Source of the DNA: Parapontixanthobacter aurantiacus
GTDB lineage: Bacteria; Pseudomonadota; Alphaproteobacteria; Sphingomonadales; Sphingomonadaceae
Length of the DNA: 64,000 bases
Direction: 5' to 3'
Assembly (NCBI RefSeq): GCF_009827635.1
Contig: NZ_WTYW01000001.1
Location: 638,001 to 702,000, forward strand
Shown: positions 1 to 64,000 of the stretch, piece by piece
Layout of the letters: each line of letters begins with the position of its first letter
Numbering within the stretch: the first letter of the stretch is position 1
Notes under the pieces: model-generated
Database searches by the model: none
What the model was told of the DNA's origin: nothing
The model's input: the letters and a program-made list of their open reading frames with translations, nothing else
Position numbers and translations under genes: made by a program

Positions 1-3000
1 CGTCCGGTCATCCTTTCTGGTGGCGAAGACGAGCTTCAGGATCGCGGGAAGGACGAACAAGGTGAGCGCAGTGGCGGTGATCAGACCGCCAATGACCACC
101 GTTGCCAGAGGCCGTTGAACCTCCGCTCCAGTGCCGGTCGCGATCGCCATGGGGACAAACCCGAGCGACGCGACCAGAGCCGTCATCAATACTGGACGCA
201 AGCGCGCCAGTCCGCCTTCCACGATGGCCTCATCGAGCGCCATCCCCTTGTCCAGACGCTGGCGTATTGCAGTCACCATCACGAGACCGTTGAGGGTCGC
301 CACGCCCGAGAGGGCGATGAACCCGACTGCCGCCGAAACCGAAAACGGCATTCCGCGCAGAGCCAGCGAGAAGATGCCGCCAGCGAGGGCGAGCGGGATC
401 GCGCTGAAAACAGCCAGAGCGGGAACCCAGCCTCCGACTGCCATATAGAGCAACAGGAGAATAACCGCGAAAGCGATCGGGATAACGATCTGCAACCGTT
501 CCTGCGCAGCCTGAAGGTTCTGGTACTGGCCGCCCCACTCGATGAAGGCTGCAGCGGGCAATTCGACCTGCGCCTCGACATTCGCCCTCGCTTCCTCAAC
601 GAAGGAGCCAAGATCGCGCTCGCGCACGTTGGAGGAAACGATCACCAGCCTGCGTCCCTGTTCACGGCGGACTTCGGCAAGGCCATCCACAACCCGGAAT
701 TCGGCGACCGAGCGCAGCGGTATGGTCGCTCCGTTCGGAAGCAGCACCGGCAATGCACCAAGCTGATCGAAATCATCGCGTGTCGCATCCGAAAGCCGAA
801 CGACGACCTCGAACCTTCGATCGCCTTCAAAGACCAGCCCGGCAGGCCGCCCGCCCAAAGCAATTGCGACGGATTGAGCGACGTCTTCGACCTTCAGCCC
901 ATATCGAGCGATCGTTGGACGATCGAAGGCAATATCAAGCGTTGGGAAACCGGTGACCTGCTGGACTTTAACATCCGCAGCTCCCTCGACCTCGCGCAAA
1001 ATCCCGGCGACCTCGTTCGCTGCCGAGGTCATGGCGGTCAGGTCGTCGCCGTAGATCTTGACCGCGACATCGCCGCGCACGCCAGCGATCAGTTCGTTGA
1101 AGCGAAGTTCGATTGGTTGGCTGAACTCATAGAGATTGCCAACCAGGCCTCCCAGAGCACTCTCCATTTCTGCCACCAGATCATCTTTCGAAAGATCCGG
1201 GTCAGGCCATTCATCGCGCGGCTTCAGGATCACATACGCATCGGAGGCGTTGGGCGGCATCGGGTCGCTGGCCACTTCCGCAGTACCGGTACGTGAGAAT
1301 ACCAGCTGCACTTGCGGAAATTCCTCCAATCGATCTTCTACTCGCCGCTGCATCGCCAGAGACCGCTCGAGAGATGTGGAAGGGATTCGCAATGATTGCA
1401 CCGCGATATCGCGCTCGTCGAGCTGCGGTGTAAACTCGCTGCCAAGGAAACTGAACACCAGAGCAGCAACGGCAAAAATGCCGGCACCGGCCCCGATCAC
1501 CGGCCAAGGGCGGGCGATGGCTTTGCGGACAAGAGGCCCATAGCGTTCCTTGGCGATCCGGATCGGTTTGACTTCCTTCTCCGTCAGTTTTTTGTTCAGC
1601 AGGATCGCGATCATCGCCGGGACGAAAGTCAGCGAGAGTACGAATGCCGACGCGAGCGCCAGCATGACCGTGATGGCCATCGGCGAGAACGTCTTGCCCT
1701 CGACTCCGGTGAAGGTCAGCAACGGTGCGAACACCAGAAGGATAATCGCCTGACCATAGACAGTCGGCTTGATCATCTCCTGCGCGGCAAGCCGCGTTTC
1801 CGTCAGCCGTTCGCCAAGTGTCAGGAGCCGGCCCTCATGCTCCTGTCTGGCCGCAAGACGTGCCACACTATTCTCGACGATAATCACGGCCCCATCGACG
1901 ATCAGACCGAAGTCAAGCGCGCCCAGACTCATCAGATTGCCTGACACTCCGAGCCGGTTCATGCCGATCGATGCCATCAGCATCGAAAAAGGGATAACCA
2001 GAGCGGCGATAATTGCGGCCCGTATGTTGCCGAGCAAAAGGAACAGGATGGCTATGACCAGCAGCGCACCCTCGACGAGATTCTTCTCGACGGTCGCGAT
2101 CGTTGCATCGACGAGAGACGAACGATTGTAGACGATTTCGGCTACCACACCTTGTGGCAGGGAGGCGCGGACTTCGTCAAGCCTCTCAGCGGCCTGGGCT
2201 GAAACAGTGCGGCTGTTTTCTCCTGCCCGCATGAGGACGGTACCAACCACAGCCTCGTCGCCATTCAGCGATGCAGCCCCGGTTCTGAGATCACCGCCAA
2301 TGCTGACCGTTGCGACATCTCCCACGCGAATGGGAACGCCTCCACGTGTAGATATGACTGCTTGCTCGATGTCCTGGACACTGCCGAGCCGTGCATCGAC
2401 ACGAGCCAGCAGGGCTTCTCCTGATCGCTCGACGAAATTCGCGCCTTCGGCAAGGTTGGCGGCTTCCAGCGCATCGATCACCTCATCGAATGAAAGCCCG
2501 TAGCCTGTCATGCGAGCAGGATCGGGCTGTACGAGATATTGCTTTCGGAAACCCCCGATGGAATCGACACCGGCGACGCCATCGACCGACCGCATGAGTG
2601 GAGCGACCACCCAGTCCTGAATGGTACGCAGATAAGCAGCCTTAGCGACATCGCTATCCAGCCTGTCACCGCGTTCGGTAACGAAGCTTCCGTCGGACTG
2701 CCAACCGACCGCATTGCCCTTCGGTGCTTCCTTGCCCCCCGGATGCTCGAACTCGATCGTATACATGAGCACTTCGCCCAGACCGGTCGAGATAGGTCCC
2801 ATTACCGGTTCTGCTCCTTCGGGCAGCGAAGCGGTGATCGGCGTCAGGCGCTCATTGACCTGCTGCCGCGCGAAATAGATGTCAGTACCTTCTTCGAAGA
2901 TTGCAGTAACCTGGCTGAACCCGTTGCGCGAAATCGAACGGGTCATTTCCAGACCATCGATCCCGGCGAGACCGGTTTCCACCGGATAGGTTACCTGCGT

Positions 3001-3234
3001 TTCGACCTGGGAGGGGGAAAGGGCGGGCGCTTCGGTATTGATCTGCACCTGAACGTTCGTAATGTCGGGTACGGCGTCAATGGGAAGCCGAAGAAGGTTC
3101 ATCACGCCATAGATGGCGACACCGATCGTCAAAACGACCATGGCCCAGCGAAAACGCACGGCCATGTCGAGGATCATGCCGATCAGGCCGTGGCGGTGCG
3201 AGTGCTCCGTTTCCTGCATGCGATCAGTGTCCAT
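1..3234 (-). CDS. czcA: CzcA-type heavy-metal efflux RND permease (C-terminus cut by window edge)
   Basis: This is the inner-membrane proton-driven pump of a tripartite exporter for divalent cations such as Zn, Cd and Co. The frame is open for 1078 codons to base 1. The last visible residues read like the final helix and basic tail of CzcA, so probably only a few residues are missing. Transmembrane helix 4 carries the DFGLIVDGAVIIVEN motif (Asp441, Asp447, Glu454), whose spacing matches the proton-relay residues of Ralstonia-type CzcA and suggests divalent rather than Cu(I)/Ag(I) substrates. The ATG at 3234 overlaps the end of the adaptor gene by 11 bases, so the two are translationally coupled. 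It is the last gene seen of a czcI-C-B-A order. Confidence 0.93.
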   Translation of the reverse strand, partial: MDTDRMQETEHSHRHGLIGMILDMAVRFRWAMVVLTIGVAIYGVMNLLRLPIDAVPDITNVQVQINTEAPALSPSQVETQVTYPVETGLAGIDGLEMTRSISRNGFSQVTAIFEEGTDIYFARQQVNERLTPITASLPEGAEPVMGPISTGLGEVLMYTIEFEHPGGKEAPKGNAVGWQSDGSFVTERGDRLDSDVAKAAYLRTIQDWVVAPLMRSVDGVAGVDSIGGFRKQYLVQPDPARMTGYGLSFDEVIDALEAANLAEGANFVERSGEALLARVDARLGSVQDIEQAVISTRGGVPIRVGDVATVSIGGDLRTGAASLNGDEAVVGTVLMRAGENSRTVSAQAAERLDEVRASLPQGVVAEIVYNRSSLVDATIATVEKNLVEGALLVIAILFLLLGNIRAAIIAALVIPFSMLMASIGMNRLGVSGNLMSLGALDFGLIVDGAVIIVENSVARLAARQEHEGRLLTLGERLTETRLAAQEMIKPTVYGQAIILLVFAPLLTFTGVEGKTFSPMAITVMLALASAFVLSLTFVPAMIAILLNKKLTEKEVKPIRIAKERYGPLVRKAIARPWPVIGAGAGIFAVAALVFSFLGSEFTPQLDERDIAVQSLRIPSTSLERSLAMQRRVEDRLEEFPQVQLVFSRTGTAEVASDPMPPNASDAYVILKPRDEWPDPDLSKDDLVAEMESALGGLVGNLYEFSQPIELRFNELIAGVRGDVAVKIYGDDLTAMTSAANEVAGILREVEGAADVKVQQVTGFPTLDIAFDRPTIARYGLKVEDVAQSVAIALGGRPAGLVFEGDRRFEVVVRLSDATRDDFDQLGALPVLLPNGATIPLRSVAEFRVVDGLAEVRREQGRRLVIVSSNVRERDLGSFVEEARANVEAQVELPAAAFIEWGGQYQNLQAAQERLQIVIPIAFAVILLLLYMAVGGWVPALAVFSAIPLALAGGIFSLALRGMPFSVSAAVGFIALSGVATLNGLVMVTAIRQRLDKGMALDEAIVEGGLARLRPVLMTALVASLGFVPMAIATGTGAEVQRPLATVVIGGLITATALTLFVLPAILKLVFATRKDDRT

Positions 3235-4387
3235 GTTCGGCTTCCTCTTTTTCGAGTTCGGCTTTGAGCAGGAAGGCATTCTCGGTTGCGATCCGCCAGT
3301 TCGCTTCGAGACCGGATTCGATCACCACGCGGCCTGCGGAACGTGCGCCGGTCACCACCGGACGGGTCTGGAAGCCGCGGCGCGTGCGCACGAAAACCAC
3401 TTCCTGGCCGTCGAGTGACTGCACCGCGCTTTCGGGCACCGACATGCGGCCCGTGTCGACCTCGCCCGAAGGTCGGATGCGCGCTTGCAGGAAGGCACCT
3501 GGTTGAAGACCGGGGATGGACCGCGTGAGCGAAAGGACTGCCGTCGCGCTGCGGCTCTCAGGATCGAGCGATGGCGTGACGGAGCGGACCCGCGCTCCGA
3601 TCTCGCGGTTTTCTGCAAGTTCCAGCGTGGCTTCATCGCCTGGCTGAATACGGCTCGCTTCTGCAGAGGGGAGCGCGACTTCGATCTGCATCGCATTAGG
3701 ATTCACGATTTGGTAGAGTTCCTCTCCCGCATCGACAAACGAACCAAGGACAATAGGCGCCGCCGTTACCCGTCCTGCAAGAGGGCTGGTAACCGCCAAA
3801 GACCGACCGTCGCCACTCACGCCCGCTGCCGCAACCGCTGCCTGCGCGCGGGACAGTTCTGACTGGGCGACCTGGAGATTGGCGCGCACCGCTTCGAGAT
3901 CCTGCCGCGCCGTAACATTGGCTTCGAAAAGCCGGCGTTCGCGCTCATAGGCGGCTGACAATTCGTTGACGCGCGCGCGCGCCGCGCTCAATTGCGATGC
4001 CAAAGCTGCCGCTTCCGCACTTTCGATACGCGCAATGGTTTCACCCTGCCGGACGTAATCACCCAGCGTTTTTTGAACGCTCCGCACCACGCCCGCCGCT
4101 CGCGCATCGATCCGCGCGCTGCCTGTGGGGCTAGCGGCGATTGTGGCTGGGAACACTAGCTCTACCGCCGAGCCCTCACCAACGGTCTCGACCATGATTT
4201 CGGAGCTTCGAATCTGCTCTTCGCCGAGTAGGACCAGTCCTTCCGGGAGATCGCTTTCTTCGGTTTCCTCTTCGCTGTGCGGTTCTGCGCCGTTGTCCGG
4301 CCACAGCATTACAGCAGCCGCAAAAACAAGAATGATCAGGCCGATCAGTACGGCCAAACGCTTACGGTTCATGGGTATTTTCCTCAT
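3224..4387 (-). CDS. czcB: CzcB-type RND periplasmic adaptor (membrane fusion protein)
   Basis: This 387-residue protein links the RND pump to the outer-membrane channel. A single N-terminal membrane anchor (about residues 10-28) is followed by an acidic stretch rich in Glu. Then come the split lipoyl/barrel-sandwich halves around a long alpha-helical hairpin (about residues 120-190) and a C-terminal beta-barrel. The tail is His-containing (AEHGH) and might touch metal, but this is a guess. The start at 4387 overlaps the czcC stop by 4 bases (ATGA). An internal ATG five codons later (MNRKR) is an alternative start. Length and order fit the CzcB family. Confidence 0.92.
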   Translation of the reverse strand: MRKIPMNRKRLAVLIGLIILVFAAAVMLWPDNGAEPHSEEETEESDLPEGLVLLGEEQIRSSEIMVETVGEGSAVELVFPATIAASPTGSARIDARAAGVVRSVQKTLGDYVRQGETIARIESAEAAALASQLSAARARVNELSAAYERERRLFEANVTARQDLEAVRANLQVAQSELSRAQAAVAAAGVSGDGRSLAVTSPLAGRVTAAPIVLGSFVDAGEELYQIVNPNAMQIEVALPSAEASRIQPGDEATLELAENREIGARVRSVTPSLDPESRSATAVLSLTRSIPGLQPGAFLQARIRPSGEVDTGRMSVPESAVQSLDGQEVVFVRTRRGFQTRPVVTGARSAGRVVIESGLEANWRIATENAFLLKAELEKEEAEHGH

Positions 4388-5637
4388 TGGGCGCCAAGCC
4401 AGATCAACTGCGCCGCCAGGCGACCGCGATCTTCCTGGGCTTGGATCAAGGCTTCTCGGATTGCATCGCGGGCTTCGGCCGCAGCCAGAACCTCGATCAG
4501 CGGGAACCTGCCGTTGCGATACCCAATCCGGACGAGGCGCAAGGCTTCTTCCGCTTGAGGCAGGGAGGTTTGGGACAGAGTCTCTACACGAGCCTCGGCG
4601 GCGAGAAAGCGGCCGCGCGCCTGGGTTACTTCGAGTTCGAAATCCGCGCGGGCGACAGCCTCGCGTGCGGAGGCCGCGCGGAAGCGGGCCTCGGCAGCGG
4701 CGATGTTACCCTGATTGCGATTGCGGAAAGGAAGGGGAATCGAGACGCCCACTAGGAAGGCCTGATCCCTGCTTTCCTCGAACCGCCTGACACCGGCGGA
4801 GATGGCCGGATCGGGAACACCCAAAGAGCGCTCCCTGTCGATCGCAGCGTCCGCCGCCTCGCGTTCGGCACGCGCGACTTGGAGACGCAAAGCAGAAGGC
4901 GATGCAAGAAGCATCGCAGGAGGTTCGATCCCGGGAAACGCCGATGGCACGTCCGGGGGAGGGGACGTTTCACCCCAGAGCGCCACCAACGCGCTCCGCG
5001 CCGCTATCTCTGAAGCTCGCGCGGCTTCAAACTCCGCCTCGGCTTCAGCAAGGGCCGCTTCTGCACGAAGCGAGCGCAGCGGCGGCTCGCGGCCAACTTC
5101 GACAAGCAGGCCAGCTATACGCGCGAGTTCGCGATTGCGTTCGACTACGTCGCGGGCAAGTTCCAGTCGCGCAGCTGAAGCGACCGCCTCGATGTAGCGT
5201 TCGCGCACCATGCGACTCAGCTCAGCGACCGACAATTCTCCAGAAAGCATTGCCACGCGCGCCTCGGCCTCGGCCGAGCGAATGCGTGCGCCCCGCTTGC
5301 CGCCTAGCTCGAGGCGCTGACTCAAAGACAGCGTATATTCGGTTGCTTGCAGCCCTGAAAAGGCACCGCTTCCTGCGATGTTCTCCGCTTCAAAGGCAAG
5401 CTCAGGATTTGGCCGAAGCCGTGCCTGATCGATAAGCGCGCGTGCCGCGTCCGTTTCGGCCTGCGGCCCGATCAAACGCGGATTGTCTGATTGCACCTGC
5501 GCGCTTTCGTCCACACCCGCACGCGCGAGAGCTTCGTCGAGCGTCAACACCGCGCGTTCTTGTGCACGCACCGCACCGGGCAGTACTGCGAGGCTCAGCC
5601 CTGCAAAAAGGGCGCCTCGCCAAATAATGGCAAACAT
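4384..5637 (-). CDS. czcC: CzcC-type outer-membrane efflux channel (TolC family)
   Basis: This 417-residue protein has a signal peptide (hydrophobic through about residue 25, ending AVRAQ) and the two repeated coiled-coil OEP units of TolC-like channels, rich in Ala, Glu and Arg. It would form the outer-membrane exit duct for the CzcBA pump. It lies between the small CzcI-like gene and czcB and overlaps czcB by 4 bases. Size (about 420 aa) and order match czcC of the classic czcCBA operon. Metal specificity cannot be read from this component. Confidence 0.9.
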   Translation of the reverse strand: MFAIIWRGALFAGLSLAVLPGAVRAQERAVLTLDEALARAGVDESAQVQSDNPRLIGPQAETDAARALIDQARLRPNPELAFEAENIAGSGAFSGLQATEYTLSLSQRLELGGKRGARIRSAEAEARVAMLSGELSVAELSRMVRERYIEAVASAARLELARDVVERNRELARIAGLLVEVGREPPLRSLRAEAALAEAEAEFEAARASEIAARSALVALWGETSPPPDVPSAFPGIEPPAMLLASPSALRLQVARAEREAADAAIDRERSLGVPDPAISAGVRRFEESRDQAFLVGVSIPLPFRNRNQGNIAAAEARFRAASAREAVARADFELEVTQARGRFLAAEARVETLSQTSLPQAEEALRLVRIGYRNGRFPLIEVLAAAEARDAIREALIQAQEDRGRLAAQLIWLGAQ

Positions 5638-5701
5638 GAATTGATTTTTCCTCTACTGACATGCCGAATGCGCGCCGACATTGCGGCGGCAATACTGGAC
5701 G

Positions 5702-6046
5702 TCAGATTCGAGGAGGGGGCGTCAAAATCGCTTGCTGGACTGCAGTCAGGCCGACGGGTTCGAAGAAATGCTGTGCACCGGATGAACGCTCACCGGCCCC
5801 GATATCCGCATTGCCTGCAAATTGGACTCCATGATGGCAATGGCCGTGGGCGCAGATGCCATGCTGCTCATTCGGGCTGTCCGGCAAGTCTTGACCAGTC
5901 TCGCTACTTGCAGCTTCGACACTTGTAAGTTCGCCAATTTCAGGCCCGCATACCGCCGCGTCCACGCTTACGCTGAACACCAGGCCGAAGAGAATCAGCA
6001 TGGCGAAAAACGGCTTCAAGGCAAGAAGGGGCATACGGAGGGTCAT
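5702..6046 (-). CDS. Small secreted Cys/His-rich protein in the czcI position
   Basis: This 114-residue protein has a clear N-terminal signal or anchor (about residues 8-30) and a mature part with a CxHGHCHHG cluster near residues 66-73 that could bind metal. It lies directly upstream of czcC on the same strand, 64 bases away. That is where czcI, a similarly small exported protein, sits in Cupriavidus czcICBA. The homology to CzcI is inferred from position and size, not from a confirmed match. A protein of similar design precedes the cus genes at 14341. Confidence 0.7.
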   Translation of the reverse strand: MTLRMPLLALKPFFAMLILFGLVFSVSVDAAVCGPEIGELTSVEAASSETGQDLPDSPNEQHGICAHGHCHHGVQFAGNADIGAGERSSGAQHFFEPVGLTAVQQAILTPPPRI

Positions 6047-6205
6047 GACACTTTGGCCCCGCTAGCAGGACCAATCACATGGCACAAGTCGATATTCTCT
6101 TCGAATTCCGAAGCCGTCGCGCAGCTCAATGCATAAGAACGAACAAATGCGCTATTCATGTACCGACCTGGGTCGACACAAACGCCGTAATAGAAAGATA
6201 TAATA

Positions 6206-8137
6206 TCACACTGCATCGCGTGACCGGTCATTGTTTGATGCTCGGGTGTGATTAATCCAGAAACCAAGTAAAAGTACGGATGCCATTGCAAGTTGAGCGC
6301 CAATCACTTGGAACGTCGGATAAACTCCAAGCATACTTAGTCGCGGACCGCCGGCTATCGGCGCAATTCCGATCACACCCGCTTCCTGCAAGCCCGCGAT
6401 CCCTTTGCCAATCAGGACAATCGCAAGCAGGGCGATGAGCACCGAACTGTAGGCAAAGAACTTTCCGATCGGCAGCGTCCGGCTGTAGCGCAGCAGCAGC
6501 CAGGCGATGACGACAAGGAGCAAACCGGCCGTGGCAGCGCCCGCCAGCAGATAGCCCGTACTTCCCTGAGCGGACAGCGCAGCGTAAAAGAGGATGGTTT
6601 CGAAGACCTCTCTATAGACGACAAGGAATACGATCCCGAACAGGAACCAGAGCGATCCGCGCGAAAGCGCCTTGCCAAGCTTGTCGCGGATATAGCGCTG
6701 CCAATTGTCTGCCTGTGATTTTCCGTGCATCCAGACGCCAACCGACAGAAGGACCAGCGCTGCAATCAGCGAACCGAATGCCTCGATCGATTCCCGGCCG
6801 GCACCGCTGATGTCGAGAAGATAGGTCGCCGCAAGCCAAGTAAGCGCGCCTGCCACCAGCGCACCGGTCCACCCGCCATGAACAAATCGCAATGCCCGAT
6901 CCTGTCCCGCCTTCCTCACGAAAGCGATCATGGCGATCACGATCAGCAATGCCTCCAGACCCTCGCGGAGGAGGATCGCGAAAGATGCCACGAAGGTTGA
7001 CCAGCCCGTCGCAGATTCCGGCGCAAGGACATTTTCAGCCTGTACGAGCAAACCCTCGATGGCCCGGATCCGTTCGCTTATCGCAGAGGTCGGCAGATCT
7101 GCGTCGATGGCTGCACGCAAGTCCATCATCCCGCTCTCGATACGCACCAGAAGATCCGGATTGCGTGTCGCCAATATCGGTTCGACGGGTTCGAACCCGT
7201 CCAAATATGCCGACAGTGCGAGCTCCTTGGCCCGGGAAATATTCCCGTTCGCGTGGGCGCGTTCAGCTTCTGCGAGCCGGGTACGTGTGATGCCAAGAGG
7301 CCCCGCTGCATCGGCGATCGCCGACGGGTTGGCCCGAAGATAGGCCATGAGCGCGTCCGCGCGCACTTGCCCGATCTCTCCTGCCAGTTCGTCCGGCGTG
7401 ATCTTCGTGAGAGCGGCAAGATCGGGAAAGCGTTTGCGTAGTTCGGAATCTGACTTCCATAGACGCGCCCCTTCGTCGACCGCCTCAAAGGCGACGGATC
7501 CCGAATAGAAGGCCAGGGCCCAACGATCGTCGGAGGAGAGCTGCGAGAAACCGGGCATGGCGGTGCCATCGATCCCTTGGTCGATAACCTGATAGAGACC
7601 CATAATGCTGCGCTGACGCGCGCGATCGACGTCGGTAAATGCGATCGGCGGTGGATCAAGGCCCGCAGACGCCGGCCCGCGACCGTTTCCTGACACCCCG
7701 TGGCAACTGGCACAAGTCTCCTGGTACAGCAGTCTTCCGCGCTCAAGATCGGGCGCCCTCGAAGGCGAGAGCGTGATCGGATAGATGGCTAGGAGATCCG
7801 CAGCGAGCTTTCTGGCTGCCGTGGCAACTTGATCAACGGGGGCCATCGAGAGGATATCGGCTTCAAGTTGCTTCGCGTTTGCCTCTAGCCGAACGCGACC
7901 GGGGCGTTCAGGCAATTCCGCAATACCCGATCGTACCGTACCGGCGAATTCGACCATTTCCTCATATTCGACTTCGTTGACGACTTCGCCGTCCTCGACG
8001 GCAGCTGCATAATCTACCGCCATGTAATCGAGCAGGCGCCAGATCGTGTTGGGTTCTGCCGCCAACGCTTGCGCGCTGCCGAACGACAACAGAAGGGCCA
8101 GGCAAATGCCGGACAGGCGCGCCAAATATTTCATCAT
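6206..8137 (-). CDS. Cytochrome c-FTR1 family permease (PbrT/EfeU-like)
   Basis: This 643-residue protein has a signal peptide, a periplasmic part with a c-type haem motif CASCH (residues 142-146), and a C-terminal FTR1 permease of about seven helices. It carries the two REXXE motifs of the family: REGLE (391-395) and REVFE (509-513), which bind the translocated cation. FTR1 proteins take up iron. A version of this size beside a MerR regulator and an lspA is known from lead-resistance loci as PbrT, a Pb(II) uptake protein. The start overlaps the end of the upstream CDF gene, so the two are co-transcribed. Whether the natural substrate is Pb(II) or Fe is not decided by the sequence. Confidence 0.9.
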   Translation of the reverse strand: MMKYLARLSGICLALLLSFGSAQALAAEPNTIWRLLDYMAVDYAAAVEDGEVVNEVEYEEMVEFAGTVRSGIAELPERPGRVRLEANAKQLEADILSMAPVDQVATAARKLAADLLAIYPITLSPSRAPDLERGRLLYQETCASCHGVSGNGRGPASAGLDPPPIAFTDVDRARQRSIMGLYQVIDQGIDGTAMPGFSQLSSDDRWALAFYSGSVAFEAVDEGARLWKSDSELRKRFPDLAALTKITPDELAGEIGQVRADALMAYLRANPSAIADAAGPLGITRTRLAEAERAHANGNISRAKELALSAYLDGFEPVEPILATRNPDLLVRIESGMMDLRAAIDADLPTSAISERIRAIEGLLVQAENVLAPESATGWSTFVASFAILLREGLEALLIVIAMIAFVRKAGQDRALRFVHGGWTGALVAGALTWLAATYLLDISGAGRESIEAFGSLIAALVLLSVGVWMHGKSQADNWQRYIRDKLGKALSRGSLWFLFGIVFLVVYREVFETILFYAALSAQGSTGYLLAGAATAGLLLVVIAWLLLRYSRTLPIGKFFAYSSVLIALLAIVLIGKGIAGLQEAGVIGIAPIAGGPRLSMLGVYPTFQVIGAQLAMASVLLLGFWINHTRASNNDRSRDAV

Positions 8138-8775
8138 GCAATCTGCTGCGTTTTCATATCGCTGCGCGCATGGCGGATAATTTCGAGAGCCGAATGGAGG
8201 AACAAAAACGCAATCGCAGCGGCCACGATGATATCAGGCCATGCGCTTCCCAACCAATAAACCAAACCGGCTGCGACGATGACCGCGACATTGGCCAGGG
8301 CATCGTTGCGTGAAAATAGCCATATCGCGCGCGCTTGAGCATCGCCTCCTTTGCGAAAGCGAGCGAGCACAAAAACGGCGGCAAGGTTGATAAGCAGGGC
8401 GACAAAACCCACCCAGCCCATGATGCCGGCTTCCGGCTGCACCATATCGAACATGCGCCAGATCGCCGCGCCGATCACACTCACACCAAGCGCCGCCAGA
8501 AACAAACCTTGCGCGAGCGCCACCCGAGCACGCGTCGATGCCGTCCATCCGAGCGCAAGCAGTCCGATGAAGGTGATCGAGCCATCGCCAAGGAAATCCA
8601 GCGCGTCGGCTTTGAGCGCCTGGCTCGCGGCTAAAAACCCGGCGGCCAGCTCGATCATGCCGAAACCGACATTGAGGATAATCACGATCCAAAGCGCGCG
8701 GCGGTATTGCGGATCGTCAACCGCCCTCTCGGGGTCGCCGGTGCAACCACAGTCTTCCGAATCATCTAAACTCAT
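8134..8775 (-). CDS. Short cation diffusion facilitator (CDF) transporter
   Basis: This 213-residue protein has six predicted helices and the CDF metal-site patterns DFLGD in helix 2 and NDALAN in helix 5. It lacks the cytoplasmic C-terminal domain of full-length CDF proteins (about 300 aa). An N-terminal CGC (Cys9, Cys11) could take metal from the cytosol. It is the first gene of the operon driven by the MerR-type promoter at 8785-8815 and overlaps the FTR1 gene by 4 bases. The likely role is export of Pb, Cd or Zn across the inner membrane. Its 5' leader is predicted to be only a few bases long. Confidence 0.88.
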   Translation of the reverse strand: MSLDDSEDCGCTGDPERAVDDPQYRRALWIVIILNVGFGMIELAAGFLAASQALKADALDFLGDGSITFIGLLALGWTASTRARVALAQGLFLAALGVSVIGAAIWRMFDMVQPEAGIMGWVGFVALLINLAAVFVLARFRKGGDAQARAIWLFSRNDALANVAVIVAAGLVYWLGSAWPDIIVAAAIAFLFLHSALEIIRHARSDMKTQQIA

Positions 8776-8784
8776 GATTTTTGA

Positions 8785-8815
8785 GCTTTACAATCTCCAG
8801 TTACTGGAGGATCAA
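8785..8815 (-). promoter_or_regulatory. MerR-type promoter with 19-bp spacer and palindromic operator
   Basis: Read on the minus strand, TTGATC (8810-8815) and TAAAGC (8785-8790) are separated by 19 bases. The spacer contains the perfect inverted repeat CTCCAGT-A-ACTGGAG (8795-8809). A long spacer with a centred dyad is the signature of promoters twisted open by MerR-family activators. The core GTAAC with flanking CT/AG resembles, from memory, the PbrR/CadR operators. It faces the CDF-FTR1 operon and lies 100 bases upstream of the divergent MerR gene. Confidence 0.8.
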
Positions 8816-8913
8816 GGACTTTCTGCGCACCTTTCGCAGAAAGTCTGACGGCCGATGTGCGATTGCGTCGCGGAGACACACACCCTGCGATGGCCATCAT
8901 CGAGGATTAAAGA

Positions 8914-9309
8914 ATGCAGATAGGAAAAATTGCCCGCGCGACCGGGACCAAAGTCAACACCGTTCGCTATTATGAAGAGATCGGTCTTCTGAAGCCCGCT
9001 CCGCGCTCCCAGTCGGGACGAAGGATTTACGCAGACGCCGATGTCGAACGGCTCGCATTCATCCGGCGGGCTCGGGGTTTGGGCTTTTCGGTGTCCGAAG
9101 TTCGCTCGCTGCTCGAAGTGTCGGACGCACCAAACCGGGATTGCAAGGACGCTGCGACTTTGGCACGAAATCATTTGCGCCGGGTGGAAGAGCAGATCGA
9201 ACAGCTGCAGGCGATGAGACAGGAACTGATCGGCCTGGCACGGGCCTGCGATGGGGGCACTGCCACCGACTGCGGCATCATCGGCGGGCTTGCTAGAAAA
9301 TCCGCCTGA
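8914..9309 (+). CDS. MerR family metal-responsive regulator (CadR/PbrR-like)
   Basis: This 131-residue protein has an N-terminal winged helix (KVNTVRYYEEIGLL), a long dimerisation helix (about 80-110) and a metal-binding loop. Cys77, Cys112 and Cys120 are present. Cys77 is the position occupied by Ser in the Cu(I) sensor CueR, so a divalent metal sensor (Pb, Cd or Zn) is expected. It is transcribed away from the CDF-FTR1 operon, and the operator at 8795-8809 lies between them. The start at 8914 has a modest upstream GGATTAAAG. The exact metal cannot be assigned from the sequence. Confidence 0.92.
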   Translation: MQIGKIARATGTKVNTVRYYEEIGLLKPAPRSQSGRRIYADADVERLAFIRRARGLGFSVSEVRSLLEVSDAPNRDCKDAATLARNHLRRVEEQIEQLQAMRQELIGLARACDGGTATDCGIIGGLARKSA

Positions 9310-9335
9310 AGATTGCCTTGGCAAAAGCGCAGAAT

Positions 9336-9827
9336 CTACACTTTCGGCGCGGTGCCATCGTCGCGCTGCGTTTCTCCGGACCACCAGGTAACGAGAAACA
9401 ATGCCACTCCAAGGACTATTCCGACATCCGCGAGATTGAACGCCGGCCAGTGATAGCCGCCGACATAGAAGTCGAGAAAATCGGTGACCGCTCCGTCCGC
9501 CAGTCGGTCGGCAACGTTACCCAATGCACCGCCAATGATCGAACCTATCGCGGCGGATTCGAGGCGTACGGTACTGCGCCAGAGCCATCTGGCCAGAACG
9601 CCCACGACAAGAAGCGCGAACCCGGACAGCAAATAGGGCGCGATTGGATTGCCGGAACTCAGGAGGCCGAATGTAACACCGCGATTATATCCGAGCACCA
9701 GATTGAAGAATGGAAAAACATCTATCACGCGGGCAGGGTCCATGACCACATTCACAATAAGCCATTTTGAAATGAGATCGCTCGCGAAGACTGCGACGGC
9801 GATCGAAAGACCAAGACTTCGGTACAT
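9336..9827 (-). CDS. lspA: Lipoprotein signal peptidase LspA (accessory copy, PbrC-like context)
   Basis: This 163-residue, four-helix aspartyl protease cleaves prolipoprotein signal peptides in the inner membrane. The catalytic aspartates lie in GNVADRL (Asp107) and FNLADVG (Asp134). The start at 9827 is preferred over the longer frame to 9902 because AAGGA lies 8 bases upstream and the first helix begins at once. It converges with merR, 26 bases away. In pbr lead-resistance loci a signal-peptidase-II-like protein (PbrC) accompanies PbrT and PbrR, which makes this probably a metal-locus copy and not the housekeeping one. Confidence 0.9.
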   Translation of the reverse strand: MYRSLGLSIAVAVFASDLISKWLIVNVVMDPARVIDVFPFFNLVLGYNRGVTFGLLSSGNPIAPYLLSGFALLVVGVLARWLWRSTVRLESAAIGSIIGGALGNVADRLADGAVTDFLDFYVGGYHWPAFNLADVGIVLGVALFLVTWWSGETQRDDGTAPKV

Positions 9828-10327
9828 ATTGGTTCCTTGGATGATCGGCAGATATCTCTGATTCTCTGGACGATAGAAATCAGGTCTGGGCCCGGTACTC
9901 ATCGATCATGTCAATGCAGAGAGGTCAACTGTCCCGCCGATCACTGGCCCAGCCATTCAGGCATCCGAATGTCATCGGCACGTGATCCCAGCGCGGGAAA
10001 ATATCTGTCTCCGCCATGCCTTGATGGGCAAGCAAAACATTTTCGCCGATGTCGCAAATTGCACCGGTTTCGCGTGGGGGCACACGAGGTGGATCGCGGA
10101 CTCATACTGCGGCGGTGGGAATGTCAAGAAACGGAGTCCCTACCTTCTTGCCAAATCCAAAGGTCATGTTTTTAGGATACTTTTTGCGGCTACGCGCATT
10201 TCAGAACATTCGCTGAACGGCATGGTGCGAATGAGGCGAGGCTCCTTGCGTCTGTGACTCTCTTTGCGGTTGTAGTGAGAAAGCATTGCCGTAGGGCATT
10301 CATGCTTCTGAAAAGGGAATATCGAAA
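9828..10327. other. Gap of about 500 bases without a convincing gene
   Basis: This stretch separates the pbr-like locus from the acetolactate synthase gene. The short open frames in it (for example 9982-10257 on the plus strand) have no recognisable domain, signal peptide or good ribosome site. The end (about 10305-10320) carries the AAAAGGGAA ribosome site of the next gene. I see no tRNA, no clear terminator hairpin and no repeat. The GC content seems slightly lower than in the flanking genes. Confidence 0.5.
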
Positions 10328-11968
10328 ATGAAAGCCTCTGACTTGTTTATCGCTGCATTAGAGGCTGAAAAGGTGGAATACATCTTTGCCGTTCCCGGCG
10401 AAGAAAACCTCGACCTGCTGGAATCCCTGCGCACGTCCTCAATCGAATTGGTATTGACGCGCCATGAGCAAGGTGCGGGCTTTATGGCGGCGACCTATGG
10501 CCGTCTGACCGGCAAGGCGGGGGTTTGCCTCGCAACTCTCGGGCCTGGTGCGACGAACCTGACAACTCCGGCGGCCTATGCCGCGCTCGGGGCCTTTCCG
10601 CTCATCATCATCACCGGGCAGAAACCGATAAAGACATCGAAACAGGCCCAGTTCCAGATTGTCGACGTCGTTTCCCTGTTTACGCCGCTCTGCAAGGCTT
10701 CGACCCAGATCGTGAACGGCAATCGCATTCCCTCGCTCGTTCGCGAAGGTTTCCGTCTGGCGCAGGAAGAAAGGCCGGGCGCTGTACTGCTCGAGCTGCC
10801 GGAAGATATCGCTGAAGAGGAAACGATCGAACCGGTCATACCTCCGCATTACAGGCGTTATGCGGTCGCCGGAGATGCTGCGCTCGACGAAGCGGCCGAG
10901 CGCATCATCGCGGCTGAGCGGCCATTGCTCCTGATCGGTGCCGGAGCGAACCGCCGCCGCGCTTCGAAAGCGTTGCGCAAATTCGTGTCTGATACCGGCT
11001 TTCCATTCTTCGACACCCAGATGGGCAAGGGCGTGGTCGATGAAGATAGCGAGCTCTATCTGGGCACCGCGGCGCTATCGTCGGGCGATTATGTTCACTG
11101 CGCAATCGAAAAGGCCGATCTGATCGTCAATATCGGTCACGACGTGGTGGAGAAGCCGCCCTTCTTCATGGAGCCGGGCGGGCAGACCGTCATCCATATC
11201 AATTACAAGGCAGCCGAAGTCGATCAGGTCTACTTCCCGCAGCTCGAGGTCATCGGCGACATCGCCGGATCGGTCGAGCGGCTGGGAAACCGTCTGGATG
11301 GCAAGCTGCAGTGCGATCGCAGCTATTACACTGTGCTGCACCACGAGATTGCTTCGCACATTTCCGAGACCAGCGACGACGAACGTTTTCCGATGGTCCC
11401 CCAGCGCGTGGTTGCCGACGTACGCAGCGTAATGGCGCGCGATGATATCGTTGCGCTCGACAACGGTATCTACAAGATCTGGTTCGCCAGAAACTACATT
11501 GCGAATGAACCGGGTACCATCCTTCTCGACAATGCATTGGCGACGATGGGCGCAGGCCTTCCATCGGCCATGATGGCGGCGATGCTGTCGCCGGGGCGCA
11601 GAGTGCTCGCGGTATGCGGCGATGGCGGGTTCATGATGAACTCGCAGGAGCTGGAAACGGCCGTCAGGCTGGGCCTGAACCTCGTCGTACTCGTCCTGAA
11701 CGATGCGGCATACGGCATGATCCGCTGGAAGCAGGACCAGCTCGGCTTTCCGGACTACGGCCTAACCTTTTCCAATCCCGACTTCGTCACCTACGCACAA
11801 AGCTATGGAGCGACCGGTCACCGGGTCGAGCGGAGCGCAGATCTTGTGGCGGTCCTGAACGCCGCATTCGAGGCGGGCGGCGTGCACCTTGTCGATCTGC
11901 CCGTCGACTACTCCGAAAACAAGAAGGTGCTGATCGACGAACTCGGCGCAAAGGTGTGCGAGCTATGA
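10328..11968 (+). CDS. Acetolactate synthase-like ThDP enzyme, large subunit
   Basis: This 546-residue thiamine diphosphate enzyme has three domains: PYR with the activating Glu in RHEQGAGFMAA (about residue 47), a central domain, and PP with the GDGGFMMN...ND motif for ThDP and Mg (about residues 434-465). It should condense two pyruvates, or pyruvate plus a 2-oxoacid, to an acetohydroxyacid. No regulatory small subunit (ilvH) is present, so it is probably not the branched-chain biosynthetic enzyme, and the sequence resembles catabolic ALS or other 2-oxoacid-condensing enzymes. It overlaps the aldehyde dehydrogenase gene by 4 bases, which suggests a linked reaction. Confidence 0.85.
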   Translation: MKASDLFIAALEAEKVEYIFAVPGEENLDLLESLRTSSIELVLTRHEQGAGFMAATYGRLTGKAGVCLATLGPGATNLTTPAAYAALGAFPLIIITGQKPIKTSKQAQFQIVDVVSLFTPLCKASTQIVNGNRIPSLVREGFRLAQEERPGAVLLELPEDIAEEETIEPVIPPHYRRYAVAGDAALDEAAERIIAAERPLLLIGAGANRRRASKALRKFVSDTGFPFFDTQMGKGVVDEDSELYLGTAALSSGDYVHCAIEKADLIVNIGHDVVEKPPFFMEPGGQTVIHINYKAAEVDQVYFPQLEVIGDIAGSVERLGNRLDGKLQCDRSYYTVLHHEIASHISETSDDERFPMVPQRVVADVRSVMARDDIVALDNGIYKIWFARNYIANEPGTILLDNALATMGAGLPSAMMAAMLSPGRRVLAVCGDGGFMMNSQELETAVRLGLNLVVLVLNDAAYGMIRWKQDQLGFPDYGLTFSNPDFVTYAQSYGATGHRVERSADLVAVLNAAFEAGGVHLVDLPVDYSENKKVLIDELGAKVCEL

Positions 11969-13371
11969 AGACGATCGTTCACAATCCGTTCGACCGCGAG
12001 CCGGTTGCAGAAGTGCCGCTTGTCGACTGGCCTCAAATCGATGAATGGCTGAATGAAGCGCAGTTGCTCCACCGCGACCGCCATGGCTGGCTTGCCGTGC
12101 ACGAGCGTGTCGCCATCCTCCGGCGGGCTGCGGATATCATGCGCGAACGAGCCGAGGATCTGGCTCTCCAGATCGTCAGGGAGGGCGGCAAACCGCTGGT
12201 CGATGCGCGCGTGGAAGCCGGTCGCGCGATCAACAGCGTCGACTTATGCGTTCAGGCGCTCAGCGATGGCGGCGGTCACGAGATCCCCATGGACCTGACA
12301 GAAGCGGGTGCGGGTAGGACGGCGTATACATTCCGCGAGCCGATCGGTCCTGTCGTGGCGATCTCGGCATTCAATCACCCCCTCAACCTGATCGTCCATC
12401 AGGTTGGACCGGCGGTAGCAGCCGGGTGCCCCGTTCTTATCAAGCCTGCGCTGGAAACACCTCTGTCATGCCAGAGCTTCGTGAGCATTCTCCATGAAGC
12501 CGGCCTGCCTGAGGCCTGGTGCCGGTTCGCACCTTGCGGCAACGACATCGCCGAAAGAATGGTAACCGATTCGCGCACGGCGTTCTTCTCATTCATCGGT
12601 TCTGCGAAAATCGGCTGGATGCTTCGCTCGAAGCTGGCGCCGGGAACCCGCATTGCTCTCGAGCACGGCGGTGCGGCGCCGGTAATCGTGGACAGCGGCG
12701 TGGAGCGCGCAGCAGTGATCGCCTCGTTGCTCAAAGGCGGGTTCTATCATTCGGGTCAGGTCTGCGTTTCCGTACAGCGCGTATTCGTCCCTGCTGCAGA
12801 ATTGAAAGACTTCGCCAATGACCTAGGGCGAGCTGCCGAAAAGCTCGTCGTGGGCGATCCCGCCGTTGCTGAAACCCAATGCGGCCCCTTGATCCGGACG
12901 GAGGAAGTCGACCGCGTCGAACGCTGGGTCGATGATGCCATCGCAGCAGGCGGCACCCTGGTGTGCGGGGGAAGCCGTCTGAGTGACACTCTTTTCTCTC
13001 CGACCGTCATTCTCGATCCTCCCGAAAGTGCCAATGTGTCCCGGCAAGAAATCTTCGGCCCCGTGATCTGCGTGTATGGCTATGACGATATCGACCTGGC
13101 TATCGAGCAGGCCAATGCCCTGCCTTACGCCTTTCAGGCCGCTGTATTCACCGATCGGCTGTCAATCGCCAATCATAGCATCGGCTCTCTGGCTGGATCG
13201 GCTGTGATGGTGAACGACCATACGGCATTCCGCGTGGACTGGATGCCCTTTGCAGGCCTGCGCCGCTCCGGCCTTGGTGTCGGCGGGATCGCCTACACGA
13301 TGGCGGATATGAGCTTTGAAAAAATGGCCGTCTGGAATTGGCCAGAGGGTGGTTTTCGATCAGATCGATAG
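11965..13371 (+). CDS. NAD(P)-dependent aldehyde dehydrogenase family protein
   Basis: This 468-residue protein covers the whole ALDH fold. The catalytic general base is in LEHGGAAP and the nucleophile in SGQVCVS. The common C-T after the active Cys is V-S here. The NAD(P)-binding part includes ISAFNHPLNL. The ATG at 11965 overlaps the upstream TGA (ATGA), which fixes the start; the same frame extends upstream without being coding. It probably oxidises an aldehyde linked to the product or substrate of the acetolactate-synthase-like partner. The pathway is unknown and nothing ties it directly to metals. Confidence 0.85.
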   Translation: MKTIVHNPFDREPVAEVPLVDWPQIDEWLNEAQLLHRDRHGWLAVHERVAILRRAADIMRERAEDLALQIVREGGKPLVDARVEAGRAINSVDLCVQALSDGGGHEIPMDLTEAGAGRTAYTFREPIGPVVAISAFNHPLNLIVHQVGPAVAAGCPVLIKPALETPLSCQSFVSILHEAGLPEAWCRFAPCGNDIAERMVTDSRTAFFSFIGSAKIGWMLRSKLAPGTRIALEHGGAAPVIVDSGVERAAVIASLLKGGFYHSGQVCVSVQRVFVPAAELKDFANDLGRAAEKLVVGDPAVAETQCGPLIRTEEVDRVERWVDDAIAAGGTLVCGGSRLSDTLFSPTVILDPPESANVSRQEIFGPVICVYGYDDIDLAIEQANALPYAFQAAVFTDRLSIANHSIGSLAGSAVMVNDHTAFRVDWMPFAGLRRSGLGVGGIAYTMADMSFEKMAVWNWPEGGFRSDR

Positions 13372-13801
13372 GAGCGTTCGATGATTGTCCCGCACACGGT
13401 CTATTGAAAGAGCAGTGACTTATCGCTGCTACCCGATCTTCAACATCATGAAGACTGAGACGAGAGATGGCCGCGAATTCTTCATAAAGCGGGCAGACAT
13501 TTGCATTAGGGCGGCTATCGCAGCGGAGACTGTGAAGAGCAATGAAGCGGGCCGGTGCCTGTGCCTCACGCCTCTCGGCGGACCCATACTTCTGTATTCC
13601 TGGGCTTCTGGGTAAGGCCTATTCAGATGCTAGCGCCTTCCATGAGGTGGCGAATGCCATTCTACAGCTTTCGTTCGGCATGACCGTGCCCGTTCGTCCA
13701 TATCGATTTCATCCGGAAATGCGAGAGGAACATTATCCGGCGCCTCGCCGTTGCAATGGTACGCAAATATTCAGGTATTTAATAGAAATTGGAGACATAT
13801 C
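13372..13801. other. Gap of about 430 bases without a convincing gene
   Basis: The sequence between the aldehyde dehydrogenase and the CBS gene contains only short overlapping open frames (13385-13615, 13542-13820) with no motif, signal or ribosome site. The last bases (GGAGACATATC) supply the ribosome-binding site of the CBS gene. I see no RNA gene or repeat. It may hold the CBS gene promoter. Confidence 0.5.
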
Positions 13802-14245
13802 ATGGAAGCCAAGAATGTGATGACCTCGAATCCTGCATGCTGCAATCCTTCGACCAGTGTACGGGAGGCCGCTAATCTCATGGTGAAAAACGACTGCGGC
13901 GAAATTCCGGTTGTAGATGATTCCGGCACACTTGTCGGTGTGATTACCGATCGTGACATTGCTTGTCGCTGCGTTGCAGACGGCAAGTCTTCTGACACGT
14001 CGGTAGAAGACGTGATGACAAGCTCTCCGATTACTGTGACACCCGACACGAGTGTCGATGATTGTCGCAGCAAAATGGAGGACAACAAAGTTCGGCGGCT
14101 TCCTGTTGTGGACGAGAGTGGCAAATGTTGCGGCATCGTTTCACAAGCCGACATTGCTCGGCATGCGAACGAAAAAGAGACCGGCGATCTGGTGCGTGAG
14201 GTATCGGAACCCACCGAGGAAGCGTCAAAGTCAGGTTGCTGTTAG
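13802..14245 (+). CDS. Tandem CBS-domain protein with C-terminal Cys pair
   Basis: This 147-residue protein is made of two CBS motifs (about residues 7-60 and 70-125), recognisable by VMTSNPACC..., PVVDDSGTLVGVITDRDI and RLPVVDESGKCCGIVSQADI. Stand-alone CBS pairs bind adenine nucleotides and act as energy sensors. The protein is rich in Cys (ACC, CRC, KCC) and ends SKSGCC, which is unusual and could respond to metal or redox state. The start at 13802 is chosen for the GGAG 7-8 bases upstream. It stands alone between the ALS/ALDH pair and the cus block. Confidence 0.85.
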   Translation: MEAKNVMTSNPACCNPSTSVREAANLMVKNDCGEIPVVDDSGTLVGVITDRDIACRCVADGKSSDTSVEDVMTSSPITVTPDTSVDDCRSKMEDNKVRRLPVVDESGKCCGIVSQADIARHANEKETGDLVREVSEPTEEASKSGCC

Positions 14246-14340
14246 GCAAATTTGGGCAATAGGTTTGGGCTTCGGGTTTGCTGAAGCGAAAACATAAATC
14301 TGGCCTTTGTCTTCAGCCTGATAACCGACTTGCACGTCGT

Positions 14341-14751
14341 ATGCGTTCGGACTATCCCAAACCGGTGACGTATATTCGTGCTCTTACTTTGATCTGCTTC
14401 AGCTTCGGCCTGTTTGTGCAGGTCGCAGCACAGGCAGCTGTTCCGCAGATTGAAGTGGCCGGAACGACTGATTGCGCTGAAATGGTGCAAGGCATGCCCA
14501 ATCACCCAATGCCCGGGCAGGTGATCGCCGATAAGGACAAGGTCGATCAGCACGGGCCTTGCCGCGAGATGACACTCGATTGTCTTGTTGCTATGAATTG
14601 TCTCCCGCCGCTGGCGCTCACCGCTGCGGGACTTGCGCAAACAGAATCGCTTTTTGTTGCGCCTCAGTACCTTTCCGCGAGTGCCAGCAGGCTCGAGAGC
14701 CAGCCGCTACCGCCGGAATCGCCACCTCCACAACCCCAGCTCACCATCTAG
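14341..14751 (+). CDS. Small secreted protein upstream of the cus operon
   Basis: This 136-residue protein has an N-terminal hydrophobic export signal (about residues 12-32) and a mature part with several Cys, Met and His (CAEMVQGMPNHPMPG, HGPCREMTLDCLVAMNC), ending in a Pro-rich tail. It precedes the cusCBA genes in the same direction, as the small gene at 5702 precedes czcCBA. A periplasmic metal-binding or accessory role is inferred from that. I do not recognise a named family. Confidence 0.65.
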   Translation: MRSDYPKPVTYIRALTLICFSFGLFVQVAAQAAVPQIEVAGTTDCAEMVQGMPNHPMPGQVIADKDKVDQHGPCREMTLDCLVAMNCLPPLALTAAGLAQTESLFVAPQYLSASASRLESQPLPPESPPPQPQLTI

Positions 14752-14874
14752 CATTTCCCGGGCGGTGCATCGCGCCGCTTGCGAGCTTGACGGATAAACA
14801 GGCCCAGCGCCCGGTTGCTCGCCCGCGTGCGCCGTGGCCCTTCCCGGTCAGCTCGCTTTGAAAGAGTAAGAATT

Positions 14875-16110
14875 ATGGATTGGCGCATTGGCTGGGTGCC
14901 GTTTTCGGCCCTGCTCGCCGCGCAGACTGCCCAAGCACAGTCTGTCGGATACGAGGAAATACTGGCGGTAGCACGAGGCGAACAACCCGTTCTGGAAGCT
15001 GGCGCGCTGCGTGTACAATCGCGGCGCGAGGCAGCGGAAGCGGCGGATGAGCTTCCCGATCCGCGCGTACGCGCAGGTATCATGAACCTTCCTGTGACCG
15101 GACCTGCCGCGTTCGACCCAGACCGGCAACTCCCCACGCAGATCGCAATCGGTATCGAGCAGGAAATCCCAAATCTCGCCCGTCGACGGGCGAGGTTCGG
15201 CGTTGCCAGTTCGGAAGTGCGGCTCGCCGAGGCACGCCTTGGCATGGCCGAGCGTATTCTTCTCGCCGATGCGGGCACGGCCTGGGTCCGGCTCCATTAT
15301 GCGCAAGCGCGGCTTGATCTTGCCCAGGCTGCGCTGGACGACCTGAGAGCATTCGTTCCGGTTGCCAACAGTGCAGTTGCTTCGGGGTCGGCCCGCCCGG
15401 CGGAGAGCCTGGCAATCCGGCGCGAGCTACTCGGAATTGAAGACGCGATTACCGCTATCGAAGCCGAGCGCGAGACTGCGCAAGCGCAGATTTCCCGATA
15501 TATACCGCTCGCAGATCCGGTTGCTTTGGGAGCCGCGCCATCGGCTGTCCTCGATGAGGAGCAGCTGCGGTTCGAGCTCGAAAGCAATCCCGAAATCCTG
15601 CTGGCCGATGCCGAACGAGGCCGGGCCGAAGCCGGTGTCGCGCTCGCACGCGCCGAGAAACGACCCGATTTCGGGGTGAGCGTCACCTATGGTCGCCGCA
15701 ATCCTGATTTCGGCGATGCGGTGTCGATCATGGGGTCCATTACACTGCCGATCTTTACCGACCGGCGGCAGAATCCGCGCATTGCCGCTGCCGAAGCCGA
15801 AGCCGCTGCCGCATCGGCCGAGCGCGAGGATCGCAGGCGCGCGTTGGTTGCCGGTTTCGAAGCTGATCTGGCAACCTGGCGCAGCACAGTGCGGCAATGG
15901 GGACGCGCGCGTGACGAGCTTCTTCCGCTGGCGCGCGACCGCGCGGACCTCGATACAGCGAGTTTCGCGGCCGGGCGTGCCGATCTCGTCGATGTGATTA
16001 CGGCGAAATCCGCGCTCGCGCTGCTCGAACTGGAGATACTCGAGCGCGAACAGGCAGCTGTCGAGGCGGCGGTGAGGCTGCGACTGACCTACGGGGAGAG
16101 CAGGCCATGA
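14875..16110 (+). CDS. cusC: CusC-like outer-membrane efflux channel (TolC family)
   Basis: This 411-residue protein has a signal peptide ending AQTAQAQ (about residue 23) and the Ala/Arg/Glu-rich coiled-coil pairs of outer-membrane efflux proteins. The start at 14875 is chosen because it puts the signal peptide at the N-terminus. It would form the exit channel of the copper/silver exporter. It overlaps cusB by 4 bases. Confidence 0.87.
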   Translation: MDWRIGWVPFSALLAAQTAQAQSVGYEEILAVARGEQPVLEAGALRVQSRREAAEAADELPDPRVRAGIMNLPVTGPAAFDPDRQLPTQIAIGIEQEIPNLARRRARFGVASSEVRLAEARLGMAERILLADAGTAWVRLHYAQARLDLAQAALDDLRAFVPVANSAVASGSARPAESLAIRRELLGIEDAITAIEAERETAQAQISRYIPLADPVALGAAPSAVLDEEQLRFELESNPEILLADAERGRAEAGVALARAEKRPDFGVSVTYGRRNPDFGDAVSIMGSITLPIFTDRRQNPRIAAAEAEAAAASAEREDRRRALVAGFEADLATWRSTVRQWGRARDELLPLARDRADLDTASFAAGRADLVDVITAKSALALLELEILEREQAAVEAAVRLRLTYGESRP

Positions 16111-17615
16111 ACTCCGCGCTCGAACGATTCACACCGCGCCAGCGCATGTATGCGGCTGGACTTGGTATTGCTCTGGTCAGTCTGTTGGCGGGCTACGGTC
16201 TCTCAATGCTCGGCAGCGAGAGCGGCGGCGATGCAGCGACAGATACGGGCTGCGAGGACGTGCTCTATTGGTACGATCCGATGGTCCCTGACCAGCGCTT
16301 CGACGAGCCGGGCAAATCTCCTTTCATGGACATGCAGCTGGTCCCCAAATGCGCGGGCGGCGACGCGCAGGGCGCCGGGGGTGTGAGTATCGATTCGACG
16401 CTCGTCCAGAATTTCGGGATCCGGACTGCTGAAGCGGAATATGGCGTGCTGGAGCCTGAAATCAGCGTCACCGGCACGCTCGCATATAACGGCAGCGAGA
16501 TGGCGATCGTTCAGCCGCGCGCCGGCGGCTATGTTCAGCGGACCTACGGCCATGCACCGCAGGACCTGATTGCCAGAGGCGCTCCGATCGTCGACATTCT
16601 TGTGCCCGAATGGGGCGGCGCACAAAACGAGTATCTTGCTGTTGCCGCAACCGGCGACGAAGCGTTGACCCGGGCCGCCCGCGAGCGCCTGCGGCTGCTT
16701 GGCATGCCGGACTCGATGATCGCCTCGGTCACCCGAAGCGGAAGACCGCAAACGATCATCACCGTCACAGCACCGCAATCGGGCGCGATCACGTCGCTCG
16801 CAGTAAGGCCGGGCATGACCGTGGCGGCGGGCCAATCGCTGGCCGAGATCAGCGGGTACAGTCCGATCTGGCTCGAGGCGGCGGTACCCGAGGCACTGGC
16901 TGGCAACGCGCGTGTCGGGCAGCCGGTGAGCGCCACGCTCACTGCCTTTCCCGGCGAACGGTTTGCCGGACGCATCATCGCCATTCTGCCGAGCGCGCAA
17001 GATGCGAGCCGCACGATAACCGTGCGGGCAGCGATGCCCAATCCGGGCCTGCGGCTCAAGCCGGGAATGTTTGCCCAAGTGATGCTCGCGCCTGAACGGC
17101 GCGAAGCGCTGCTGGTCCCTTCGGAAGCTGTCATTCGCACCGGCGAGCGGACCCTGGCGATGATCGCGCAGGGAGGTGGCGGCTATCGGCCCGCCGAAAT
17201 CCGTATCGGCCGCGAAGCGAACGGACGGACCGAAGTCCTTGCCGGGCTGGCTGCAGGAGAGAGAGTGGTCACCTCGGGCCAGTTCCTGCTCGATTCCGAA
17301 GCCAGCCTTGCGGGCATCGACGTGCGTCCCGTCGATCAGGCACCATCCGGTGCGAGCGAAGACCGAGGGTCGGACGATGCAGATGAACCGCAGACTTATC
17401 GCGCGACCGGGACGATCGAGCGCATAAACGCCAACAGCGTGACCTTGCGCCACGGTCCGGTGCCTGCGCTCGAATGGCCGGCAATGACCATGCCCTTTGC
17501 CAGCGAAGGACCGGAACAGCTGCGCGGTTTTGCGCGCGGCGACCGGGTCTCCTTCACATTTGTGCAAGCCAGTACGGGGCCGCGCATCGTCTCGATCCGG
17601 AAAATCGGCCAATGA
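16107..17615 (+). CDS. cusB: CusB-type adaptor fused to a C-terminal CusF domain
   Basis: This 502-residue protein has one N-terminal membrane anchor, then a heavy-metal-binding motif ([10 protein letters not shown]...MDMQLVPKC, about residues 50-75), the membrane-fusion core, and a C-terminal copper-chaperone domain. In that domain His449, Trp457, Met460 and Met462 have exactly the spacing of the E. coli CusF copper site (His36, Trp44, Met47, Met49), including the WPAMTM motif. The adaptor thus carries its own Cu(I)/Ag(I) acceptor. It is coupled by ATGA overlaps to cusC and cusA. A separate CusF follows cusA. Confidence 0.92.
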
Positions 17616-20600
17616 TCGCGCGCATCATCGATAGCTCGATCGCCAACCGCTTTTTCGTGGTGCTGGCAGCGATCGGGTTGGCGCTGGCCGGTTTCTGGGC
17701 GGTACGGACGACGCCCGTCGATGCCCTGCCGGACCTTTCCGATGTACAGGTGGTGATCCGCTCGAACTATCCAGGTCAGGCGCCCCGTATCGTCGAGGAC
17801 CAGGTGACCTATCCGATGGCCACGACCATGCTGTCGGTCCCCGGTGCCAAGACCGTGCGCGGCTATTCCTTTTTCGGAGACAGCTACGTCTATGTGATCT
17901 TCGAGGACGGGACCGACCTCTACTGGGCGCGCTCTCGCGTTCTGGAGTATCTGAACCAGGTCCAGAACCGCTTGCCCGACGGGGTTCAGAGCACACTCGG
18001 CCCTGATGCAACCGGGGTGGGCTGGATCTACGAATATGCGCTGGTCGACCGCAGCGGCGGTCACGACTTGGCCGGGCTCAGGAGCCTGCAGGACTGGTTC
18101 CTGCGCTACGAGCTGAAAACCATTCCCGGCATCGCCGAAGTCGCCAGCGTGGGCGGCATGGTCAAGCAGTACCAGATCGTGCTCGACCCCTATCGCATGG
18201 CTTCGCTGGGCGTGACGCACGCGCAAGTGGTCCGCGCGGTGCAGGCAGGCAATCAGGAAACCGGGGGCTCTATCGTCGAAATGGGCGAGGCCGAATATAT
18301 GGTCCGTGCCTCGGGCTATCTCGGCACGCTGGCGGATTTTCGCAGCATACCCTTGCGCGCCGAAGCGGGCGGCACTCCGGTAACGCTGGACGATGTGGCC
18401 AATATCCAGATCGGCCCGGAGCTGCGGCGCGGCATTGCGGAACTCAACGGCGAAGGCGAGGTTGCCGGCGGTATCGTCATTCTGCGCCAGGGCGCCGATG
18501 CGCGCAGCGCAATTGCGGCGGTCGAAGCGAAGCTCGAACAATTGCAGGCAAGCCTGCCCGAAGGGGTCGAGATCGTCACCACCTACGACCGTTCGCAATT
18601 GATCGATGCTTCGGTCGAAAACCTGACCTCCAAGCTCATCGAGGAATTCATTGTCGTTGCCCTGGTGTGCCTGCTGTTCCTGTGGCACGCGCGCTCGGCA
18701 CTCGTCGCGGTCGTCACCCTTCCGCTCGGCGTGCTCGCGGCCTTCATCGTGATGCGCTTTCAGGGCGTAAACGCGAACATCATGTCTCTTGGCGGGATCG
18801 CCATCGCGGTCGGCGCGATGGTCGATGCTGCGGTGGTGATGATCGAGAACGCCCACAAGCATCTGGAGCGCTGGGCCGAGGAGAACCCTGACACGGTTCT
18901 GTCCGTCCAGGAGCGCTGGCGGATCGTCGCGGATGCCTCGAAGGAAGTCGGCCCGGCGCTGTTTTTCAGCCTGCTGATCATCACCTTGTCGTTTCTGCCG
19001 GTGTTCACCTTGCAGGCGCAGGAGGGACGGCTGTTCGCACCGCTGGCCTTTACCAAGACCTATGCCATGGCGGCTGCTGCGATCCTGTCGATCACTCTGG
19101 TTCCGGTGCTGATGGGATGGCTGGTGCGCGGAAAGATTCCGGCAGAGGACAGCAACCCGGTCAATCGCGTGCTGACCCGGGCCTATCGGCCCGGGCTAGA
19201 CTGGGTGATGCGCCGCCCGAAGACCGCTTTGGTCATCGCTGGGCTGGTCTTCCTGACCACGCTCGTTCCCTTCTCGCGGCTTGGCGGCGAATTCCTGCCG
19301 CCGCTCGACGAAGGCGACCTGCTCTACATGCCCAGCGCCCTGCCTGGATTGTCTCCCGGAGAGGCGTCAGCGCTGCTACAGCGCACCGACCGGCTGATCA
19401 TGACCGTACCGGAAGTCGAAACCGTGTTCGGCAAGGCCGGGCGCGCCGATACCGCCACCGATCCCGCCCCTCTCACAATGTTCGAGACGACCATCCGCTT
19501 CAAACCACGCGATGAGTGGCGCGAGGGCATGACACCGGATATGCTGGTCGAGGAACTGGACCGCGCCGTGCAGGTGCCTGGCCTTGCCAATGTCTGGGTG
19601 CCGCCGATCCGCAACCGGATCGACATGCTCGCAACCGGGATCAAGAGCCCGATCGGGGTCAAGGTTTCGGGCGAAGATCTCGGCGAGCTGGAACGCGTCG
19701 CGCTCCAGATCGAACAGGCGGCAAAGAACATTCCCGGCGTCAGTTCTGCGCTGGCTGAAAGGCTGTCGGGAGGCCGCTATGTCGATGTCGATATCGACCG
19801 GCTGGAAGCGGCCCGCTACGGTCTCAACATCGCCGACGTGCAGCAGATCGTCTCCGGCGCAATTGGCGGTGCCAATGTGGCCCGTACAGTCGAAGGCCTC
19901 GCAAGATACCCGATCAATGTTCGCTATCCGCGCGAGATCCGCGACAGTGTCGACGAGCTGCGCAATCTGCCGGTGCTGACCCCGTCTGGTCAGCAGATCA
20001 CGCTTGGTACCGTTGCGCAGGTGCGTGTGACCAGCGGCCCGCCCATGCTCAAGAGCGAACAGGGCCGTCCCACAAGCTATGTCTATATCGATGTGCGCGG
20101 GCGCGATCTGTCTTCTGTGGTTGGCGATCTGCAGGAGGTTATCGCGGCCGAGGTCGATCTGCCTCCGGGCGTCAGCCTGTCCTATGCCGGGCAGTTTGAA
20201 TATCTCACGCGGGCCTACGAACGTCTGCAGATCGTCGTTCCGGCTACGCTCGCGATCATATTCCTGCTGCTTTACCTGATCTTCCGCCGGTTCGACGAGG
20301 CGCTGCTCATCATGGGCACCTTGCCGTTCGCGCTGACAGGCGGCTTCTGGCTGCTTTACCTGATGGGATACAACCAGTCGGTCGCGACCGCCGTCGGCTT
20401 CATCGCGCTGGCCGGGGTGTCAGCCGAATTTGGCGTCATCATGCTGATCTATCTGAAAGCTGCGCTGGAGCGGCGCGGTGAGGACCCGGATGCGGAGGAA
20501 GTCTCCGCCGCCATCCGTGAAGGGGCATTGTTGCGCGTCCGGCCCAAGGCAATGACCGTCGCGGTCATCCTCGCCGGCCTGTTTCCGATCCTGATCGGCA

Positions 20601-20779
20601 CTGGGGCTGGCTCCGAAGTGATGAGCCGCATCGCCGCGCCGATGATCGGCGGGATGATCACCGCGCCGCTCCTGTCCATGTTCGTGCTTCCCGCAGCCTA
20701 TCTGTTGCTGCGTCGTCCCCGGCCGGAACGGCCAACCCAACCCCAAGGAGAAGAAGAATGCGTCACACAACCCTCATAA
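17612..20779 (+). CDS. cusA: CusA-type Cu(I)/Ag(I) efflux RND permease
   Basis: This 1055-residue pump has two sets of six helices and large periplasmic loops. Helix 4 reads [13 protein letters not shown] with a single Asp, and a [16 protein letters not shown] segment is present. Both are typical of the Cu/Ag class and differ from the DFGLIVDG of the CzcA at the left end. The start at 17612 (MIARIID) overlaps the cusB stop. The 3' end overlaps the cusF start by 22 bases. It would pump Cu(I)/Ag(I) from periplasm or cytosol out of the cell. Confidence 0.94.
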
Positions 20780-21141
20780 CCCTATTGGCCGCGCCGCTGG
20801 CGCTGGCAGCCTGCGATTCTGGCCAGGACACTGCCGAGATGGAGGACATGCCGATGGCTGAAGATGCAATGATGATGGACGGCCAGGATATGCCGATGGC
20901 GGATACCGGCAACGCAATGCAGTCCGCGAGTGCGCAAGGCACCGTCACCGCCATCGACGCCGAAGCGGGTACGATCACCGTCGACCACGGCCCGGTTCCC
21001 GCAATCGAATGGCCGGCAATGACCATGGCGTTCGAAGCCGATGAGCAACTGCGCAGCGAAGTAAGCGTCGGTGAGGGCATTGCCTTTGAATTTCGTACTG
21101 GTTCTGAAGGCAGTGTGATCACGTCGATCACGAAGGAGTAA
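20758..21141 (+). CDS. cusF: CusF-like periplasmic copper chaperone (lipoprotein)
   Basis: This 127-residue protein has a lipobox (ALAAC, Cys19), a Met/Asp-rich linker ([20 protein letters not shown]) and a CusF OB-fold. The copper ligands His77, Trp85, Met88 and Met90 show the spacing of E. coli CusF. The Met-rich linker is an extra putative copper-binding segment. The start ATG lies inside the cusA 3' end behind AAGGAGAAGA. It would hand Cu(I) to the CusCBA complex. Confidence 0.92.
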
Positions 21142-21197
21142 ATCGGTTGGGCGGTGCCAGGCAAATCTGGTGCCGCCCATCGCGAAACAGGAGGAGC

Positions 21198-22742
21198 ATG
21201 ATCCGGACACCCCGCATAACCCAGGCATTCCCCGTGGACCGCCGCACACTGATCAAAAGCGCTGGTTTTGCTGCTGCAGGCTTTGCCGCGTTCCCGCTTG
21301 CGGGATGCAAAGCGCAAGACGCATCGATGCTGGACAGCACTGACGGATCCAATTTGCTCGCTATACCGCCCTTGCAGCGTGGCGAGATTGAGCAGGGCGC
21401 ACGGGTTTTCCGCTTGTCTTTGACCCCAGGCCAGAAGGAATTCGTCACCGGTGTTGCTTCGCCCACCATCGGCATCGACGCACCCTATCTGGGACCGACG
21501 CTGGAAATGCGCCGGGGCGAGTGGGTGCAGTTCCATATCGACAACAAGCTGGCCGAAGGCGCTACGGTCCATTGGCATGGTTTCGAACTTCCTGCCGCAG
21601 CCGATGGCGGACCGCATCAGTTGATCCGTCCCGGCGAACGCTGGAGGCCTTCTTTCCAAGTTCGCCAGCGGGCTTCGCTCTACTGGTATCATTCACACTT
21701 GGAGCGCGGAGCCGGGCCGCAGGTCTATGCCGGGCTCGCCGCACCGATCTATGTTCGCGACGACGAGGAAGAGCGCCTCGACTTGCCGAGCGACTATGGC
21801 GTCGACGACATTCCGCTGATCGTGCAGGACCGCGTGATCGATGGATCCGGCCGCTTGGTGTACCCGCTGAGTATGCACGCGCGGATGATGGGCGTGCGCG
21901 GGAGCCGGATATTCGTCAACGGCACTGAAAACGCTGTGTTCGACGCACAGACAGGCCAATTGCGGCTGCGCATCCTCAATGGATCGAACGCCCGCCTTTA
22001 CGATTTTTCGCTCGAAGGTGATCGTTCGATGCAACTGATCGCGAGCGATGGCGGCTTGCTCGATCGTTCGCACATCGTCCGCTCGGTCAGGCTCGCCCCG
22101 GGGGAGCGCGCGCAGGTAATTATCGATCTCTCGGAAGGACGCCCGCTTCGCCTTCTTGCCAGCAGTCCCGAAAACGCCATGGGCATGATGGGCGGACGCG
22201 GAATGATGGGCGGCGGGATGATGGGGCGCGGCGATAGCGGCGATGCTTCCGCAGACGTGTTTCAAATCCTCGATATCAGGCCGGCAAGTTCGGCCCAGCG
22301 CATCAGGGTGCCGACACAACTGGCATCGCTTGCTCCAACCGACCCGTCGTCAGCCGTCCGAACCCGGCGTTTCGTTCTCGACATGGGCATGATGGGCGGC
22401 GGAATGTCCATTAACGGTGCTGCGATGGACATGAATGTGATCAACGAACGTGTGCCAGTCGGCCAATGGGAAATCTGGGAGATCGCCAACGCTTCGATGA
22501 TGGCCCACCCGTTTCATATCCATAACGTCCAGTTTCGTGTGATCGACCGCGATGGCCGAGCGCCCCCACCATTGGAAACCAGTTTGAAGGATACCGTGAT
22601 CGTCAACCCGCGCGAGCAGGTACGCCTTCTCCTGCGTTTTGAAGAACACACCGACCCAGACCTGCCCTACATGTATCACTGCCACATTCTCGAACACGAG
22701 GATGCAGGCATGATGGGGCAGTTCGTAGTCGTGAAGAGCTAG
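21198..22742 (+). CDS. Tat-exported multicopper oxidase
   Basis: This 514-residue protein has a twin-arginine signal (DRRTLIKSAGF) followed by a Cys (LAGC) that may be lipidated. All four copper-ligand groups are visible: HWHGF, YHSHLE, HPFHIHN and HCHILEHEDAGMM, with the type-1 axial Met. A Met/Gly-rich loop (GMMGGRGMMGGGMMGRG, about residues 330-346) resembles the Cu-binding inserts of CueO/CopA and would favour Cu(I) oxidation in the periplasm. The start is set by GGAGGAG 2-8 bases upstream. It lies between cusF and the copper ATPase. Confidence 0.92.
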   Translation: MIRTPRITQAFPVDRRTLIKSAGFAAAGFAAFPLAGCKAQDASMLDSTDGSNLLAIPPLQRGEIEQGARVFRLSLTPGQKEFVTGVASPTIGIDAPYLGPTLEMRRGEWVQFHIDNKLAEGATVHWHGFELPAAADGGPHQLIRPGERWRPSFQVRQRASLYWYHSHLERGAGPQVYAGLAAPIYVRDDEEERLDLPSDYGVDDIPLIVQDRVIDGSGRLVYPLSMHARMMGVRGSRIFVNGTENAVFDAQTGQLRLRILNGSNARLYDFSLEGDRSMQLIASDGGLLDRSHIVRSVRLAPGERAQVIIDLSEGRPLRLLASSPENAMGMMGGRGMMGGGMMGRGDSGDASADVFQILDIRPASSAQRIRVPTQLASLAPTDPSSAVRTRRFVLDMGMMGGGMSINGAAMDMNVINERVPVGQWEIWEIANASMMAHPFHIHNVQFRVIDRDGRAPPPLETSLKDTVIVNPREQVRLLLRFEEHTDPDLPYMYHCHILEHEDAGMMGQFVVVKS

Positions 22743-22754
22743 GAAGGACAGGCG

Positions 22755-25085
22755 ATGAGCAAGGACCAGAGTGTGATCGAGGGTACCGCGATCGACCCGG
22801 TATGCGGCATGAGCGTTGCAATCGACGGGGCTCAGCATATCGCGACGCATGAGGGCGCGACACACTATTTCTGTTCGCCGCGCTGTCACGACAAGTTCGT
22901 CACCGATCCCGAGCTCTATCTCTCGGGCGCGCATCTCGACGCGGTCGAGGATGTGCCCGAAGGCACGATCTACACCTGTCCGATGCACCCTGAAATCCGC
23001 CAGCCCGGGCCGGGTTCATGCCCGATTTGCGGCATGGCGCTCGAACCGGAAACCGTTTCGCTGGGCGATGGCCCCGACCCCGAACTGGTCGACATGCTGC
23101 GTAGGTTCTGGTGGAGCGCGCTGCTCACGCTGCCTCTGTTCGTCTATGCGATGAGCGACATGGCACCGGGGCTCAGTTTCGACCGTCTGATAGAACCGGC
23201 CTGGGCGCAGTGGGCGCAATTTGCGCTCGCAACCCCGGTGGTTCTATGGGGCGCCTGGCCGTTCTTCGTTCGGGCCATCCAGTCGCTCAAGACGCGCAAT
23301 CTCAACATGTTCACCCTGATCGGGTTCGGCGTGGCCATCGCCTATCTTTTTAGCGTCGTGGCGACGGTCGCGCCCGATCTGTTCCCTGCAGCGTTCCGCG
23401 ACCATTCGGGACGGGTCGGGGTCTATTTCGAGGCGGCAGCGGTCATCACGACGCTCGTTCTGCTCGGACAGGTCCTCGAGCTCAAGGCCAGGGGTTCGAC
23501 CTCGAGCGCCTTGCGCGCACTGCTCGAGCTGGCACCGCCCAGCGCGGTCAAGATCTTTGGCTCAGGCGACGAGCGCGAGGTGCCGCTCGATCAGCTAACC
23601 ACAGGCGATCGTCTGCGCGTTCGACCCGGCGACAAGGTTCCCGTCGATGGCGAAATCGAGGAGGGATCGAGCGCGATCGATGAATCCATGATCAGCGGCG
23701 AACCGCTTCCGGTCGCCAAACAGGCTGGCGACATTGTCATCGGCGGCACGGTCAACCAGACTGGAGGGTTCGTCATGCGCGCAACCGGCGTGGGCAAGGA
23801 CACGATGCTGTCCAAGATCGTCCAGATGGTGGCCGACGCGCAGCGCAGCCGCGCACCGATCCAGCGGCTCGCCGATCAGGTGGCTGGCTGGTTTGTGCCT
23901 GCGGTGGTTGTGATCGCCATCGCCACCTTCGTGGTCTGGGCAATCTGGGGTCCCGCCCCTGCGCTTGCCTACGCATTGGTCAATGCCATTGCGGTCCTGA
24001 TCATCGCTTGTCCCTGCGCGCTTGGCCTCGCTACGCCGATGTCGATCATGACAGGCACAGGCAAGGGTGCCCAGCACGGCATCCTGATCCGCAATGCCGA
24101 AGCGCTGGAGACACTCGAGAAGATCGATACGCTGGTGGTCGACAAGACCGGCACGTTGACGATAGGCAAGCCCGATCTGGTGGCGGTGAAGCCTGCAGAC
24201 GGCATCGACGAAACTGAATTCCTGGCAGCGGTTGCAGGTGTCGAAATGGGCAGCGAGCATCCGCTGGCCCATGCCATCGTCGAAGGCGCAAAAGCGCGCG
24301 GCGTCTCGCCCGCCAATGCCACGGATCTCGCTTCGACGACCGGGGAAGGTGTTGAAGCCAATGTCCAGGGGGGCCGGGTTGCGATCGGCAACGAAAAGAT
24401 GATGCGGCGCGTCGGGATCGATGACGAGGCCTGGCTCGGCTCGGCCGAAAATGGCCGCAAGCAGGGTCAGACGGTGATGTTCGTTGCGTTCGATGGCCGT
24501 CCGGCAGGGCTCATCGCGGTGGCCGATCCGATCAAGCCTACCAGTGCAGCGGCCATTGCGGCTCTGCACAAGCGCGATATCCGGGTCGTTATGCTCACGG
24601 GCGACAGCCGCGGCACTGCCGAAGCGGTCGCGCGCGAAATGGGTATCGACGAGGTACACGCCAATGTCTCGCCCGAAGACAAGCACCGCAAGATCGAAGA
24701 GCTGAAAGCGCAAGGTCGCCGGGTCGGCATGGCCGGGGACGGGATCAACGATGCTCCTGCGCTGGCTGCCGCCGATGTTGGTATTGCCATGGGCACTGGT
24801 ACCGATGTGGCGATCGAAAGCGCCGGGGTCACACTGGTTCGTGGTGATTTGACAGGAGTGGTGCAGGCCACCGTGCTGTCGCGCGGAACGATGCGCAACA
24901 TCCGGCAGAACCTGTTTTTCGCCTTCGCTTACAATACGCTCGGCATTCCGGTCGCAGCAGGCGTACTGTTTCCATTCTTCGGAGTGCTACTCAGCCCGAT
25001 GATCGCGGCAGCGGCGATGAGCTTGTCTTCGGTGTCTGTGATCGGCAACGCCCTGCGTCTGCGCGGCTTGAGCTTCGCCCGGTGA
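22755..25085 (+). CDS. copA: Cu(I)-exporting P1B-type ATPase with YHS and HMBD N-terminus
   Basis: This 776-residue protein does not have ferredoxin-like HMA domains. The N-terminus has a YHS domain (DPVCGMSV...[12 protein letters not shown]) and a second Cys/His motif ([22 protein letters not shown], about residues 75-97). The core has CPC in helix 6 (about 419-421), DKTGTLT (phosphorylated Asp about 463), GDGIND, and the Cu(I) signatures YN in helix 7 and MSLSS in helix 8. It would move Cu(I) from cytosol to periplasm, where the adjacent oxidase and CusCBA act. It starts 12 bases after the oxidase stop. Confidence 0.94.
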
Positions 25086-25131
25086 ACAGCAGTGTTGATC
25101 CTTCGGACAATTCGGTTCGAAAAGGCAGCGA

Positions 25132-25935
25132 TCACGTTATGGCTGTTATCGCCCATTGGCCGCTTATGAAGATGCCAACGAGGATGATGACCGCCGCGAA
25201 TATAAAGTTCAGCGCTCGTTTGCGCTTAGCCAACAGGTTCGATGCGCGAGTACCCAGCCAGCCGCCTATACCGCCGCCGCCGATGAAAAACGCGGCAATC
25301 TCCCAATCGACGAGTCCGTCGAGGGCGTAATTGGCGGCTGTGGTCGTACCGAAAGCGGCTACAGAGACCAGCGAGGAGCCGATCGCGTTGAGAATCGGCA
25401 TGGCCGTCGCGGCAACCAGACCCGGCACCACCAGAAAGCCCCCGCCGATACCGAAGAAACCGGACAGTCCGCCTACCAGCAATCCTCCGAACGCGAGGCG
25501 CGGGGTGAGGCGCAGCGCCGTGGCTCGGGTGAGCTGGACATCCGGGTCGGATCCGCCCGATTTCTCGCGCAGCATCGAGAGGCCGACGACAATCATCACC
25601 AGACCGAACAGGCCCAAAAGCAGATCGCCCGATGTAATTTTTCCCAGGCTTGATCCGGCGGCAGCTCCGACAACGCCGAATGCTGCGAATAGGCCTGCGC
25701 AGCGCCACTTCACATTGCCGCCTCGCGCATGGAACAATAAGTTTGCCAAGGCGCTGGCCGCCACCGCAGCAGCGGACGTGGCGATAGCGACATGGGTGTC
25801 GTGAACACCGACGACATACACAAGCAACGGCACTGCGAGGATCGATCCCCCACCGCCGAGTAGTCCAAGCGAAAAGCCCACGAGGAGGCCCGAGGTAAGC
25901 GATAGGAGCGCCACGATGACGCCGATATCCATCAT
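25132..25935 (-). CDS. TauE/SafE family sulfite/thiosulfate exporter
   Basis: This 267-residue membrane protein has about eight helices and the glycine-rich repeats of the family (GLLGGGGSILAVPLL and GFFGIGGGFLVVPGL). Such proteins export sulfite or other sulfur anions. The start at 25935 (MMDIGV) is chosen because residues upstream in the same frame are out-of-frame copies of the ArsR gene. It follows the ArsR regulator on the same strand, 31 bases downstream, and so belongs to the sulfide-response module. It converges with the copper ATPase. Confidence 0.88.
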   Translation of the reverse strand: MMDIGVIVALLSLTSGLLVGFSLGLLGGGGSILAVPLLVYVVGVHDTHVAIATSAAAVAASALANLLFHARGGNVKWRCAGLFAAFGVVGAAAGSSLGKITSGDLLLGLFGLVMIVVGLSMLREKSGGSDPDVQLTRATALRLTPRLAFGGLLVGGLSGFFGIGGGFLVVPGLVAATAMPILNAIGSSLVSVAAFGTTTAANYALDGLVDWEIAAFFIGGGGIGGWLGTRASNLLAKRKRALNFIFAAVIILVGIFISGQWAITAIT

Positions 25936-25966
25936 CCGGGATTGTCCAACATAACTGAAAGCCTGT

Positions 25967-26296
25967 TCAATGGCCGTCTGCTGGACCGGTCGTATCGTCG
26001 GCGGAGCTGCAATAGATGGCGTAGAGCGTTTCCAGCACCCGGCGCGGCGCATCGCCGCAAAGCGAATAATGGATCGTGCGGCCATCGCGCCGCGCTGCGA
26101 CCAGGCCATCCTTCCGCATAAGCGCCAGATGCTGCGAAACCACGGTTTCCCGAAGTTCCAGCAGTTCGGCCAGCTCGCCCACGCTGCGCTCGCCTTCAAC
26201 CAATTGGCAGGCGATCATCAGGCGGTTGTGGCTGCCCAGCGCCTTGAGCAATGCCACCGCCTTTTCGGCTTGATCGCGAATATCTTCGGCTTTCAT
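25967..26296 (-). CDS. ArsR-family repressor of the BigR/SqrR (persulfide-sensing) type
   Basis: This 109-residue winged-helix protein has Cys near the start of the sensor helix (IACQLVEGERSVGEL, about residue 31) and a second Cys near the C-terminus (LYAIYC, about residue 96). This two-Cys arrangement is that of BigR, YgaV and SqrR, which form a polysulfide bridge on sensing persulfide, and it differs from the CxC metal sites of ArsR/SmtB. The neighbours (TauE, DUF442, persulfide dioxygenase) are the usual BigR targets. An inverted repeat overlaps its start codon, so it probably represses itself and the divergent genes. Confidence 0.87.
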   Translation of the reverse strand: MKAEDIRDQAEKAVALLKALGSHNRLMIACQLVEGERSVGELAELLELRETVVSQHLALMRKDGLVAARRDGRTIHYSLCGDAPRRVLETLYAIYCSSADDTTGPADGH

Positions 26297-26321
26297 ACTT
26301 GCATATATGCGAAGGTATGAA
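26292..26321. promoter_or_regulatory. Nested inverted repeat, candidate BigR-type operator
   Basis: TTCATAC (26292-26298) and GTATGAA (26315-26321) are perfect inverted arms, and between them lies the perfect palindrome GCATATATGC (26301-26310). The site is AT-rich in a GC-rich region, overlaps the arsR start codon, and lies 75 bases before the divergent DUF442 gene. Placement and base composition fit an ArsR-family operator. Confidence 0.72.
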
Positions 26322-26395
26322 TATAAAGTCAATCGTAATCTGCTGCCGCGCAATCGCGGACCCGGACCTTTGAACCTGAACCAGGATGATGCCTT

Positions 26396-26848
26396 ATGAC
26401 CCAAATCAAGATCCTCAATGGCAGATTCGCCGTCTCGACCGCTCCGCCTTCCGAGGGCGACCTGCGCGCATTGGCGGAGGATGGTTACAAGGCGGTCGTC
26501 AACCTGCGCTGCCAGGATGAGGCGGATCAGCCTCTCGCCCCGGACCGCGAAGGTGAAGTGGTGGCATCGCTCGGCCTTGAATATTGTCACTTGCCGGTGG
26601 CGGGCGGCACCATATCGGACGAGCTCGTCGATGAGTTCAGGGCCAGTGTCGAAGCGCTTCCGAAGCCGGTGCTGGTCCATTGCGCCTCGGGCAAGCGCGC
26701 AGGAGCCTTCACAATAATGCATCTGGCGTCGCAGCAGGGAATGAGCGGCGATGCGACCCTACAGAAGGCGGCGGATATGGGCTTCGTGTGCGACGAACCG
26801 GCGCTGGAAAACTTCGTCCGTAATTACGTCGACCGGGCGCAGGACTGA
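26396..26848 (+). CDS. TIGR01244/DUF442 sulfur-metabolism protein (phosphatase-like fold)
   Basis: This 150-residue protein has a CX5R loop, HCASGKRAG (about residues 102-109), as in dual-specificity-phosphatase-like folds. The family is usually found fused to or beside persulfide dioxygenases (Blh) and is thought to act in sulfur transfer. The start is supported by AGGA about 9 bases upstream. It is the first gene of the operon divergent from the ArsR repressor, followed 44 bases later by the dioxygenase. Confidence 0.85.
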   Translation: MTQIKILNGRFAVSTAPPSEGDLRALAEDGYKAVVNLRCQDEADQPLAPDREGEVVASLGLEYCHLPVAGGTISDELVDEFRASVEALPKPVLVHCASGKRAGAFTIMHLASQQGMSGDATLQKAADMGFVCDEPALENFVRNYVDRAQD

Positions 26849-26892
26849 CCTACGCAGAACCGCTCTCAACCAGCATACGAAAAGACTATTCG

Positions 26893-27801
26893 ATGAAACC
26901 CGACATAGAGGCATTTTTCGACACGAACACGAACACCGTGACCTATGTCGTGTCCGATCCTGCAACCAAGGCGTGCGCGGTGATCGATCCGGTGCTCGAT
27001 TTCGATGCCGCAGCGGCGCGAACGGCGACTAAGTCCGCCGATAAAGTGATCGAATTCGTCCGGCAAATGGATTTCAAGTGCGAGTGGATCCTGGAAACCC
27101 ATGTCCATGCCGATCACCTTTCCGCCGCACCCTACATCCGCCGCGCACTAGGCGGCAAACTTGCTATTGGTAGCGAGATCACCGTCACGCAGAACACCTT
27201 CGGGCCGATATTCAATGCCGGAGTGGACCTGCCACGCGATGGACGCCAGTTCGACCATTTGTTTGCCGATAATGACAGCTTTGACCTAGGCGCCATATCG
27301 GCCCAGGCACTCCATACGCCGGGACATACGCCCGCGTGCATGACCTATGTTATCGGAGACGCCGCCTTTGTCGGCGATACGCTGTTCATGCCCGATTACG
27401 GCACGGCGCGGGCCGATTTTCCCGGCGGCGATGCACGCACGCTCTATCGCTCTATTCGCCGGATTTTCGAGCTACCGGAGGAGACGCGGCTGTTTATGTG
27501 CCACGACTACCTGCCGGAGGGCCGCTCGCAGCACCAATGGGAAACGACGGTGAAAGAACAAAAGCACAGCAACATTCATATCCATGCCGGGGTCGACGAG
27601 AATGCATTTGTAGCCATGCGTGAGGAGCGCGACAACCAGCTGGGTATGCCGCGCCTCATCCTGCCATCAATCCAGGTCAACATTCGCGGAGGGAATATGC
27701 CTCGCGCAGAAGGAAACGGTACGATCTATCTGAAACTGCCGGTCAACGTTTTGGGTGAACCACAGACGCCTCCCGAAGAAACTGGTCCGCGCACCCAATA
27801 A
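26893..27801 (+). CDS. Persulfide dioxygenase (metallo-beta-lactamase fold, Blh/ETHE1-like)
   Basis: This 302-residue protein has the metal ligands THVHADHLS (about residues 74-80), HTPGHT, VGDTLF and CHDYLPEG. The family oxidises glutathione persulfide to sulfite with an Fe(II) centre. Sulfite could then leave by the TauE/SafE protein encoded on the other side of the repressor. It follows the DUF442 gene and is likely derepressed with it when sulfide or persulfide accumulates. Confidence 0.9.
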   Translation: MKPDIEAFFDTNTNTVTYVVSDPATKACAVIDPVLDFDAAAARTATKSADKVIEFVRQMDFKCEWILETHVHADHLSAAPYIRRALGGKLAIGSEITVTQNTFGPIFNAGVDLPRDGRQFDHLFADNDSFDLGAISAQALHTPGHTPACMTYVIGDAAFVGDTLFMPDYGTARADFPGGDARTLYRSIRRIFELPEETRLFMCHDYLPEGRSQHQWETTVKEQKHSNIHIHAGVDENAFVAMREERDNQLGMPRLILPSIQVNIRGGNMPRAEGNGTIYLKLPVNVLGEPQTPPEETGPRTQ

Positions 27802-27841
27802 GTCTGCCATCGACGTATCAACCTGAGGGGGAAAGAACTCT

Positions 27842-28288
27842 ATGATCCGGAATATGGAAAACAGCCTAGCGACATGGGCCGCAAAAGTGCGATTGATCGA
27901 TCCGGTCTTCCGCCTCTGTTTGAGCCTCATATTCATCATAGGCGGATTGGGGCATTTTCTTGCGCATGAATATATGCTGGGCCGGATGGCATTGTCGCCA
28001 TGGAAAGATCACGTTGCTCTAATTGGAGATGCGTCCATTCTTTTGTGGCTGTCTGGCTTGGTTTTCATCGGTGCAGGAACATCACTGGCCTTGGGGTGGA
28101 TGACCCGGCTCTCATGCACCGCGTTATTTCTTACCCTCGTTCAGATAACTCTTGCGATCCATATCGCCCCAGGTCACACAGGTCCTTTGCTCAAAAATAT
28201 CGCTATCCTGGGGGCGCTGGCATTCGTCTTCGTTCGAGGACCAGGAAGTCACTCGATGGATAAAGCGCCCGGTCGCGCTGCTCGTTGA
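27842..28288 (+). CDS. DoxX-like membrane protein
   Basis: This 148-residue protein has four predicted helices (GGLGHFL in the first, IHIAPGHTG between the third and fourth) as in the DoxX family, whose members include quinone-linked thiosulfate oxidation subunits. GGGGGAAAG before the ATG is a good ribosome site; an ATG five codons later is possible. Its place after the persulfide dioxygenase suggests a sulfur-related membrane redox role, but this is inference. Confidence 0.78.
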   Translation: MIRNMENSLATWAAKVRLIDPVFRLCLSLIFIIGGLGHFLAHEYMLGRMALSPWKDHVALIGDASILLWLSGLVFIGAGTSLALGWMTRLSCTALFLTLVQITLAIHIAPGHTGPLLKNIAILGALAFVFVRGPGSHSMDKAPGRAAR

Positions 28289-28320
28289 GCGAAGAGCAAG
28301 CTCACCTACCACATACGAGC

Positions 28321-28340
28321 AAAATCTCGCAAAAGATTTT
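28321..28340. terminator. Candidate bidirectional terminator hairpin
   Basis: AAAATCT (28321-28327) and AGATTTT (28334-28340) are perfect inverted arms around a 6-base loop. They sit between the convergent DoxX and MBL-rhodanese genes, with T-rich tracts on both strands. The stem is AT-only and short, so its strength is uncertain. Confidence 0.45.
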
Positions 28341-28366
28341 GGCTTGCTTTTCAAGATTTTGGCGCT

Positions 28367-29719
28367 TCAGCTGGAGGCGTTTGTCCACGCCCCCATAGAG
28401 CCCAGATAGATATCGAGGTGCTCGAAACCCTTGCTGGCCAGCCAACCCGCCGCAACGCTCGCCCGCATGCCGCTCGCGCACATCAGCGTGTAGTGGCGGT
28501 CGCGGTCGAGCTCTTCCCACCGCGTGTTGAGCTCACCGACATAGATATGTCCTGAGCCGTCGATGCTTGCTTCTTGCCGTTCGTCCGCGTCGCGCACGTC
28601 GAGCAAGGTCCACTCGCCGCTGTCTTGATCGAGCCTGCGCGCGACTTCCTCGGTGCCAATCATGGGAATGCTGCGCATCGCTTTGCCCTGTGCGGCGGCT
28701 GGAACCACGCCGACATAGCCGCCCACAACATTATCGAGACCGATGCGCACCAGATGGGCCATGGCCTGGGCTAGCTGGCCTTCCTCGGAAGCAATGAGGG
28801 CGATCCTGTCGCCTTCACCGAGGAACCATCCGGCAAAGGCCGGTATCATTCCAACCGGAAGGCACATGGCACCCGGCAGATGGCCGGCAGCGTAGGCGAG
28901 CGGCTCGCGCACATCGACCAGGTGATCGGCGCCGCTCTCGCTAAGGTCTTCCAGCCCCAGACGCCTTGGCCGCATGACGCGCGGCGCGGCATCGGACCCT
29001 GCAAGGTTGAGCCGCTCCATCAGCCGGAAATAGGGCGGCTGGTAGTGGTGCTCTGCTACCTTCGCCTCGATGAACTCGTCGCGGTCGGAGATGCGCAGGC
29101 GCGGGTTGTTGCGCCGCTCGTGGCCGATTGTCGAGAATTCCCGGTCCGCCATTCCCGACCCGCAGACCGAGCCCGCACCATGCGCCGGGTAGATAATCGC
29201 CTGATCGCCGAGGCCGCAAAGTTTCTGCAGGGAGTCGAATAGAAGGCCCGCGACTTCTTCCTTGCGCTCGGGATAGAAATCGGTGCGCCCGACATCGCCG
29301 ACGAACAGGGCATCGCCGGTAAAGACGCCGACCGGCCCCTCGGAATATTCGCTGTCATGGATGACGAAAGCGAGATGATCGTCGGTGTGTCCAGGTGTTT
29401 CAAGCACTTCGATCTTCAATTGACCCAGCTCGAAACAATCGCCTTCGCGCGCGGTCCTGGCAAAGATGACTTCGCCTGCCGCGTTGGGCCCGTGATAGAC
29501 CGTGGCTCCTGTCAAATTGGCCAAGATCGGCGAGCCGCTGAGCAGATCCTCATTGCGATGGGTTTCGAAGATATGCGTTATCTCCAGCCCTTCGGCCCGG
29601 GCCTTTTCGACATAGACCTCGCAGTCCCGGCGCGGATCGATGACCGCTGCCTTTCCGCCCGAGCCGATGATGTAGGAAAGGTGTGAGAGACCGGGGGTTT
29701 TGATTTTCTCCAGAAACAT
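28367..29719 (-). CDS. Metallo-beta-lactamase plus double rhodanese protein (CstB-like)
   Basis: This 450-residue protein has an N-terminal MBL domain (about 1-240), a first rhodanese domain (about 255-340) that lacks the active Cys (LIASEEGQ), and a second one with an intact loop CASGMRAS (about residues 423-429). CstB-like enzymes combine persulfide dioxygenase and sulfurtransferase steps. The MBL metal motif reads THRNEDLLSG instead of HxHxDH, a known subgroup variant. The start at 29719 is preferred because AAGGAAG precedes it. It is downstream of the NAD(P)-binding gene on the same strand. Confidence 0.88.
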   Translation of the reverse strand: MFLEKIKTPGLSHLSYIIGSGGKAAVIDPRRDCEVYVEKARAEGLEITHIFETHRNEDLLSGSPILANLTGATVYHGPNAAGEVIFARTAREGDCFELGQLKIEVLETPGHTDDHLAFVIHDSEYSEGPVGVFTGDALFVGDVGRTDFYPERKEEVAGLLFDSLQKLCGLGDQAIIYPAHGAGSVCGSGMADREFSTIGHERRNNPRLRISDRDEFIEAKVAEHHYQPPYFRLMERLNLAGSDAAPRVMRPRRLGLEDLSESGADHLVDVREPLAYAAGHLPGAMCLPVGMIPAFAGWFLGEGDRIALIASEEGQLAQAMAHLVRIGLDNVVGGYVGVVPAAAQGKAMRSIPMIGTEEVARRLDQDSGEWTLLDVRDADERQEASIDGSGHIYVGELNTRWEELDRDRHYTLMCASGMRASVAAGWLASKGFEHLDIYLGSMGAWTNASS

Positions 29720-29745
29720 GCGACTTCCTTGTCTGTTGCTCAAAG

Positions 29746-29771
29746 TCTGTAACGTTCGGGCTCGTTACAGA
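29746..29771. promoter_or_regulatory. Perfect 9-bp inverted repeat, candidate repressor operator
   Basis: TCTGTAACG (29746-29754) and CGTTACAGA (29763-29771) flank 8 bases in the short gap upstream of the MBL-rhodanese gene. A further GTTAC lies just upstream (about 29781). TGTAAC...GTTACA dyads are common TetR-family operators. A transcript hairpin without a U-run is the alternative, but promoter-proximal placement favours an operator. Confidence 0.55.
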
Positions 29772-29790
29772 TTGAAAAATGTTACGACGT

Positions 29791-30495
29791 TTAATCGATC
29801 CCGAGTTCGGCCTTGATGGCGGCAGGACTTTCGAAACGTTCGGCTTCGGGCCTGCCGATGGCAGGCTTTGCGTTGATCCAGGTATCTTCGCACACGAATT
29901 CAAGCAGGCTCGCCGCTAGATCAGCATGACGGCAGCGGAAACAGCCTTCTGCCAAGCGTTCGTCCGTAATGACGGCATCGCCGGTGTAAGGCTCATCCAG
30001 CAGCCAGCCCGGCCGTGCGGCCGTCCATTTGATACCTTGGGCGTCGCTGAGCATCGCTTCCATGGCGCGCATCTGCTCGAGTATATTGAACAATGCAGGC
30101 TTGGCGGTGAGCTCAAACCAGGCCGGGACGCTCGACTGATGTTCGACAAAGGCAGCGGAGATCACGGCAATGCGGTCGATCTTCGTCTGTGCCATCGCCC
30201 CGAGCAGGTTGCGCGTGCCATCGGTATAAAGCGGCGGTGGATCGATCGCATTGCCCGGACCAAAAGCGACACCGAGGGTCGAGATAACCGCGCGGCAGCC
30301 ATCGAGATCGCCAGCGAAATCGTCCGACAGCACATCGCATTCGATATATTCGAAGTCGCCCACCCGCTCGTCTGGTCCGGGCACCGTGTGTTCGAAGGCG
30401 CGGATCGGTATGTCCCGGGCAAGGGCATGCCTCAGTAGCTCGGTGCCGGTCTTCCCGCCTGCGCCGAAGACAGCGATGGGCCTCGTATCGGTCAT
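29791..30495 (-). CDS. NAD(P)-binding (NmrA/SDR-like) oxidoreductase
   Basis: This 234-residue protein has an N-terminal Rossmann motif (AVFGAGGKTGTELLRHAL, residues 8-25) and a short atypical-SDR layout: VISTLGVAFG, then DRIAVISAAFVEH. It may be a redox or NADPH-sensing protein or reductase. The C-terminal CEDTWINAKPAIGRPEAE is ordinary for the group. It precedes the MBL-rhodanese gene on the same strand with the inverted repeat between. The substrate is unknown. Confidence 0.8.
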   Translation of the reverse strand: MTDTRPIAVFGAGGKTGTELLRHALARDIPIRAFEHTVPGPDERVGDFEYIECDVLSDDFAGDLDGCRAVISTLGVAFGPGNAIDPPPLYTDGTRNLLGAMAQTKIDRIAVISAAFVEHQSSVPAWFELTAKPALFNILEQMRAMEAMLSDAQGIKWTAARPGWLLDEPYTGDAVITDERLAEGCFRCRHADLAASLLEFVCEDTWINAKPAIGRPEAERFESPAAIKAELGID

Positions 30496-30588
30496 CTGCT
30501 TGTTCCTGTTAAAACTGGTGAGGGCGACGAAGGGCGGAGGCGCGGGCGCATGGGGTAACCGACGGCCCGCCCATGCGCCCTGCCAGTA

Positions 30589-31077
30589 TCAGGCTCCCTC
30601 GGCTGGACAGGTGGTATAGCCCCAAAAGCCAAACTCATCCTTGGCTCTTGGCGCTGCCACGATCATCTCCTGCATCTGCAGGCTCGCATCGCCTTCATCA
30701 TCCAGCATGCGGGTTCTGATCCGAAGCTCACCGTTCGAATAGCTGCCGGGGCCATCGGCAGTGACGGGGATCAATTTGCCATTGATCTTGATTGCTCCGC
30801 CCCCGTCGCCGTCATAGACAAATGAGGGAAAGGCCACTTCGGTCAGGCGGAACTGGCAGGCCTGTCCTGCGCCCAGAGCAGCAAGATCCGCGTCATTCAT
30901 GGTCCCGGGAAGCATCAGGCCTGAGTCAACATTTGCCAGTGCACTGGCCGCATCCTCGATCGGCGCGGCAGTGGCAGGCGGGTCGAGCTGGGCTTCGCGG
31001 TCGTTGCCCGGAGCGGTGTTCGAATTGCAGGCGGCAAGCGGTAGCGCGATGAGCGCCGTGAAAGCTATCTTGTTCAT
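30589..31077 (-). CDS. Lipoprotein of the four-gene membrane cassette (copy A)
   Basis: This 162-residue protein has a lipobox (LPLAACNSN, Cys17) and a globular part with two conserved Cys (AGQACQFRLTE and GYTTCPAEG). The part between reads FPSFVYDGDGGGAIKINGKLIPV. A clear paralogue lies at 60806, sharing GNDREA, the CxFRLTE...FP.FVY block, IKLNGKL-type strand and LQMQEMI. I do not recognise a named function. Its start overlaps the DUF305 gene stop by 4 bases, so it is the last gene of a coupled cassette. Confidence 0.82.
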   Translation of the reverse strand: MNKIAFTALIALPLAACNSNTAPGNDREAQLDPPATAAPIEDAASALANVDSGLMLPGTMNDADLAALGAGQACQFRLTEVAFPSFVYDGDGGGAIKINGKLIPVTADGPGSYSNGELRIRTRMLDDEGDASLQMQEMIVAAPRAKDEFGFWGYTTCPAEGA

Positions 31078-31601
31078 GGCTGCATCTCCTCGGGCAGGCG
31101 TTCTTCGGTCCGAGGACCGTTCTGCTCGATATCGTCGATGAGATATTTCATCTCGGCGATTTCGCGGCGCTGGGCGACGATGATGGCCTGAGCGAGTTCG
31201 CGCACGCGAGGATCCTTCAGGCTCGCGCGTTCGCTGGTCATGATCGCGATCGAGTGGTGCGGGATCATCGCTGCCATATATTCGGTATCGTCGACGGTGG
31301 TCTGGCTGCGCACCAGCCACAGCGCGAGGGCGAACACGAAGGCGCCGACGCCCAGAATAATGAAGTTCTTGGTCCGGTCCTTGTACATGCCCCACATGAA
31401 GAGCAGCATGACAACCATCATCATCGCGCCCATGACAAACATCATCCAGAAGCGCGTTTCGCTCCAGAAAAGATCATCGACGGTAAAGGTGTTGGCATAC
31501 ATCAGGAAGAACATGATCACGGTCGAGGTCGACACCATGGCCATGAATCGCCAGTAGCTGCCGCCCCCTCCCTTGTCCGAGTGGGTCGTCTTTTCAGTCA
31601 T
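31074..31601 (-). CDS. DUF305-type membrane protein of the cassette (copy A)
   Basis: This 175-residue protein has three membrane helices (about residues 18-38, 49-73, 80-100), then a soluble DUF305 part with MIPHHSIAIMTSERASL and QRREIAEMKYLI. DUF305 domains are four-helix, Met/His-bearing and frequent in copper regions. The paralogue at 61318 is very similar over the whole length. The start MTEKTTHSDKGGGGSYW at 31601 overlaps the ion-channel gene end. The binding ligand is unknown, and His/Met pairs make copper plausible. Confidence 0.87.
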   Translation of the reverse strand: MTEKTTHSDKGGGGSYWRFMAMVSTSTVIMFFLMYANTFTVDDLFWSETRFWMMFVMGAMMMVVMLLFMWGMYKDRTKNFIILGVGAFVFALALWLVRSQTTVDDTEYMAAMIPHHSIAIMTSERASLKDPRVRELAQAIIVAQRREIAEMKYLIDDIEQNGPRTEERLPEEMQP

Positions 31602-32011
31602 GCTTTTTCTCCTTTGTGCATCATGGTCCAGAATAGCTGCGCCGAGCAGCTGATGAGAGCGAAGCCGGTGAGGGCCTCGACGCCGGCCAGGACTCTCAGG
31701 TGCTCGGTCGGATAAATGTCGCCCAGGCCCAGTGTGGTCACGTTGATGAGCGAGAAATAGAAGTAGTCCATCCAGTCCATGGAAGGCGCCTTGTCGAAAC
31801 CTCCCAGGCCCCATTGCGCGCCCAGCCAGAAACCTGCGGCAAAAAGGATCGCCACGAGGAAATGCGACGCGAGCACGATCAGCGAAACGGCAAGCTTTGC
31901 CTGCGTATCGCGGCGCCGGTCGAGAAGCCGGTGACCGACACCCAGAATGGCAAGGTGCGAAGCGACAGCCGAGAGGAACAGAAAGACGGAGAGAAGGAGC
32001 GCGGTGATCAT
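31598..32011 (-). CDS. Two-helix ion-channel family protein of the cassette (copy A)
   Basis: This 137-residue protein has an N-terminal helix, a second helix, and a pore-loop segment NVTTLGLGDIYP followed by a last helix, as in the potassium-channel (Ion_trans_2) family. The filter deviates from TVGYGD (TLGLGD). No ligand-gating domain is attached. The paralogue at 61904 has TVGLGD. The start MITALLL at 32011 overlaps the glutaredoxin-MauE gene by 4 bases. The ion and the reason for its link with metal genes are unknown. Confidence 0.83.
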   Translation of the reverse strand: MITALLLSVFLFLSAVASHLAILGVGHRLLDRRRDTQAKLAVSLIVLASHFLVAILFAAGFWLGAQWGLGGFDKAPSMDWMDYFYFSLINVTTLGLGDIYPTEHLRVLAGVEALTGFALISCSAQLFWTMMHKGEKA

Positions 32012-32757
32012 GCGAGAAGCTTCGCGCCCATCCACAGACCCATTCCGATCATGAACAGATTTTCGGTCAGCGAGACAAAGCCGAGCGGCACATTGCTGCT
32101 GCCGCCCACGCAGGCGCATTTAAGCTCGCGCTTGTCGATGTAGACAGCCTTGAAGACGCTGACAGCGCCGACTGTGCCGATGAACAATGCCAGCGGGGCC
32201 GAGAGCCAGGTCAGCGCGCCCGCGGTCATGAGAATGCCGGCAGCGGCTTCGCCGAACGGGTAGACGAAGCCATAGGGCACCCAGCGCCGTGCGAGCAGGT
32301 CGTAGTTGAGGAACATCGTCGAGAAACTGCGCACGTCCTGAAGCTTCTGAACGGCGAGCAGGGTCATCGACAGGCTCACGAACCATTCTGCGGCCCGGAC
32401 AGTGAAGAGGTCGTCAAAAAACGCCCAGCTCAGCCCTAGCGCGAGCAGCAGCGCGACCGCGAAAATCGCAATGACCGGCTGATAGCTGGTTTCGCCTTCC
32501 TCAGGCTGCGAGCGGCTCTTGCCGAAGAATTCGCGGACATCGTCATAGCCGCCAATGCGCTTGCCTTCGATAAAGGTCTGCGGGGTGGTCTCGACGTCGT
32601 ACTTGTCCTTGAACGCATCGGTTTCCTCCCTGCTGGTCAGGTGATGATCGTCGACCTCGAAGCCTTGCCGCTTGACAAGATCGACCGTCTTGATGCCATA
32701 GGGACAGACATGGTCCTCCATCACCATGCGGTAGACCGCCGCTGTTCGGGTCGTCAT
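32008..32757 (-). CDS. Glutaredoxin-MauE/DoxX-like membrane fusion of the cassette (copy A)
   Basis: This 249-residue protein has an N-terminal glutaredoxin domain with CPYG (about residues 18-21) and the cis-Pro motif TTPQTFI. A four-helix MauE-like membrane domain (about 100-245) follows, carrying a second thiol pair in ELKCACVGGSSNVPLG. It could pass electrons or disulfides across the membrane. The start at 32757 is preferred for GGAG 7 bases upstream. It is the first gene of the coupled four-gene cassette; the paralogue at 62317 is highly similar. Confidence 0.87.
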   Translation of the reverse strand: MTTRTAAVYRMVMEDHVCPYGIKTVDLVKRQGFEVDDHHLTSREETDAFKDKYDVETTPQTFIEGKRIGGYDDVREFFGKSRSQPEEGETSYQPVIAIFAVALLLALGLSWAFFDDLFTVRAAEWFVSLSMTLLAVQKLQDVRSFSTMFLNYDLLARRWVPYGFVYPFGEAAAGILMTAGALTWLSAPLALFIGTVGAVSVFKAVYIDKRELKCACVGGSSNVPLGFVSLTENLFMIGMGLWMGAKLLA

Positions 32758-32777
32758 GAATCGCTCCATCTGTTTTT

Positions 32778-32797
32778 CTTGACGTTTCGCTTCGTCA
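32778..32797. promoter_or_regulatory. Inverted repeat upstream of cassette A
   Basis: TTGACG (32778-32783) and CGTCAA (32792-32797) are perfect inverted arms around 8 bases, about 20 bases before the glutaredoxin-MauE start. Placement suits an operator. The arms are short and no promoter could be fixed. Confidence 0.35.
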
Positions 32798-32869
32798 ACT
32801 CAGGTTTTCGGGAAACGGTTTCGAAAAAGCCCGGCGTAAAAGCGGCAAAGCTGGTTGAAGAAGGTGCCA

Positions 32870-34222
32870 TCAACTCTTCTCTCCTGACCGATCATCTTTG
32901 TGAGAAGCGGGCGCTTCGGAATTGCGCGAGAGGTAGATCCATTCCCCCACGAACACCGCGACGATGCCGATCGCCGCATAGGCGACAACGGCAGGATCGC
33001 TGCGCAATTTGGCCGCGGTAAAGGCTGCGAGGACCACGCCATCTGCCGCGAGTGCTGTAAGAAGTATTGATGCTCGCGCGCCGACTTCCTTGCGCAGGTG
33101 ACGCAGGACGCCCCAGTGCACCAGCATATCCATGACGAGGTAGAAGAAGGCGCCCAGCGAGGCGATCCGCGACAGATCGAACAGGACGGCAAGCGTCCCG
33201 GCAATGACCACCGTATAGACCAGCATGTGGCTGCGTATCCCGCCGCTCATGCCGAAATGGCTGTGCGGGATCATCTTCATGTCGGTCAGCATCGCAAGCA
33301 TGCGCGACACGGCAAATACGCTCGCGATCACGCCCGAAGTCGTTGCGGCGATCGCGATCGCGACGGTGAAATAGAAGCCCAGTTCTCCCAGCGCCGGACG
33401 CGCCGCTGCTGCGAGCGAATAATCGCGCGCCTCGACGATCTCGGATATGCTCAGGCTCGAACCCACCGCCACTGCGACAAGCAGATAGATCACGATACAG
33501 ACCGCGATCGAGATCATGATCGTCCGGCCGACATTCTTGTGCGGGTCGACGATTTCGCCGCCGCTATTGGTAATCGTGGTGAAGCCCTTGAAGGCGAGGA
33601 TCGAGAAAGCAACCGAGGCGAGCAGGGCTTCTGCATTGGTCAGCGAGACGGGCTGCGAAAATGCGCCTGATGAAAAACCGCTGGCCAAGATCGCGGCGAC
33701 TGCGAACAGCGCGATGCCGCCGATCTTGATGGCGGACATGATAAGCGAGAAGCCGCTTACCGACCTGTTGCCCGCTGCATTGACGAGATAGGCGAAAATG
33801 ATGACGGCAAGCGCTGCGAGAGAAACGAGCCACCCGCTGCTTTCGAGGCCGAACGGGCGCAGCGCGTAAGTGGCAAAGGTGCGGGCCACGAGGCTCTCGT
33901 TAATCACCATCGACAGCGCCATTAGGAGCGAGGCAGAGGCGGCGATCACGCCGGGTCCGTATGCTTTCTGCAAGATCATCGCGATGCCGCCCGAAGACGG
34001 CCATTTGTTCGACATCTTGATATAGCTGTACGCCGCCAGCGAGGTTACCAGCGCGCCAGCGATGAAGGATAAGGGGAAGAGCGGACCGGCAAGCTCGGCG
34101 ATCTGCCCGGTCAGCGCGAATATGCCGGCACCGATCATGACGCCGGTTCCCATCGCCACGCCGCCCAGCAGGGTTATCGAGCCAGCTGTTTCGCTTTGAT
34201 TCTCGTGCTCATGGTCTTGCAA
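32870..34222 (-). CDS. APC-superfamily amino acid permease
   Basis: This 450-residue protein has about twelve helices and the first-helix signature GTGVMIGAGIFALTGQIAELAGP of amino acid-polyamine-cation permeases. It has a short His/Glu-rich N-terminus (DHEHENQSE). The start is a TTG at 34222 supported by GGGGAAAG just upstream. It is on the same strand as cassette A and 112 bases before it. Amino acid import is the default expectation; a link to metal stress is unknown. Confidence 0.87.
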   Translation of the reverse strand: MQDHEHENQSETAGSITLLGGVAMGTGVMIGAGIFALTGQIAELAGPLFPLSFIAGALVTSLAAYSYIKMSNKWPSSGGIAMILQKAYGPGVIAASASLLMALSMVINESLVARTFATYALRPFGLESSGWLVSLAALAVIIFAYLVNAAGNRSVSGFSLIMSAIKIGGIALFAVAAILASGFSSGAFSQPVSLTNAEALLASVAFSILAFKGFTTITNSGGEIVDPHKNVGRTIMISIAVCIVIYLLVAVAVGSSLSISEIVEARDYSLAAAARPALGELGFYFTVAIAIAATTSGVIASVFAVSRMLAMLTDMKMIPHSHFGMSGGIRSHMLVYTVVIAGTLAVLFDLSRIASLGAFFYLVMDMLVHWGVLRHLRKEVGARASILLTALAADGVVLAAFTAAKLRSDPAVVAYAAIGIVAVFVGEWIYLSRNSEAPASHKDDRSGEKS

Positions 34223-34408
34223 GACTTTCCCCTGTCGATGGTCTCCCGTTCAAGAAAGATCATGCCGGACAGTACGTTCGGTCGGGGCTCATCCCTCAAT
34301 ATTTTTGAGTATGTGGCGGGGCGAAGCCCCAACCGCATCATAAATTTGCAGGAACTGAGCCGATCGACAAAGCGCTCCGAACACGCGTGCTGTCCCACAG
34401 ACCAGCGG

Positions 34409-35146
34409 TTAGATGCTCACTTTCCCGCGATGCTGGAGATAAGCCTGAGCTTCGCGCACATCGAGCTCACGCGTGCTATTGCTTGCTCGCAGCATGAACC
34501 GGGCCACGCTCCCTTCGGAAAAATAGATCGGCTCCAAGCTCTTCTCCACAATAACTCGGCAAACGATCTTTTCCTCGAGTTTGTGGAACCTACAATGGAT
34601 CAGAGCACACGCGTGTCCTCCAAGACCCTCTTTTGCTGTGTCCATCAATAAACGTTCGAAGCCATCCTGGTTGGCGGGCTTAAGCGTTTGCATGTCCGCC
34701 TCGATGCCCGCGATGCTGCCATCATCTTCGACACCGATAAGGAGAGTGCCGCCCTCTTGGTTGAGGAACCCCGCCAGGGTTTTGACGATGACTTGCTGCA
34801 AGCTGCGGTTGACTTTCTCCTGACGCCTGTCCCAACGGAAGGAAGATTTGAATTCCAGCTGCTCGCTTTCGCCGCGAGCTATTAGTAATGGAAGTTCTTC
34901 ATTGAGTTCGCGTTCCAGAAAGCGAACTCTGGACCGCTCGTGCACGAGCCGAACATGATACACTCCAAAACCCAGTCCGATCGCGCCGCCGATCGCGGCA
35001 TATATCAAGCTCATTGCAAACATTTCGAACGCAAACGCGGAGAGAGTCCGGTCGATTATGAAGCTGAGTGCGCTGTCTTGGTCGGCAAAGGCCAAGGCAC
35101 CAAACTCGTACCAAAAGACGAGCGTCGTGAGCGGGTGAAGAATCAC
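34409..35146 (-). CDS. Membrane-anchored AlbA_2 (Schlafen-like) domain protein
   Basis: There are at least 245 residues: an N-terminal hydrophobic region, a second helix (about 40-65), then a Schlafen AlbA_2 domain with ESEQLEFKSSFRWD, VIVKTLAGFLNQEGGTLLIGVEDDG and a C-terminal LRASNSTRELDVREA. These domains bind nucleic acid or ATP in ways still poorly defined. The GTG at 35146 falls inside a hydrophobic helix. The frame runs upstream through LLVHVAIGAVLG to a CTG at 35185 preceded by AAGGAGAG, so the true start may be there. Confidence 0.75.
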   Translation of the reverse strand: MILHPLTTLVFWYEFGALAFADQDSALSFIIDRTLSAFAFEMFAMSLIYAAIGGAIGLGFGVYHVRLVHERSRVRFLERELNEELPLLIARGESEQLEFKSSFRWDRRQEKVNRSLQQVIVKTLAGFLNQEGGTLLIGVEDDGSIAGIEADMQTLKPANQDGFERLLMDTAKEGLGGHACALIHCRFHKLEEKIVCRVIVEKSLEPIYFSEGSVARFMLRASNSTRELDVREAQAYLQHRGKVSI

Positions 35147-35308
35147 TACACCCAGAACAGCGCCGATGGCGACGTGAACTAACAGGGATCGCCTCTCTCC
35201 TTGGGACGGAGTTCTGGGAATGGCTCTAGCTCCAGTAATAATATGCGATCGAAATGAGCCAGACGAGGCCTTGCCCCTCTTGGACCAAGTTACCGCGACA
35301 AGCTCTGT

Positions 35309-35584
35309 CTATCGACTGAAACGCTTCTGAAAATATCGGAAAAGCGGCACCGCGATTAAAGCAATATACCAACCATACAAAAAACTTCCAAGAGCGCCTG
35401 CCAGAAAGCCCGAGAGGGTCAGCCACTCGAAACCGGGAAGCAGCGGCGCCCACGCTTCGTGCATGTGCGCCTGTTCGGGCGCGAGCAGGCCGAAACCGAT
35501 GCAGATCAGGTAGCTGAAAAGCAGGAAGAGGCTGAGTGTCCAGCCCCATATGAAAATTGAGGTTTTGACCGAATAGTCCGACAT
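35309..35584 (-). CDS. DUF5676-like two-helix membrane protein
   Basis: This 91-residue protein has two or three hydrophobic segments (about residues 10-33, 50-80) and an acidic/His loop (PEQAHMHEAW). It has the size and pattern of DUF5676 proteins, often found in copper/silver resistance islands. It sits between the AlbA_2 and DUF411 genes on the same strand. Function unknown. Confidence 0.65.
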   Translation of the reverse strand: MSDYSVKTSIFIWGWTLSLFLLFSYLICIGFGLLAPEQAHMHEAWAPLLPGFEWLTLSGFLAGALGSFLYGWYIALIAVPLFRYFQKRFSR

Positions 35585-35627
35585 GATGGTCCTCCGTCAG
35601 AGTTGGCGCAAAAAGGGCTGCCCATAT

Positions 35628-36095
35628 TCACGGGTAGGATGCGAACACGCTCCGCCCGCCTGGGCCGAAGGCGATGACATCATAGGGCTGCACCTGGTCC
35701 CCGAGTTCCATCCCGGGCGAGCCAAGCGGCATTCCGGGCACGGCCAGGCCTGCCACTCCTTCGGGGCGTTCGCGTAATAGCTTCGCGACGGCATCGGCCG
35801 GCACGTGGCCTTCGATGATATAGCCATCGACTTCCATCGTGTGGCACGACCACAGATCCTGCGGTACACCCCTGGCTGTCTTTAGTGCAGCCATGTCGTC
35901 GGAGTCGACCGAGGCGACCTCCGCTTCGAGCCCGTGTTCTACGTGACCGGCCCAGTTAAGACAGCACCCGCACCCTGCGTCGCGGTACATCGTGTATGTC
36001 GCGGCCTGGGCCGCATTCGAGCAGGCTGCAAGGGCGAGGAGGAGCGAAGCCGCCAGCGAACGACTGAACGGTTTTGATGGATTGATGAAACTCAT
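35628..36095 (-). CDS. DUF411 periplasmic metal-binding protein (copy A)
   Basis: This 155-residue protein has a signal or lipoprotein-type leader (LLALAACSNAAQA) and a thioredoxin-fold DUF411 domain. It shows MYRDAGCGCCLNWAGH (Cys triad), CHTMEVDGYIIEGHVP and GMPLGSPGME. DUF411 proteins, such as CopG of Pseudomonas copper loci, carry a Cys/Met copper centre. The paralogue at 63075 lies next to cassette B, whereas this copy is 2.9 kb from cassette A. It is divergent from the cnrYXH-like genes. Confidence 0.9.
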   Translation of the reverse strand: MSFINPSKPFSRSLAASLLLALAACSNAAQAATYTMYRDAGCGCCLNWAGHVEHGLEAEVASVDSDDMAALKTARGVPQDLWSCHTMEVDGYIIEGHVPADAVAKLLRERPEGVAGLAVPGMPLGSPGMELGDQVQPYDVIAFGPGGRSVFASYP

Positions 36096-36221
36096 TTACA
36101 TTTGCCTTTCCTGAGGCCGCGCCGAGCAGAATGACTTTGCCAGAATGTGTCCGCGCAAATTCTGCGCCGACAAACGACGCGTGCTTTTGACTCAATGCCT
36201 TTACGCATCAATTGCTTCTTG

Positions 36222-36241
36222 CCCTCAAATTATCTTGAGGG
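36222..36241. promoter_or_regulatory. Inverted repeat in the DUF411 / cnrY-like divergent region
   Basis: CCCTCAA (36222-36228) and TTGAGGG (36235-36241) are perfect arms around ATTATC. The right arm overlaps a possible -35 (TTGAGG) for the rightward genes, with CGTATA 17 bases on. This would suit a repressor or activator site controlling both directions. Confidence 0.45.
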
Positions 36242-36291
36242 TTTGCGCGAAGTGTCGCGTATAGGAACCGTGCAACCGACAGGAGCAAGGG

Positions 36292-36588
36292 ATGCGTGAT
36301 AATCAGACACTCGATGCGATGCTCGGCACGATGGCGTCGCAGGAGGCTGGCGACGTGCCGCCCGACTTCATGAACGGCGTCTGGCAGCGCGCAGGACAGC
36401 TTGGCGAAATTGCCGATCAGCGACGCAGAATGGCCTTGTTCGCCGGTCTGTTTGTCGTCGGCCTGGCGGCAGGCGCAGGGACCAGCGGATGGCCGTCCGA
36501 ATATGGCGCTCCTACAGAAATTGTTGGCGAGAGCCTCGTTGGCGGAGAATCCCTGTCGCCCGCTGCTTTGCTTCATGTGGGGTCATAG
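36292..36588 (+). CDS. CnrY-like membrane anti-sigma factor
   Basis: This 98-residue protein has a cytosolic N-terminal part (about 1-46), one helix (about 48-66, ALFAGLFVVGLAAGAG) and a short periplasmic tail. CnrY of Cupriavidus is a 95-residue protein of the same layout that holds the ECF sigma CnrH through its N-terminus. It is first in a y-x-h order, 3 bases before the sensor gene. AGGAG lies 6-8 bases upstream of the ATG. The assignment rests on size, topology and context. Confidence 0.72.
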   Translation: MRDNQTLDAMLGTMASQEAGDVPPDFMNGVWQRAGQLGEIADQRRRMALFAGLFVVGLAAGAGTSGWPSEYGAPTEIVGESLVGGESLSPAALLHVGS

Positions 36589-36591
36589 GCG

Positions 36592-37026
36592 TTGAAGAAG
36601 TTTCACCTTGTCCTCGCGGTCCTGCTGGCGGCGCTCGCCGGATGCCTCGGAGCGCTTGCCGCCGATCGCTGGTCCAACAACGATGCCGAGGGTAGCCTGC
36701 ACCAGTTCGTGCACGATGAACTCTCGCTCACGGCTGATCAGGAGCAGCGGCTCGACGCGCTCGAAGCGCGTTTCGCGGTAGAACAGGCAAGGCTCGAAGC
36801 CTCTGCGCGCGCAGCCAACGCCCAGCTCGCCCAGGCAATGGAAACCGAGCACGAATACGGGCCCGAAGTCAGTGCCGCGATCGACGAGGTGCATGCGCGC
36901 ATGGGCGATTTGCAAAAAGCGACCGTGCGCCACGTCTTCGACATGCGGGAAATTCTCGATCCCGATCAGCAGCTTCAGTTCGACCGGAAAGTGTCCGCGG
37001 CCCTCACGCGCGATCCGCGTGACTGA
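36592..37026 (+). CDS. CnrX-like periplasmic metal sensor
   Basis: This 144-residue protein has a membrane anchor (about 5-23) and a helical-hooks periplasmic domain. His37, His41, Glu58, His114 and Met118 reproduce exactly the relative spacing of the CnrX ligands His42, His46, Glu63, His119 and Met123 that bind Ni(II)/Co(II). On metal binding the sensor would release CnrY's grip on the sigma factor. The start is TTG, 3 bases after the upstream stop, with no strong ribosome site, so translational coupling is likely. Confidence 0.86.
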   Translation: MKKFHLVLAVLLAALAGCLGALAADRWSNNDAEGSLHQFVHDELSLTADQEQRLDALEARFAVEQARLEASARAANAQLAQAMETEHEYGPEVSAAIDEVHARMGDLQKATVRHVFDMREILDPDQQLQFDRKVSAALTRDPRD

Positions 37027-37032
37027 TCAGCC

Positions 37033-37599
37033 TTGGCAGTGGTGGATGACACTTCGAACGAAGCTCTGATCGGGCGGGCGATAGCCGGTGACAAGCGGGC
37101 GTTCACAGCTCTGGTCGAGCATGAGATCGCTAGGTTGATTGCGCTCGCCACGCGTATGCTGGGTTCACCCTCGCGGGCCCAAGATGTCGTCCAGGACAGT
37201 CTCGCTTCGGTCTGGCTGACACGGCATCGCCTCGATCCGAGCAAGCCCATCGGTCCTTATTTGACGACAATCGTTCTCAACCGGTGCCGCGACAGGCTCC
37301 GCCGGAGGAAAGTTGCGGGCTTCCTTAGTTTGCCGGACGGGCGGGAAGCCGACGCCGTTGCCGACGATGCCCCCAATCCCGAAAATGTTGCCGGAGCCCG
37401 CGAACAGCTGCGGCTGGTCCAGGCCGAAATCGGGCGCTTGCCGGTGCGGCTGCAAGAGGCGCTCGTGCTGGTCACTGTCGAGGGATACAGCCAGGCCGAG
37501 GCTGCCGAGCTGCTCGGCACCACGGAGAAAGCTGTCGAGACGCGCATCTATCGTGCGCGCAACCGGCTGAAGGAGCGGTTCGAAAACTTTGAGGGGTAG
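37033..37599 (+). CDS. ECF RNA polymerase sigma factor (CnrH-like)
   Basis: This 188-residue protein has sigma region 2 (about 10-75, DVVQDSLASVWLTRHRLD) and region 4 (about 125-180, RLQEALVLVTVEGYSQAEAAELLGTTEKAVETRIYRARNRL). The length is close to CnrH (191). The TTG start at 37033 has no clear ribosome site, and GTG codons at 37039 and 37042 are alternatives. As third gene of the y-x-h set it should direct transcription of a metal regulon, most simply the copA-copB genes that follow 48 bases downstream. Confidence 0.88.
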   Translation: MAVVDDTSNEALIGRAIAGDKRAFTALVEHEIARLIALATRMLGSPSRAQDVVQDSLASVWLTRHRLDPSKPIGPYLTTIVLNRCRDRLRRRKVAGFLSLPDGREADAVADDAPNPENVAGAREQLRLVQAEIGRLPVRLQEALVLVTVEGYSQAEAAELLGTTEKAVETRIYRARNRLKERFENFEG

Positions 37600-37647
37600 C
37601 GCAGGTGGCCGCGTAAGTGACGGTATATGCCTTCTCAGGAGCCCCCT

Positions 37648-39495
37648 ATGCCTGCCGTCAATCGCCGAAAATTTCTTGGAACAAGTGCCAGCGGGCTGGG
37701 CCTGCTTGGCCTGGGCGGTGCCGTTCCCGCTTGGGCGCGAGGCGGAGATCTGCTCTCCGGGGCCGCCCGGCGAGGTATCGATGAGGCGACCGGACCGAAT
37801 ATCGATCTGACGGTTGCGCGCTCGGCTTTCTCCACCGGCAACAGGCGTGGCGGCGCGATTGCCGTCAATGGCAGCATCCCTGGGCCACTCCTTCGCCTGC
37901 GCGAAGGGACCACCGTCCGCCTCAACGTCCATAACCAGCTTGAGGAAGACACCTCGATCCACTGGCATGGCCTGCTCGTGCCGTTCCAGCTCGATGGCGT
38001 GCCGGGCGTAAGTTTTCCCGGCGTGAAGCCGGGCGAGACCTTCACAGCGGAATTTCCCGTGCGGCAGGCAGGCACCTATTGGTGGCATTCGCATAGCGGG
38101 CTGCAGGAACAGGCCGGTCATTATGGTCCGATCGTGGTCGATCCCGCAGGTCCCGATCCGGTGCAGGCCGACCGCGAATATATCGTGGTGCTGAGCGAGT
38201 TCAGCGAAATGTCGCCCCACACGATATTCGACAAGCTCAAGAAGGGCGAAGGCTACTTCAACTACAACCAGAATACCTGGACCGACGACTATCCGCTCTC
38301 GGGCGAGGATCGCCGGATGTGGGCCAGAATGCGCATGATGCCAACCGACATCCTCGATGTGTCGAGCGCAACTTATACATATCTGCTGAACGGTCATGGA
38401 CCGCTCGACAATCTGGAATATCTTTTCCGTCCGGGCGAGCGTGTGCGGCTTCGGTTCATCAATGCCGGCGCCATGACATTTTTCAATATTCGCATTCCCG
38501 GCCTGCCGATGACCGTGGTTCAAGCCGACGGGCAGAACGTCGAGCCGGTCGAAGTGGACGAGTTCCAGATCGGCGTCGCGGAAACCTACGACGTCGTGGT
38601 GACGCCGGGTGAGCAGCAGGCTTACACGCTGATGGCGGAGTCGATGGATCGGTCAGGTATGGGCATCGCAACGCTGGCGAGCACGCCCGGCGCGCGTGCG
38701 GCCATCCCGCCGCTGCGCGATCCCCCGCTGCTCACTATGGCCGATATGGGCATGAGCGGTATGGACCATGGCTCCGGCGGCGATGCTGGTATGGCCGGCA
38801 TGGACCATGGCGCTGGCGGGATGGCCGGAATGGATCACGGATCGAGCGGAGCGGCTGGCGCGGACGGGATGTCCGGTATGGATGGCGGTTCGGCGGAGAT
38901 GACCGGAATGGCTGGCATGGCGGGAGGCATGCAGATGCGCGATACCTCGCTATTGCCTCCCGATGTGAAGGTCGGACCGGGCATCGACATGGTGTCGATG
39001 AACCCGGTCGACCGGATGGGCGATCCCGGGATTGGCCTTGCCGATGTCCCGCACCGTACCCTCGACTATCGCAAGCTGCGCGCGCTGACACCAAACAAGG
39101 ACTCGCGAAGCCCTTCGCGCCGGATGGAAATCCATCTTACCGGGAACATGGAACGCTACATGTGGTCGTTCGACGGCAAGAAATTCTCCGCCGTCTCCGA
39201 GGAGCCGATCCGCTTTGCCTATAATGAACGCGTGCGGGTAAAGCTGATCAATGACACGATGATGGCACACCCGATCCATCTGCACGGACACTTCTTCGAG
39301 CTGGTCAACGGTGCACCTCCAAACCGTCAACCACTGAAGCACACGGTTATCCTGCAACCGGGTGGCAGCGCGCAGTTCGACCTGACGGCGGACGAGCCGG
39401 GCGACTGGGCCTTCCACTGCCACCTTCTCTATCACATGCATGCCGGGATGTTTCAGATCGTCACGGTTGCCAATCCTGCCGGAGAGGGCGCATGA
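37648..39495 (+). CDS. copA: CopA copper-resistance multicopper oxidase (PcoA family)
   Basis: This 615-residue protein has a Tat signal (NRRKFLGTSASGLGLLGLGG) and copper-ligand groups HWHG, WWHSHSG, HPIHLHGH and HCHLLYHMHAGMF. A central insert (about residues 365-430) has many MDHG/MAGM-type Met-His repeats, as in PcoA/CopA, which bind several extra copper ions. The start is set by AGGAG at 37637-37641. It overlaps copB by 4 bases. It would oxidise and store Cu in the periplasm. The symbol copA here means the oxidase, not the ATPase at 22755. Confidence 0.94.
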   Translation: MPAVNRRKFLGTSASGLGLLGLGGAVPAWARGGDLLSGAARRGIDEATGPNIDLTVARSAFSTGNRRGGAIAVNGSIPGPLLRLREGTTVRLNVHNQLEEDTSIHWHGLLVPFQLDGVPGVSFPGVKPGETFTAEFPVRQAGTYWWHSHSGLQEQAGHYGPIVVDPAGPDPVQADREYIVVLSEFSEMSPHTIFDKLKKGEGYFNYNQNTWTDDYPLSGEDRRMWARMRMMPTDILDVSSATYTYLLNGHGPLDNLEYLFRPGERVRLRFINAGAMTFFNIRIPGLPMTVVQADGQNVEPVEVDEFQIGVAETYDVVVTPGEQQAYTLMAESMDRSGMGIATLASTPGARAAIPPLRDPPLLTMADMGMSGMDHGSGGDAGMAGMDHGAGGMAGMDHGSSGAAGADGMSGMDGGSAEMTGMAGMAGGMQMRDTSLLPPDVKVGPGIDMVSMNPVDRMGDPGIGLADVPHRTLDYRKLRALTPNKDSRSPSRRMEIHLTGNMERYMWSFDGKKFSAVSEEPIRFAYNERVRVKLINDTMMAHPIHLHGHFFELVNGAPPNRQPLKHTVILQPGGSAQFDLTADEPGDWAFHCHLLYHMHAGMFQIVTVANPAGEGA

Positions 39496-40694
39496 AGATA
39501 TCTATCATCAGCCTGCTTGCCTCGGCCGCCGCGGGTTCGGTTCTCGCCTCCCCCGCCGCGGCGCAGCATGCGGGTCACTCGCCAGTGGAACCGCAGCAGA
39601 GCGCCGAGGCGCAGGCTGACGCCAAAACAAAGTGCGAGGCGGCAGCCGAGCGCCATCGCGCGATGGGGCATCCGGTAGCAGAGGGGGCTTGCGGCCCCGC
39701 TGCCCAGCCTGAAGTTGCGATGGACCATTCGACGATGGATCATGGTTCGATGCCGCAGGGCAGGCCTGACGAAGGCGCGATGGATCATTCGCAAATGAAC
39801 CGCGGCGACATGGGGCAGGCGGAAGCCAGCAGCTCGTCGATGGACCATGGGCAGATGGATCACAGCCAGATGAACCATGGGCAGATGGGATCGCAGGACA
39901 TGCAGGGCATGGACCATTCGGCGATGCAGATGGGCTCGAACGACGATATCCCGCTGCTGCCGCCTCCTCCCGAAGCTGGGAGCGGTCCCGCGCGCGCGGC
40001 GGTTGCGATCTGGGGCGAGGAAGCCATGAACGAAGCGCGGCGCGAACTTGTCCGTGAGACCGACGGCGGGATGCGCTTCTGGTTTCAGGGCGACCGCCTT
40101 GAGTATCGCGCACGCGAAGGAGCTGATGGATATCTTTGGGATATCCAGGGATATTATGGCGGTGATATCGACAAGTTCTGGTTCAAATCCGAGGGTGAAG
40201 GCAGCTTCGGTGAGCCCGTCGAGGGCGCCGAGGTCCAGGCGCTCTGGAGCCGCGCCATCGCACCCTTCTTCGATTTCCAAGCCGGTGTCCGTCAGGATCT
40301 GACGGGGCCCGAGCGCACCCATGCGGTCATCGGTGTCCAGGGCATTGCCCCTTACCAGTTCGAGATCGACGTCGCGGCGTTCGTATCGAGCAAGGGCGAT
40401 GTAACGGCGCGCTTTGAGGGCGAGCTTGATCAGCGCATCACGCAGCGGCTGATCCTCCAGCCGCGAGCCGAAATCGCTCTTTCGGCTCAGGATATTCCCG
40501 AACTCGGCATTGGCGCTGGCCTCGACCGGATCGAGGCAGGTCTGCGTCTTCGCTACGAGTTCGCACGCGAATTCGCGCCCTATGTCGGCGTCTCCCAGGA
40601 GTGGCGGATCGGTGAGGGCGCCGATTTTGCCCGCGCCGCAGGGGAAGACCCCAGCGTGATGAATTACGTCGTGGGCTTGCGATTCTGGTTTTAA
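39492..40694 (+). CDS. copB: CopB outer-membrane copper-resistance protein
   Basis: This 400-residue protein has a signal peptide ending ASPAAAQ, a Met/His-rich N-terminal third with MDHSTMDHGSM-like repeats (about residues 75-150), and a C-terminal beta-barrel of the CopB/PcoB family ending in Phe (GLRFWF). It is coupled to copA. Its role is copper binding or transport at the outer membrane. Confidence 0.93.
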   Translation: MKISIISLLASAAAGSVLASPAAAQHAGHSPVEPQQSAEAQADAKTKCEAAAERHRAMGHPVAEGACGPAAQPEVAMDHSTMDHGSMPQGRPDEGAMDHSQMNRGDMGQAEASSSSMDHGQMDHSQMNHGQMGSQDMQGMDHSAMQMGSNDDIPLLPPPPEAGSGPARAAVAIWGEEAMNEARRELVRETDGGMRFWFQGDRLEYRAREGADGYLWDIQGYYGGDIDKFWFKSEGEGSFGEPVEGAEVQALWSRAIAPFFDFQAGVRQDLTGPERTHAVIGVQGIAPYQFEIDVAAFVSSKGDVTARFEGELDQRITQRLILQPRAEIALSAQDIPELGIGAGLDRIEAGLRLRYEFAREFAPYVGVSQEWRIGEGADFARAAGEDPSVMNYVVGLRFWF

Positions 40695-40710
40695 GTGAAG
40701 GAAATATACA

Positions 40711-41271
40711 ATGAGAACGAGACTATCTCTAAGCGCGGTCGCCCTGGCCTTGGCTGCAGGGGGCACTCCCGCCCTGGCACAATCCATGGACCATTCGGCG
40801 CATTCGGAACATTCGGTATCAACGCCGATGGATCATACGGAGCAGGGCATGAACCATGCCGAGCATATGGCTGCGATGAACGATGACGTTGCTGGGGCAG
40901 AAGCAATTCTGACATCATATCGCGATGCCCTGACGTCGCGCGATGCAGAGGCCATGGCTGCGCTGTTTGCCCAGGAATCCTTCATTTACGAAAACGGCAA
41001 GGCGGAAGGCAGCTTCACGCATTACATGGAGCATCACCTGGGACCGGAACTCGATGCAATAACCAGCTTCACCTTCGGCGAACCGACGCTCGCAGTCACC
41101 CGGATGGGACATATGGCGTATGGCCGCGAAACGTACACCTATCGGATCGAACTGGCCGACGGTCGCGTAATCGACCGCGAAGGGGTTGCGACCTCGGTCC
41201 TCGCCCATGATGCAGATGGCTGGAAGATCGTTCAGTACCATTCATCGTCACGCGCACCGCGTAACAACTGA
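40711..41271 (+). CDS. Secreted NTF2-like (DUF4440/SnoaL) protein with His/Met-rich leader
   Basis: This 186-residue protein has a signal peptide ending ALAQ (about residue 24), then MDHSAHSEHS...MDHTEQGMNHAEHM, and an NTF2-like cone (about 60-180: ILTSYRDALTSRDAEAMAALFAQE). The domain often binds small ligands or is non-catalytic. The metal-binding leader resembles CopB's repeats, so a periplasmic copper buffer is plausible. It follows copB by 16 bases. Confidence 0.82.
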   Translation: MRTRLSLSAVALALAAGGTPALAQSMDHSAHSEHSVSTPMDHTEQGMNHAEHMAAMNDDVAGAEAILTSYRDALTSRDAEAMAALFAQESFIYENGKAEGSFTHYMEHHLGPELDAITSFTFGEPTLAVTRMGHMAYGRETYTYRIELADGRVIDREGVATSVLAHDADGWKIVQYHSSSRAPRNN

Positions 41272-41291
41272 TCTGATCGGGGGAACACCGA

Positions 41292-42026
41292 TTGGCGACA
41301 CGCTCTTTCAAGCTGCGTCTTCATGTGCTGGGCAGCAAGCTTCACAAATGGCTGGCGATCTTTGTCGGCGTCCAAGTGCTCCTGTGGATGATCACCGGGG
41401 CGCTGATGTCGTTTCTCGACATCGAAGAGGTTCGGTCCGAACATGTCGTTTCGCGCGCGCCGGAGGTCCTGCCCGCTGATGCTGTCATGCCCCATTGGCT
41501 CGATAGCAGCGAGGGGGTGGTTTCCCTTGCGACGCGCGCGGTCGGCGGCAGGGCCGTAACCGAGGTCCGCCGGGACGATGGAAGCGTCACGCTCCGCGAC
41601 CCGGACAGCGGCATTCTCCTTTCGCCTCTTCCCGCTGCAAGCGCACAGGCCATCGCTCGCTATGCCTGGACCGGGCCACCAACCACCATAGCGACCACGC
41701 GCCTCATCGAAGATGCTGTCGGGACCGAATTCCGGGGTCCGTTTCCGGCGTGGCAGATCACCTACGGCGATGAGGACAATACCCGCGTCTACATCGATGC
41801 ATCGAGTGGCTCGGTGCTCGCTGCCCGCAGCGACACCTGGCGCCTGTTCGATTTTGTCTGGGGGCTGCATATCATGGACTGGACGCAGCGCGACCGCATC
41901 AACAGCTGGTGGCTGCTATTGTTCGGGATCGGCGGGACGATTATCGCGGTTTCGGGCTTTGTCCTGCTTGCGAACCGGTTTCCCAGAATCAGGCGGCGGG
42001 CGAAACATGTGCCGAACGCACCCTGA
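41292..42026 (+). CDS. PepSY-domain membrane protein
   Basis: This 244-residue protein has an N-terminal helix (HKWLAIFVGVQVLLWMITGALMSF), two PepSY-like periplasmic segments (about 60-110, 135-180: YGDEDNTRVYIDASSGSVLAARSD) and a C-terminal helix (WWLLLFGIGGTIIAVSGF). This layout is that of iron/copper-associated PepSY_TM reductases. The start is a TTG behind GGGGGAA. It probably belongs to the copAB operon as an inner-membrane redox or metal partner. Confidence 0.83.
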   Translation: MATRSFKLRLHVLGSKLHKWLAIFVGVQVLLWMITGALMSFLDIEEVRSEHVVSRAPEVLPADAVMPHWLDSSEGVVSLATRAVGGRAVTEVRRDDGSVTLRDPDSGILLSPLPAASAQAIARYAWTGPPTTIATTRLIEDAVGTEFRGPFPAWQITYGDEDNTRVYIDASSGSVLAARSDTWRLFDFVWGLHIMDWTQRDRINSWWLLLFGIGGTIIAVSGFVLLANRFPRIRRRAKHVPNAP

Positions 42027-42039
42027 AGCCGCTCCCAGT

Positions 42040-42480
42040 TTAATCAGGTTCGGCTCGGGCAAAGCGGACCAGAAGGATCGTGAGCGCAGGCACGATCGTC
42101 CACATCGCGATCGGGATCAGCGCCAACCCCGTCACTGGCTCGTGCGGCATCAACTCGCTGTAGCGCCAGCTCACGAAGCTTTCTGCCGGAAGCGATGTGG
42201 CGATCATTTCGACGGCGATGGCGACGACAAGCCCGAAGCCGAAATAGATCGCATAGGGCATTTTGGCGGCTTGCCAGAGCCACGCGCGCCCGCCGCGCAA
42301 TGCAGCAAGGCTATAAGCTGTTAGCAGGATCACGCCATCGCCTAGGCTTGCAATGCCGCAGCGAATGGTCTGCTCATAAGGCTCGAGATTTCCCGGCTTG
42401 AAAAACGGCATCTGGAAAATCTCCCAGACGAACGCGATCAGGCTCCCGCAAACAAAGATGAGCCAATGAGTTCTAGTCAT
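42040..42480 (-). CDS. Hypothetical four-helix membrane protein
   Basis: This 146-residue protein has predicted helices around residues 5-25, 50-65, 75-100 and 115-140. I recognise no family. The start at 42480 (MTRTHWLIF) is preferred over 42546 because it begins with the first helix, but no good ribosome site supports either. It is convergent with the PepSY gene. Confidence 0.6.
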   Translation of the reverse strand: MTRTHWLIFVCGSLIAFVWEIFQMPFFKPGNLEPYEQTIRCGIASLGDGVILLTAYSLAALRGGRAWLWQAAKMPYAIYFGFGLVVAIAVEMIATSLPAESFVSWRYSELMPHEPVTGLALIPIAMWTIVPALTILLVRFARAEPD

Positions 42481-42573
42481 GCTGCGGATACGCCGGAATG
42501 ATGTGCGCAAGGAAATAGCGGCGGGCCGGATTTCCACGTCCTGCATAGCGCCTTTGCTGCCCCAAAGCCTGGA

Positions 42574-42909
42574 TCAGTCATGGTTTTCGCGGCCCTCCGC
42601 CTCGGCCATGCGAGCAGCGCGTTCGAGAAACTTACGCATGTCACCTGCTGCCAGTTCGGTAAGCGGATGCCGGCTCGCCTCGGGGCGTGGTTCGATCATG
42701 TCCGCACGCTTTCTGATCTGGTCGATCTGTTCATCGCTGGCCCCGGACAAAAGGCCGAGAACTATGTTCTCGAGAGTTATGAGGCGAATGCGCATTTGCA
42801 CCAGCTCGGCATGATCGGGCTCCGGAATGTCCCAGCTGCCGTCCTCATTGACCGTGCTCACGACTGCTTCTCCGACGGCTCTGTTGTCACCATGATCTGT
42901 CCCATTCAT
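42574..42909 (-). CDS. Hypothetical 111-residue soluble protein
   Basis: This is an acidic protein with a helical middle (HAELVQMRIRLITLENIVLGLLSGASDEQIDQIRKRADMI) and a charged tail ending ENHD. There is no signal peptide, Cys or recognised domain. It lies upstream of the 42040 gene on the same strand. It could be a small coiled-coil accessory protein. Codon use looks coding; the function is unknown. Confidence 0.55.
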   Translation of the reverse strand: MNGTDHGDNRAVGEAVVSTVNEDGSWDIPEPDHAELVQMRIRLITLENIVLGLLSGASDEQIDQIRKRADMIEPRPEASRHPLTELAAGDMRKFLERAARMAEAEGRENHD

Positions 42910-43087
42910 CTCGACCGGCTTCGGTCAAAAAGGGTGACCGAAAAACACCATTCCTGCAACCGGCTGTGCCATCGGCTCAGCCGTCTCCGGTGGGCGCGGA
43001 AATTGTTTGAGGGGAACAGATGTTGGCTGCGTAAAGAGAATGAATGCGCACAGCACCCATCGCATGACCGACGAAAGGAAATCGATT

Positions 43088-43477
43088 GTGAAACGGACAG
43101 CTCTAGCTCTCATTCTCGCCACTGGCCTGACAGCCACTCCGGCGACGGCCCAGGAACAGCATGAGCACGGAGCTCAGGCTGTGGCACAGCAGCAGGATCA
43201 CGCTGGCCACACGATGCAGGATTCCGACGCTATGGCTGCCCATCGCGAGAAGATGGCTGAAATGCGCGCGCTGATGCAGCAGGCCCACGCGGCGAGCGAT
43301 CCTGCCGAACGCCAAAGGCTGATGGCCGAGCACCGCACAGCGATGCAGGAACACATGGCGGGCATGATGCAGGGGGACAACGCCGATATGATGGCGGCCT
43401 GTCACCAGCGCATGATGATGATGCACGATATGATGAAGCAGATGGCGGCTCACCAGAACATGGCGCAAGACGGTTAG
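43088..43477 (+). CDS. Secreted Met/His-rich helical protein
   Basis: This 129-residue protein has a signal peptide ending TPATAQ (about residue 19), then HEHGAQAVAQQQDHAGHTMQDSD and a helical part dense in Met and His (EHMAGMMQGDNADMM, HQRMMMMHDMMKQM). A GTG start at 43088 is favoured by AAAGGA 9 bases before it; an ATG at 43064 is possible. It is a likely periplasmic copper-binding protein of the copAB region. No family is recognised. Confidence 0.7.
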   Translation: MKRTALALILATGLTATPATAQEQHEHGAQAVAQQQDHAGHTMQDSDAMAAHREKMAEMRALMQQAHAASDPAERQRLMAEHRTAMQEHMAGMMQGDNADMMAACHQRMMMMHDMMKQMAAHQNMAQDG

Positions 43478-43691
43478 GAGATGGTAGCCGGGCTCTTGCT
43501 CGTGCTTAAAGCTGGCCGCCCTCTTAACAAGGCTCTGATATTGGCAAGAGACCCAACCCCCTCATGAGTTAAATTTGGACCCTCACGCGCCGAGGATCAC
43601 CGCGCTCCATCACGGCAAGAGATGAGGGTTCGCAGAGCATTACAGACACAATAGGTCGCACGACCATCGCCAAGACCGGAACCCGTAGAGA

Positions 43692-44363
43692 ATGAAACGA
43701 ATGCAATTCATGGCTATTGTAGCTGCCAGCTTGCTCTTCGTCGGACCAGTTCAGGCTCATGGCGACGAAAAGCATGGCGAAGAGACGAGCGCCGCGCCTG
43801 CCGCCGCGAATGGCGATGCGCATGACCAGGCGGCCATGGCGCAGATGGGCGACGGCGGAGCGGTCGGCGAGCCCTCAGCCGCGCACGACGAAGCAAGTGG
43901 AGGCCATGACGAGGCTGGTGGCCATGCTGATGAGGGCGATTCCGGCGTCATCGCCGCCCTGAAAAAACTGCATCCGGCGACCATCCACTTCCCGATCGCC
44001 CTGTTTCTCATGGCTGCTGCCACCGAGTTGTTCGTCATGCGCCGGAAAGATGCAGGGCTTGAGAGCGCGGTGCGCGTACTCGTCCACGGCGGAGCAATCG
44101 GCGCAGTCGTCGCAGTCCTGTTCGGATGGATCCACACCGGCCTTTGGTTCGGCGGCGATGCCGTCATGCAGGTCCATCGATGGAACGGGATGCTGATCGC
44201 GGTCCTCGGTCTGGCGATGGCCTATCTGGCGAGCCGTGCTTCCGCGAGCCGGACCGCGCTTCGCGCCGCAATCTTTGCCATGGCCGCTCTAGTGCTGGTG
44301 CAGGGATTTCTGGGCGGCGAGCTTGCGCACGGTGCCAATCATCTTGGTATCTCCTGGCTTTGA
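43692..44363 (+). CDS. DUF2231 membrane protein with His/Asp/Glu-rich leader (copy A)
   Basis: This 223-residue protein has a signal-like first helix (about 5-23), a long His/Glu/Asp/Ala linker (about 24-85) and a four-helix DUF2231 domain. The domain begins LHPATIHFPIALFLMAAATELF and ends GGELAHGANHLG. DUF2231 proteins are uncharacterised and common in copper islands. A second copy (63566-64000) shares LHPAT.HFPIAL, GWIHTGLWFGG and GGELAHG.NHLG. It is followed by a lipoprotein gene. Confidence 0.85.
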   Translation: MKRMQFMAIVAASLLFVGPVQAHGDEKHGEETSAAPAAANGDAHDQAAMAQMGDGGAVGEPSAAHDEASGGHDEAGGHADEGDSGVIAALKKLHPATIHFPIALFLMAAATELFVMRRKDAGLESAVRVLVHGGAIGAVVAVLFGWIHTGLWFGGDAVMQVHRWNGMLIAVLGLAMAYLASRASASRTALRAAIFAMAALVLVQGFLGGELAHGANHLGISWL

Positions 44364-44371
44364 AGGATAGA

Positions 44372-44782
44372 ATGATGCGCAGATCGAATCGGAACGGGTT
44401 TGTTGCCCCCCTTGCTGCGGCGGCACTGGGGCTAAGGCTCGCTGCATGTGATCAGACGCAGGACACTTCATCAGAAGCTGAAGCCTTGCCACTGTATACG
44501 GCCCCGCCGACCGAGAGCACAGGTCCTGGCGAAGGCGAAAGAGACAACGCTGCCTCTCCCGCTGGAGAGGCCAACACGAACCGGTCGGATGAAGCTGTGA
44601 CTGCCGGTAGGCAACCAGACCGACCGGCGAGCACTCCGGTAGTAGCGCCGTCACCTGCGGCCACTCCCCCGCCGATGAATGCGAAGCCTAGCGACACACC
44701 CGATCCGCATGCGGGCCACAATATGCCGTCCATGCCAGACCATGACATGTCCTCGCTGTACGATCGGGCGGATGGTTCATGA
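44372..44782 (+). CDS. Small lipoprotein-like secreted protein with C-terminal His/Met motif
   Basis: This 136-residue protein has a leader ending LRLAACDQ (lipobox-like Cys), a Pro/Ala/Ser/Thr-rich low-complexity middle, and a C-terminal segment PHAGHNMPSMPDHDMSS that could bind copper. It starts 8 bases after the DUF2231 stop, with AAGGA upstream. It is the last metal-type gene on this side. The structure is probably mostly disordered and the function is unknown. Confidence 0.68.
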   Translation: MMRRSNRNGFVAPLAAAALGLRLAACDQTQDTSSEAEALPLYTAPPTESTGPGEGERDNAASPAGEANTNRSDEAVTAGRQPDRPASTPVVAPSPAATPPPMNAKPSDTPDPHAGHNMPSMPDHDMSSLYDRADGS

Positions 44783-45123
44783 CCTGGCGTTTCGCCTTCT
44801 GATCGGCCCGAAAACGGCCGACGCTCCTTTCACCTGTCACTACGAATTACATGTCATCGTTTGCCAAAGGCGCTTTATCTCATCTGTCCGATTCTGGGGG
44901 TATTGATGGGGGTATTTGCAAGGTGATTCAAAAAGTTGATTAGGTAAATCAGCATGTTATACGCTCCCTATATTTCCCTCCTCCGCTACCATTCTCACAA
45001 ACTTCTGACTTTAGTCTCTTGCAACGATGCTCTGGCCGTCTGCTGCGGATGCTTGCCGGACACCTGCCGGAACCGATAAGGCAGCGCAGCGGTTGATCAT
45101 TCGGCAAGAGGACGCATTCCCAC
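44783..45123. other. Gap of about 340 bases at the metal/biosynthesis border
   Basis: No coding frame is convincing here. The stretch is AT-richer than both sides. It contains a near-tandem GGGGGTATTGAT/GGGGGTATTTGC (44896-44919) and several TTGATT/TTGCAAG bits. The promoter of the polyketide synthase operon probably lies near the right end. The repeat is described among the findings. Confidence 0.5.
44896..44919 (+). repeat. Short tandem GGGGGTATT repeat
   Basis: GGGGGTATTGAT is followed directly by GGGGGTATTTGC. It is the only such pair seen and lies exactly between the metal island and the polyketide synthase operon. Repeats of this look occur near tyrosine-integrase attachment sites in some islands, but no integrase is present here. 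Confidence 0.4.
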
Positions 45124-46167
45124 ATGACAGCCCGGATAAATCGCTTGGCCACAGCCGTGCCGGATTGCGATTTCGAGAAAGATTATCGGCAATGGGCGTT
45201 GCGGCAGCTCGAAGGTCGCCGCGAAGCGCGCCTTTATGCGCGCATGGCAGAGCGCTCCGGCATCGACCACCGCTGGTCCATCCTGTCCGAAGAAGATGCG
45301 AAGCTGGATGAAGGAACCGGGTTCTACTCGGCGGAGGCACCATCCACCGCGCAGCGGATGACGATCTATGCCGAAGAGGCACCGACGCTAGCTATGGCGG
45401 CGATCGCCAAGCTGGGCGATATCGGTAAGATAACGCATCTCGTCGTAGCAAGCTGCACAGGCTTCGTCGCACCGGGCATCGATCAGATCCTCGCGCGGCG
45501 CCTCGGACTGGCGGACGATGTCGAGCGGGTGCTGGTCGGCTTCATGGGTTGCTATGCGGCGGTGACCGCCCTGCGGACGGCGCGGCATATCGTCCGCTCC
45601 GAATCGGGGGCGCGGGTTCTCGTGGTGACGGTCGAACTCTCGACATTGCATCATCAGCAGACCGTGGACATCGAGCCATTGCTGGCGGGCGCGCAGTTCG
45701 GAGACGGCGCCGCGGCGGCAATCATCAGCGGAAGCGGGGAGGGCCTCGCCATAGAGGCGGGAATCGCGGCGGCGCTCGAAGAGAGCGACGAACTGATAAC
45801 CTGGCAGATCGGCAATACCGGCTTCGAGATGCGCCTATCAGGCGAAGTGCCGACACGCATCCGCAGCGCACTCAAGCGCGAGGATGTCCGCGAGCGCGTC
45901 ATCGGGGACGGCGTAAAGCCCGTAGCCTATGCCGTTCACGCGGGCGGTCGATCCATTCTCGATGCGGTGGCGGACGGCCTCGATCTGGACGACGATGCGC
46001 TCGATCACTCGCGCGGCGTGCTGCGCGATTTCGGCAATATGTCGTCTTCGACGCTGATGTTCGTGCTCGAAAGAACCTACAGGGATCGACCCGAAAGCGG
46101 GGTCGCGCTGGCCTTCGGACCCGGCCTCGCGATGGAGGGCTTCCGCTTCGCCTGGCGCGATGCTTGA
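45124..46167 (+). CDS. Type III polyketide synthase
   Basis: This 347-residue thiolase-fold enzyme has the catalytic triad Cys143 (GFMGCYAA), His272 (AVHAGGRS) and Asn305 (FGNMSSST), as in chalcone-synthase-type enzymes. It condenses malonyl-CoA units onto a starter acyl-CoA and cyclises the chain to alkylresorcinols or pyrones. The starter and ring type cannot be read from the sequence. It overlaps the methyltransferase gene by 8 bases, giving a three-gene operon. Confidence 0.92.
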   Translation: MTARINRLATAVPDCDFEKDYRQWALRQLEGRREARLYARMAERSGIDHRWSILSEEDAKLDEGTGFYSAEAPSTAQRMTIYAEEAPTLAMAAIAKLGDIGKITHLVVASCTGFVAPGIDQILARRLGLADDVERVLVGFMGCYAAVTALRTARHIVRSESGARVLVVTVELSTLHHQQTVDIEPLLAGAQFGDGAAAAIISGSGEGLAIEAGIAAALEESDELITWQIGNTGFEMRLSGEVPTRIRSALKREDVRERVIGDGVKPVAYAVHAGGRSILDAVADGLDLDDDALDHSRGVLRDFGNMSSSTLMFVLERTYRDRPESGVALAFGPGLAMEGFRFAWRDA

Positions 46168-46846
46168 GCAGCGATCCGAGGCAGAGGAAATCATGGACGA
46201 CCCCGCGCTTGACGCGGACGTCTACGCCGCGGTTCTGAACGATCTGGCGAAGGTCAATACGGTCACGCTGGCGCGCCGGCCGACGCTGCGTTTTCTCGAA
46301 AAGGCGCTGGGTCGCGCGACGGAGTTCTCGCTGCTCGATGTGGGGTTCGGCGATGGCGACATGCTTCGCGCAATTGCAAAATGGGCGCGCGAGCGAGGGA
46401 AAACCGCACGACTGGTCGGCATCGACCTCAATTCGCGCAGCGAGACAGTCGCCCGTAAGAGCACGCGCGCCGACGAGCCGATCGAATATCGCACCGGGGA
46501 TTATGCCGAGCTTGCAGGAGACCGGTTCGATTTCATCGTTTCGAGCCTCGTCGCTCACCACATGACGCATGAGCAACTGGTCGCCTTCCTGCGTTTCATG
46601 GAAAGTGAGGCGGCGAAGGGATGGTTCGTCAACGACCTGCACCGGCATGGTTTCGCCTATATGGGGTACCCGGTGCTGGCCCGGCTGTTCGGCTGGCACG
46701 AAATCGTGAGACGGGACGGGCATCTTTCCATCGCGCGCTCCTATCGACCGCACGAATGGCCACCGCTTCTCGACGAAGCCGGGATAGAGGGAGCCGAGGT
46801 GAAGCGCGTCTTCCCCTTCCGTCTGTGCGTGGAGCGGATCAAATGA
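46160..46846 (+). CDS. Class I SAM-dependent methyltransferase
   Basis: This 228-residue protein has a SAM-binding motif (LLDVGFGDGDML, about residues 57-68), GIDLN (acid after beta 2) and a MSxLVAHHMT-like motif. It lies between the polyketide synthase and flavoprotein genes, with overlaps on both sides (8 and 4 bases). It probably methylates the polyketide product at O or C. The fold differs from the isoprenylcysteine-type methyltransferase known from srs phenolic-lipid operons. Confidence 0.87.
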   Translation: MLEQRSEAEEIMDDPALDADVYAAVLNDLAKVNTVTLARRPTLRFLEKALGRATEFSLLDVGFGDGDMLRAIAKWARERGKTARLVGIDLNSRSETVARKSTRADEPIEYRTGDYAELAGDRFDFIVSSLVAHHMTHEQLVAFLRFMESEAAKGWFVNDLHRHGFAYMGYPVLARLFGWHEIVRRDGHLSIARSYRPHEWPPLLDEAGIEGAEVKRVFPFRLCVERIK

Positions 46847-47910
46847 CACGGCCGATCGTCCTCGGCGCGGGACCTGCAGGAAGCGTGGCCGCAATGCTTC
46901 TGGCGCGGGCCGGGGCGGAACCGATCCTTATCGACCGACAGGTGGAGGTGGGCGACGCGATCTGCGGCGGCTTCATGAGTTGGCGCACCGCGGCGAGCCT
47001 CCGCGCACTCGGCAGCGATCCGCTGACGCTCGGAGCGCGGCCCGTAACGCGCCTGCGCCAGTACTCTGGCGAGCGCGTGGCCGAAGCCGATCTGCCCGAA
47101 CCTGCCTATGGCCTGTCGCGCAAGGCGCTCGACACGGCCCTCCGCGCCTCGGCGGTGCAGTGTGGAGCGCGCCTCGAAATCGATCGTGCCCGCAGCGTCA
47201 AAGAAGGGGAGATCGAGGGCGAACGGCGAAGCTGGCATAGTCCCGCCATTTTCCTGGCGACCGGAAAACATGACGTGCGCGGCGAAGCCCGTGCGCGGAA
47301 CAGCGGCAATCTTGCGCTCGGGCTCCGCGTGCGACTTCCGCCATCATCCGAACTCGAGCGGCTCGTCGGCGATGCGATCGAATTGCATCTGTTCGAAGGC
47401 GGATATGCGGGCATTGTCCTGCAAGAGGGCGGAAACGGAAATGTCTGCCTTGCCCTTCGCAAGTCGGCACTGGCCGAGGCGGGCGGCGATCCGTGGGATT
47501 TGCTGAGGAAGGTGGCGACGGACAATCCGCATTTTGCATCGCGCTTGGCGTTAGCTGACGCCGAAGAGCCGGTCGATACGATCGGTGCGGTTCCCTATGG
47601 CTGGACCGCCCGAAAGACGAGCCATGGCATCTACCGGTTGGGTGATCAGGCGGCGGTCATTCCGTCGCTTGCCGGAGAGGGCATGGCGATCGCACTGGCG
47701 AGCGGACAGGCGGCGGCACGAGCTTATCTGGCGGGAGAGTCTGCCGAACTGTTCCAGCGGCGGTTCGCGCAGCGCGCAGCCAGACCGGTCCGCGTTGCGG
47801 AGAAATTGTGGCATCTTGCCGAGACTTCACGCGGCGCGGCAGGATTGACGCTAGCGGCAAGCGCGTTTCCCGAACTGGCGCGCCTTGCCATGAAGATGAG
47901 TCGGATCTGA
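46843..47910 (+). CDS. FAD-dependent oxidoreductase (geranylgeranyl-reductase-like)
   Basis: This 355-residue flavoprotein has an N-terminal dinucleotide motif (VLGAGPAGSVAAMLLARAG) and a second FAD motif (YRLGDQAAVIPSLAGEGMAIAL, about residues 265-286). The start ATG at 46843 overlaps the methyltransferase stop. It would hydroxylate or reduce the product made by the first two enzymes. In known phenolic-lipid clusters a flavin monooxygenase oxidises the resorcinol ring to a quinone, which is a reasonable model. Confidence 0.87.
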   Translation: MTRPIVLGAGPAGSVAAMLLARAGAEPILIDRQVEVGDAICGGFMSWRTAASLRALGSDPLTLGARPVTRLRQYSGERVAEADLPEPAYGLSRKALDTALRASAVQCGARLEIDRARSVKEGEIEGERRSWHSPAIFLATGKHDVRGEARARNSGNLALGLRVRLPPSSELERLVGDAIELHLFEGGYAGIVLQEGGNGNVCLALRKSALAEAGGDPWDLLRKVATDNPHFASRLALADAEEPVDTIGAVPYGWTARKTSHGIYRLGDQAAVIPSLAGEGMAIALASGQAAARAYLAGESAELFQRRFAQRAARPVRVAEKLWHLAETSRGAAGLTLAASAFPELARLAMKMSRI

Positions 47911-47932
47911 TCCTTCCCAAAGCGGCGCTTAG

Positions 47933-48373
47933 CTAGTTTGCCCGTTTCCAGACCTGCGTCTGGCAGAACGGGCCGAGGCAGCCTTTCACTTCCAGGCGAG
48001 AGGCGGAAATACGCCGCAGGACCGAGCGATAATCCTTGCCCGATTTGGGGTCGTAGATCCTGCCCCGCCATTCGGTATCGTCCTCTTCCAGCGAGGTGAG
48101 CACCGGCATGCCCAGCAGCTTTCGATTGCGTTTCGTCTTGTCCGGATTGTTCACGTCCCGCTGGTCGACGCCCTGCGGCGGAACGACGAGAAACCTGCTG
48201 ATGCGACCGCAATAGCTCGACCCGCATTTCTGGATCGTCACGACCGCGTCACCATCCTCGGTCGTCCACTTGCCGGTGATGGGCTGAGCGGCAAAGGCGG
48301 GCGAAGCCACAGTGAGAAATGCTCCTGCGACCGCGAGAGCGGCGGCGGTGATCGGGTTCTTGCGATATGCCAT
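47933..48373 (-). CDS. DUF2147 secreted protein
   Basis: This 146-residue protein has a signal peptide (ending SPAFAAQ, about residue 29) and the DUF2147 pattern: GKWTTEDGDAVVTI, CGSSYCGRI, YDPKSGKDYRSVLR and VKGCLGPFCQTQVWKR. Four Cys suggest periplasmic disulfides. DUF2147 is uncharacterised, a small beta-barrel. The start at 48373 (MAYRK) follows the signal. It is convergent with the polyketide operon. Confidence 0.84.
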   Translation of the reverse strand: MAYRKNPITAAALAVAGAFLTVASPAFAAQPITGKWTTEDGDAVVTIQKCGSSYCGRISRFLVVPPQGVDQRDVNNPDKTKRNRKLLGMPVLTSLEEDDTEWRGRIYDPKSGKDYRSVLRRISASRLEVKGCLGPFCQTQVWKRAN

Positions 48374-48479
48374 GTGCAAGGCATATCGGTTCGCGCGGCT
48401 TTGTCCATTCATTCGGTTGCGCACGCGCCGGTTTGGGGGGCAGTCGACCCTCCCACTCGCGCAAACCGAAGCGGAGGGT

Positions 48480-49988
48480 TCAGTGCTGGCGAGGGGCGGG
48501 GCAGTATCGTTCGAGATAGGCCGCATGGCTCGGCATCTGCTGCACGAGCCACTGGATCGACTTCGCCATTTCGTCGATTTCCCCGGCAGAGCGATTGGCG
48601 ACGCCCTCTGCCATCGGGCTGGTCCCTTCCATCGCGATGCCCTGACCCATCATCACCGCCGCCCAGCTGGTCGTGGTGAACAACTCGTCCTCTTCGCGAA
48701 AAACCTGTCCGTTGGCGCGGAAGATTTCGATCTTTTCGGTCAGCGTGTCGGGGACGCTCATTGTGCGGCAGTAATTCCAGAATTCGGAATCGTCGCGCTG
48801 CGTCGCCTTGTAATGCAGGATGAGGAAATCCCTGATCCGCTCGTATTCCTTGGTCGTCAGGCGATTGTAGGTATTCGCCTGCGACGCGTGCACTCCGTCG
48901 AGGGACAGCATCGCGATGAGCTTGTTCACCCCGGTATTGATGAGGTGGATCGATGTGCTTTCGAGCGGCTCCATGAAGCCGGAGGCGAGGCCCAAAGCAA
49001 CGACGTTCTTGTTCCAGAACTTCTTTCTTCGTCCCGTGACGAACCGCAGGTGGTTGGGCTCGGCGGTCGGCTTGCCGGCGAGGTTCGTCTCCAGGATGTC
49101 CTGCGCCTCGTCGGCTTCCATGAACTGGCTGCAATAGACGTGGCCGTTGCCGTTGCGATGTTGCAGCGGGACCTGCCACTGCCAACCTGCCTTGTGAGCG
49201 GTTGCCCGGGTGAAGGGCGGGGGCGGCGAGCCGTCGTCGCGATTGCAGGGCAGGGCGACCGCCCTGTCGCAGGGGAGATAATTGGTCCAGTCCACATAGC
49301 CCGTCCCGAGCGCCTGTTCGATCAGCAAACCGCGAAACCCGGTACAGTCGACGAAGAAGTCGCCGTCAATCTGCGTGCCGTCCTTGAGCGAGAGACTGGC
49401 GACATAGCCGCTTTCTCCGTCGAGCCGGACGTCCTCGACGATCCCCTCCTTCCGCGTCACGCCGCGCTTCTCGGCGTAGTCGCGCAAATAGCGCGCATAG
49501 GCCGTGGCATTGATGTGATAGGCGTAGTTCATCGGCGGCAGGTCGTCCCGGCCGTAATCCTGGCTGCGCGAGAACTTTCCGAAATGCGCCGCCATCGTTT
49601 CGAGGTTGAAGAGCTGAAGCGGGCGCTTGTCGCCGCGCTGCCGCAACTGGTGCCAGACCTGGTGAAAGCCGATGCCGCCGAGATCGTAGCCGTAATTGCC
49701 GAACGGGTGGATGTAGCTTTCGCCGACTTGCCCCCAGTTGACGAATTGGATGCCGAGCTTGAAAGTCCCGTCGACGCGCGACAGGAATTCGCGTTCGTCG
49801 ATCTCGAGCGCGCGATTGAACTCCACGAAGGGCGGGATGGTCGCTTCGCCGACCCCGATCGTGCCGATCATTTCCGATTCGACGACGGTGATCTTCAGGT
49901 TCCGTCCGTCGCGAATGCGCGACAATGCTGCCGCTGCCATCCATCCGGCGGTTCCGCCGCCAACGATCACGATATGCTCTATTGCCAT
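48480..49988 (-). CDS. Tryptophan halogenase-like flavoprotein
   Basis: This 502-residue flavin-dependent protein has GGGTAGW (residues 9-15), GVGEATIP, a WQWQVPLQ form of the WxWxIP motif, Lys77 (FKLGIQFVNWG) and Glu343 (EPLESTSIHL). These fit the catalytic Lys79 and Glu346 of PrnA, so it may be active. Proteins of this family are common beside TonB receptors in Caulobacter-type carbohydrate loci, with no known substrate. It is divergent from the TonB receptor with LacI-type sites between. Start at 49988 (MAIEHIV). Confidence 0.9.
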   Translation of the reverse strand: MAIEHIVIVGGGTAGWMAAAALSRIRDGRNLKITVVESEMIGTIGVGEATIPPFVEFNRALEIDEREFLSRVDGTFKLGIQFVNWGQVGESYIHPFGNYGYDLGGIGFHQVWHQLRQRGDKRPLQLFNLETMAAHFGKFSRSQDYGRDDLPPMNYAYHINATAYARYLRDYAEKRGVTRKEGIVEDVRLDGESGYVASLSLKDGTQIDGDFFVDCTGFRGLLIEQALGTGYVDWTNYLPCDRAVALPCNRDDGSPPPPFTRATAHKAGWQWQVPLQHRNGNGHVYCSQFMEADEAQDILETNLAGKPTAEPNHLRFVTGRRKKFWNKNVVALGLASGFMEPLESTSIHLINTGVNKLIAMLSLDGVHASQANTYNRLTTKEYERIRDFLILHYKATQRDDSEFWNYCRTMSVPDTLTEKIEIFRANGQVFREEDELFTTTSWAAVMMGQGIAMEGTSPMAEGVANRSAGEIDEMAKSIQWLVQQMPSHAAYLERYCPAPRQH

Positions 49989-50040
49989 GTCCCCGTCCCA
50001 TGCCCGCAATCGCCATGTGTTACCATAGCGCCACGCTTGT

Positions 50041-50054
50041 TGGGAACGTTCATA
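50041..50054. promoter_or_regulatory. LacI-type operator candidate 1
   Basis: TGGGAACGTTCATA has a central palindrome GAACGTTC and lies in the gap between the divergent halogenase and TonB-receptor genes. It shares AACGTTC with the site before the GH3 gene, where the locus also needs control. Confidence 0.5.
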
Positions 50055-50061
50055 TAGCGTC

Positions 50062-50077
50062 TTGTGAACGCTCACAA
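50062..50077. promoter_or_regulatory. LacI-type operator candidate 2
   Basis: TTGTGAACGCTCACAA is inverted-repeat-like (7 of 8 positions match) and close to the ideal LacI-family form TTGTGAGCGCTCACAA. It is 91 bases before the TonB-receptor start and 74 bases before the halogenase start. Confidence 0.65.
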
Positions 50078-50167
50078 CCCGCGATATGTTGCAGAATTAT
50101 TGCGGGATTCGTCCTTGCGAAAAAAGCGACGGGCCAACCTGTCGATAACATGGGAGAGGGAGAACAC

Positions 50168-53100
50168 ATGTCTCGTAACACGACTGGCGCGCGCGCATTT
50201 TCGCGGAAAATCGCCGCTTTCACCACCGCATCCGGTCTTGCCCTGATCGCGGCGCAGCCTGCTTTCGCCCAAGCCGAGGACGAGGACGAGGGCGCTGTCA
50301 CGAACGAATTCCCGGCCGGCACTCCCGAGGGGCTGGAAGAAGAAAACGTCATCATCGTGACGGGGATCGCCGCCTCGCTCAGCACGGCACAGGATTTCAA
50401 GGAACGCGCCGATACCGTCATCGACGTCATCACAGCAGAAGACATCGGCGCGCTGGCCGACCGCTCCGTTGCCGAAGCGTTGCAACGCGTCCCGGGCATC
50501 GCCATCGGCCGGTTCGAGAAAACCTCGGACCCGACCCGCTTCTCGGTCGAAGGCACGGGCGTCATCATTCGCGGCCTCCCGGACAATTTCGGCCGCTCCG
50601 AACTGAATGGCCGGGACATCTTCTCGGCCAATGGCGGCCGAGCGCTGAGTTTCGAGGACGTGTCGCCCGAGCTGGTCGGCCGCGTCGAAATCTACAAGAA
50701 CGTCACCGCCGACATGATCGAAGGGCAGATTTCCGGCCTCGTCAATCTCGTCACCCGCAAGCCGCTCGACACGCCCGGCTTCCGTATCGCCGGTTCGGTA
50801 GAAGCCAATTACGGCGATCTGCGCGAGGAATGGTCGCCGACCTTCAACATCATCGCATCCGACACTTTCGAGACGGGGGTCGGCACGTTCGGTTTGCAGG
50901 CCAGCTATTCGAAGTCGAAGCTGAAAAGCCGTACCGACTCATCGCAGGCAATCGACACCTGTTATCGGCCCGCCGATCTCAGCGCCGGATGCCAGCGCGT
51001 TTTCGACCTTAACTCCGGCGGTTTCGGCGACGAGCCGAACTTCACACCGGAACAATTCCCGCCCGAAGGCTCGGTTCTCGTGCCGCAATATGCCGGTGTC
51101 CGCTCGACGACGCTCGACCGCGACCGTGAGGCAATTTCGGGCGTAGCGCAGTTCGAAACGCTCGACGGCGGTCTCTTGATGACGCTCGAGTATCTGCGGT
51201 CCGAAACGACATTCGCGACCGAGGAATTTGCGCTGATCGGCCGGATTGACGACGGTGTTTCCTCGCCGGACCTGAGGTCCGACAGCGACACTTTGTTCGA
51301 GGACGGCAGGCTCGTGCGCGGTATCCTGACGGATAATGTCGGCGACCCTTACGCAACGCCCTTCGGGCTTGGCGGCATTCCGCTCGACAGCCTGCGCTTC
51401 CTGCGCGAACTCAAGAGCACGACGCAGGATCTCTCGCTCGACATCGACACGGTCTTCACCGATCGGTTCCGCGGCAATTTCGAGATGCAATATCTCAGTT
51501 CCGACCTGACGCGCGATTCCGTCTTCGGCGCGCTCAGCACCTGGGCGGATATCGATCTCGATCTCACCGGCGAAGTGCCCGATGTCCGCTTCATCGCGCC
51601 CATCGGAGCGCCGGACGATTATTTCAGTTCCGGATTTTACACCTATTACTGGTTCGGGCTCGACAGCCGCGAACGAAACGATGGCGAACTGTTCAGCCTG
51701 CGTGGCGATTTCGAATACGACATCAGTGACGAAGGTTTCTTCAAGAAGGCGCGTTTCGGCGCGCGGTGGGCTGCGCGCGAACGCACGACGCGCAACACCA
51801 ATTTCAGCACCTGGGGCAACCTTTCGGCACCGTGGACCGGTCGGGGCGGATGTGGTCCTGGCGGCGGCGGACCGGGCTGCCAGCCGGGCGCGGTGGGAAC
51901 TCTGTCCTATGAGTGGGGCGCGCCGGGCTTTACCCCGGGCCGCTTCTACACCGGATTGCCCGATCAGGAATTCGCCATCGCCGGCGGCGCCTATACGGAC
52001 GAATTCCCCAACTATTCGCAATTGCGCAATCCCTTCGCGGACAGCTTCCAGCGGGGCGAAACGAGATCTCCGATCGAGAACGGCGCTGCTTATTTCTACG
52101 GCGGGGACGACTTTCTGCAGGAATATCTCGACGGTGTAACGGACCAGCAATGGGACGAGATCACGACATTCAGCCAGTCGCCTGAGCGTTTCAATCTCGG
52201 CGTCAACGGGCGGACGCGGCCGCTGCTGGACGGGAGGGTCGTCGAATGCGATCCCTTCTGCCCGGCCGAAATCTCGGACGTTACCGAAGAGACCGGCGCG
52301 GCCTATGCGCGTGTCGATTATGGCATGGACTTCGACGGCGGCTGGTCGCTCGGCGGCAATATCGGTTTGCGCTATGTGCAGACAACGGTCCAAACCCGCG
52401 GTCTGCTGGCGTTTCCCGATCCCGGCCAGTTCGATGACGTCCGGATCGTGGACGGCGTCAACGAGGGCGGCAACGGTGACGGCATCGTGCAACCGGGAGA
52501 AATTCTTAATAGCTGTCCAGACGTGCCGGACGGGGCCGAGATCGATCCCGATACGGGTTCGGTGTTTTCACGTGAGGTGCTCTATTGCGAACTGGAAGGC
52601 GACCGGTTGGCGCAATATGCTTCGCTATTTACTGGCGATCTCGTGCGAGACGATCGGGACGTCACCTTCGACCACTGGCTGCCGAGCTTCAACATCAGGC
52701 TCGACAGCGGCACGGGTATCGTCCTTCGCGGGGCAATTTCGAAGGGCATCGTTCGTCCGGAACTCAACAATTTTGCTCGCAACGGCGTTTTCGGCTTCAG
52801 TGGCCGCGTCGACTCCGGACCGCTTCTCTCCGTCAATACCGGCAACAGGGAAGTACGTCCGGTAGAATCGTGGAACTACGATATCTCGGCTGAGTGGTAT
52901 TTCGCTGATGTCGGTTCGCTGACGGCCGCGTTCTTCGTGAAGGATATTACCGGCCTAATCGACAGCGGGACGGGCCTTCAGACCTATACCGGCGGGAACG
53001 GCACGACGGCCGATGTGATCATTACCGGCCCGGCCAATGATTACGACGGTGTGCTGAAAGGCGCCGAACTGGCTTATCAGCATCAGTTCGACTTCCTGCC

Positions 53101-53590
53101 CGGTCTGTTGAGCGGCTTCGGCGTGCAGGCATCCTACACTTACATCGATGCAGGCGACTTCACCAACCCGACGCTGTCGTCGATCGGGTCGCCGTCCGTC
53201 GCCGACGGCTCGGCACCGCTCAATGCCGGCCCGTTCCAGCAGCAATTGCCGCTGCGCGGATTCTCCGAGCATACGGTCAATGCGGTGGCGTTCTACGAAT
53301 ACGGTCCGTTTTCGGCTCGTGCCGCCTATAACTGGCGGAGCGAGTTCCTCGTCACGCCGCGCGACGACCTGTTCCCGTTCTCGCCGACCTTCCAGGAAGC
53401 GGGCGGACAACTCGATGCGTCGATCTTCTACACGGTCAACGATTTCCTGAAGCTGGGCGTGCAGGGCGTTAACCTGCTCGATGAAGTGACGCAATTGACG
53501 ACCGTCGTCGATTACGAGGGCACGCGGGTATTGAGCAACGCCTTCCGCAACGATCGGCGTTATACGTTCATCGCGCGCTTCGCCTTCTAA
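50168..53590 (+). CDS. TonB-dependent outer-membrane receptor (carbohydrate type)
   Basis: This 1140-residue protein has a signal peptide ending AQPAFAQ (about residue 35), a TonB-box-like region (EENVIIVTGIAAS), a plug (VIDVITAEDIGALADRSVAEALQRVPGI) and a long beta-barrel ending in an aromatic residue (FIARFAF). The size and shape are of the Caulobacter/sphingomonad sugar-polymer type. The start at 50168 is set by GGGAGAGGGAG upstream. It likely imports beta-glucan oligosaccharides cut by the GH16 enzyme. Confidence 0.92.
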   Translation: MSRNTTGARAFSRKIAAFTTASGLALIAAQPAFAQAEDEDEGAVTNEFPAGTPEGLEEENVIIVTGIAASLSTAQDFKERADTVIDVITAEDIGALADRSVAEALQRVPGIAIGRFEKTSDPTRFSVEGTGVIIRGLPDNFGRSELNGRDIFSANGGRALSFEDVSPELVGRVEIYKNVTADMIEGQISGLVNLVTRKPLDTPGFRIAGSVEANYGDLREEWSPTFNIIASDTFETGVGTFGLQASYSKSKLKSRTDSSQAIDTCYRPADLSAGCQRVFDLNSGGFGDEPNFTPEQFPPEGSVLVPQYAGVRSTTLDRDREAISGVAQFETLDGGLLMTLEYLRSETTFATEEFALIGRIDDGVSSPDLRSDSDTLFEDGRLVRGILTDNVGDPYATPFGLGGIPLDSLRFLRELKSTTQDLSLDIDTVFTDRFRGNFEMQYLSSDLTRDSVFGALSTWADIDLDLTGEVPDVRFIAPIGAPDDYFSSGFYTYYWFGLDSRERNDGELFSLRGDFEYDISDEGFFKKARFGARWAARERTTRNTNFSTWGNLSAPWTGRGGCGPGGGGPGCQPGAVGTLSYEWGAPGFTPGRFYTGLPDQEFAIAGGAYTDEFPNYSQLRNPFADSFQRGETRSPIENGAAYFYGGDDFLQEYLDGVTDQQWDEITTFSQSPERFNLGVNGRTRPLLDGRVVECDPFCPAEISDVTEETGAAYARVDYGMDFDGGWSLGGNIGLRYVQTTVQTRGLLAFPDPGQFDDVRIVDGVNEGGNGDGIVQPGEILNSCPDVPDGAEIDPDTGSVFSREVLYCELEGDRLAQYASLFTGDLVRDDRDVTFDHWLPSFNIRLDSGTGIVLRGAISKGIVRPELNNFARNGVFGFSGRVDSGPLLSVNTGNREVRPVESWNYDISAEWYFADVGSLTAAFFVKDITGLIDSGTGLQTYTGGNGTTADVIITGPANDYDGVLKGAELAYQHQFDFLPGLLSGFGVQASYTYIDAGDFTNPTLSSIGSPSVADGSAPLNAGPFQQQLPLRGFSEHTVNAVAFYEYGPFSARAAYNWRSEFLVTPRDDLFPFSPTFQEAGGQLDASIFYTVNDFLKLGVQGVNLLDEVTQLTTVVDYEGTRVLSNAFRNDRRYTFIARFAF

Positions 53591-53745
53591 GGGGGCAGGA
53601 GATACGAAACTTGGCGGGTTCCGGCGCAAATCGGGACCCGTTCGCCATCCGGTCTGCGGGCCGGTGCGCGCGGTTTGAAATTGCTGCTTTCGGCTTTTAG
53701 GAAAGAGCCATATCGGGCGGGGTCAGTCCAGGGGATTAACGAAGA

Positions 53746-54804
53746 ATGGCACGTCGGCGCCAGTCGGTGACGATCAAGCATGTGGCAGCGGATGCAGGGG
53801 TTTCCCTGCAAACCGTCAGCCGCGTCATCAATAACGAGCCGAATGTGCGCCCCGCCATGAAAGAGCGCGTGCAGGCGAGTATCGACCGGCTCGGCTACGT
53901 TCCCTCGATCGCGGCGCAGCGCATGAGCGGCTCCCGGTCCTACATTATCATGGCAATCAACGACCGGGATCTGACGATCGCCGACTGGCGGGCGCGGGAA
54001 GGGCGCGACTGGGTCGACCAGATGCTGCTCGGCGGCATGCTGACCTGCGCGAAGCACGGCTATCGGATGCTGATCGAGCTCGTCGATACGCATAACGACC
54101 ATGTCGAGCGCGAATTGGGGGCGGCGATTGCGGCGTTGCAGCCCGACGGCGTCATCCTGACCCCGCCCCATTCGGAGAACTCGCTGATCACACGGCTGCT
54201 TGCGAAAAGGGGCATTCCTTTCGCGCGGATCGGGTCTATGCAGGACGGGCCCGGCATCGCGATGTCGATGGGCGACGAGCACAATTCGGCGCTCGCGACG
54301 AAGCATCTCATCGAACTGGGTCATGAGCGGATCGGTTTGATCGCCGGTCCGACGGATTTCAGCCTGTCGCAATGGCGCATCGAAGGCTGGCGGCAAGCTT
54401 TGGGCGAGGCCGGTCTGCCGCACGAAAATTATCTGGAGCGCGGTGATTTCGGGTTCGAGAGTGGTATTGCAGCGGCCGGCAAGCTGCTCGATCTGGACGA
54501 GGCCCCGACGGCGATCATCGCCAGCAGCGATCAGATGGCGCTCGCCACGCTCGAAGTTGCGGGCAAACGCGGCCTAAGCGTCCCACGGGACCTGTCGCTA
54601 GTGAGCTTTGACAACTCGCCCATCGTGCGCTTCACGAGGCCGCCGCTGACGGCAGTGGACCAGCCAATCGCCGCGACCATATCGCGCGCGGTGGAACTGC
54701 TCATCGAACCGCCCGAAGATAATCCCGGCCACGAACCCGTCATCGTCGAAGGCGAGCTGGTCGTTCGCGGATCGACCGCAACAGCGCCGCGACGTGACGG
54801 ATAG
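53746..54804 (+). CDS. LacI-family transcriptional regulator
   Basis: This 352-residue protein has an N-terminal helix-turn-helix (TIKHVAADAGVSLQTVSRVINNEPNVRP) and a periplasmic-binding-protein-like sensor domain (EHNSALATKHLIELGHERIGLIAG). It should repress the locus and let go on binding a sugar. It is downstream of the TonB receptor and overlaps the MFS gene by 11 bases. The operator candidates near 50041, 50062 and 56034 are its likely targets. Confidence 0.92.
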   Translation: MARRRQSVTIKHVAADAGVSLQTVSRVINNEPNVRPAMKERVQASIDRLGYVPSIAAQRMSGSRSYIIMAINDRDLTIADWRAREGRDWVDQMLLGGMLTCAKHGYRMLIELVDTHNDHVERELGAAIAALQPDGVILTPPHSENSLITRLLAKRGIPFARIGSMQDGPGIAMSMGDEHNSALATKHLIELGHERIGLIAGPTDFSLSQWRIEGWRQALGEAGLPHENYLERGDFGFESGIAAAGKLLDLDEAPTAIIASSDQMALATLEVAGKRGLSVPRDLSLVSFDNSPIVRFTRPPLTAVDQPIAATISRAVELLIEPPEDNPGHEPVIVEGELVVRGSTATAPRRDG

Positions 54805-55993
54805 CAAATCCACGGTTCCGCCGCGCCAGTCGAGGCGGTTCATGTGGCTTTATGCGCTGGCCGTCGCGGGCGGATCGGTGTCCTACGTTCCCTTCCTTAC
54901 ACTGCTTCTTCCCGTTCGTGTTGCCGAGTTCTCGGCCGGTCGCACGATCGATTATCTCGCTTATATTGCCTTTTTCGGCGCTATCGCCGCCAGCCTCGCC
55001 AATATCGGTTTCGGCTGGGCCAGCGATCGCACGGGGCGCCGCGAGCCGTGGATCGTCGGCGGCCTCTTGCTTTCCTGCCTGCTTCTCGTTTCGGTAAGGG
55101 CTACGGACGGTCCGCTCGAACTCATCGTGACGATCGTGCTTTGGCAGATCGCAATTAACATGATGCTTGGGCCACTTGCCGCCTGGGCCGGCGATGTCAT
55201 TCCCGACGAACAGAAGGGATTGCTCGGCGGGCTACTAGCTTTCGCGCCGGCGCTGGGGGCAGCCTCCGGCGCGCTTGTGACATTTCCCGGACTGGCGGGA
55301 CAGGATGACCGGCTCTTGCTCGTGGCCGGGCTGGTTGCCTGCATGGTCCTGCCGGTAATCGTCTTCGGAAAGCCGCGTCCTATGCCGCACCTCGTCGCTC
55401 CGAGTGAGGTTTCGGGCAAGCGACCGCGGAGTTTCGGGCGGGGCGCCGTTCGCAAGATGTGGCTCGCGAGGCTGCTCGTGCAGATTACCGAGGCAGCTTT
55501 GTTCGCCTACCTCCTCGTTTGGATAATGGGCATCGACGAGGCTTTCACCGACAACGATACGGCGCGCCTGTTCGCCGTCGTGCTCGGTCTTTCGGTCCCG
55601 CTCGCGCTTCTGGCTGGGCGATGGTCGGACCGTCACGACCGGCCGATCATCCTGCTCGCAGTGGGAGCGGGCGTAGGCGGTTGCGGTCTTTTGCTGATGG
55701 CGCTGTCATCCAGTCTCGCGGGAGCGATCGCCGGTTACATGGTGTTCGGTCTGTCGACCGGCGTGTTCCTCGCCCTGCATTCCAGCCAGACCTTGCGCGT
55801 GCTGCCCCGGCCAGAGACTCGCGGGCGCGACCTCGGCCTGTTCAATCTTACCAATACCGTTCCCAGCCTCATCATGCCGTGGATCGCGATTGCGCTCGTG
55901 CCGAGTTTCGGCTTTGGCGCGCTCTTTTTCGTTCTGGCTGCATTGGCAGCGATGGCGATGGCGTTGCTCCTGACGATCAGCCGGACCCGATAG
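54794..55993 (+). CDS. MFS sugar transporter
   Basis: This 399-residue, twelve-helix protein has a DRTGRREP loop between helices 2 and 3 (about residues 75-82), the family's loop signature. The start is a GTG at 54794, overlapping lacI. It probably imports mono- or disaccharides derived from beta-glucan across the inner membrane; the exact sugar is unknown. Confidence 0.88.
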   Translation: MTDSKSTVPPRQSRRFMWLYALAVAGGSVSYVPFLTLLLPVRVAEFSAGRTIDYLAYIAFFGAIAASLANIGFGWASDRTGRREPWIVGGLLLSCLLLVSVRATDGPLELIVTIVLWQIAINMMLGPLAAWAGDVIPDEQKGLLGGLLAFAPALGAASGALVTFPGLAGQDDRLLLVAGLVACMVLPVIVFGKPRPMPHLVAPSEVSGKRPRSFGRGAVRKMWLARLLVQITEAALFAYLLVWIMGIDEAFTDNDTARLFAVVLGLSVPLALLAGRWSDRHDRPIILLAVGAGVGGCGLLLMALSSSLAGAIAGYMVFGLSTGVFLALHSSQTLRVLPRPETRGRDLGLFNLTNTVPSLIMPWIAIALVPSFGFGALFFVLAALAAMAMALLLTISRTR

Positions 55994-56033
55994 CGACTTG
56001 ATTTCGAGCGCCATGCGTGGCAACCCGTCTAAT

Positions 56034-56047
56034 TGATAACGTTCTCA
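56034..56047. promoter_or_regulatory. LacI-type operator candidate 3
   Basis: TGATAACGTTCTCA is an imperfect dyad around AACGTT, 29 bases before the GH3 start. The central AACGTTC matches candidate 1. Confidence 0.5.
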
Positions 56048-56075
56048 TAAAGAGAACCGGGAGGGACAATTGGCC

Positions 56076-58445
56076 ATGAAAGCGTTTTGGACGGCGACAG
56101 CCCTTGCGGTATGTCTTGCCGGCTGCAGCACCGTACCGAACGAGGCGAATACGCTTCCCGCGGTCTCGGGGCAGACGAGCGAGGAAGCGCGCATTGCCGA
56201 TCTGCTTTCCCGCATGAGCATCGAGCGAAAGGTCGCCCAACTCGTTCAACCGCAGATCAACAGTTTCACCGCTGAGGACATGCGCCGCTATCGGTTCGGA
56301 AGCTATCTGAACGGCGGTAATGGCGGCCCATATGGTGACGAATTCGCCGAAGCGTCCGAATGGCTGAAGCTGGCGGACGAAATGTATCTCGCCTCCGTCG
56401 AACCGCTTGAAGGAAACGAGCCGGTCATCCCGATGATGTGGGGCACCGACGCGGTTCACGGCCATACGAATGTCATTCGTGCGACCATCTTCCCTCATAA
56501 TATCGGCTTGGGTGCGACGCGCGATGCGGATCTCGTCCGCCGGATCGGGGAAGCGACCGCGACGGAAATCGCCGTCACGGGCATCGACTGGAATTTTTCG
56601 CCGACGGTCGCCGTCGCGAGGGACGATCGCTGGGGCCGGACTTACGAGAGCTATTCCGAAGATCCGGCCATCGTCGCGCCTCTGGGAGCCGCGCTGATCG
56701 AAGGACTGCAAGGCCGCCAGGGCGATCCGGACCGGTTGCGCGGCCAGCATGTTATCGCGACGGCGAAGCACTTTTTCGGCGATGGCGGAACGGACCAAGG
56801 CGTCGATCAAGGCGAAGTTACCGGCGACATCGAGAGCTTAAAGGCCATTCACGCCGCCCCCTATCCTGCCGCGATCGACGCGGGCGTCGAGGCGGTCATG
56901 GCAAGCTTCAACTCGATCAACGGCAGGAAGATGCACGGCAACGAGGCGTTGCTCACCGGCGTACTTCGCGATGAGTTGGGCTTCGACGGACTCGTGGTCG
57001 GGGACTGGAACGGGCACGGGCAAGTGGCAGGGTGCACCAATACGGATTGCCCGCAATCGCTTTTGGCGGGGCTCGACATCTACATGGTCCCGGACGAATG
57101 GCGCGGCTTGCTGGAGACGACCGTCGCGCAAGTGCGCGATGGAACCATCCCGATGGCGCGCCTCGACGAAGCGGTCGGACGGGTGCTGCGCGTCAAGATG
57201 CGGGCTGGCCTGCTCGACGAATTCGTGAGGCCGTCGCAGCGCCCCGTAGCCGGTCGCTACGACTTGCTCGGCTCGGCCGAACATAGGGCGATCGCACGAG
57301 AGGCAGTCGCCAAGTCGCAGGTCCTCTTGAAGAACAATGGCGTGCTGCCGCTGAAGGCCGGGGCCACCGTCCTCGTCGCTGGCAGCGCCGCCGACGACAT
57401 CGCGCAGGCTGCGGGCGGTTGGACCCTGACATGGCAGGGCGGGGGCGATCTCGACAACGAGTACTTTCCCGGCGCCACCTCCATCTGGCAGGGACTGAAG
57501 GCTGCGACCGAAGAAAGCGGCGGAACCGCCATGCTTGCGCCCGACGGCGATTACACGACCCGCCCCGATGTCGCGATCGTCGTATTCGGCGAAGAGCCTT
57601 ACGCGGAATTCGCAGGGGACCGGAAGAATGTCGCATTCTCCGACGAGGAGGGACTGGCGCTCCTGCGGCGGTTCGAAGCCGAAGACATTCCGACCGTGGC
57701 GGTGTTCCTGTCGGGCCGTCCGATGTGGGTCAATCGCGAGTTGAACGCGGCCGACGCCTTCGTCGCTGCCTGGTTGCCGGGTAGCGAGGGAGCTGGCATC
57801 GCCGACGTCCTGACCGGCACCGAACCTTCCACCGGGCGACTGAGCTTCAGCTGGCCGCGCGGTTGCGATGCGGGGCCGGTGAACGGGCCGGAAAAGGCGC
57901 TGTTCCCGGTCGGCTACGGCCTTTCGCTGACCCAGCGGTCCAGCCTGCCGATGCTCGACGAAAGCTGCGACGCCTTGCTCGCGGCGAGCGGCTCCGACTG
58001 GTTCGTCAACGGCCGGTTCGAGCAGGGCATAACGGCAGTGGCGGGCGGGGTCGCCTTGCCCGATCTGCGTGGAGCGGGCGGCGGCGTCACGGCACGCGGG
58101 ATCGACCGGAATGCTCAGGAAGATTCGCGCGAGATCACATTCACGCCCGGCTCGGCCCTGACCATATCGCAGACCGAAGAGGGCGAGGGGGCTTACCGCA
58201 TCGTCTACCGTGTCAGGCAGCGTCCGCAGCAAACGGTTACTCTGACGACTGGCAGCGCGACGCTTTCCCTGACGCAGCCGCTTTCGGTCGCGGCCGAGAA
58301 GGACTGGCGTGAAATGGTCATTACGGAGGAATGTGCGAGCGGGCTCGGCAACGAGCTGACGATTGCCAGCGAGGGTGCGTTCACGCTCGACATCGCCACC
58401 ATCGAACGGGACAACCTTCCCGAAGGAACCGCGTGCTCTTTCTAG
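56076..58445 (+). CDS. GH3 family beta-glucosidase (lipoprotein)
   Basis: This 789-residue enzyme has a lipobox (LAGCS) and the GH3 N-terminal barrel. The nucleophile is Asp310 in GLVVGDW, and KHFFGDGG is a substrate-binding loop. A C-terminal alpha/beta sandwich and an extra beta-rich end (about 650-789) follow. It would release glucose from beta-1,3- or beta-1,4-glucan oligomers in the periplasm. The ATG at 56076 is chosen; a TTG six bases upstream is also possible. Confidence 0.92.
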   Translation: MKAFWTATALAVCLAGCSTVPNEANTLPAVSGQTSEEARIADLLSRMSIERKVAQLVQPQINSFTAEDMRRYRFGSYLNGGNGGPYGDEFAEASEWLKLADEMYLASVEPLEGNEPVIPMMWGTDAVHGHTNVIRATIFPHNIGLGATRDADLVRRIGEATATEIAVTGIDWNFSPTVAVARDDRWGRTYESYSEDPAIVAPLGAALIEGLQGRQGDPDRLRGQHVIATAKHFFGDGGTDQGVDQGEVTGDIESLKAIHAAPYPAAIDAGVEAVMASFNSINGRKMHGNEALLTGVLRDELGFDGLVVGDWNGHGQVAGCTNTDCPQSLLAGLDIYMVPDEWRGLLETTVAQVRDGTIPMARLDEAVGRVLRVKMRAGLLDEFVRPSQRPVAGRYDLLGSAEHRAIAREAVAKSQVLLKNNGVLPLKAGATVLVAGSAADDIAQAAGGWTLTWQGGGDLDNEYFPGATSIWQGLKAATEESGGTAMLAPDGDYTTRPDVAIVVFGEEPYAEFAGDRKNVAFSDEEGLALLRRFEAEDIPTVAVFLSGRPMWVNRELNAADAFVAAWLPGSEGAGIADVLTGTEPSTGRLSFSWPRGCDAGPVNGPEKALFPVGYGLSLTQRSSLPMLDESCDALLAASGSDWFVNGRFEQGITAVAGGVALPDLRGAGGGVTARGIDRNAQEDSREITFTPGSALTISQTEEGEGAYRIVYRVRQRPQQTVTLTTGSATLSLTQPLSVAAEKDWREMVITEECASGLGNELTIASEGAFTLDIATIERDNLPEGTACSF

Positions 58446-58553
58446 GCTGATCGGGTAATTCTTTTTGCATGCCGGCAAGAGACCGGCAGTCAATCGGCGC
58501 GGCGATATCTCGGCTTCGAGGGAATCGTGCCGAGCTTTGGGAGGATAATGACA

Positions 58554-59846
58554 ATGGCACTCGCACCCGATGTGGCAACGAGCACGGATCCGCATCCCGT
58601 CGAAGAGGACGCGGGCGGCATTCACGCGCCCGGTCTCAACTATTTCGTCTTCGGTCTGTTCTTCATCTTCGGGGGCATCACGTCGCTCAACGACGTGCTC
58701 ATTCCCAAGCTGAAGGAGCTTTTTACCCTCAACTATACCCAGGCGATGCTCGTGCAGTTCTGCTTCTTCACCGCCTATCTCGTGATCGGGATACCGGGAG
58801 CGAAACTGGTCAAGAGACTGGGCTATATGCGCGGCGCGGTGGCGGGCCTCGTCACCATGATGCTGGGCTGCCTGATGTTCATTCCGGCGAGCCAGACGGC
58901 GACGTACTGGATGTTCCTGCTCGCGCTCTTCGTCCTCGCCAGCGGAGTGGTCATTGTGCAGGTCGTCGCCAACCCGCTGATTTCCCTCCTTGGTCCGCAG
59001 AGGACGGCGCATAGCCGCCTCACCTTCGCGCAGGCGTTCAACAGTCTCGGCACGACCGTCTTTCCGATCGTGGGCGCGGCGGTCATCCTCGGTAGCCTGG
59101 CAGGTTTGAGCGCATCCGAGCTCTCGGGTGCGGAACTGCAAGCCTATCGGCAGGCCGAAAGCGAAGCGATCTGGCAAGGCTATCTCGGCGTCGCCTGCCT
59201 CATCGCACTGGTGGCATTGGCGGTCTGGCTGTTTCGCAATCGTTTGCAGGGCGAGAAGCACGAGGCATCTTCGGGGCTGGCCGGGCTTGACCTGCTGAAG
59301 CGCAGCCGGTTCGGCTACGGGGCCCTGTGCATCTTCCTCTATGTGGGCGCGGAAGTCTCGATCGGCTCGATCATTATCAACTATCTCGCGCAGGATCGCG
59401 TTCTCGGCGAACCCGAAAGCGTAATCGGCTGGATGATCGGCCTTTATTGGGGCGGAGCGATGGTGGGCCGCTTCGTCGGTTCCTATTTCCTGCGCGTCTT
59501 TTCGCCGGGGAAGATTCTCGCATTCAACGCGACCGGTTCGATCGTGCTGATCCTCGTCAGCATTTTGACCTCGGGAGAAGTCGCAGCTTACAGCCTGCTC
59601 GCGGTCGGCCTCATGAACTCGATCATGTTCCCGACGATCTTCTCGCTCGCCTGCGAGAAGCTCGGCTCGCGAGCGGCGGACGGTTCGGGCATCATCAATG
59701 TCGCGATCTTCGGCGGAGCGGTCGTTCCGCTCCTCTATGGCGTCCTCGCTGATGCCAGCAGCAGCCTGGCGGTCGCGATGATCCTGCCGATCGCCTGCTA
59801 CGCAATCATTGCCGGTTTCGGTCTGTTCGCGCGGCGTCCGGCATGA
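58554..59846 (+). CDS. FucP-type glucose/galactose MFS transporter
   Basis: This 430-residue, twelve-helix protein has the FucP/GluP features GGITSLNDVLIPKLKELF and a long middle loop. The start at 58554 has GGGAGG 9 bases upstream; 58548 is a close alternative. It would import glucose released by the GH3 enzyme by proton symport. It lies between GH3 and GH16 genes on the same strand. Confidence 0.9.
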   Translation: MALAPDVATSTDPHPVEEDAGGIHAPGLNYFVFGLFFIFGGITSLNDVLIPKLKELFTLNYTQAMLVQFCFFTAYLVIGIPGAKLVKRLGYMRGAVAGLVTMMLGCLMFIPASQTATYWMFLLALFVLASGVVIVQVVANPLISLLGPQRTAHSRLTFAQAFNSLGTTVFPIVGAAVILGSLAGLSASELSGAELQAYRQAESEAIWQGYLGVACLIALVALAVWLFRNRLQGEKHEASSGLAGLDLLKRSRFGYGALCIFLYVGAEVSIGSIIINYLAQDRVLGEPESVIGWMIGLYWGGAMVGRFVGSYFLRVFSPGKILAFNATGSIVLILVSILTSGEVAAYSLLAVGLMNSIMFPTIFSLACEKLGSRAADGSGIINVAIFGGAVVPLLYGVLADASSSLAVAMILPIACYAIIAGFGLFARRPA

Positions 59847-59892
59847 CCGGGGCAAGCGAGCACCTTCGTTCTGTATGGCTTATCGGGAGAGG

Positions 59893-60789
59893 ATGATGAA
59901 CGTTTACAAGGCACTGCTGACTGCGACGGCGTGCGTGATTTTCGCACCCGCCTGCGCCCAGAACACAGCGCCCCAGTCGGTGGCTGCGGCCCCGTCGGAA
60001 GAACTGATCTTCGCCGACGATTTCGATGGCGGCTCGCTCGACCGGAGCAAGTGGAATGTCGTCGGCCCGACCTTTTGGGTGAACGAAGAGGAGCAGGCCT
60101 ATATTGACGCGCCTCGCACCATCGCATTCGCCGCCGCGGGTAGCGTCGATGGCGCGGCAGACGGCGTCTTGCGCCTGCAACCGCGCTTCGAAGAGGGATT
60201 CGAGACCCCGACCGGGCGCAAGGCCGACTTCGTCTCCGGGCGAATCACGACCGAGGAAAAGTTCGATTTCACCTATGGTCGCGCCGTCGCCCGCATCCGG
60301 ATGCCCGACGCGACCGGCGTGTGGCCGGCCTTCTGGCTGCTCGGCAACGGGCAATGGCCGGACACCGGCGAAATCGACATCATGGAATATGTCGGGGAAG
60401 CCGACTGGACGGGCGTCGCTCTCCACGGTCCGGGCTATTCGGGCGAGACGCCCCTCGTGAACAAGTACTTCTTCGAGCCCGGTACCGACGTCACCGACTG
60501 GCACGAATACGAAGTCGACTGGAACGCCGAGCGCATCCTGTTCAAAGTCGATGGTCGGCTGACCTACCGGGTGACGCGGCCCATGGTCGAGAATTACGGC
60601 GAATGGCGCTTCGATACGCCCAAGCACATCATCCTGAACTTCGCGGTCGGCGGCGTTTATCCGTTCAAGACCAACGGTATCTCCGAACCCTACAAGGGTC
60701 TGCCCGCTGCCACGGTCGAGCGGATCAAGGCGGGCGAACTCGCGATGGAAGTCGACTGGGTGCGCGTCTATCGCTCGGACGAACGATAG
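59893..60789 (+). CDS. GH16 family endo-beta-glucanase (laminarinase-like)
   Basis: This 298-residue secreted enzyme has a leader ending CAQ (Cys-containing, possibly lipidated) and the GH16 catalytic motif GEIDIMEYVG. Glu160 (nucleophile), Asp162 and Glu165 (acid/base) are present. Flanking WPAFWLLG and EVDWVRVY strands are typical. Beta-1,3-glucan (laminarin) is the most likely substrate, with porphyran or agar types less likely. The end is 16 bases from the convergent cassette B. Confidence 0.92.
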   Translation: MMNVYKALLTATACVIFAPACAQNTAPQSVAAAPSEELIFADDFDGGSLDRSKWNVVGPTFWVNEEEQAYIDAPRTIAFAAAGSVDGAADGVLRLQPRFEEGFETPTGRKADFVSGRITTEEKFDFTYGRAVARIRMPDATGVWPAFWLLGNGQWPDTGEIDIMEYVGEADWTGVALHGPGYSGETPLVNKYFFEPGTDVTDWHEYEVDWNAERILFKVDGRLTYRVTRPMVENYGEWRFDTPKHIILNFAVGGVYPFKTNGISEPYKGLPAATVERIKAGELAMEVDWVRVYRSDER

Positions 60790-60805
60790 ACGCAGCCGCA
60801 GTTAT

Positions 60806-61321
60806 TCAGGCGCTCGCCGTTCCGTAGCATTGCGCAAAGCCGCGATAGCCGAGCTCGTCCTTCGCATCGGGCGGCACCATGATCATTTCCTGCATTTGCA
60901 GTCCGGCATTGCCGGTCTCGTCGATCAGCCGCGTCACGATCAGCAGCCCGCCCGCCATGTAGCGGTTCTCGCCGCTGGCACGGAGCGGAACGAGCTTGCC
61001 GTTGAGCTTGATGAAGGCGTCGCCACCTGCCTCGTACACGAAGGCGGGAAAAGACATTTCGGTCAGGCGGAAGACGCAGCGGTCTGCCGTTCCGCCGATG
61101 GCACGAATATCGGCATCGGACATCGTCTCCGGCTTTACGATTTCGACGGCTACATTTGCCAAGGCCTCTTCGACGCCGACGATCGGAGCCGCTTGTGGAG
61201 CAGGGTACATCCCGGCTTCCCGGTCGTTGCCGAGCGCGGTGTTCTGGTTGCAACCGGCCAGCAGGACTGAACCGGCGAGGGCGAGGGCGAGGGGGAGGGC
61301 GCGAGTCATCGTTCGGGTCAT
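60806..61321 (-). CDS. Lipoprotein of the four-gene membrane cassette (copy B)
   Basis: This 171-residue paralogue of the protein at 30589 has lipobox LLAGCNQN, shared GNDREAG, CVFRLTEMSFPAFVYE, FIKLNGKLVPL, LQMQEMI and a C-terminal CYG. The two conserved Cys are kept. The start overlaps the DUF305 stop by 4 bases. Unknown function; the divergence from copy A suggests the two have been separate for some time. Confidence 0.82.
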   Translation of the reverse strand: MTRTMTRALPLALALAGSVLLAGCNQNTALGNDREAGMYPAPQAAPIVGVEEALANVAVEIVKPETMSDADIRAIGGTADRCVFRLTEMSFPAFVYEAGGDAFIKLNGKLVPLRASGENRYMAGGLLIVTRLIDETGNAGLQMQEMIMVPPDAKDELGYRGFAQCYGTASA

Positions 61322-61902
61322 TGGGCCGCTCCCTGCTGCGTCGTCTCGACTTCGGGCAGGTCGACTGGGACGGCAAGGCTTTCGGGGAGCCGCTCTTCCG
61401 TGCGGACGCCATTTTCCTCGATGTCCGCGATGAGATACTTCATCTGCGCAATCTCGCGACGCTGGGCGAGGATGATGTCATGCGCCAGCTTACGGACGCG
61501 CGGGTCCTTGATGCTGGCCCGCTCGCTCGTCATGATCGCGATCGAGTGGTGCGGGATCATCGCCGCCATGTATTCCTCGTCATCGACGGTGGTCTGGCTG
61601 CGCACAAGCCAGAGGGCGAGCGCGAACATGACGACTCCGACACCGATGATGATGAAGTTCTTCGTGCGGTCCTTGTACATCCCCCACATGAAAAGCAGCA
61701 TGACGATCATCATCATCGCGCCCATCACGAACATCATCCAGAAGCGCGTCTCGCTCCAAAAGATCTGGTCCGCGTCATAGGTGTTGGTGTACATGAGGAA
61801 GAACATGATGACGGTCGAGGTCGCGACCATCGCCATGAAGCGCCAGTAATTGCCGCCGCCGCCCTTGTCGGAATGTTCTGCGTGTTTGCGGTTTTCGGCC
61901 AT
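61318..61902 (-). CDS. DUF305-type membrane protein of the cassette (copy B)
   Basis: This 194-residue protein has three helices and then MIPHHSIAIMTSERASI and REIAQMKYLIADIEENG. It is nearly parallel to the copy at 31074 in helices and soluble part, with a longer C-terminal tail (SLAVPVDLPEVETTQQG). The N-terminus HSDKGGGGNYWRF is shared. It starts right after the channel gene stop. The likely role is unknown, possibly copper binding via His/Met. Confidence 0.87.
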   Translation of the reverse strand: MAENRKHAEHSDKGGGGNYWRFMAMVATSTVIMFFLMYTNTYDADQIFWSETRFWMMFVMGAMMMIVMLLFMWGMYKDRTKNFIIIGVGVVMFALALWLVRSQTTVDDEEYMAAMIPHHSIAIMTSERASIKDPRVRKLAHDIILAQRREIAQMKYLIADIEENGVRTEERLPESLAVPVDLPEVETTQQGAAQ

Positions 61903-61903
61903 C

Positions 61904-62320
61904 TCAGCTCTCCTCCTTGCTCATGGTCTTGTAAACATATTGCGCCGTGCAGCTGATCATGAGGAACCCGGTCAGTGCCGCGATCCCGGAAATGGCGCGC
62001 ATGTGACCGGCGGGCAGGATGTCGCCCAGCCCCACGGTCGAAACGGTGATCAGCGCGAAATAATAATAGTCCATCCAGCTATCGATGACGTCCTTCTCGA
62101 GGCTGCCGAGACCCCATTGGGCCGCGAGATACATTCCGGCAGCGAATATAGCGGCAATGACAAGGTGGCTCAGCAGGACGATAGAGGCGCCGCCTAGCAG
62201 GCGCAGGTGTCGCGGGTCCTTGCCGGCAGGCGAGATCGCCTTGGCCCATCGCAGCATCCAGAGATGAAAGTAGAGCGACAGGGCAAACAGCGCGAAACCA
62301 AGCAAAAGTGCTGCGATCAT
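61904..62320 (-). CDS. Two-helix ion-channel family protein of the cassette (copy B)
   Basis: This 138-residue paralogue of the protein at 31598 has pore segment ITVSTVGLGDILP (closer to a potassium filter, TVGLGD) and helices on both sides. SWMDYYYFALI resembles copy A's DWMDYFYFSLI. The start at 62320 (MIAALLL) overlaps the glutaredoxin-MauE gene. Ion specificity is unknown. Confidence 0.83.
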   Translation of the reverse strand: MIAALLLGFALFALSLYFHLWMLRWAKAISPAGKDPRHLRLLGGASIVLLSHLVIAAIFAAGMYLAAQWGLGSLEKDVIDSWMDYYYFALITVSTVGLGDILPAGHMRAISGIAALTGFLMISCTAQYVYKTMSKEES

Positions 62321-63078
62321 AGCGTGATCCAGCCGAGTGCCTTCGCTCCCATCCAGAGGCCCATGCCGATCATGAACAGGTTCTCCGTCAGCGACACGAA
62401 GCCGAGCGGCACGTTGCTGCTCCCGCCGACGCATGCGCATTTGAGTTCGCGCTTGTCGATATATACCGCCTTGAAGACGCTGACGGCGCCGACCGTGCCG
62501 ATGAACAGCGACACGGGAACGGAAATTATCGGCAAGGCATGCGCTACCATCAGGATGCCGGCCAGTGCCTCGCCGAACGGATAGATGAAGCCGTAACGGA
62601 CCCAGCGGCGTGCGAGCAGATCGTAATTGAGAAACATGGTGGAGAAGCTGCGAACGTCCTGCAGCTTCTGGATCGCGAGCAGTGCCATCGACAGGCTGAC
62701 GAACCATTCGATCGCCTGAACGGTGACGATCGTCTCGAATACGTACCAGCTGATGGCGAGGCCGAGCAGGAAGGCGACGCCGAAGATCGCGAGCACCGGC
62801 TGGTAGCTAGTCTCGTCTTCGGCTGGCTGACTGCGCGACTTGCCGAAATGCTCCCGGAGATCGTCGTATCCCCCGATACGCTTGCCGTTTATGAATGTCT
62901 GCGGGGTTGTCTTGACGTCGTGCTTTTCCTTGAAGGCATCGGTCTCGGCGCGGGTTTCAAGATGGTGGTCGTCGATCGAATACCCTTCGCGTTTCAACAG
63001 ATCGATCGTCTTCAGACCATAAGGACACACATGGTCCGGCATGACCATGCGATAAACGGTCGCTGTCTTGTCCTTCAT
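62317..63078 (-). CDS. Glutaredoxin-MauE/DoxX-like membrane fusion of the cassette (copy B)
   Basis: This 253-residue protein has a glutaredoxin domain with CPYG (about residues 18-21), cis-Pro TTPQTFINGKRIGGYDDLREHFGK and the four-helix part with ELKCACVGGSSNVPLGFVSL, as in copy A at 32008. The two copies match very closely through the membrane domain. The start overlaps the DUF411 stop, so copy B is fused into a longer operon. Confidence 0.87.
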   Translation of the reverse strand: MKDKTATVYRMVMPDHVCPYGLKTIDLLKREGYSIDDHHLETRAETDAFKEKHDVKTTPQTFINGKRIGGYDDLREHFGKSRSQPAEDETSYQPVLAIFGVAFLLGLAISWYVFETIVTVQAIEWFVSLSMALLAIQKLQDVRSFSTMFLNYDLLARRWVRYGFIYPFGEALAGILMVAHALPIISVPVSLFIGTVGAVSVFKAVYIDKRELKCACVGGSSNVPLGFVSLTENLFMIGMGLWMGAKALGWITL

Positions 63079-63554
63079 GCACCGCTCCCTTCGTAACTCG
63101 CCCAGACGCTGCGGCCGGCAGGTCCGAATGCGATCACCTCGAAGGGCTGGCGATGGTCGCCATGTTCCATCCCCGGCGAGCCCATCGGCATGCCAGCGAC
63201 CGCGAGGCCGGTGACGCCCTCTGGCCGCTCGGCGAGCAGGCGTTCGACATCGGCTGCGGGCACGTGGCCCTCGATCACGTAACCATCGACAAGGACCGTG
63301 TGGCACGAGCGCAAATCGTCAGGCACGCCGTTCTCCGCCTTGACCGATCCCATGTCGGGATGATCGATCGTCGTGACGTCGTGCTTCTCGCCCTGTTCCA
63401 TATGCTCGGCCCAGGCGAGGCAACAACCGCAATTGGGATCGCGGAACATGGTAAGTTCCGCGGCTTGCGCGGCGCAGGCCGACAGCGCTGCGACGAGAGC
63501 CAAGCCGCCGGTCAGACTGCGGAGGCGGGAAGACGAAAACGGTATCTTGTGCAT
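63075..63554 (-). CDS. DUF411 periplasmic metal-binding protein (copy B)
   Basis: This 159-residue protein has a leader ending ALSACAAQAAE and the DUF411 pattern MFRDPNCGCCLAWAEHME, CHTVLVDGYVIEGHVP and GMPMGSPGME. It resembles the copy at 35628. The start at 63554 is chosen for AAGGA 8 bases upstream. It lies 11 bases after the DUF2231 stop and overlaps the glutaredoxin-MauE start by 4 bases. Confidence 0.88.
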   Translation of the reverse strand: MHKIPFSSSRLRSLTGGLALVAALSACAAQAAELTMFRDPNCGCCLAWAEHMEQGEKHDVTTIDHPDMGSVKAENGVPDDLRSCHTVLVDGYVIEGHVPAADVERLLAERPEGVTGLAVAGMPMGSPGMEHGDHRQPFEVIAFGPAGRSVWASYEGSGA

Positions 63555-63565
63555 CATCATTTCCT

Positions 63566-64000
63566 TCATAAGCCGAGATGGTTGGGACCATGGGCGAGTT
63601 CGCCGCCCCAATAGCCTTGTGCGAAGATGGCGAGTGTCAGAAAGCCGAGGACGAAGCGCAACGCCGTGCGATTGGTGGCTCCCGAAATCGCCGCCGCGCC
63701 GAGCGAGATTGCCGCGATGCTCGTGCCGGTCCATCGGTGCAGCTGGATCGTCGTCCCGCCCCCGAACCAGAGGCCGGTGTGTATCCATCCGAAGATCGCC
63801 GCGACGACCGCGCCGATCGCGCCGCCCCAGACCATGACGTTCACGGCACGGTAAAGGCCGCTTGCGTCGGCGGAACGTGCTGCCGCGAAAGCCTCCGTCG
63901 CCGCCGCCATCAGCAGCAGGGCAATGGGAAAGTGAACGGTCGCGGGGTGCAGTTTTGTCAGGATCGAACCGGAATCACTTTCATGCGCTTCGTCCGAGCG
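63566..64000 (-). CDS. DUF2231 membrane protein, N-terminus cut by window edge (copy B)
   Basis: There are 145 residues visible, open to base 64000. The start (signal and linker) lies outside. The domain begins KLHPATVHFPIALLLMAAATEAF and ends GGELAHGPNHLGL, matching the copy at 43692. It is the first gene of the cassette B operon seen here (DUF2231-DUF411-Grx/MauE-channel-DUF305-lipoprotein). Confidence 0.85.
   Translation of the reverse strand, partial: RSDEAHESDSGSILTKLHPATVHFPIALLLMAAATEAFAAARSADASGLYRAVNVMVWGGAIGAVVAAIFGWIHTGLWFGGGTTIQLHRWTGTSIAAISLGAAAISGATNRTALRFVLGFLTLAIFAQGYWGGELAHGPNHLGL

Follow-up and report, generated by a model that had tools for sequence, protein, structure and literature searches.

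The window, the whole 64-kb stretch of DNA analyzed here, contains a flavin-dependent halogenase gene of the BrvH/Xcc4156 type on the minus strand (48480..49988), beside which a row of plus-strand genes begins with a TonB-dependent receptor of the TIGR01782 subfamily (50168..53590; 570 bits against a cut-off of 310; start codon picked by eye). Gene calling with a codon-usage script, also used for the loci compared below, placed behind the receptor, in this order and on the same strand, a LacI-family regulator (53746..54804), an MFS transporter (54842..55993, with a longer start possible at 54794), a GH3 enzyme (56076..58445), a GluP-type sugar MFS transporter (58548..59846; TIGR01272 above cut-off) and a GH16 enzyme (59893..60789). 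A LacI-type operator-like palindrome, TTGTGAACGCTCACAA (50062..50077), lies between the divergent start codons of the halogenase and the receptor. The closest solved relative of the GH3 protein is the exo-1,3/1,4-beta-glucanase 3usz (695 bits), and the GH16 protein, with its GEIDIME motif intact, is nearest to beta-1,3-glucanases/laminarinases. Because of these two assignments, the description as a beta-glucan locus, under which an earlier note had grouped the TonB receptor with GH3 and GH16 enzymes, is well founded.

Loci of this composition resemble the CUT locus, described in the main text of PMC1790865 as a TonB receptor with degradative enzymes, an inner-membrane transporter and a sugar regulator. 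The receptor, glycoside hydrolases, inner-membrane transporters and sugar regulator are all matched in the window, whereas the halogenase is an extra: the word "halogenase" is absent from that main text. On the other side of the halogenase, a type III polyketide synthase, a methyltransferase and a geranylgeranyl-reductase-like FAD enzyme stand in a row (45124-47910). The glucan locus also adjoins a metal-resistance region (1-3234, 17612-20779, 22755-25085 and 37648-39495), which encodes a multicopper oxidase, a heavy-metal P-type ATPase and a pair of large paralogues that share 34% identity and look, by eye, like RND pumps. The region with the glucan locus is flanked by a duplicated cassette of glutaredoxin/MauE, DUF305 and other genes (30589-32769 and 60806-63078, also 35628-35837 and 63075-63569), whose two copies are 52-85% identical per protein.

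The halogenase reading frame opens with an ATG at 49988 and encodes 502 aa; a GTG at 50075 would give a longer protein, and aligned relatives start at or near the ATG. Its match to PF04820 (E=2e-188; 627 bits against a cut-off of 21) covers residues 6-464, a whole-length family match. Across the window protein and 12 relatives, the FAD motif GxGxxG (G10-x-G12-x-x-G15) does not vary, and neither do K77, W269, W271, P274, E343 and S344. In an alignment of 147 clade-type rows, both Trp of WxWxxP are conserved throughout, and K77, E343 and S344 in 146 rows each. K77 and E343 align with the catalytic Lys and Glu of BrvH, residues whose RebH counterparts are K79 and E357 according to the BrvH paper. 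The earlier note's equation of Lys77 and Glu343 with the catalytic residues of PrnA is thus upheld by way of BrvH, PrnA itself having been compared by superposition (Z 49.2). The WxWxIP-like motif it had read as WQWQVP is likewise found at 269-274 (W269-Q-W-Q-V-P274), with Val for Ile and both Trp and the Pro present. At the second halide-site position stands Ser346 (Ser in 143/147 clade-type rows), replacing the Gly of Fx.Px.Sx.G, a trait of free-tryptophan halogenases. No export signal was seen by eye, and the protein starts directly with the FAD-binding fold. With the catalytic set intact and conserved, an apparently active halogenase, as first proposed, is what the alignment predicts.

To place the protein among solved structures, an AlphaFold2 model was built from 24 sequences (mean pLDDT 88.7). 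A phmmer search against the PDB gave 9luq, Xcc4156 (6y1w) and BrvH (6frl) as the top three. The best superposition was with 9luq, a tryptophan halogenase of Pseudoalteromonas sp. L11 and the nearest solved structure (Z 59.1, 1.4 Å over 488 residues, 45% identity), for which our literature search recognized no publication. BrvH (Z 57.5, 1.6 Å, 489 residues, 44% identity) and Xcc4156 (Z 56.8, 1.5 Å, 492 residues, 46% identity) are tied, followed by SttH (Z 54.2, 33% identity); PrnA superposes at 2.0 Å over 484 residues with about 32% identity. PrnA and RebH, which halogenate free Trp, have the fold, FAD motif, Lys, Glu and WxWxxP in common with the window protein; they differ in carrying Gly in place of Ser at the halide site and in length (538 aa against 502 aa). 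PrnA and RebH are members of antibiotic clusters and are not known from sugar loci. By sequence and model, then, the gene at 48480-49988 is a PF04820 flavin-dependent halogenase of the BrvH/Xcc4156 group.

BrvH from Brevundimonas BAL3 has the catalytic Lys and Glu and the halide-site Ser in common with the window protein, and the sequence alignment places no insert across the short-loop region. According to the main texts on these enzymes, most flavin-dependent halogenases have Gly at the second halide-site position and BrvH and two Xcc brominases have Ser; Xcc4156 from Xanthomonas campestris belongs, like the window protein, to the open-pocket brominase group, and differs by an Asn at the halide site where the window protein has Ser346. 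BrvH and Xcc4156 are described there as acting on indole compounds, not free Trp, with bromide preferred or exclusive, and their authors, noting the open pocket, weigh large or peptide substrates. Both BrvH and the Xcc enzymes were studied as biocatalysts, and their native substrates are given as not known. Bromination of indole at C3 was demonstrated for BrvH, though at low activity, whereas the window enzyme is known from sequence and model. The term "TonB" does not occur in the main text of the BrvH paper.

We next considered the intergenic region between the halogenase and the receptor. With a search pattern taken from the site at 50062-50077 itself, the rest of the 64-kb window yielded two matches, each with 3 mismatches. 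A scan with TTGTGANCGTTCACAA, a consensus chosen after the window and relatives had been viewed (four of those relatives match exactly), recovered the site from the window and from 16 of 17 orthologous intergenic regions, with 0-2 mismatches; these regions are homologous to one another and not independent. The position of the site ranges from -88 to -179 relative to the halogenase start, its orientation is constant, and in each of the 17 operator-bearing regions (16 orthologous plus the window) at most 1 in 200 randomized controls matched as well. One orthologue (L012; L-numbers denote loci) is without it. No sigma-70 promoters or terminators were found around the site. Since it is kept between the divergent genes in 16 of 17 regions, the halogenase and the receptor are probably induced together; the LacI-family site could control both, and the LacI protein of the locus (53746-54804) would be its ligand.

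In all 12 close orthologues among the matches listed (63-74% identity), a receptor is adjacent to and divergent from the halogenase, with a gap of 57-191 bp to the receptor open frame. Orthologous loci with enough flank carry the LacI regulator, the MFS transporter and the GH3 enzyme in 9 of 10 cases each, and some GH16 in 7 of 10. Most of these GH16 proteins share only 26-31% identity with that of the window and are encoded immediately after the receptor, which makes orthology with the window GH16 improbable. One locus (L056) retains the halogenase, receptor, LacI regulator and operator, with a Cupin_8 gene between receptor and regulator, and has no GH3, GH16 or MFS gene called.

To determine how far the receptor linkage extends, we turned to the genome of the window (G000; other genomes also carry G-numbers), which holds seven PF04820 genes in three places and 23 Plug receptors in 2.9 Mb. 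At every place, the halogenase closest to a Plug receptor is about 120-275 bp away from it; by a rough estimate, three of three places within 300 bp would arise by chance with a probability of about 1e-7. Three of the four TIGR01782 receptors above cut-off are halogenase-linked, compared with none of the 19 other Plug receptors (Fisher 0.002). The three places differ in glycan: beta-glucan in the window, GH3/GH10 in L039 and alpha-amylase in L038.

Among relatives in other genomes, we analyzed the flanking DNA of the best 80 of at least 592 confirmed relatives, which is hence no random draw. A TIGR01782-type receptor was detected by HMM in the flank of 70 of these 80; in 66 of them it is no more than 5 kb away (39 of these within 500 bp), and in the other four the distance is 6-10 kb. 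Six of the ten HMM-negative loci carry other receptor types, namely Plug type (L106, L125), a barrel fragment (L113) or an OMP_b-brl_4/TonB barrel (L073, L094, L114), bringing the total with a TonB-type receptor to 76 of the 80. A linkage specific to TIGR01782 receptors is thereby ruled out across these relatives. The four loci with no receptor seen are two at short contig ends (L085, L092), L095, with about 10 kb of flank on each side, and L097, with 10 kb on one side and 0.8 kb on the other; in L095 and L097, where one neighbor each was Pfam-scanned (an esterase and a Na/H exchanger), a receptor of another type may be present. The receptor is kept more often than any listed glycoside hydrolase cluster, which occurs in 49 of the same 80 loci: alpha-glucan type in 25, GH3/GH9/GH16 in 24 and GH10 in 7, in overlapping sets whose names, like those of the Cupin_8 and DUF6445 clusters below, derive from Pfam scans of one to three members per cluster. 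The linkage is thus wide and independent of the glycan. The earlier note's picture of a halogenase beside a receptor and glycoside hydrolases stands; the conserved operator, and a receptor retained more often than the hydrolases, lay beyond its reach.

Several of these loci showed further features. In L073 (6810-9896), L094 (3490-6528) and L114 (899-3889), clade halogenases lie near barrels with a carboxypeptidase-regulatory-like domain (PF25183/PF00593/PF13620), not of Plug type, and the L094 locus, a Xanthomonas record, has a second receptor-like gene beside the halogenase (6845-9880), called in two pieces. A scan of viral contigs gave a single distant match, a 34% identical relative on a 19.7-kb IMG/VR contig (L045:5001-6260).

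A class sample of 190 genomes, 16 of them with PF04820 at E<=1e-60, was examined with a receptor HMM that sees TIGR01782-like receptors best. A PF04820 match was also seen in Caulobacter crescentus/vibrioides, a laboratory species. Outside G000, 13 of 14 clade-type places (5 genomes) have a receptor no further than about 2 kb from one of their halogenase-family genes, compared with none of 10 places (10 genomes) of a lower-scoring, more distant PF04820 type, a difference (Fisher 6e-6) that assumes independent places and is open to a taxon confounder, as the ten distant-type places come from taxa possibly poor in receptors and three of them (L186, L187, L192) have a short flank on one side. The distant type itself is receptor-linked in G169 and G000, and in L178 the receptor adjoins a more distant-type halogenase, about 3.4 kb from the clade-type one. 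The ten distant-type genes (L186-L195), one per genome and from other alphaproteobacterial families, had no receptor found nearby; the catalytic Lys and Glu are kept in all 7 of the 10 that were checked for them.

Pairwise protein distances were then compared by the size of r alone. Over 24 loci, halogenase and receptor distances correlate at r 0.88, against 0.77 for receptor and LacI and 0.72 for halogenase and LacI; over the 21 loci with an MFS transporter, the halogenase-receptor value is 0.93 against 0.81 and 0.82. When close orthologues are left out (16 loci) the three values are 0.86, 0.77 and 0.66, and over all 63 loci the halogenase-receptor correlation falls to 0.60. TIGR01782 receptors above cut-off, 16 in all, occur in six of the 13 relatives that have no match to the window protein; such receptors thus do not require the halogenase in general. 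In open-licence main texts, tryptophan halogenase and TonB-dependent receptor are both mentioned in PMC3377617, flavin-dependent halogenase and TonB-dependent receptor in PMC7333567, and all three in PMC11337851, whose main text does not describe the halogenase-receptor linkage.

The same neighborhoods contain recurring companion genes. Among the best 80 of at least 592 relatives, Cupin_8 occurs in 15 and DUF6445, which by eye looks like a 2-oxoglutarate oxygenase, in 7; examples of one or the other beside receptor-linked halogenases are L064:13116-14126, L056:5437-6498, L039:14128-14814, L072:9208-9933 and L115:9265-9957. Two or more halogenase-family genes are present in 38 of these 80 neighborhoods, and a low-scoring one in 27. 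Of the full-length low-scoring rows drawn from the 80 loci, the class sample and G000, 24 are without the catalytic Lys and/or Glu and 13 others retain both. All 24 fall within one clade of 26, one G000 gene included, with modest support (0.595). In this degenerate clade, which excludes the window halogenase, the Lys is replaced by R, S, A, C or N and/or the Glu is lost, and the genes lie next to active-type halogenases in receptor-linked cassettes. One such paralogue is at L039:15158-16570 on the minus strand (G000:C1:1534657-1536069); others are at L064:8520, L084:8511, L172:8717 and L179:9074.

Building on the family, catalytic residues, fold, conserved operator-like site and receptor linkage established here by computation, the explanation that we consider probable as a whole is a working BrvH/Xcc4156-type halogenase that is induced by glucan together with its receptor, acts on a bulky aromatic substrate and belongs to the regular set of genes in a beta-1,3-glucan CUT locus. 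In this pathway, glucan breakdown products would free LacI from the operator at 50062-50077, followed by joint induction of the halogenase and the TonB receptor from divergent promoters. The enzyme, predicted to be cytosolic, would work with FADH2 and O2, with a predicted preference for bromide and a flavin reductase encoded elsewhere. The glucan itself would not be its substrate; this would be a bulky, electron-rich aromatic, possibly Trp or Tyr of a receptor-tied peptide or protein, made or used in receptor-driven sugar uptake.

The most serious alternative, plausible though short of probable, is that the halogenase makes a small halogenated aromatic (a signal, an antimicrobial or a self-marker) released while the cell feeds on a TonB-imported glycan. 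Free indole is taken by BrvH and the Xcc enzymes according to their main texts, co-regulation with sugar uptake would time the product to feeding, and 38 of the best 80 of at least 592 relatives lie in loci with two or more halogenase-family genes. The low turnover of indole by BrvH speaks against it, as do the lack of a recurring biosynthetic partner beyond the halogenase in the orthologous loci that were inspected and the fact that the recurrent partner is an uptake receptor. A released small molecule and a bulky or peptidyl aromatic substrate are about as likely as each other.

That the protein is instead a flavin monooxygenase or another FAD oxidase appears unlikely. Degenerate paralogues do exist, and the QhpG, CmlS and LodB models match the window protein weakly, all below cut-off; the Lys, the Glu-Ser pair and WxWxxP are nevertheless kept in 146-147 of 147 clade-type rows, and the degenerate clade shows what their loss looks like. 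According to PMC7876137, the flavoenzyme QhpG is similar to FAD halogenases and adds two hydroxyl groups to a peptidyl Trp in the cytoplasm. It is a monooxygenase; the window protein scores 37.5 bits against its cut-off of 240, which makes QhpG a precedent for mechanism and not a family assignment.

The earlier note had suggested that the enzyme may act on a phenolic side group from algal material, here entering through the locus, or on a signalling compound, of which the latter stays plausible. The position of the halogenase in a beta-1,3-glucan locus would fit the former, but among the best 80 of at least 592 relatives the alpha-glucan loci (25) are as frequent as the GH3/GH9/GH16 loci (24), related halogenases stand beside receptors in alpha-glucan, GH10, GH9 and beta-glucan loci, and the beta-glucan, GH3/GH10 and alpha-amylase loci of G000 each have halogenases. 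Laminarin is not known to carry phenolics. As the glycan varies and no export signal was seen by eye, a glycan side group is an unlikely substrate, and the algal suggestion, which these comparisons did not bear out, now seems very improbable. The three genes of the type III polyketide synthase cluster (45124-47910) lie 0.6 to 3.4 kb past the halogenase stop codon, and phenolic products of that cluster would be halogenatable. Tailoring of such a product is hardly credible, however, and was rejected, given the opposite strand, an intervening DUF2147 gene and the failure to match any of the three genes in the 11 orthologous loci whose flank on that side extends for about 9 kb or more.

Within the favored explanation, the open pocket of the relatives, the receptor linkage with its distance correlation, and the QhpG precedent incline us towards a bulky or peptidyl aromatic; a peptidyl or protein substrate in particular is a guess that we hold to be doubtful. 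We looked for a conserved target residue by comparing 17 unlinked receptors with 70 linked ones, drawn from 64 loci whose receptor is 700 aa or longer, from the window and, in 5 cases, from G-numbered genomes; in no column did Trp, His or Cys reach 70%. The largest column differences, F1066 (49/70 linked against 3/17 unlinked) and Y996 (52/70 against 4/17), may reflect ancestry. As the linked receptors are of at least three types, one common target motif in them is unlikely. Among 798 small ORFs near halogenases in the best 80 of at least 592 relatives, the window left out, no precursor-peptide family recurred in more than two loci, a search that a divergent or distant precursor would escape. 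The data settle the family, the likely chemistry, the likely timing and the partner, a list to which the substrate does not belong.

A broader reading, speculative and on balance improbable, is that these loci form an unrecognized class of O2-dependent modification cassettes for TonB-receptor systems. Active halogenases, degenerate paralogues and Cupin_8/DUF6445 enzymes would modify the nascent receptor, or a protein associated with it, in the cytoplasm, with the enzyme matched to the receptor and induced by the sugar; the degenerate paralogues would possibly serve as substrate-binding or dimer partners. If this were true, bacterial nutrient uptake would use halogenated (brominated) protein.

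The kind of enzyme found here is already known, and what is added is its context of operator, receptor linkage and degenerate paralogues. The receptor linkage and the LacI-type operator indicate where and when to seek the substrate, namely while cells grow on the inducing glycan in the presence of bromide, and the degenerate paralogues present in many cassettes offer a second handle on mechanism. "Tryptophan halogenase" annotations in such genomes should be read with caution as signs of antibiotic biosynthesis. Together, operator, receptor linkage and degenerate paralogues make the question of the native role of these halogenases testable.
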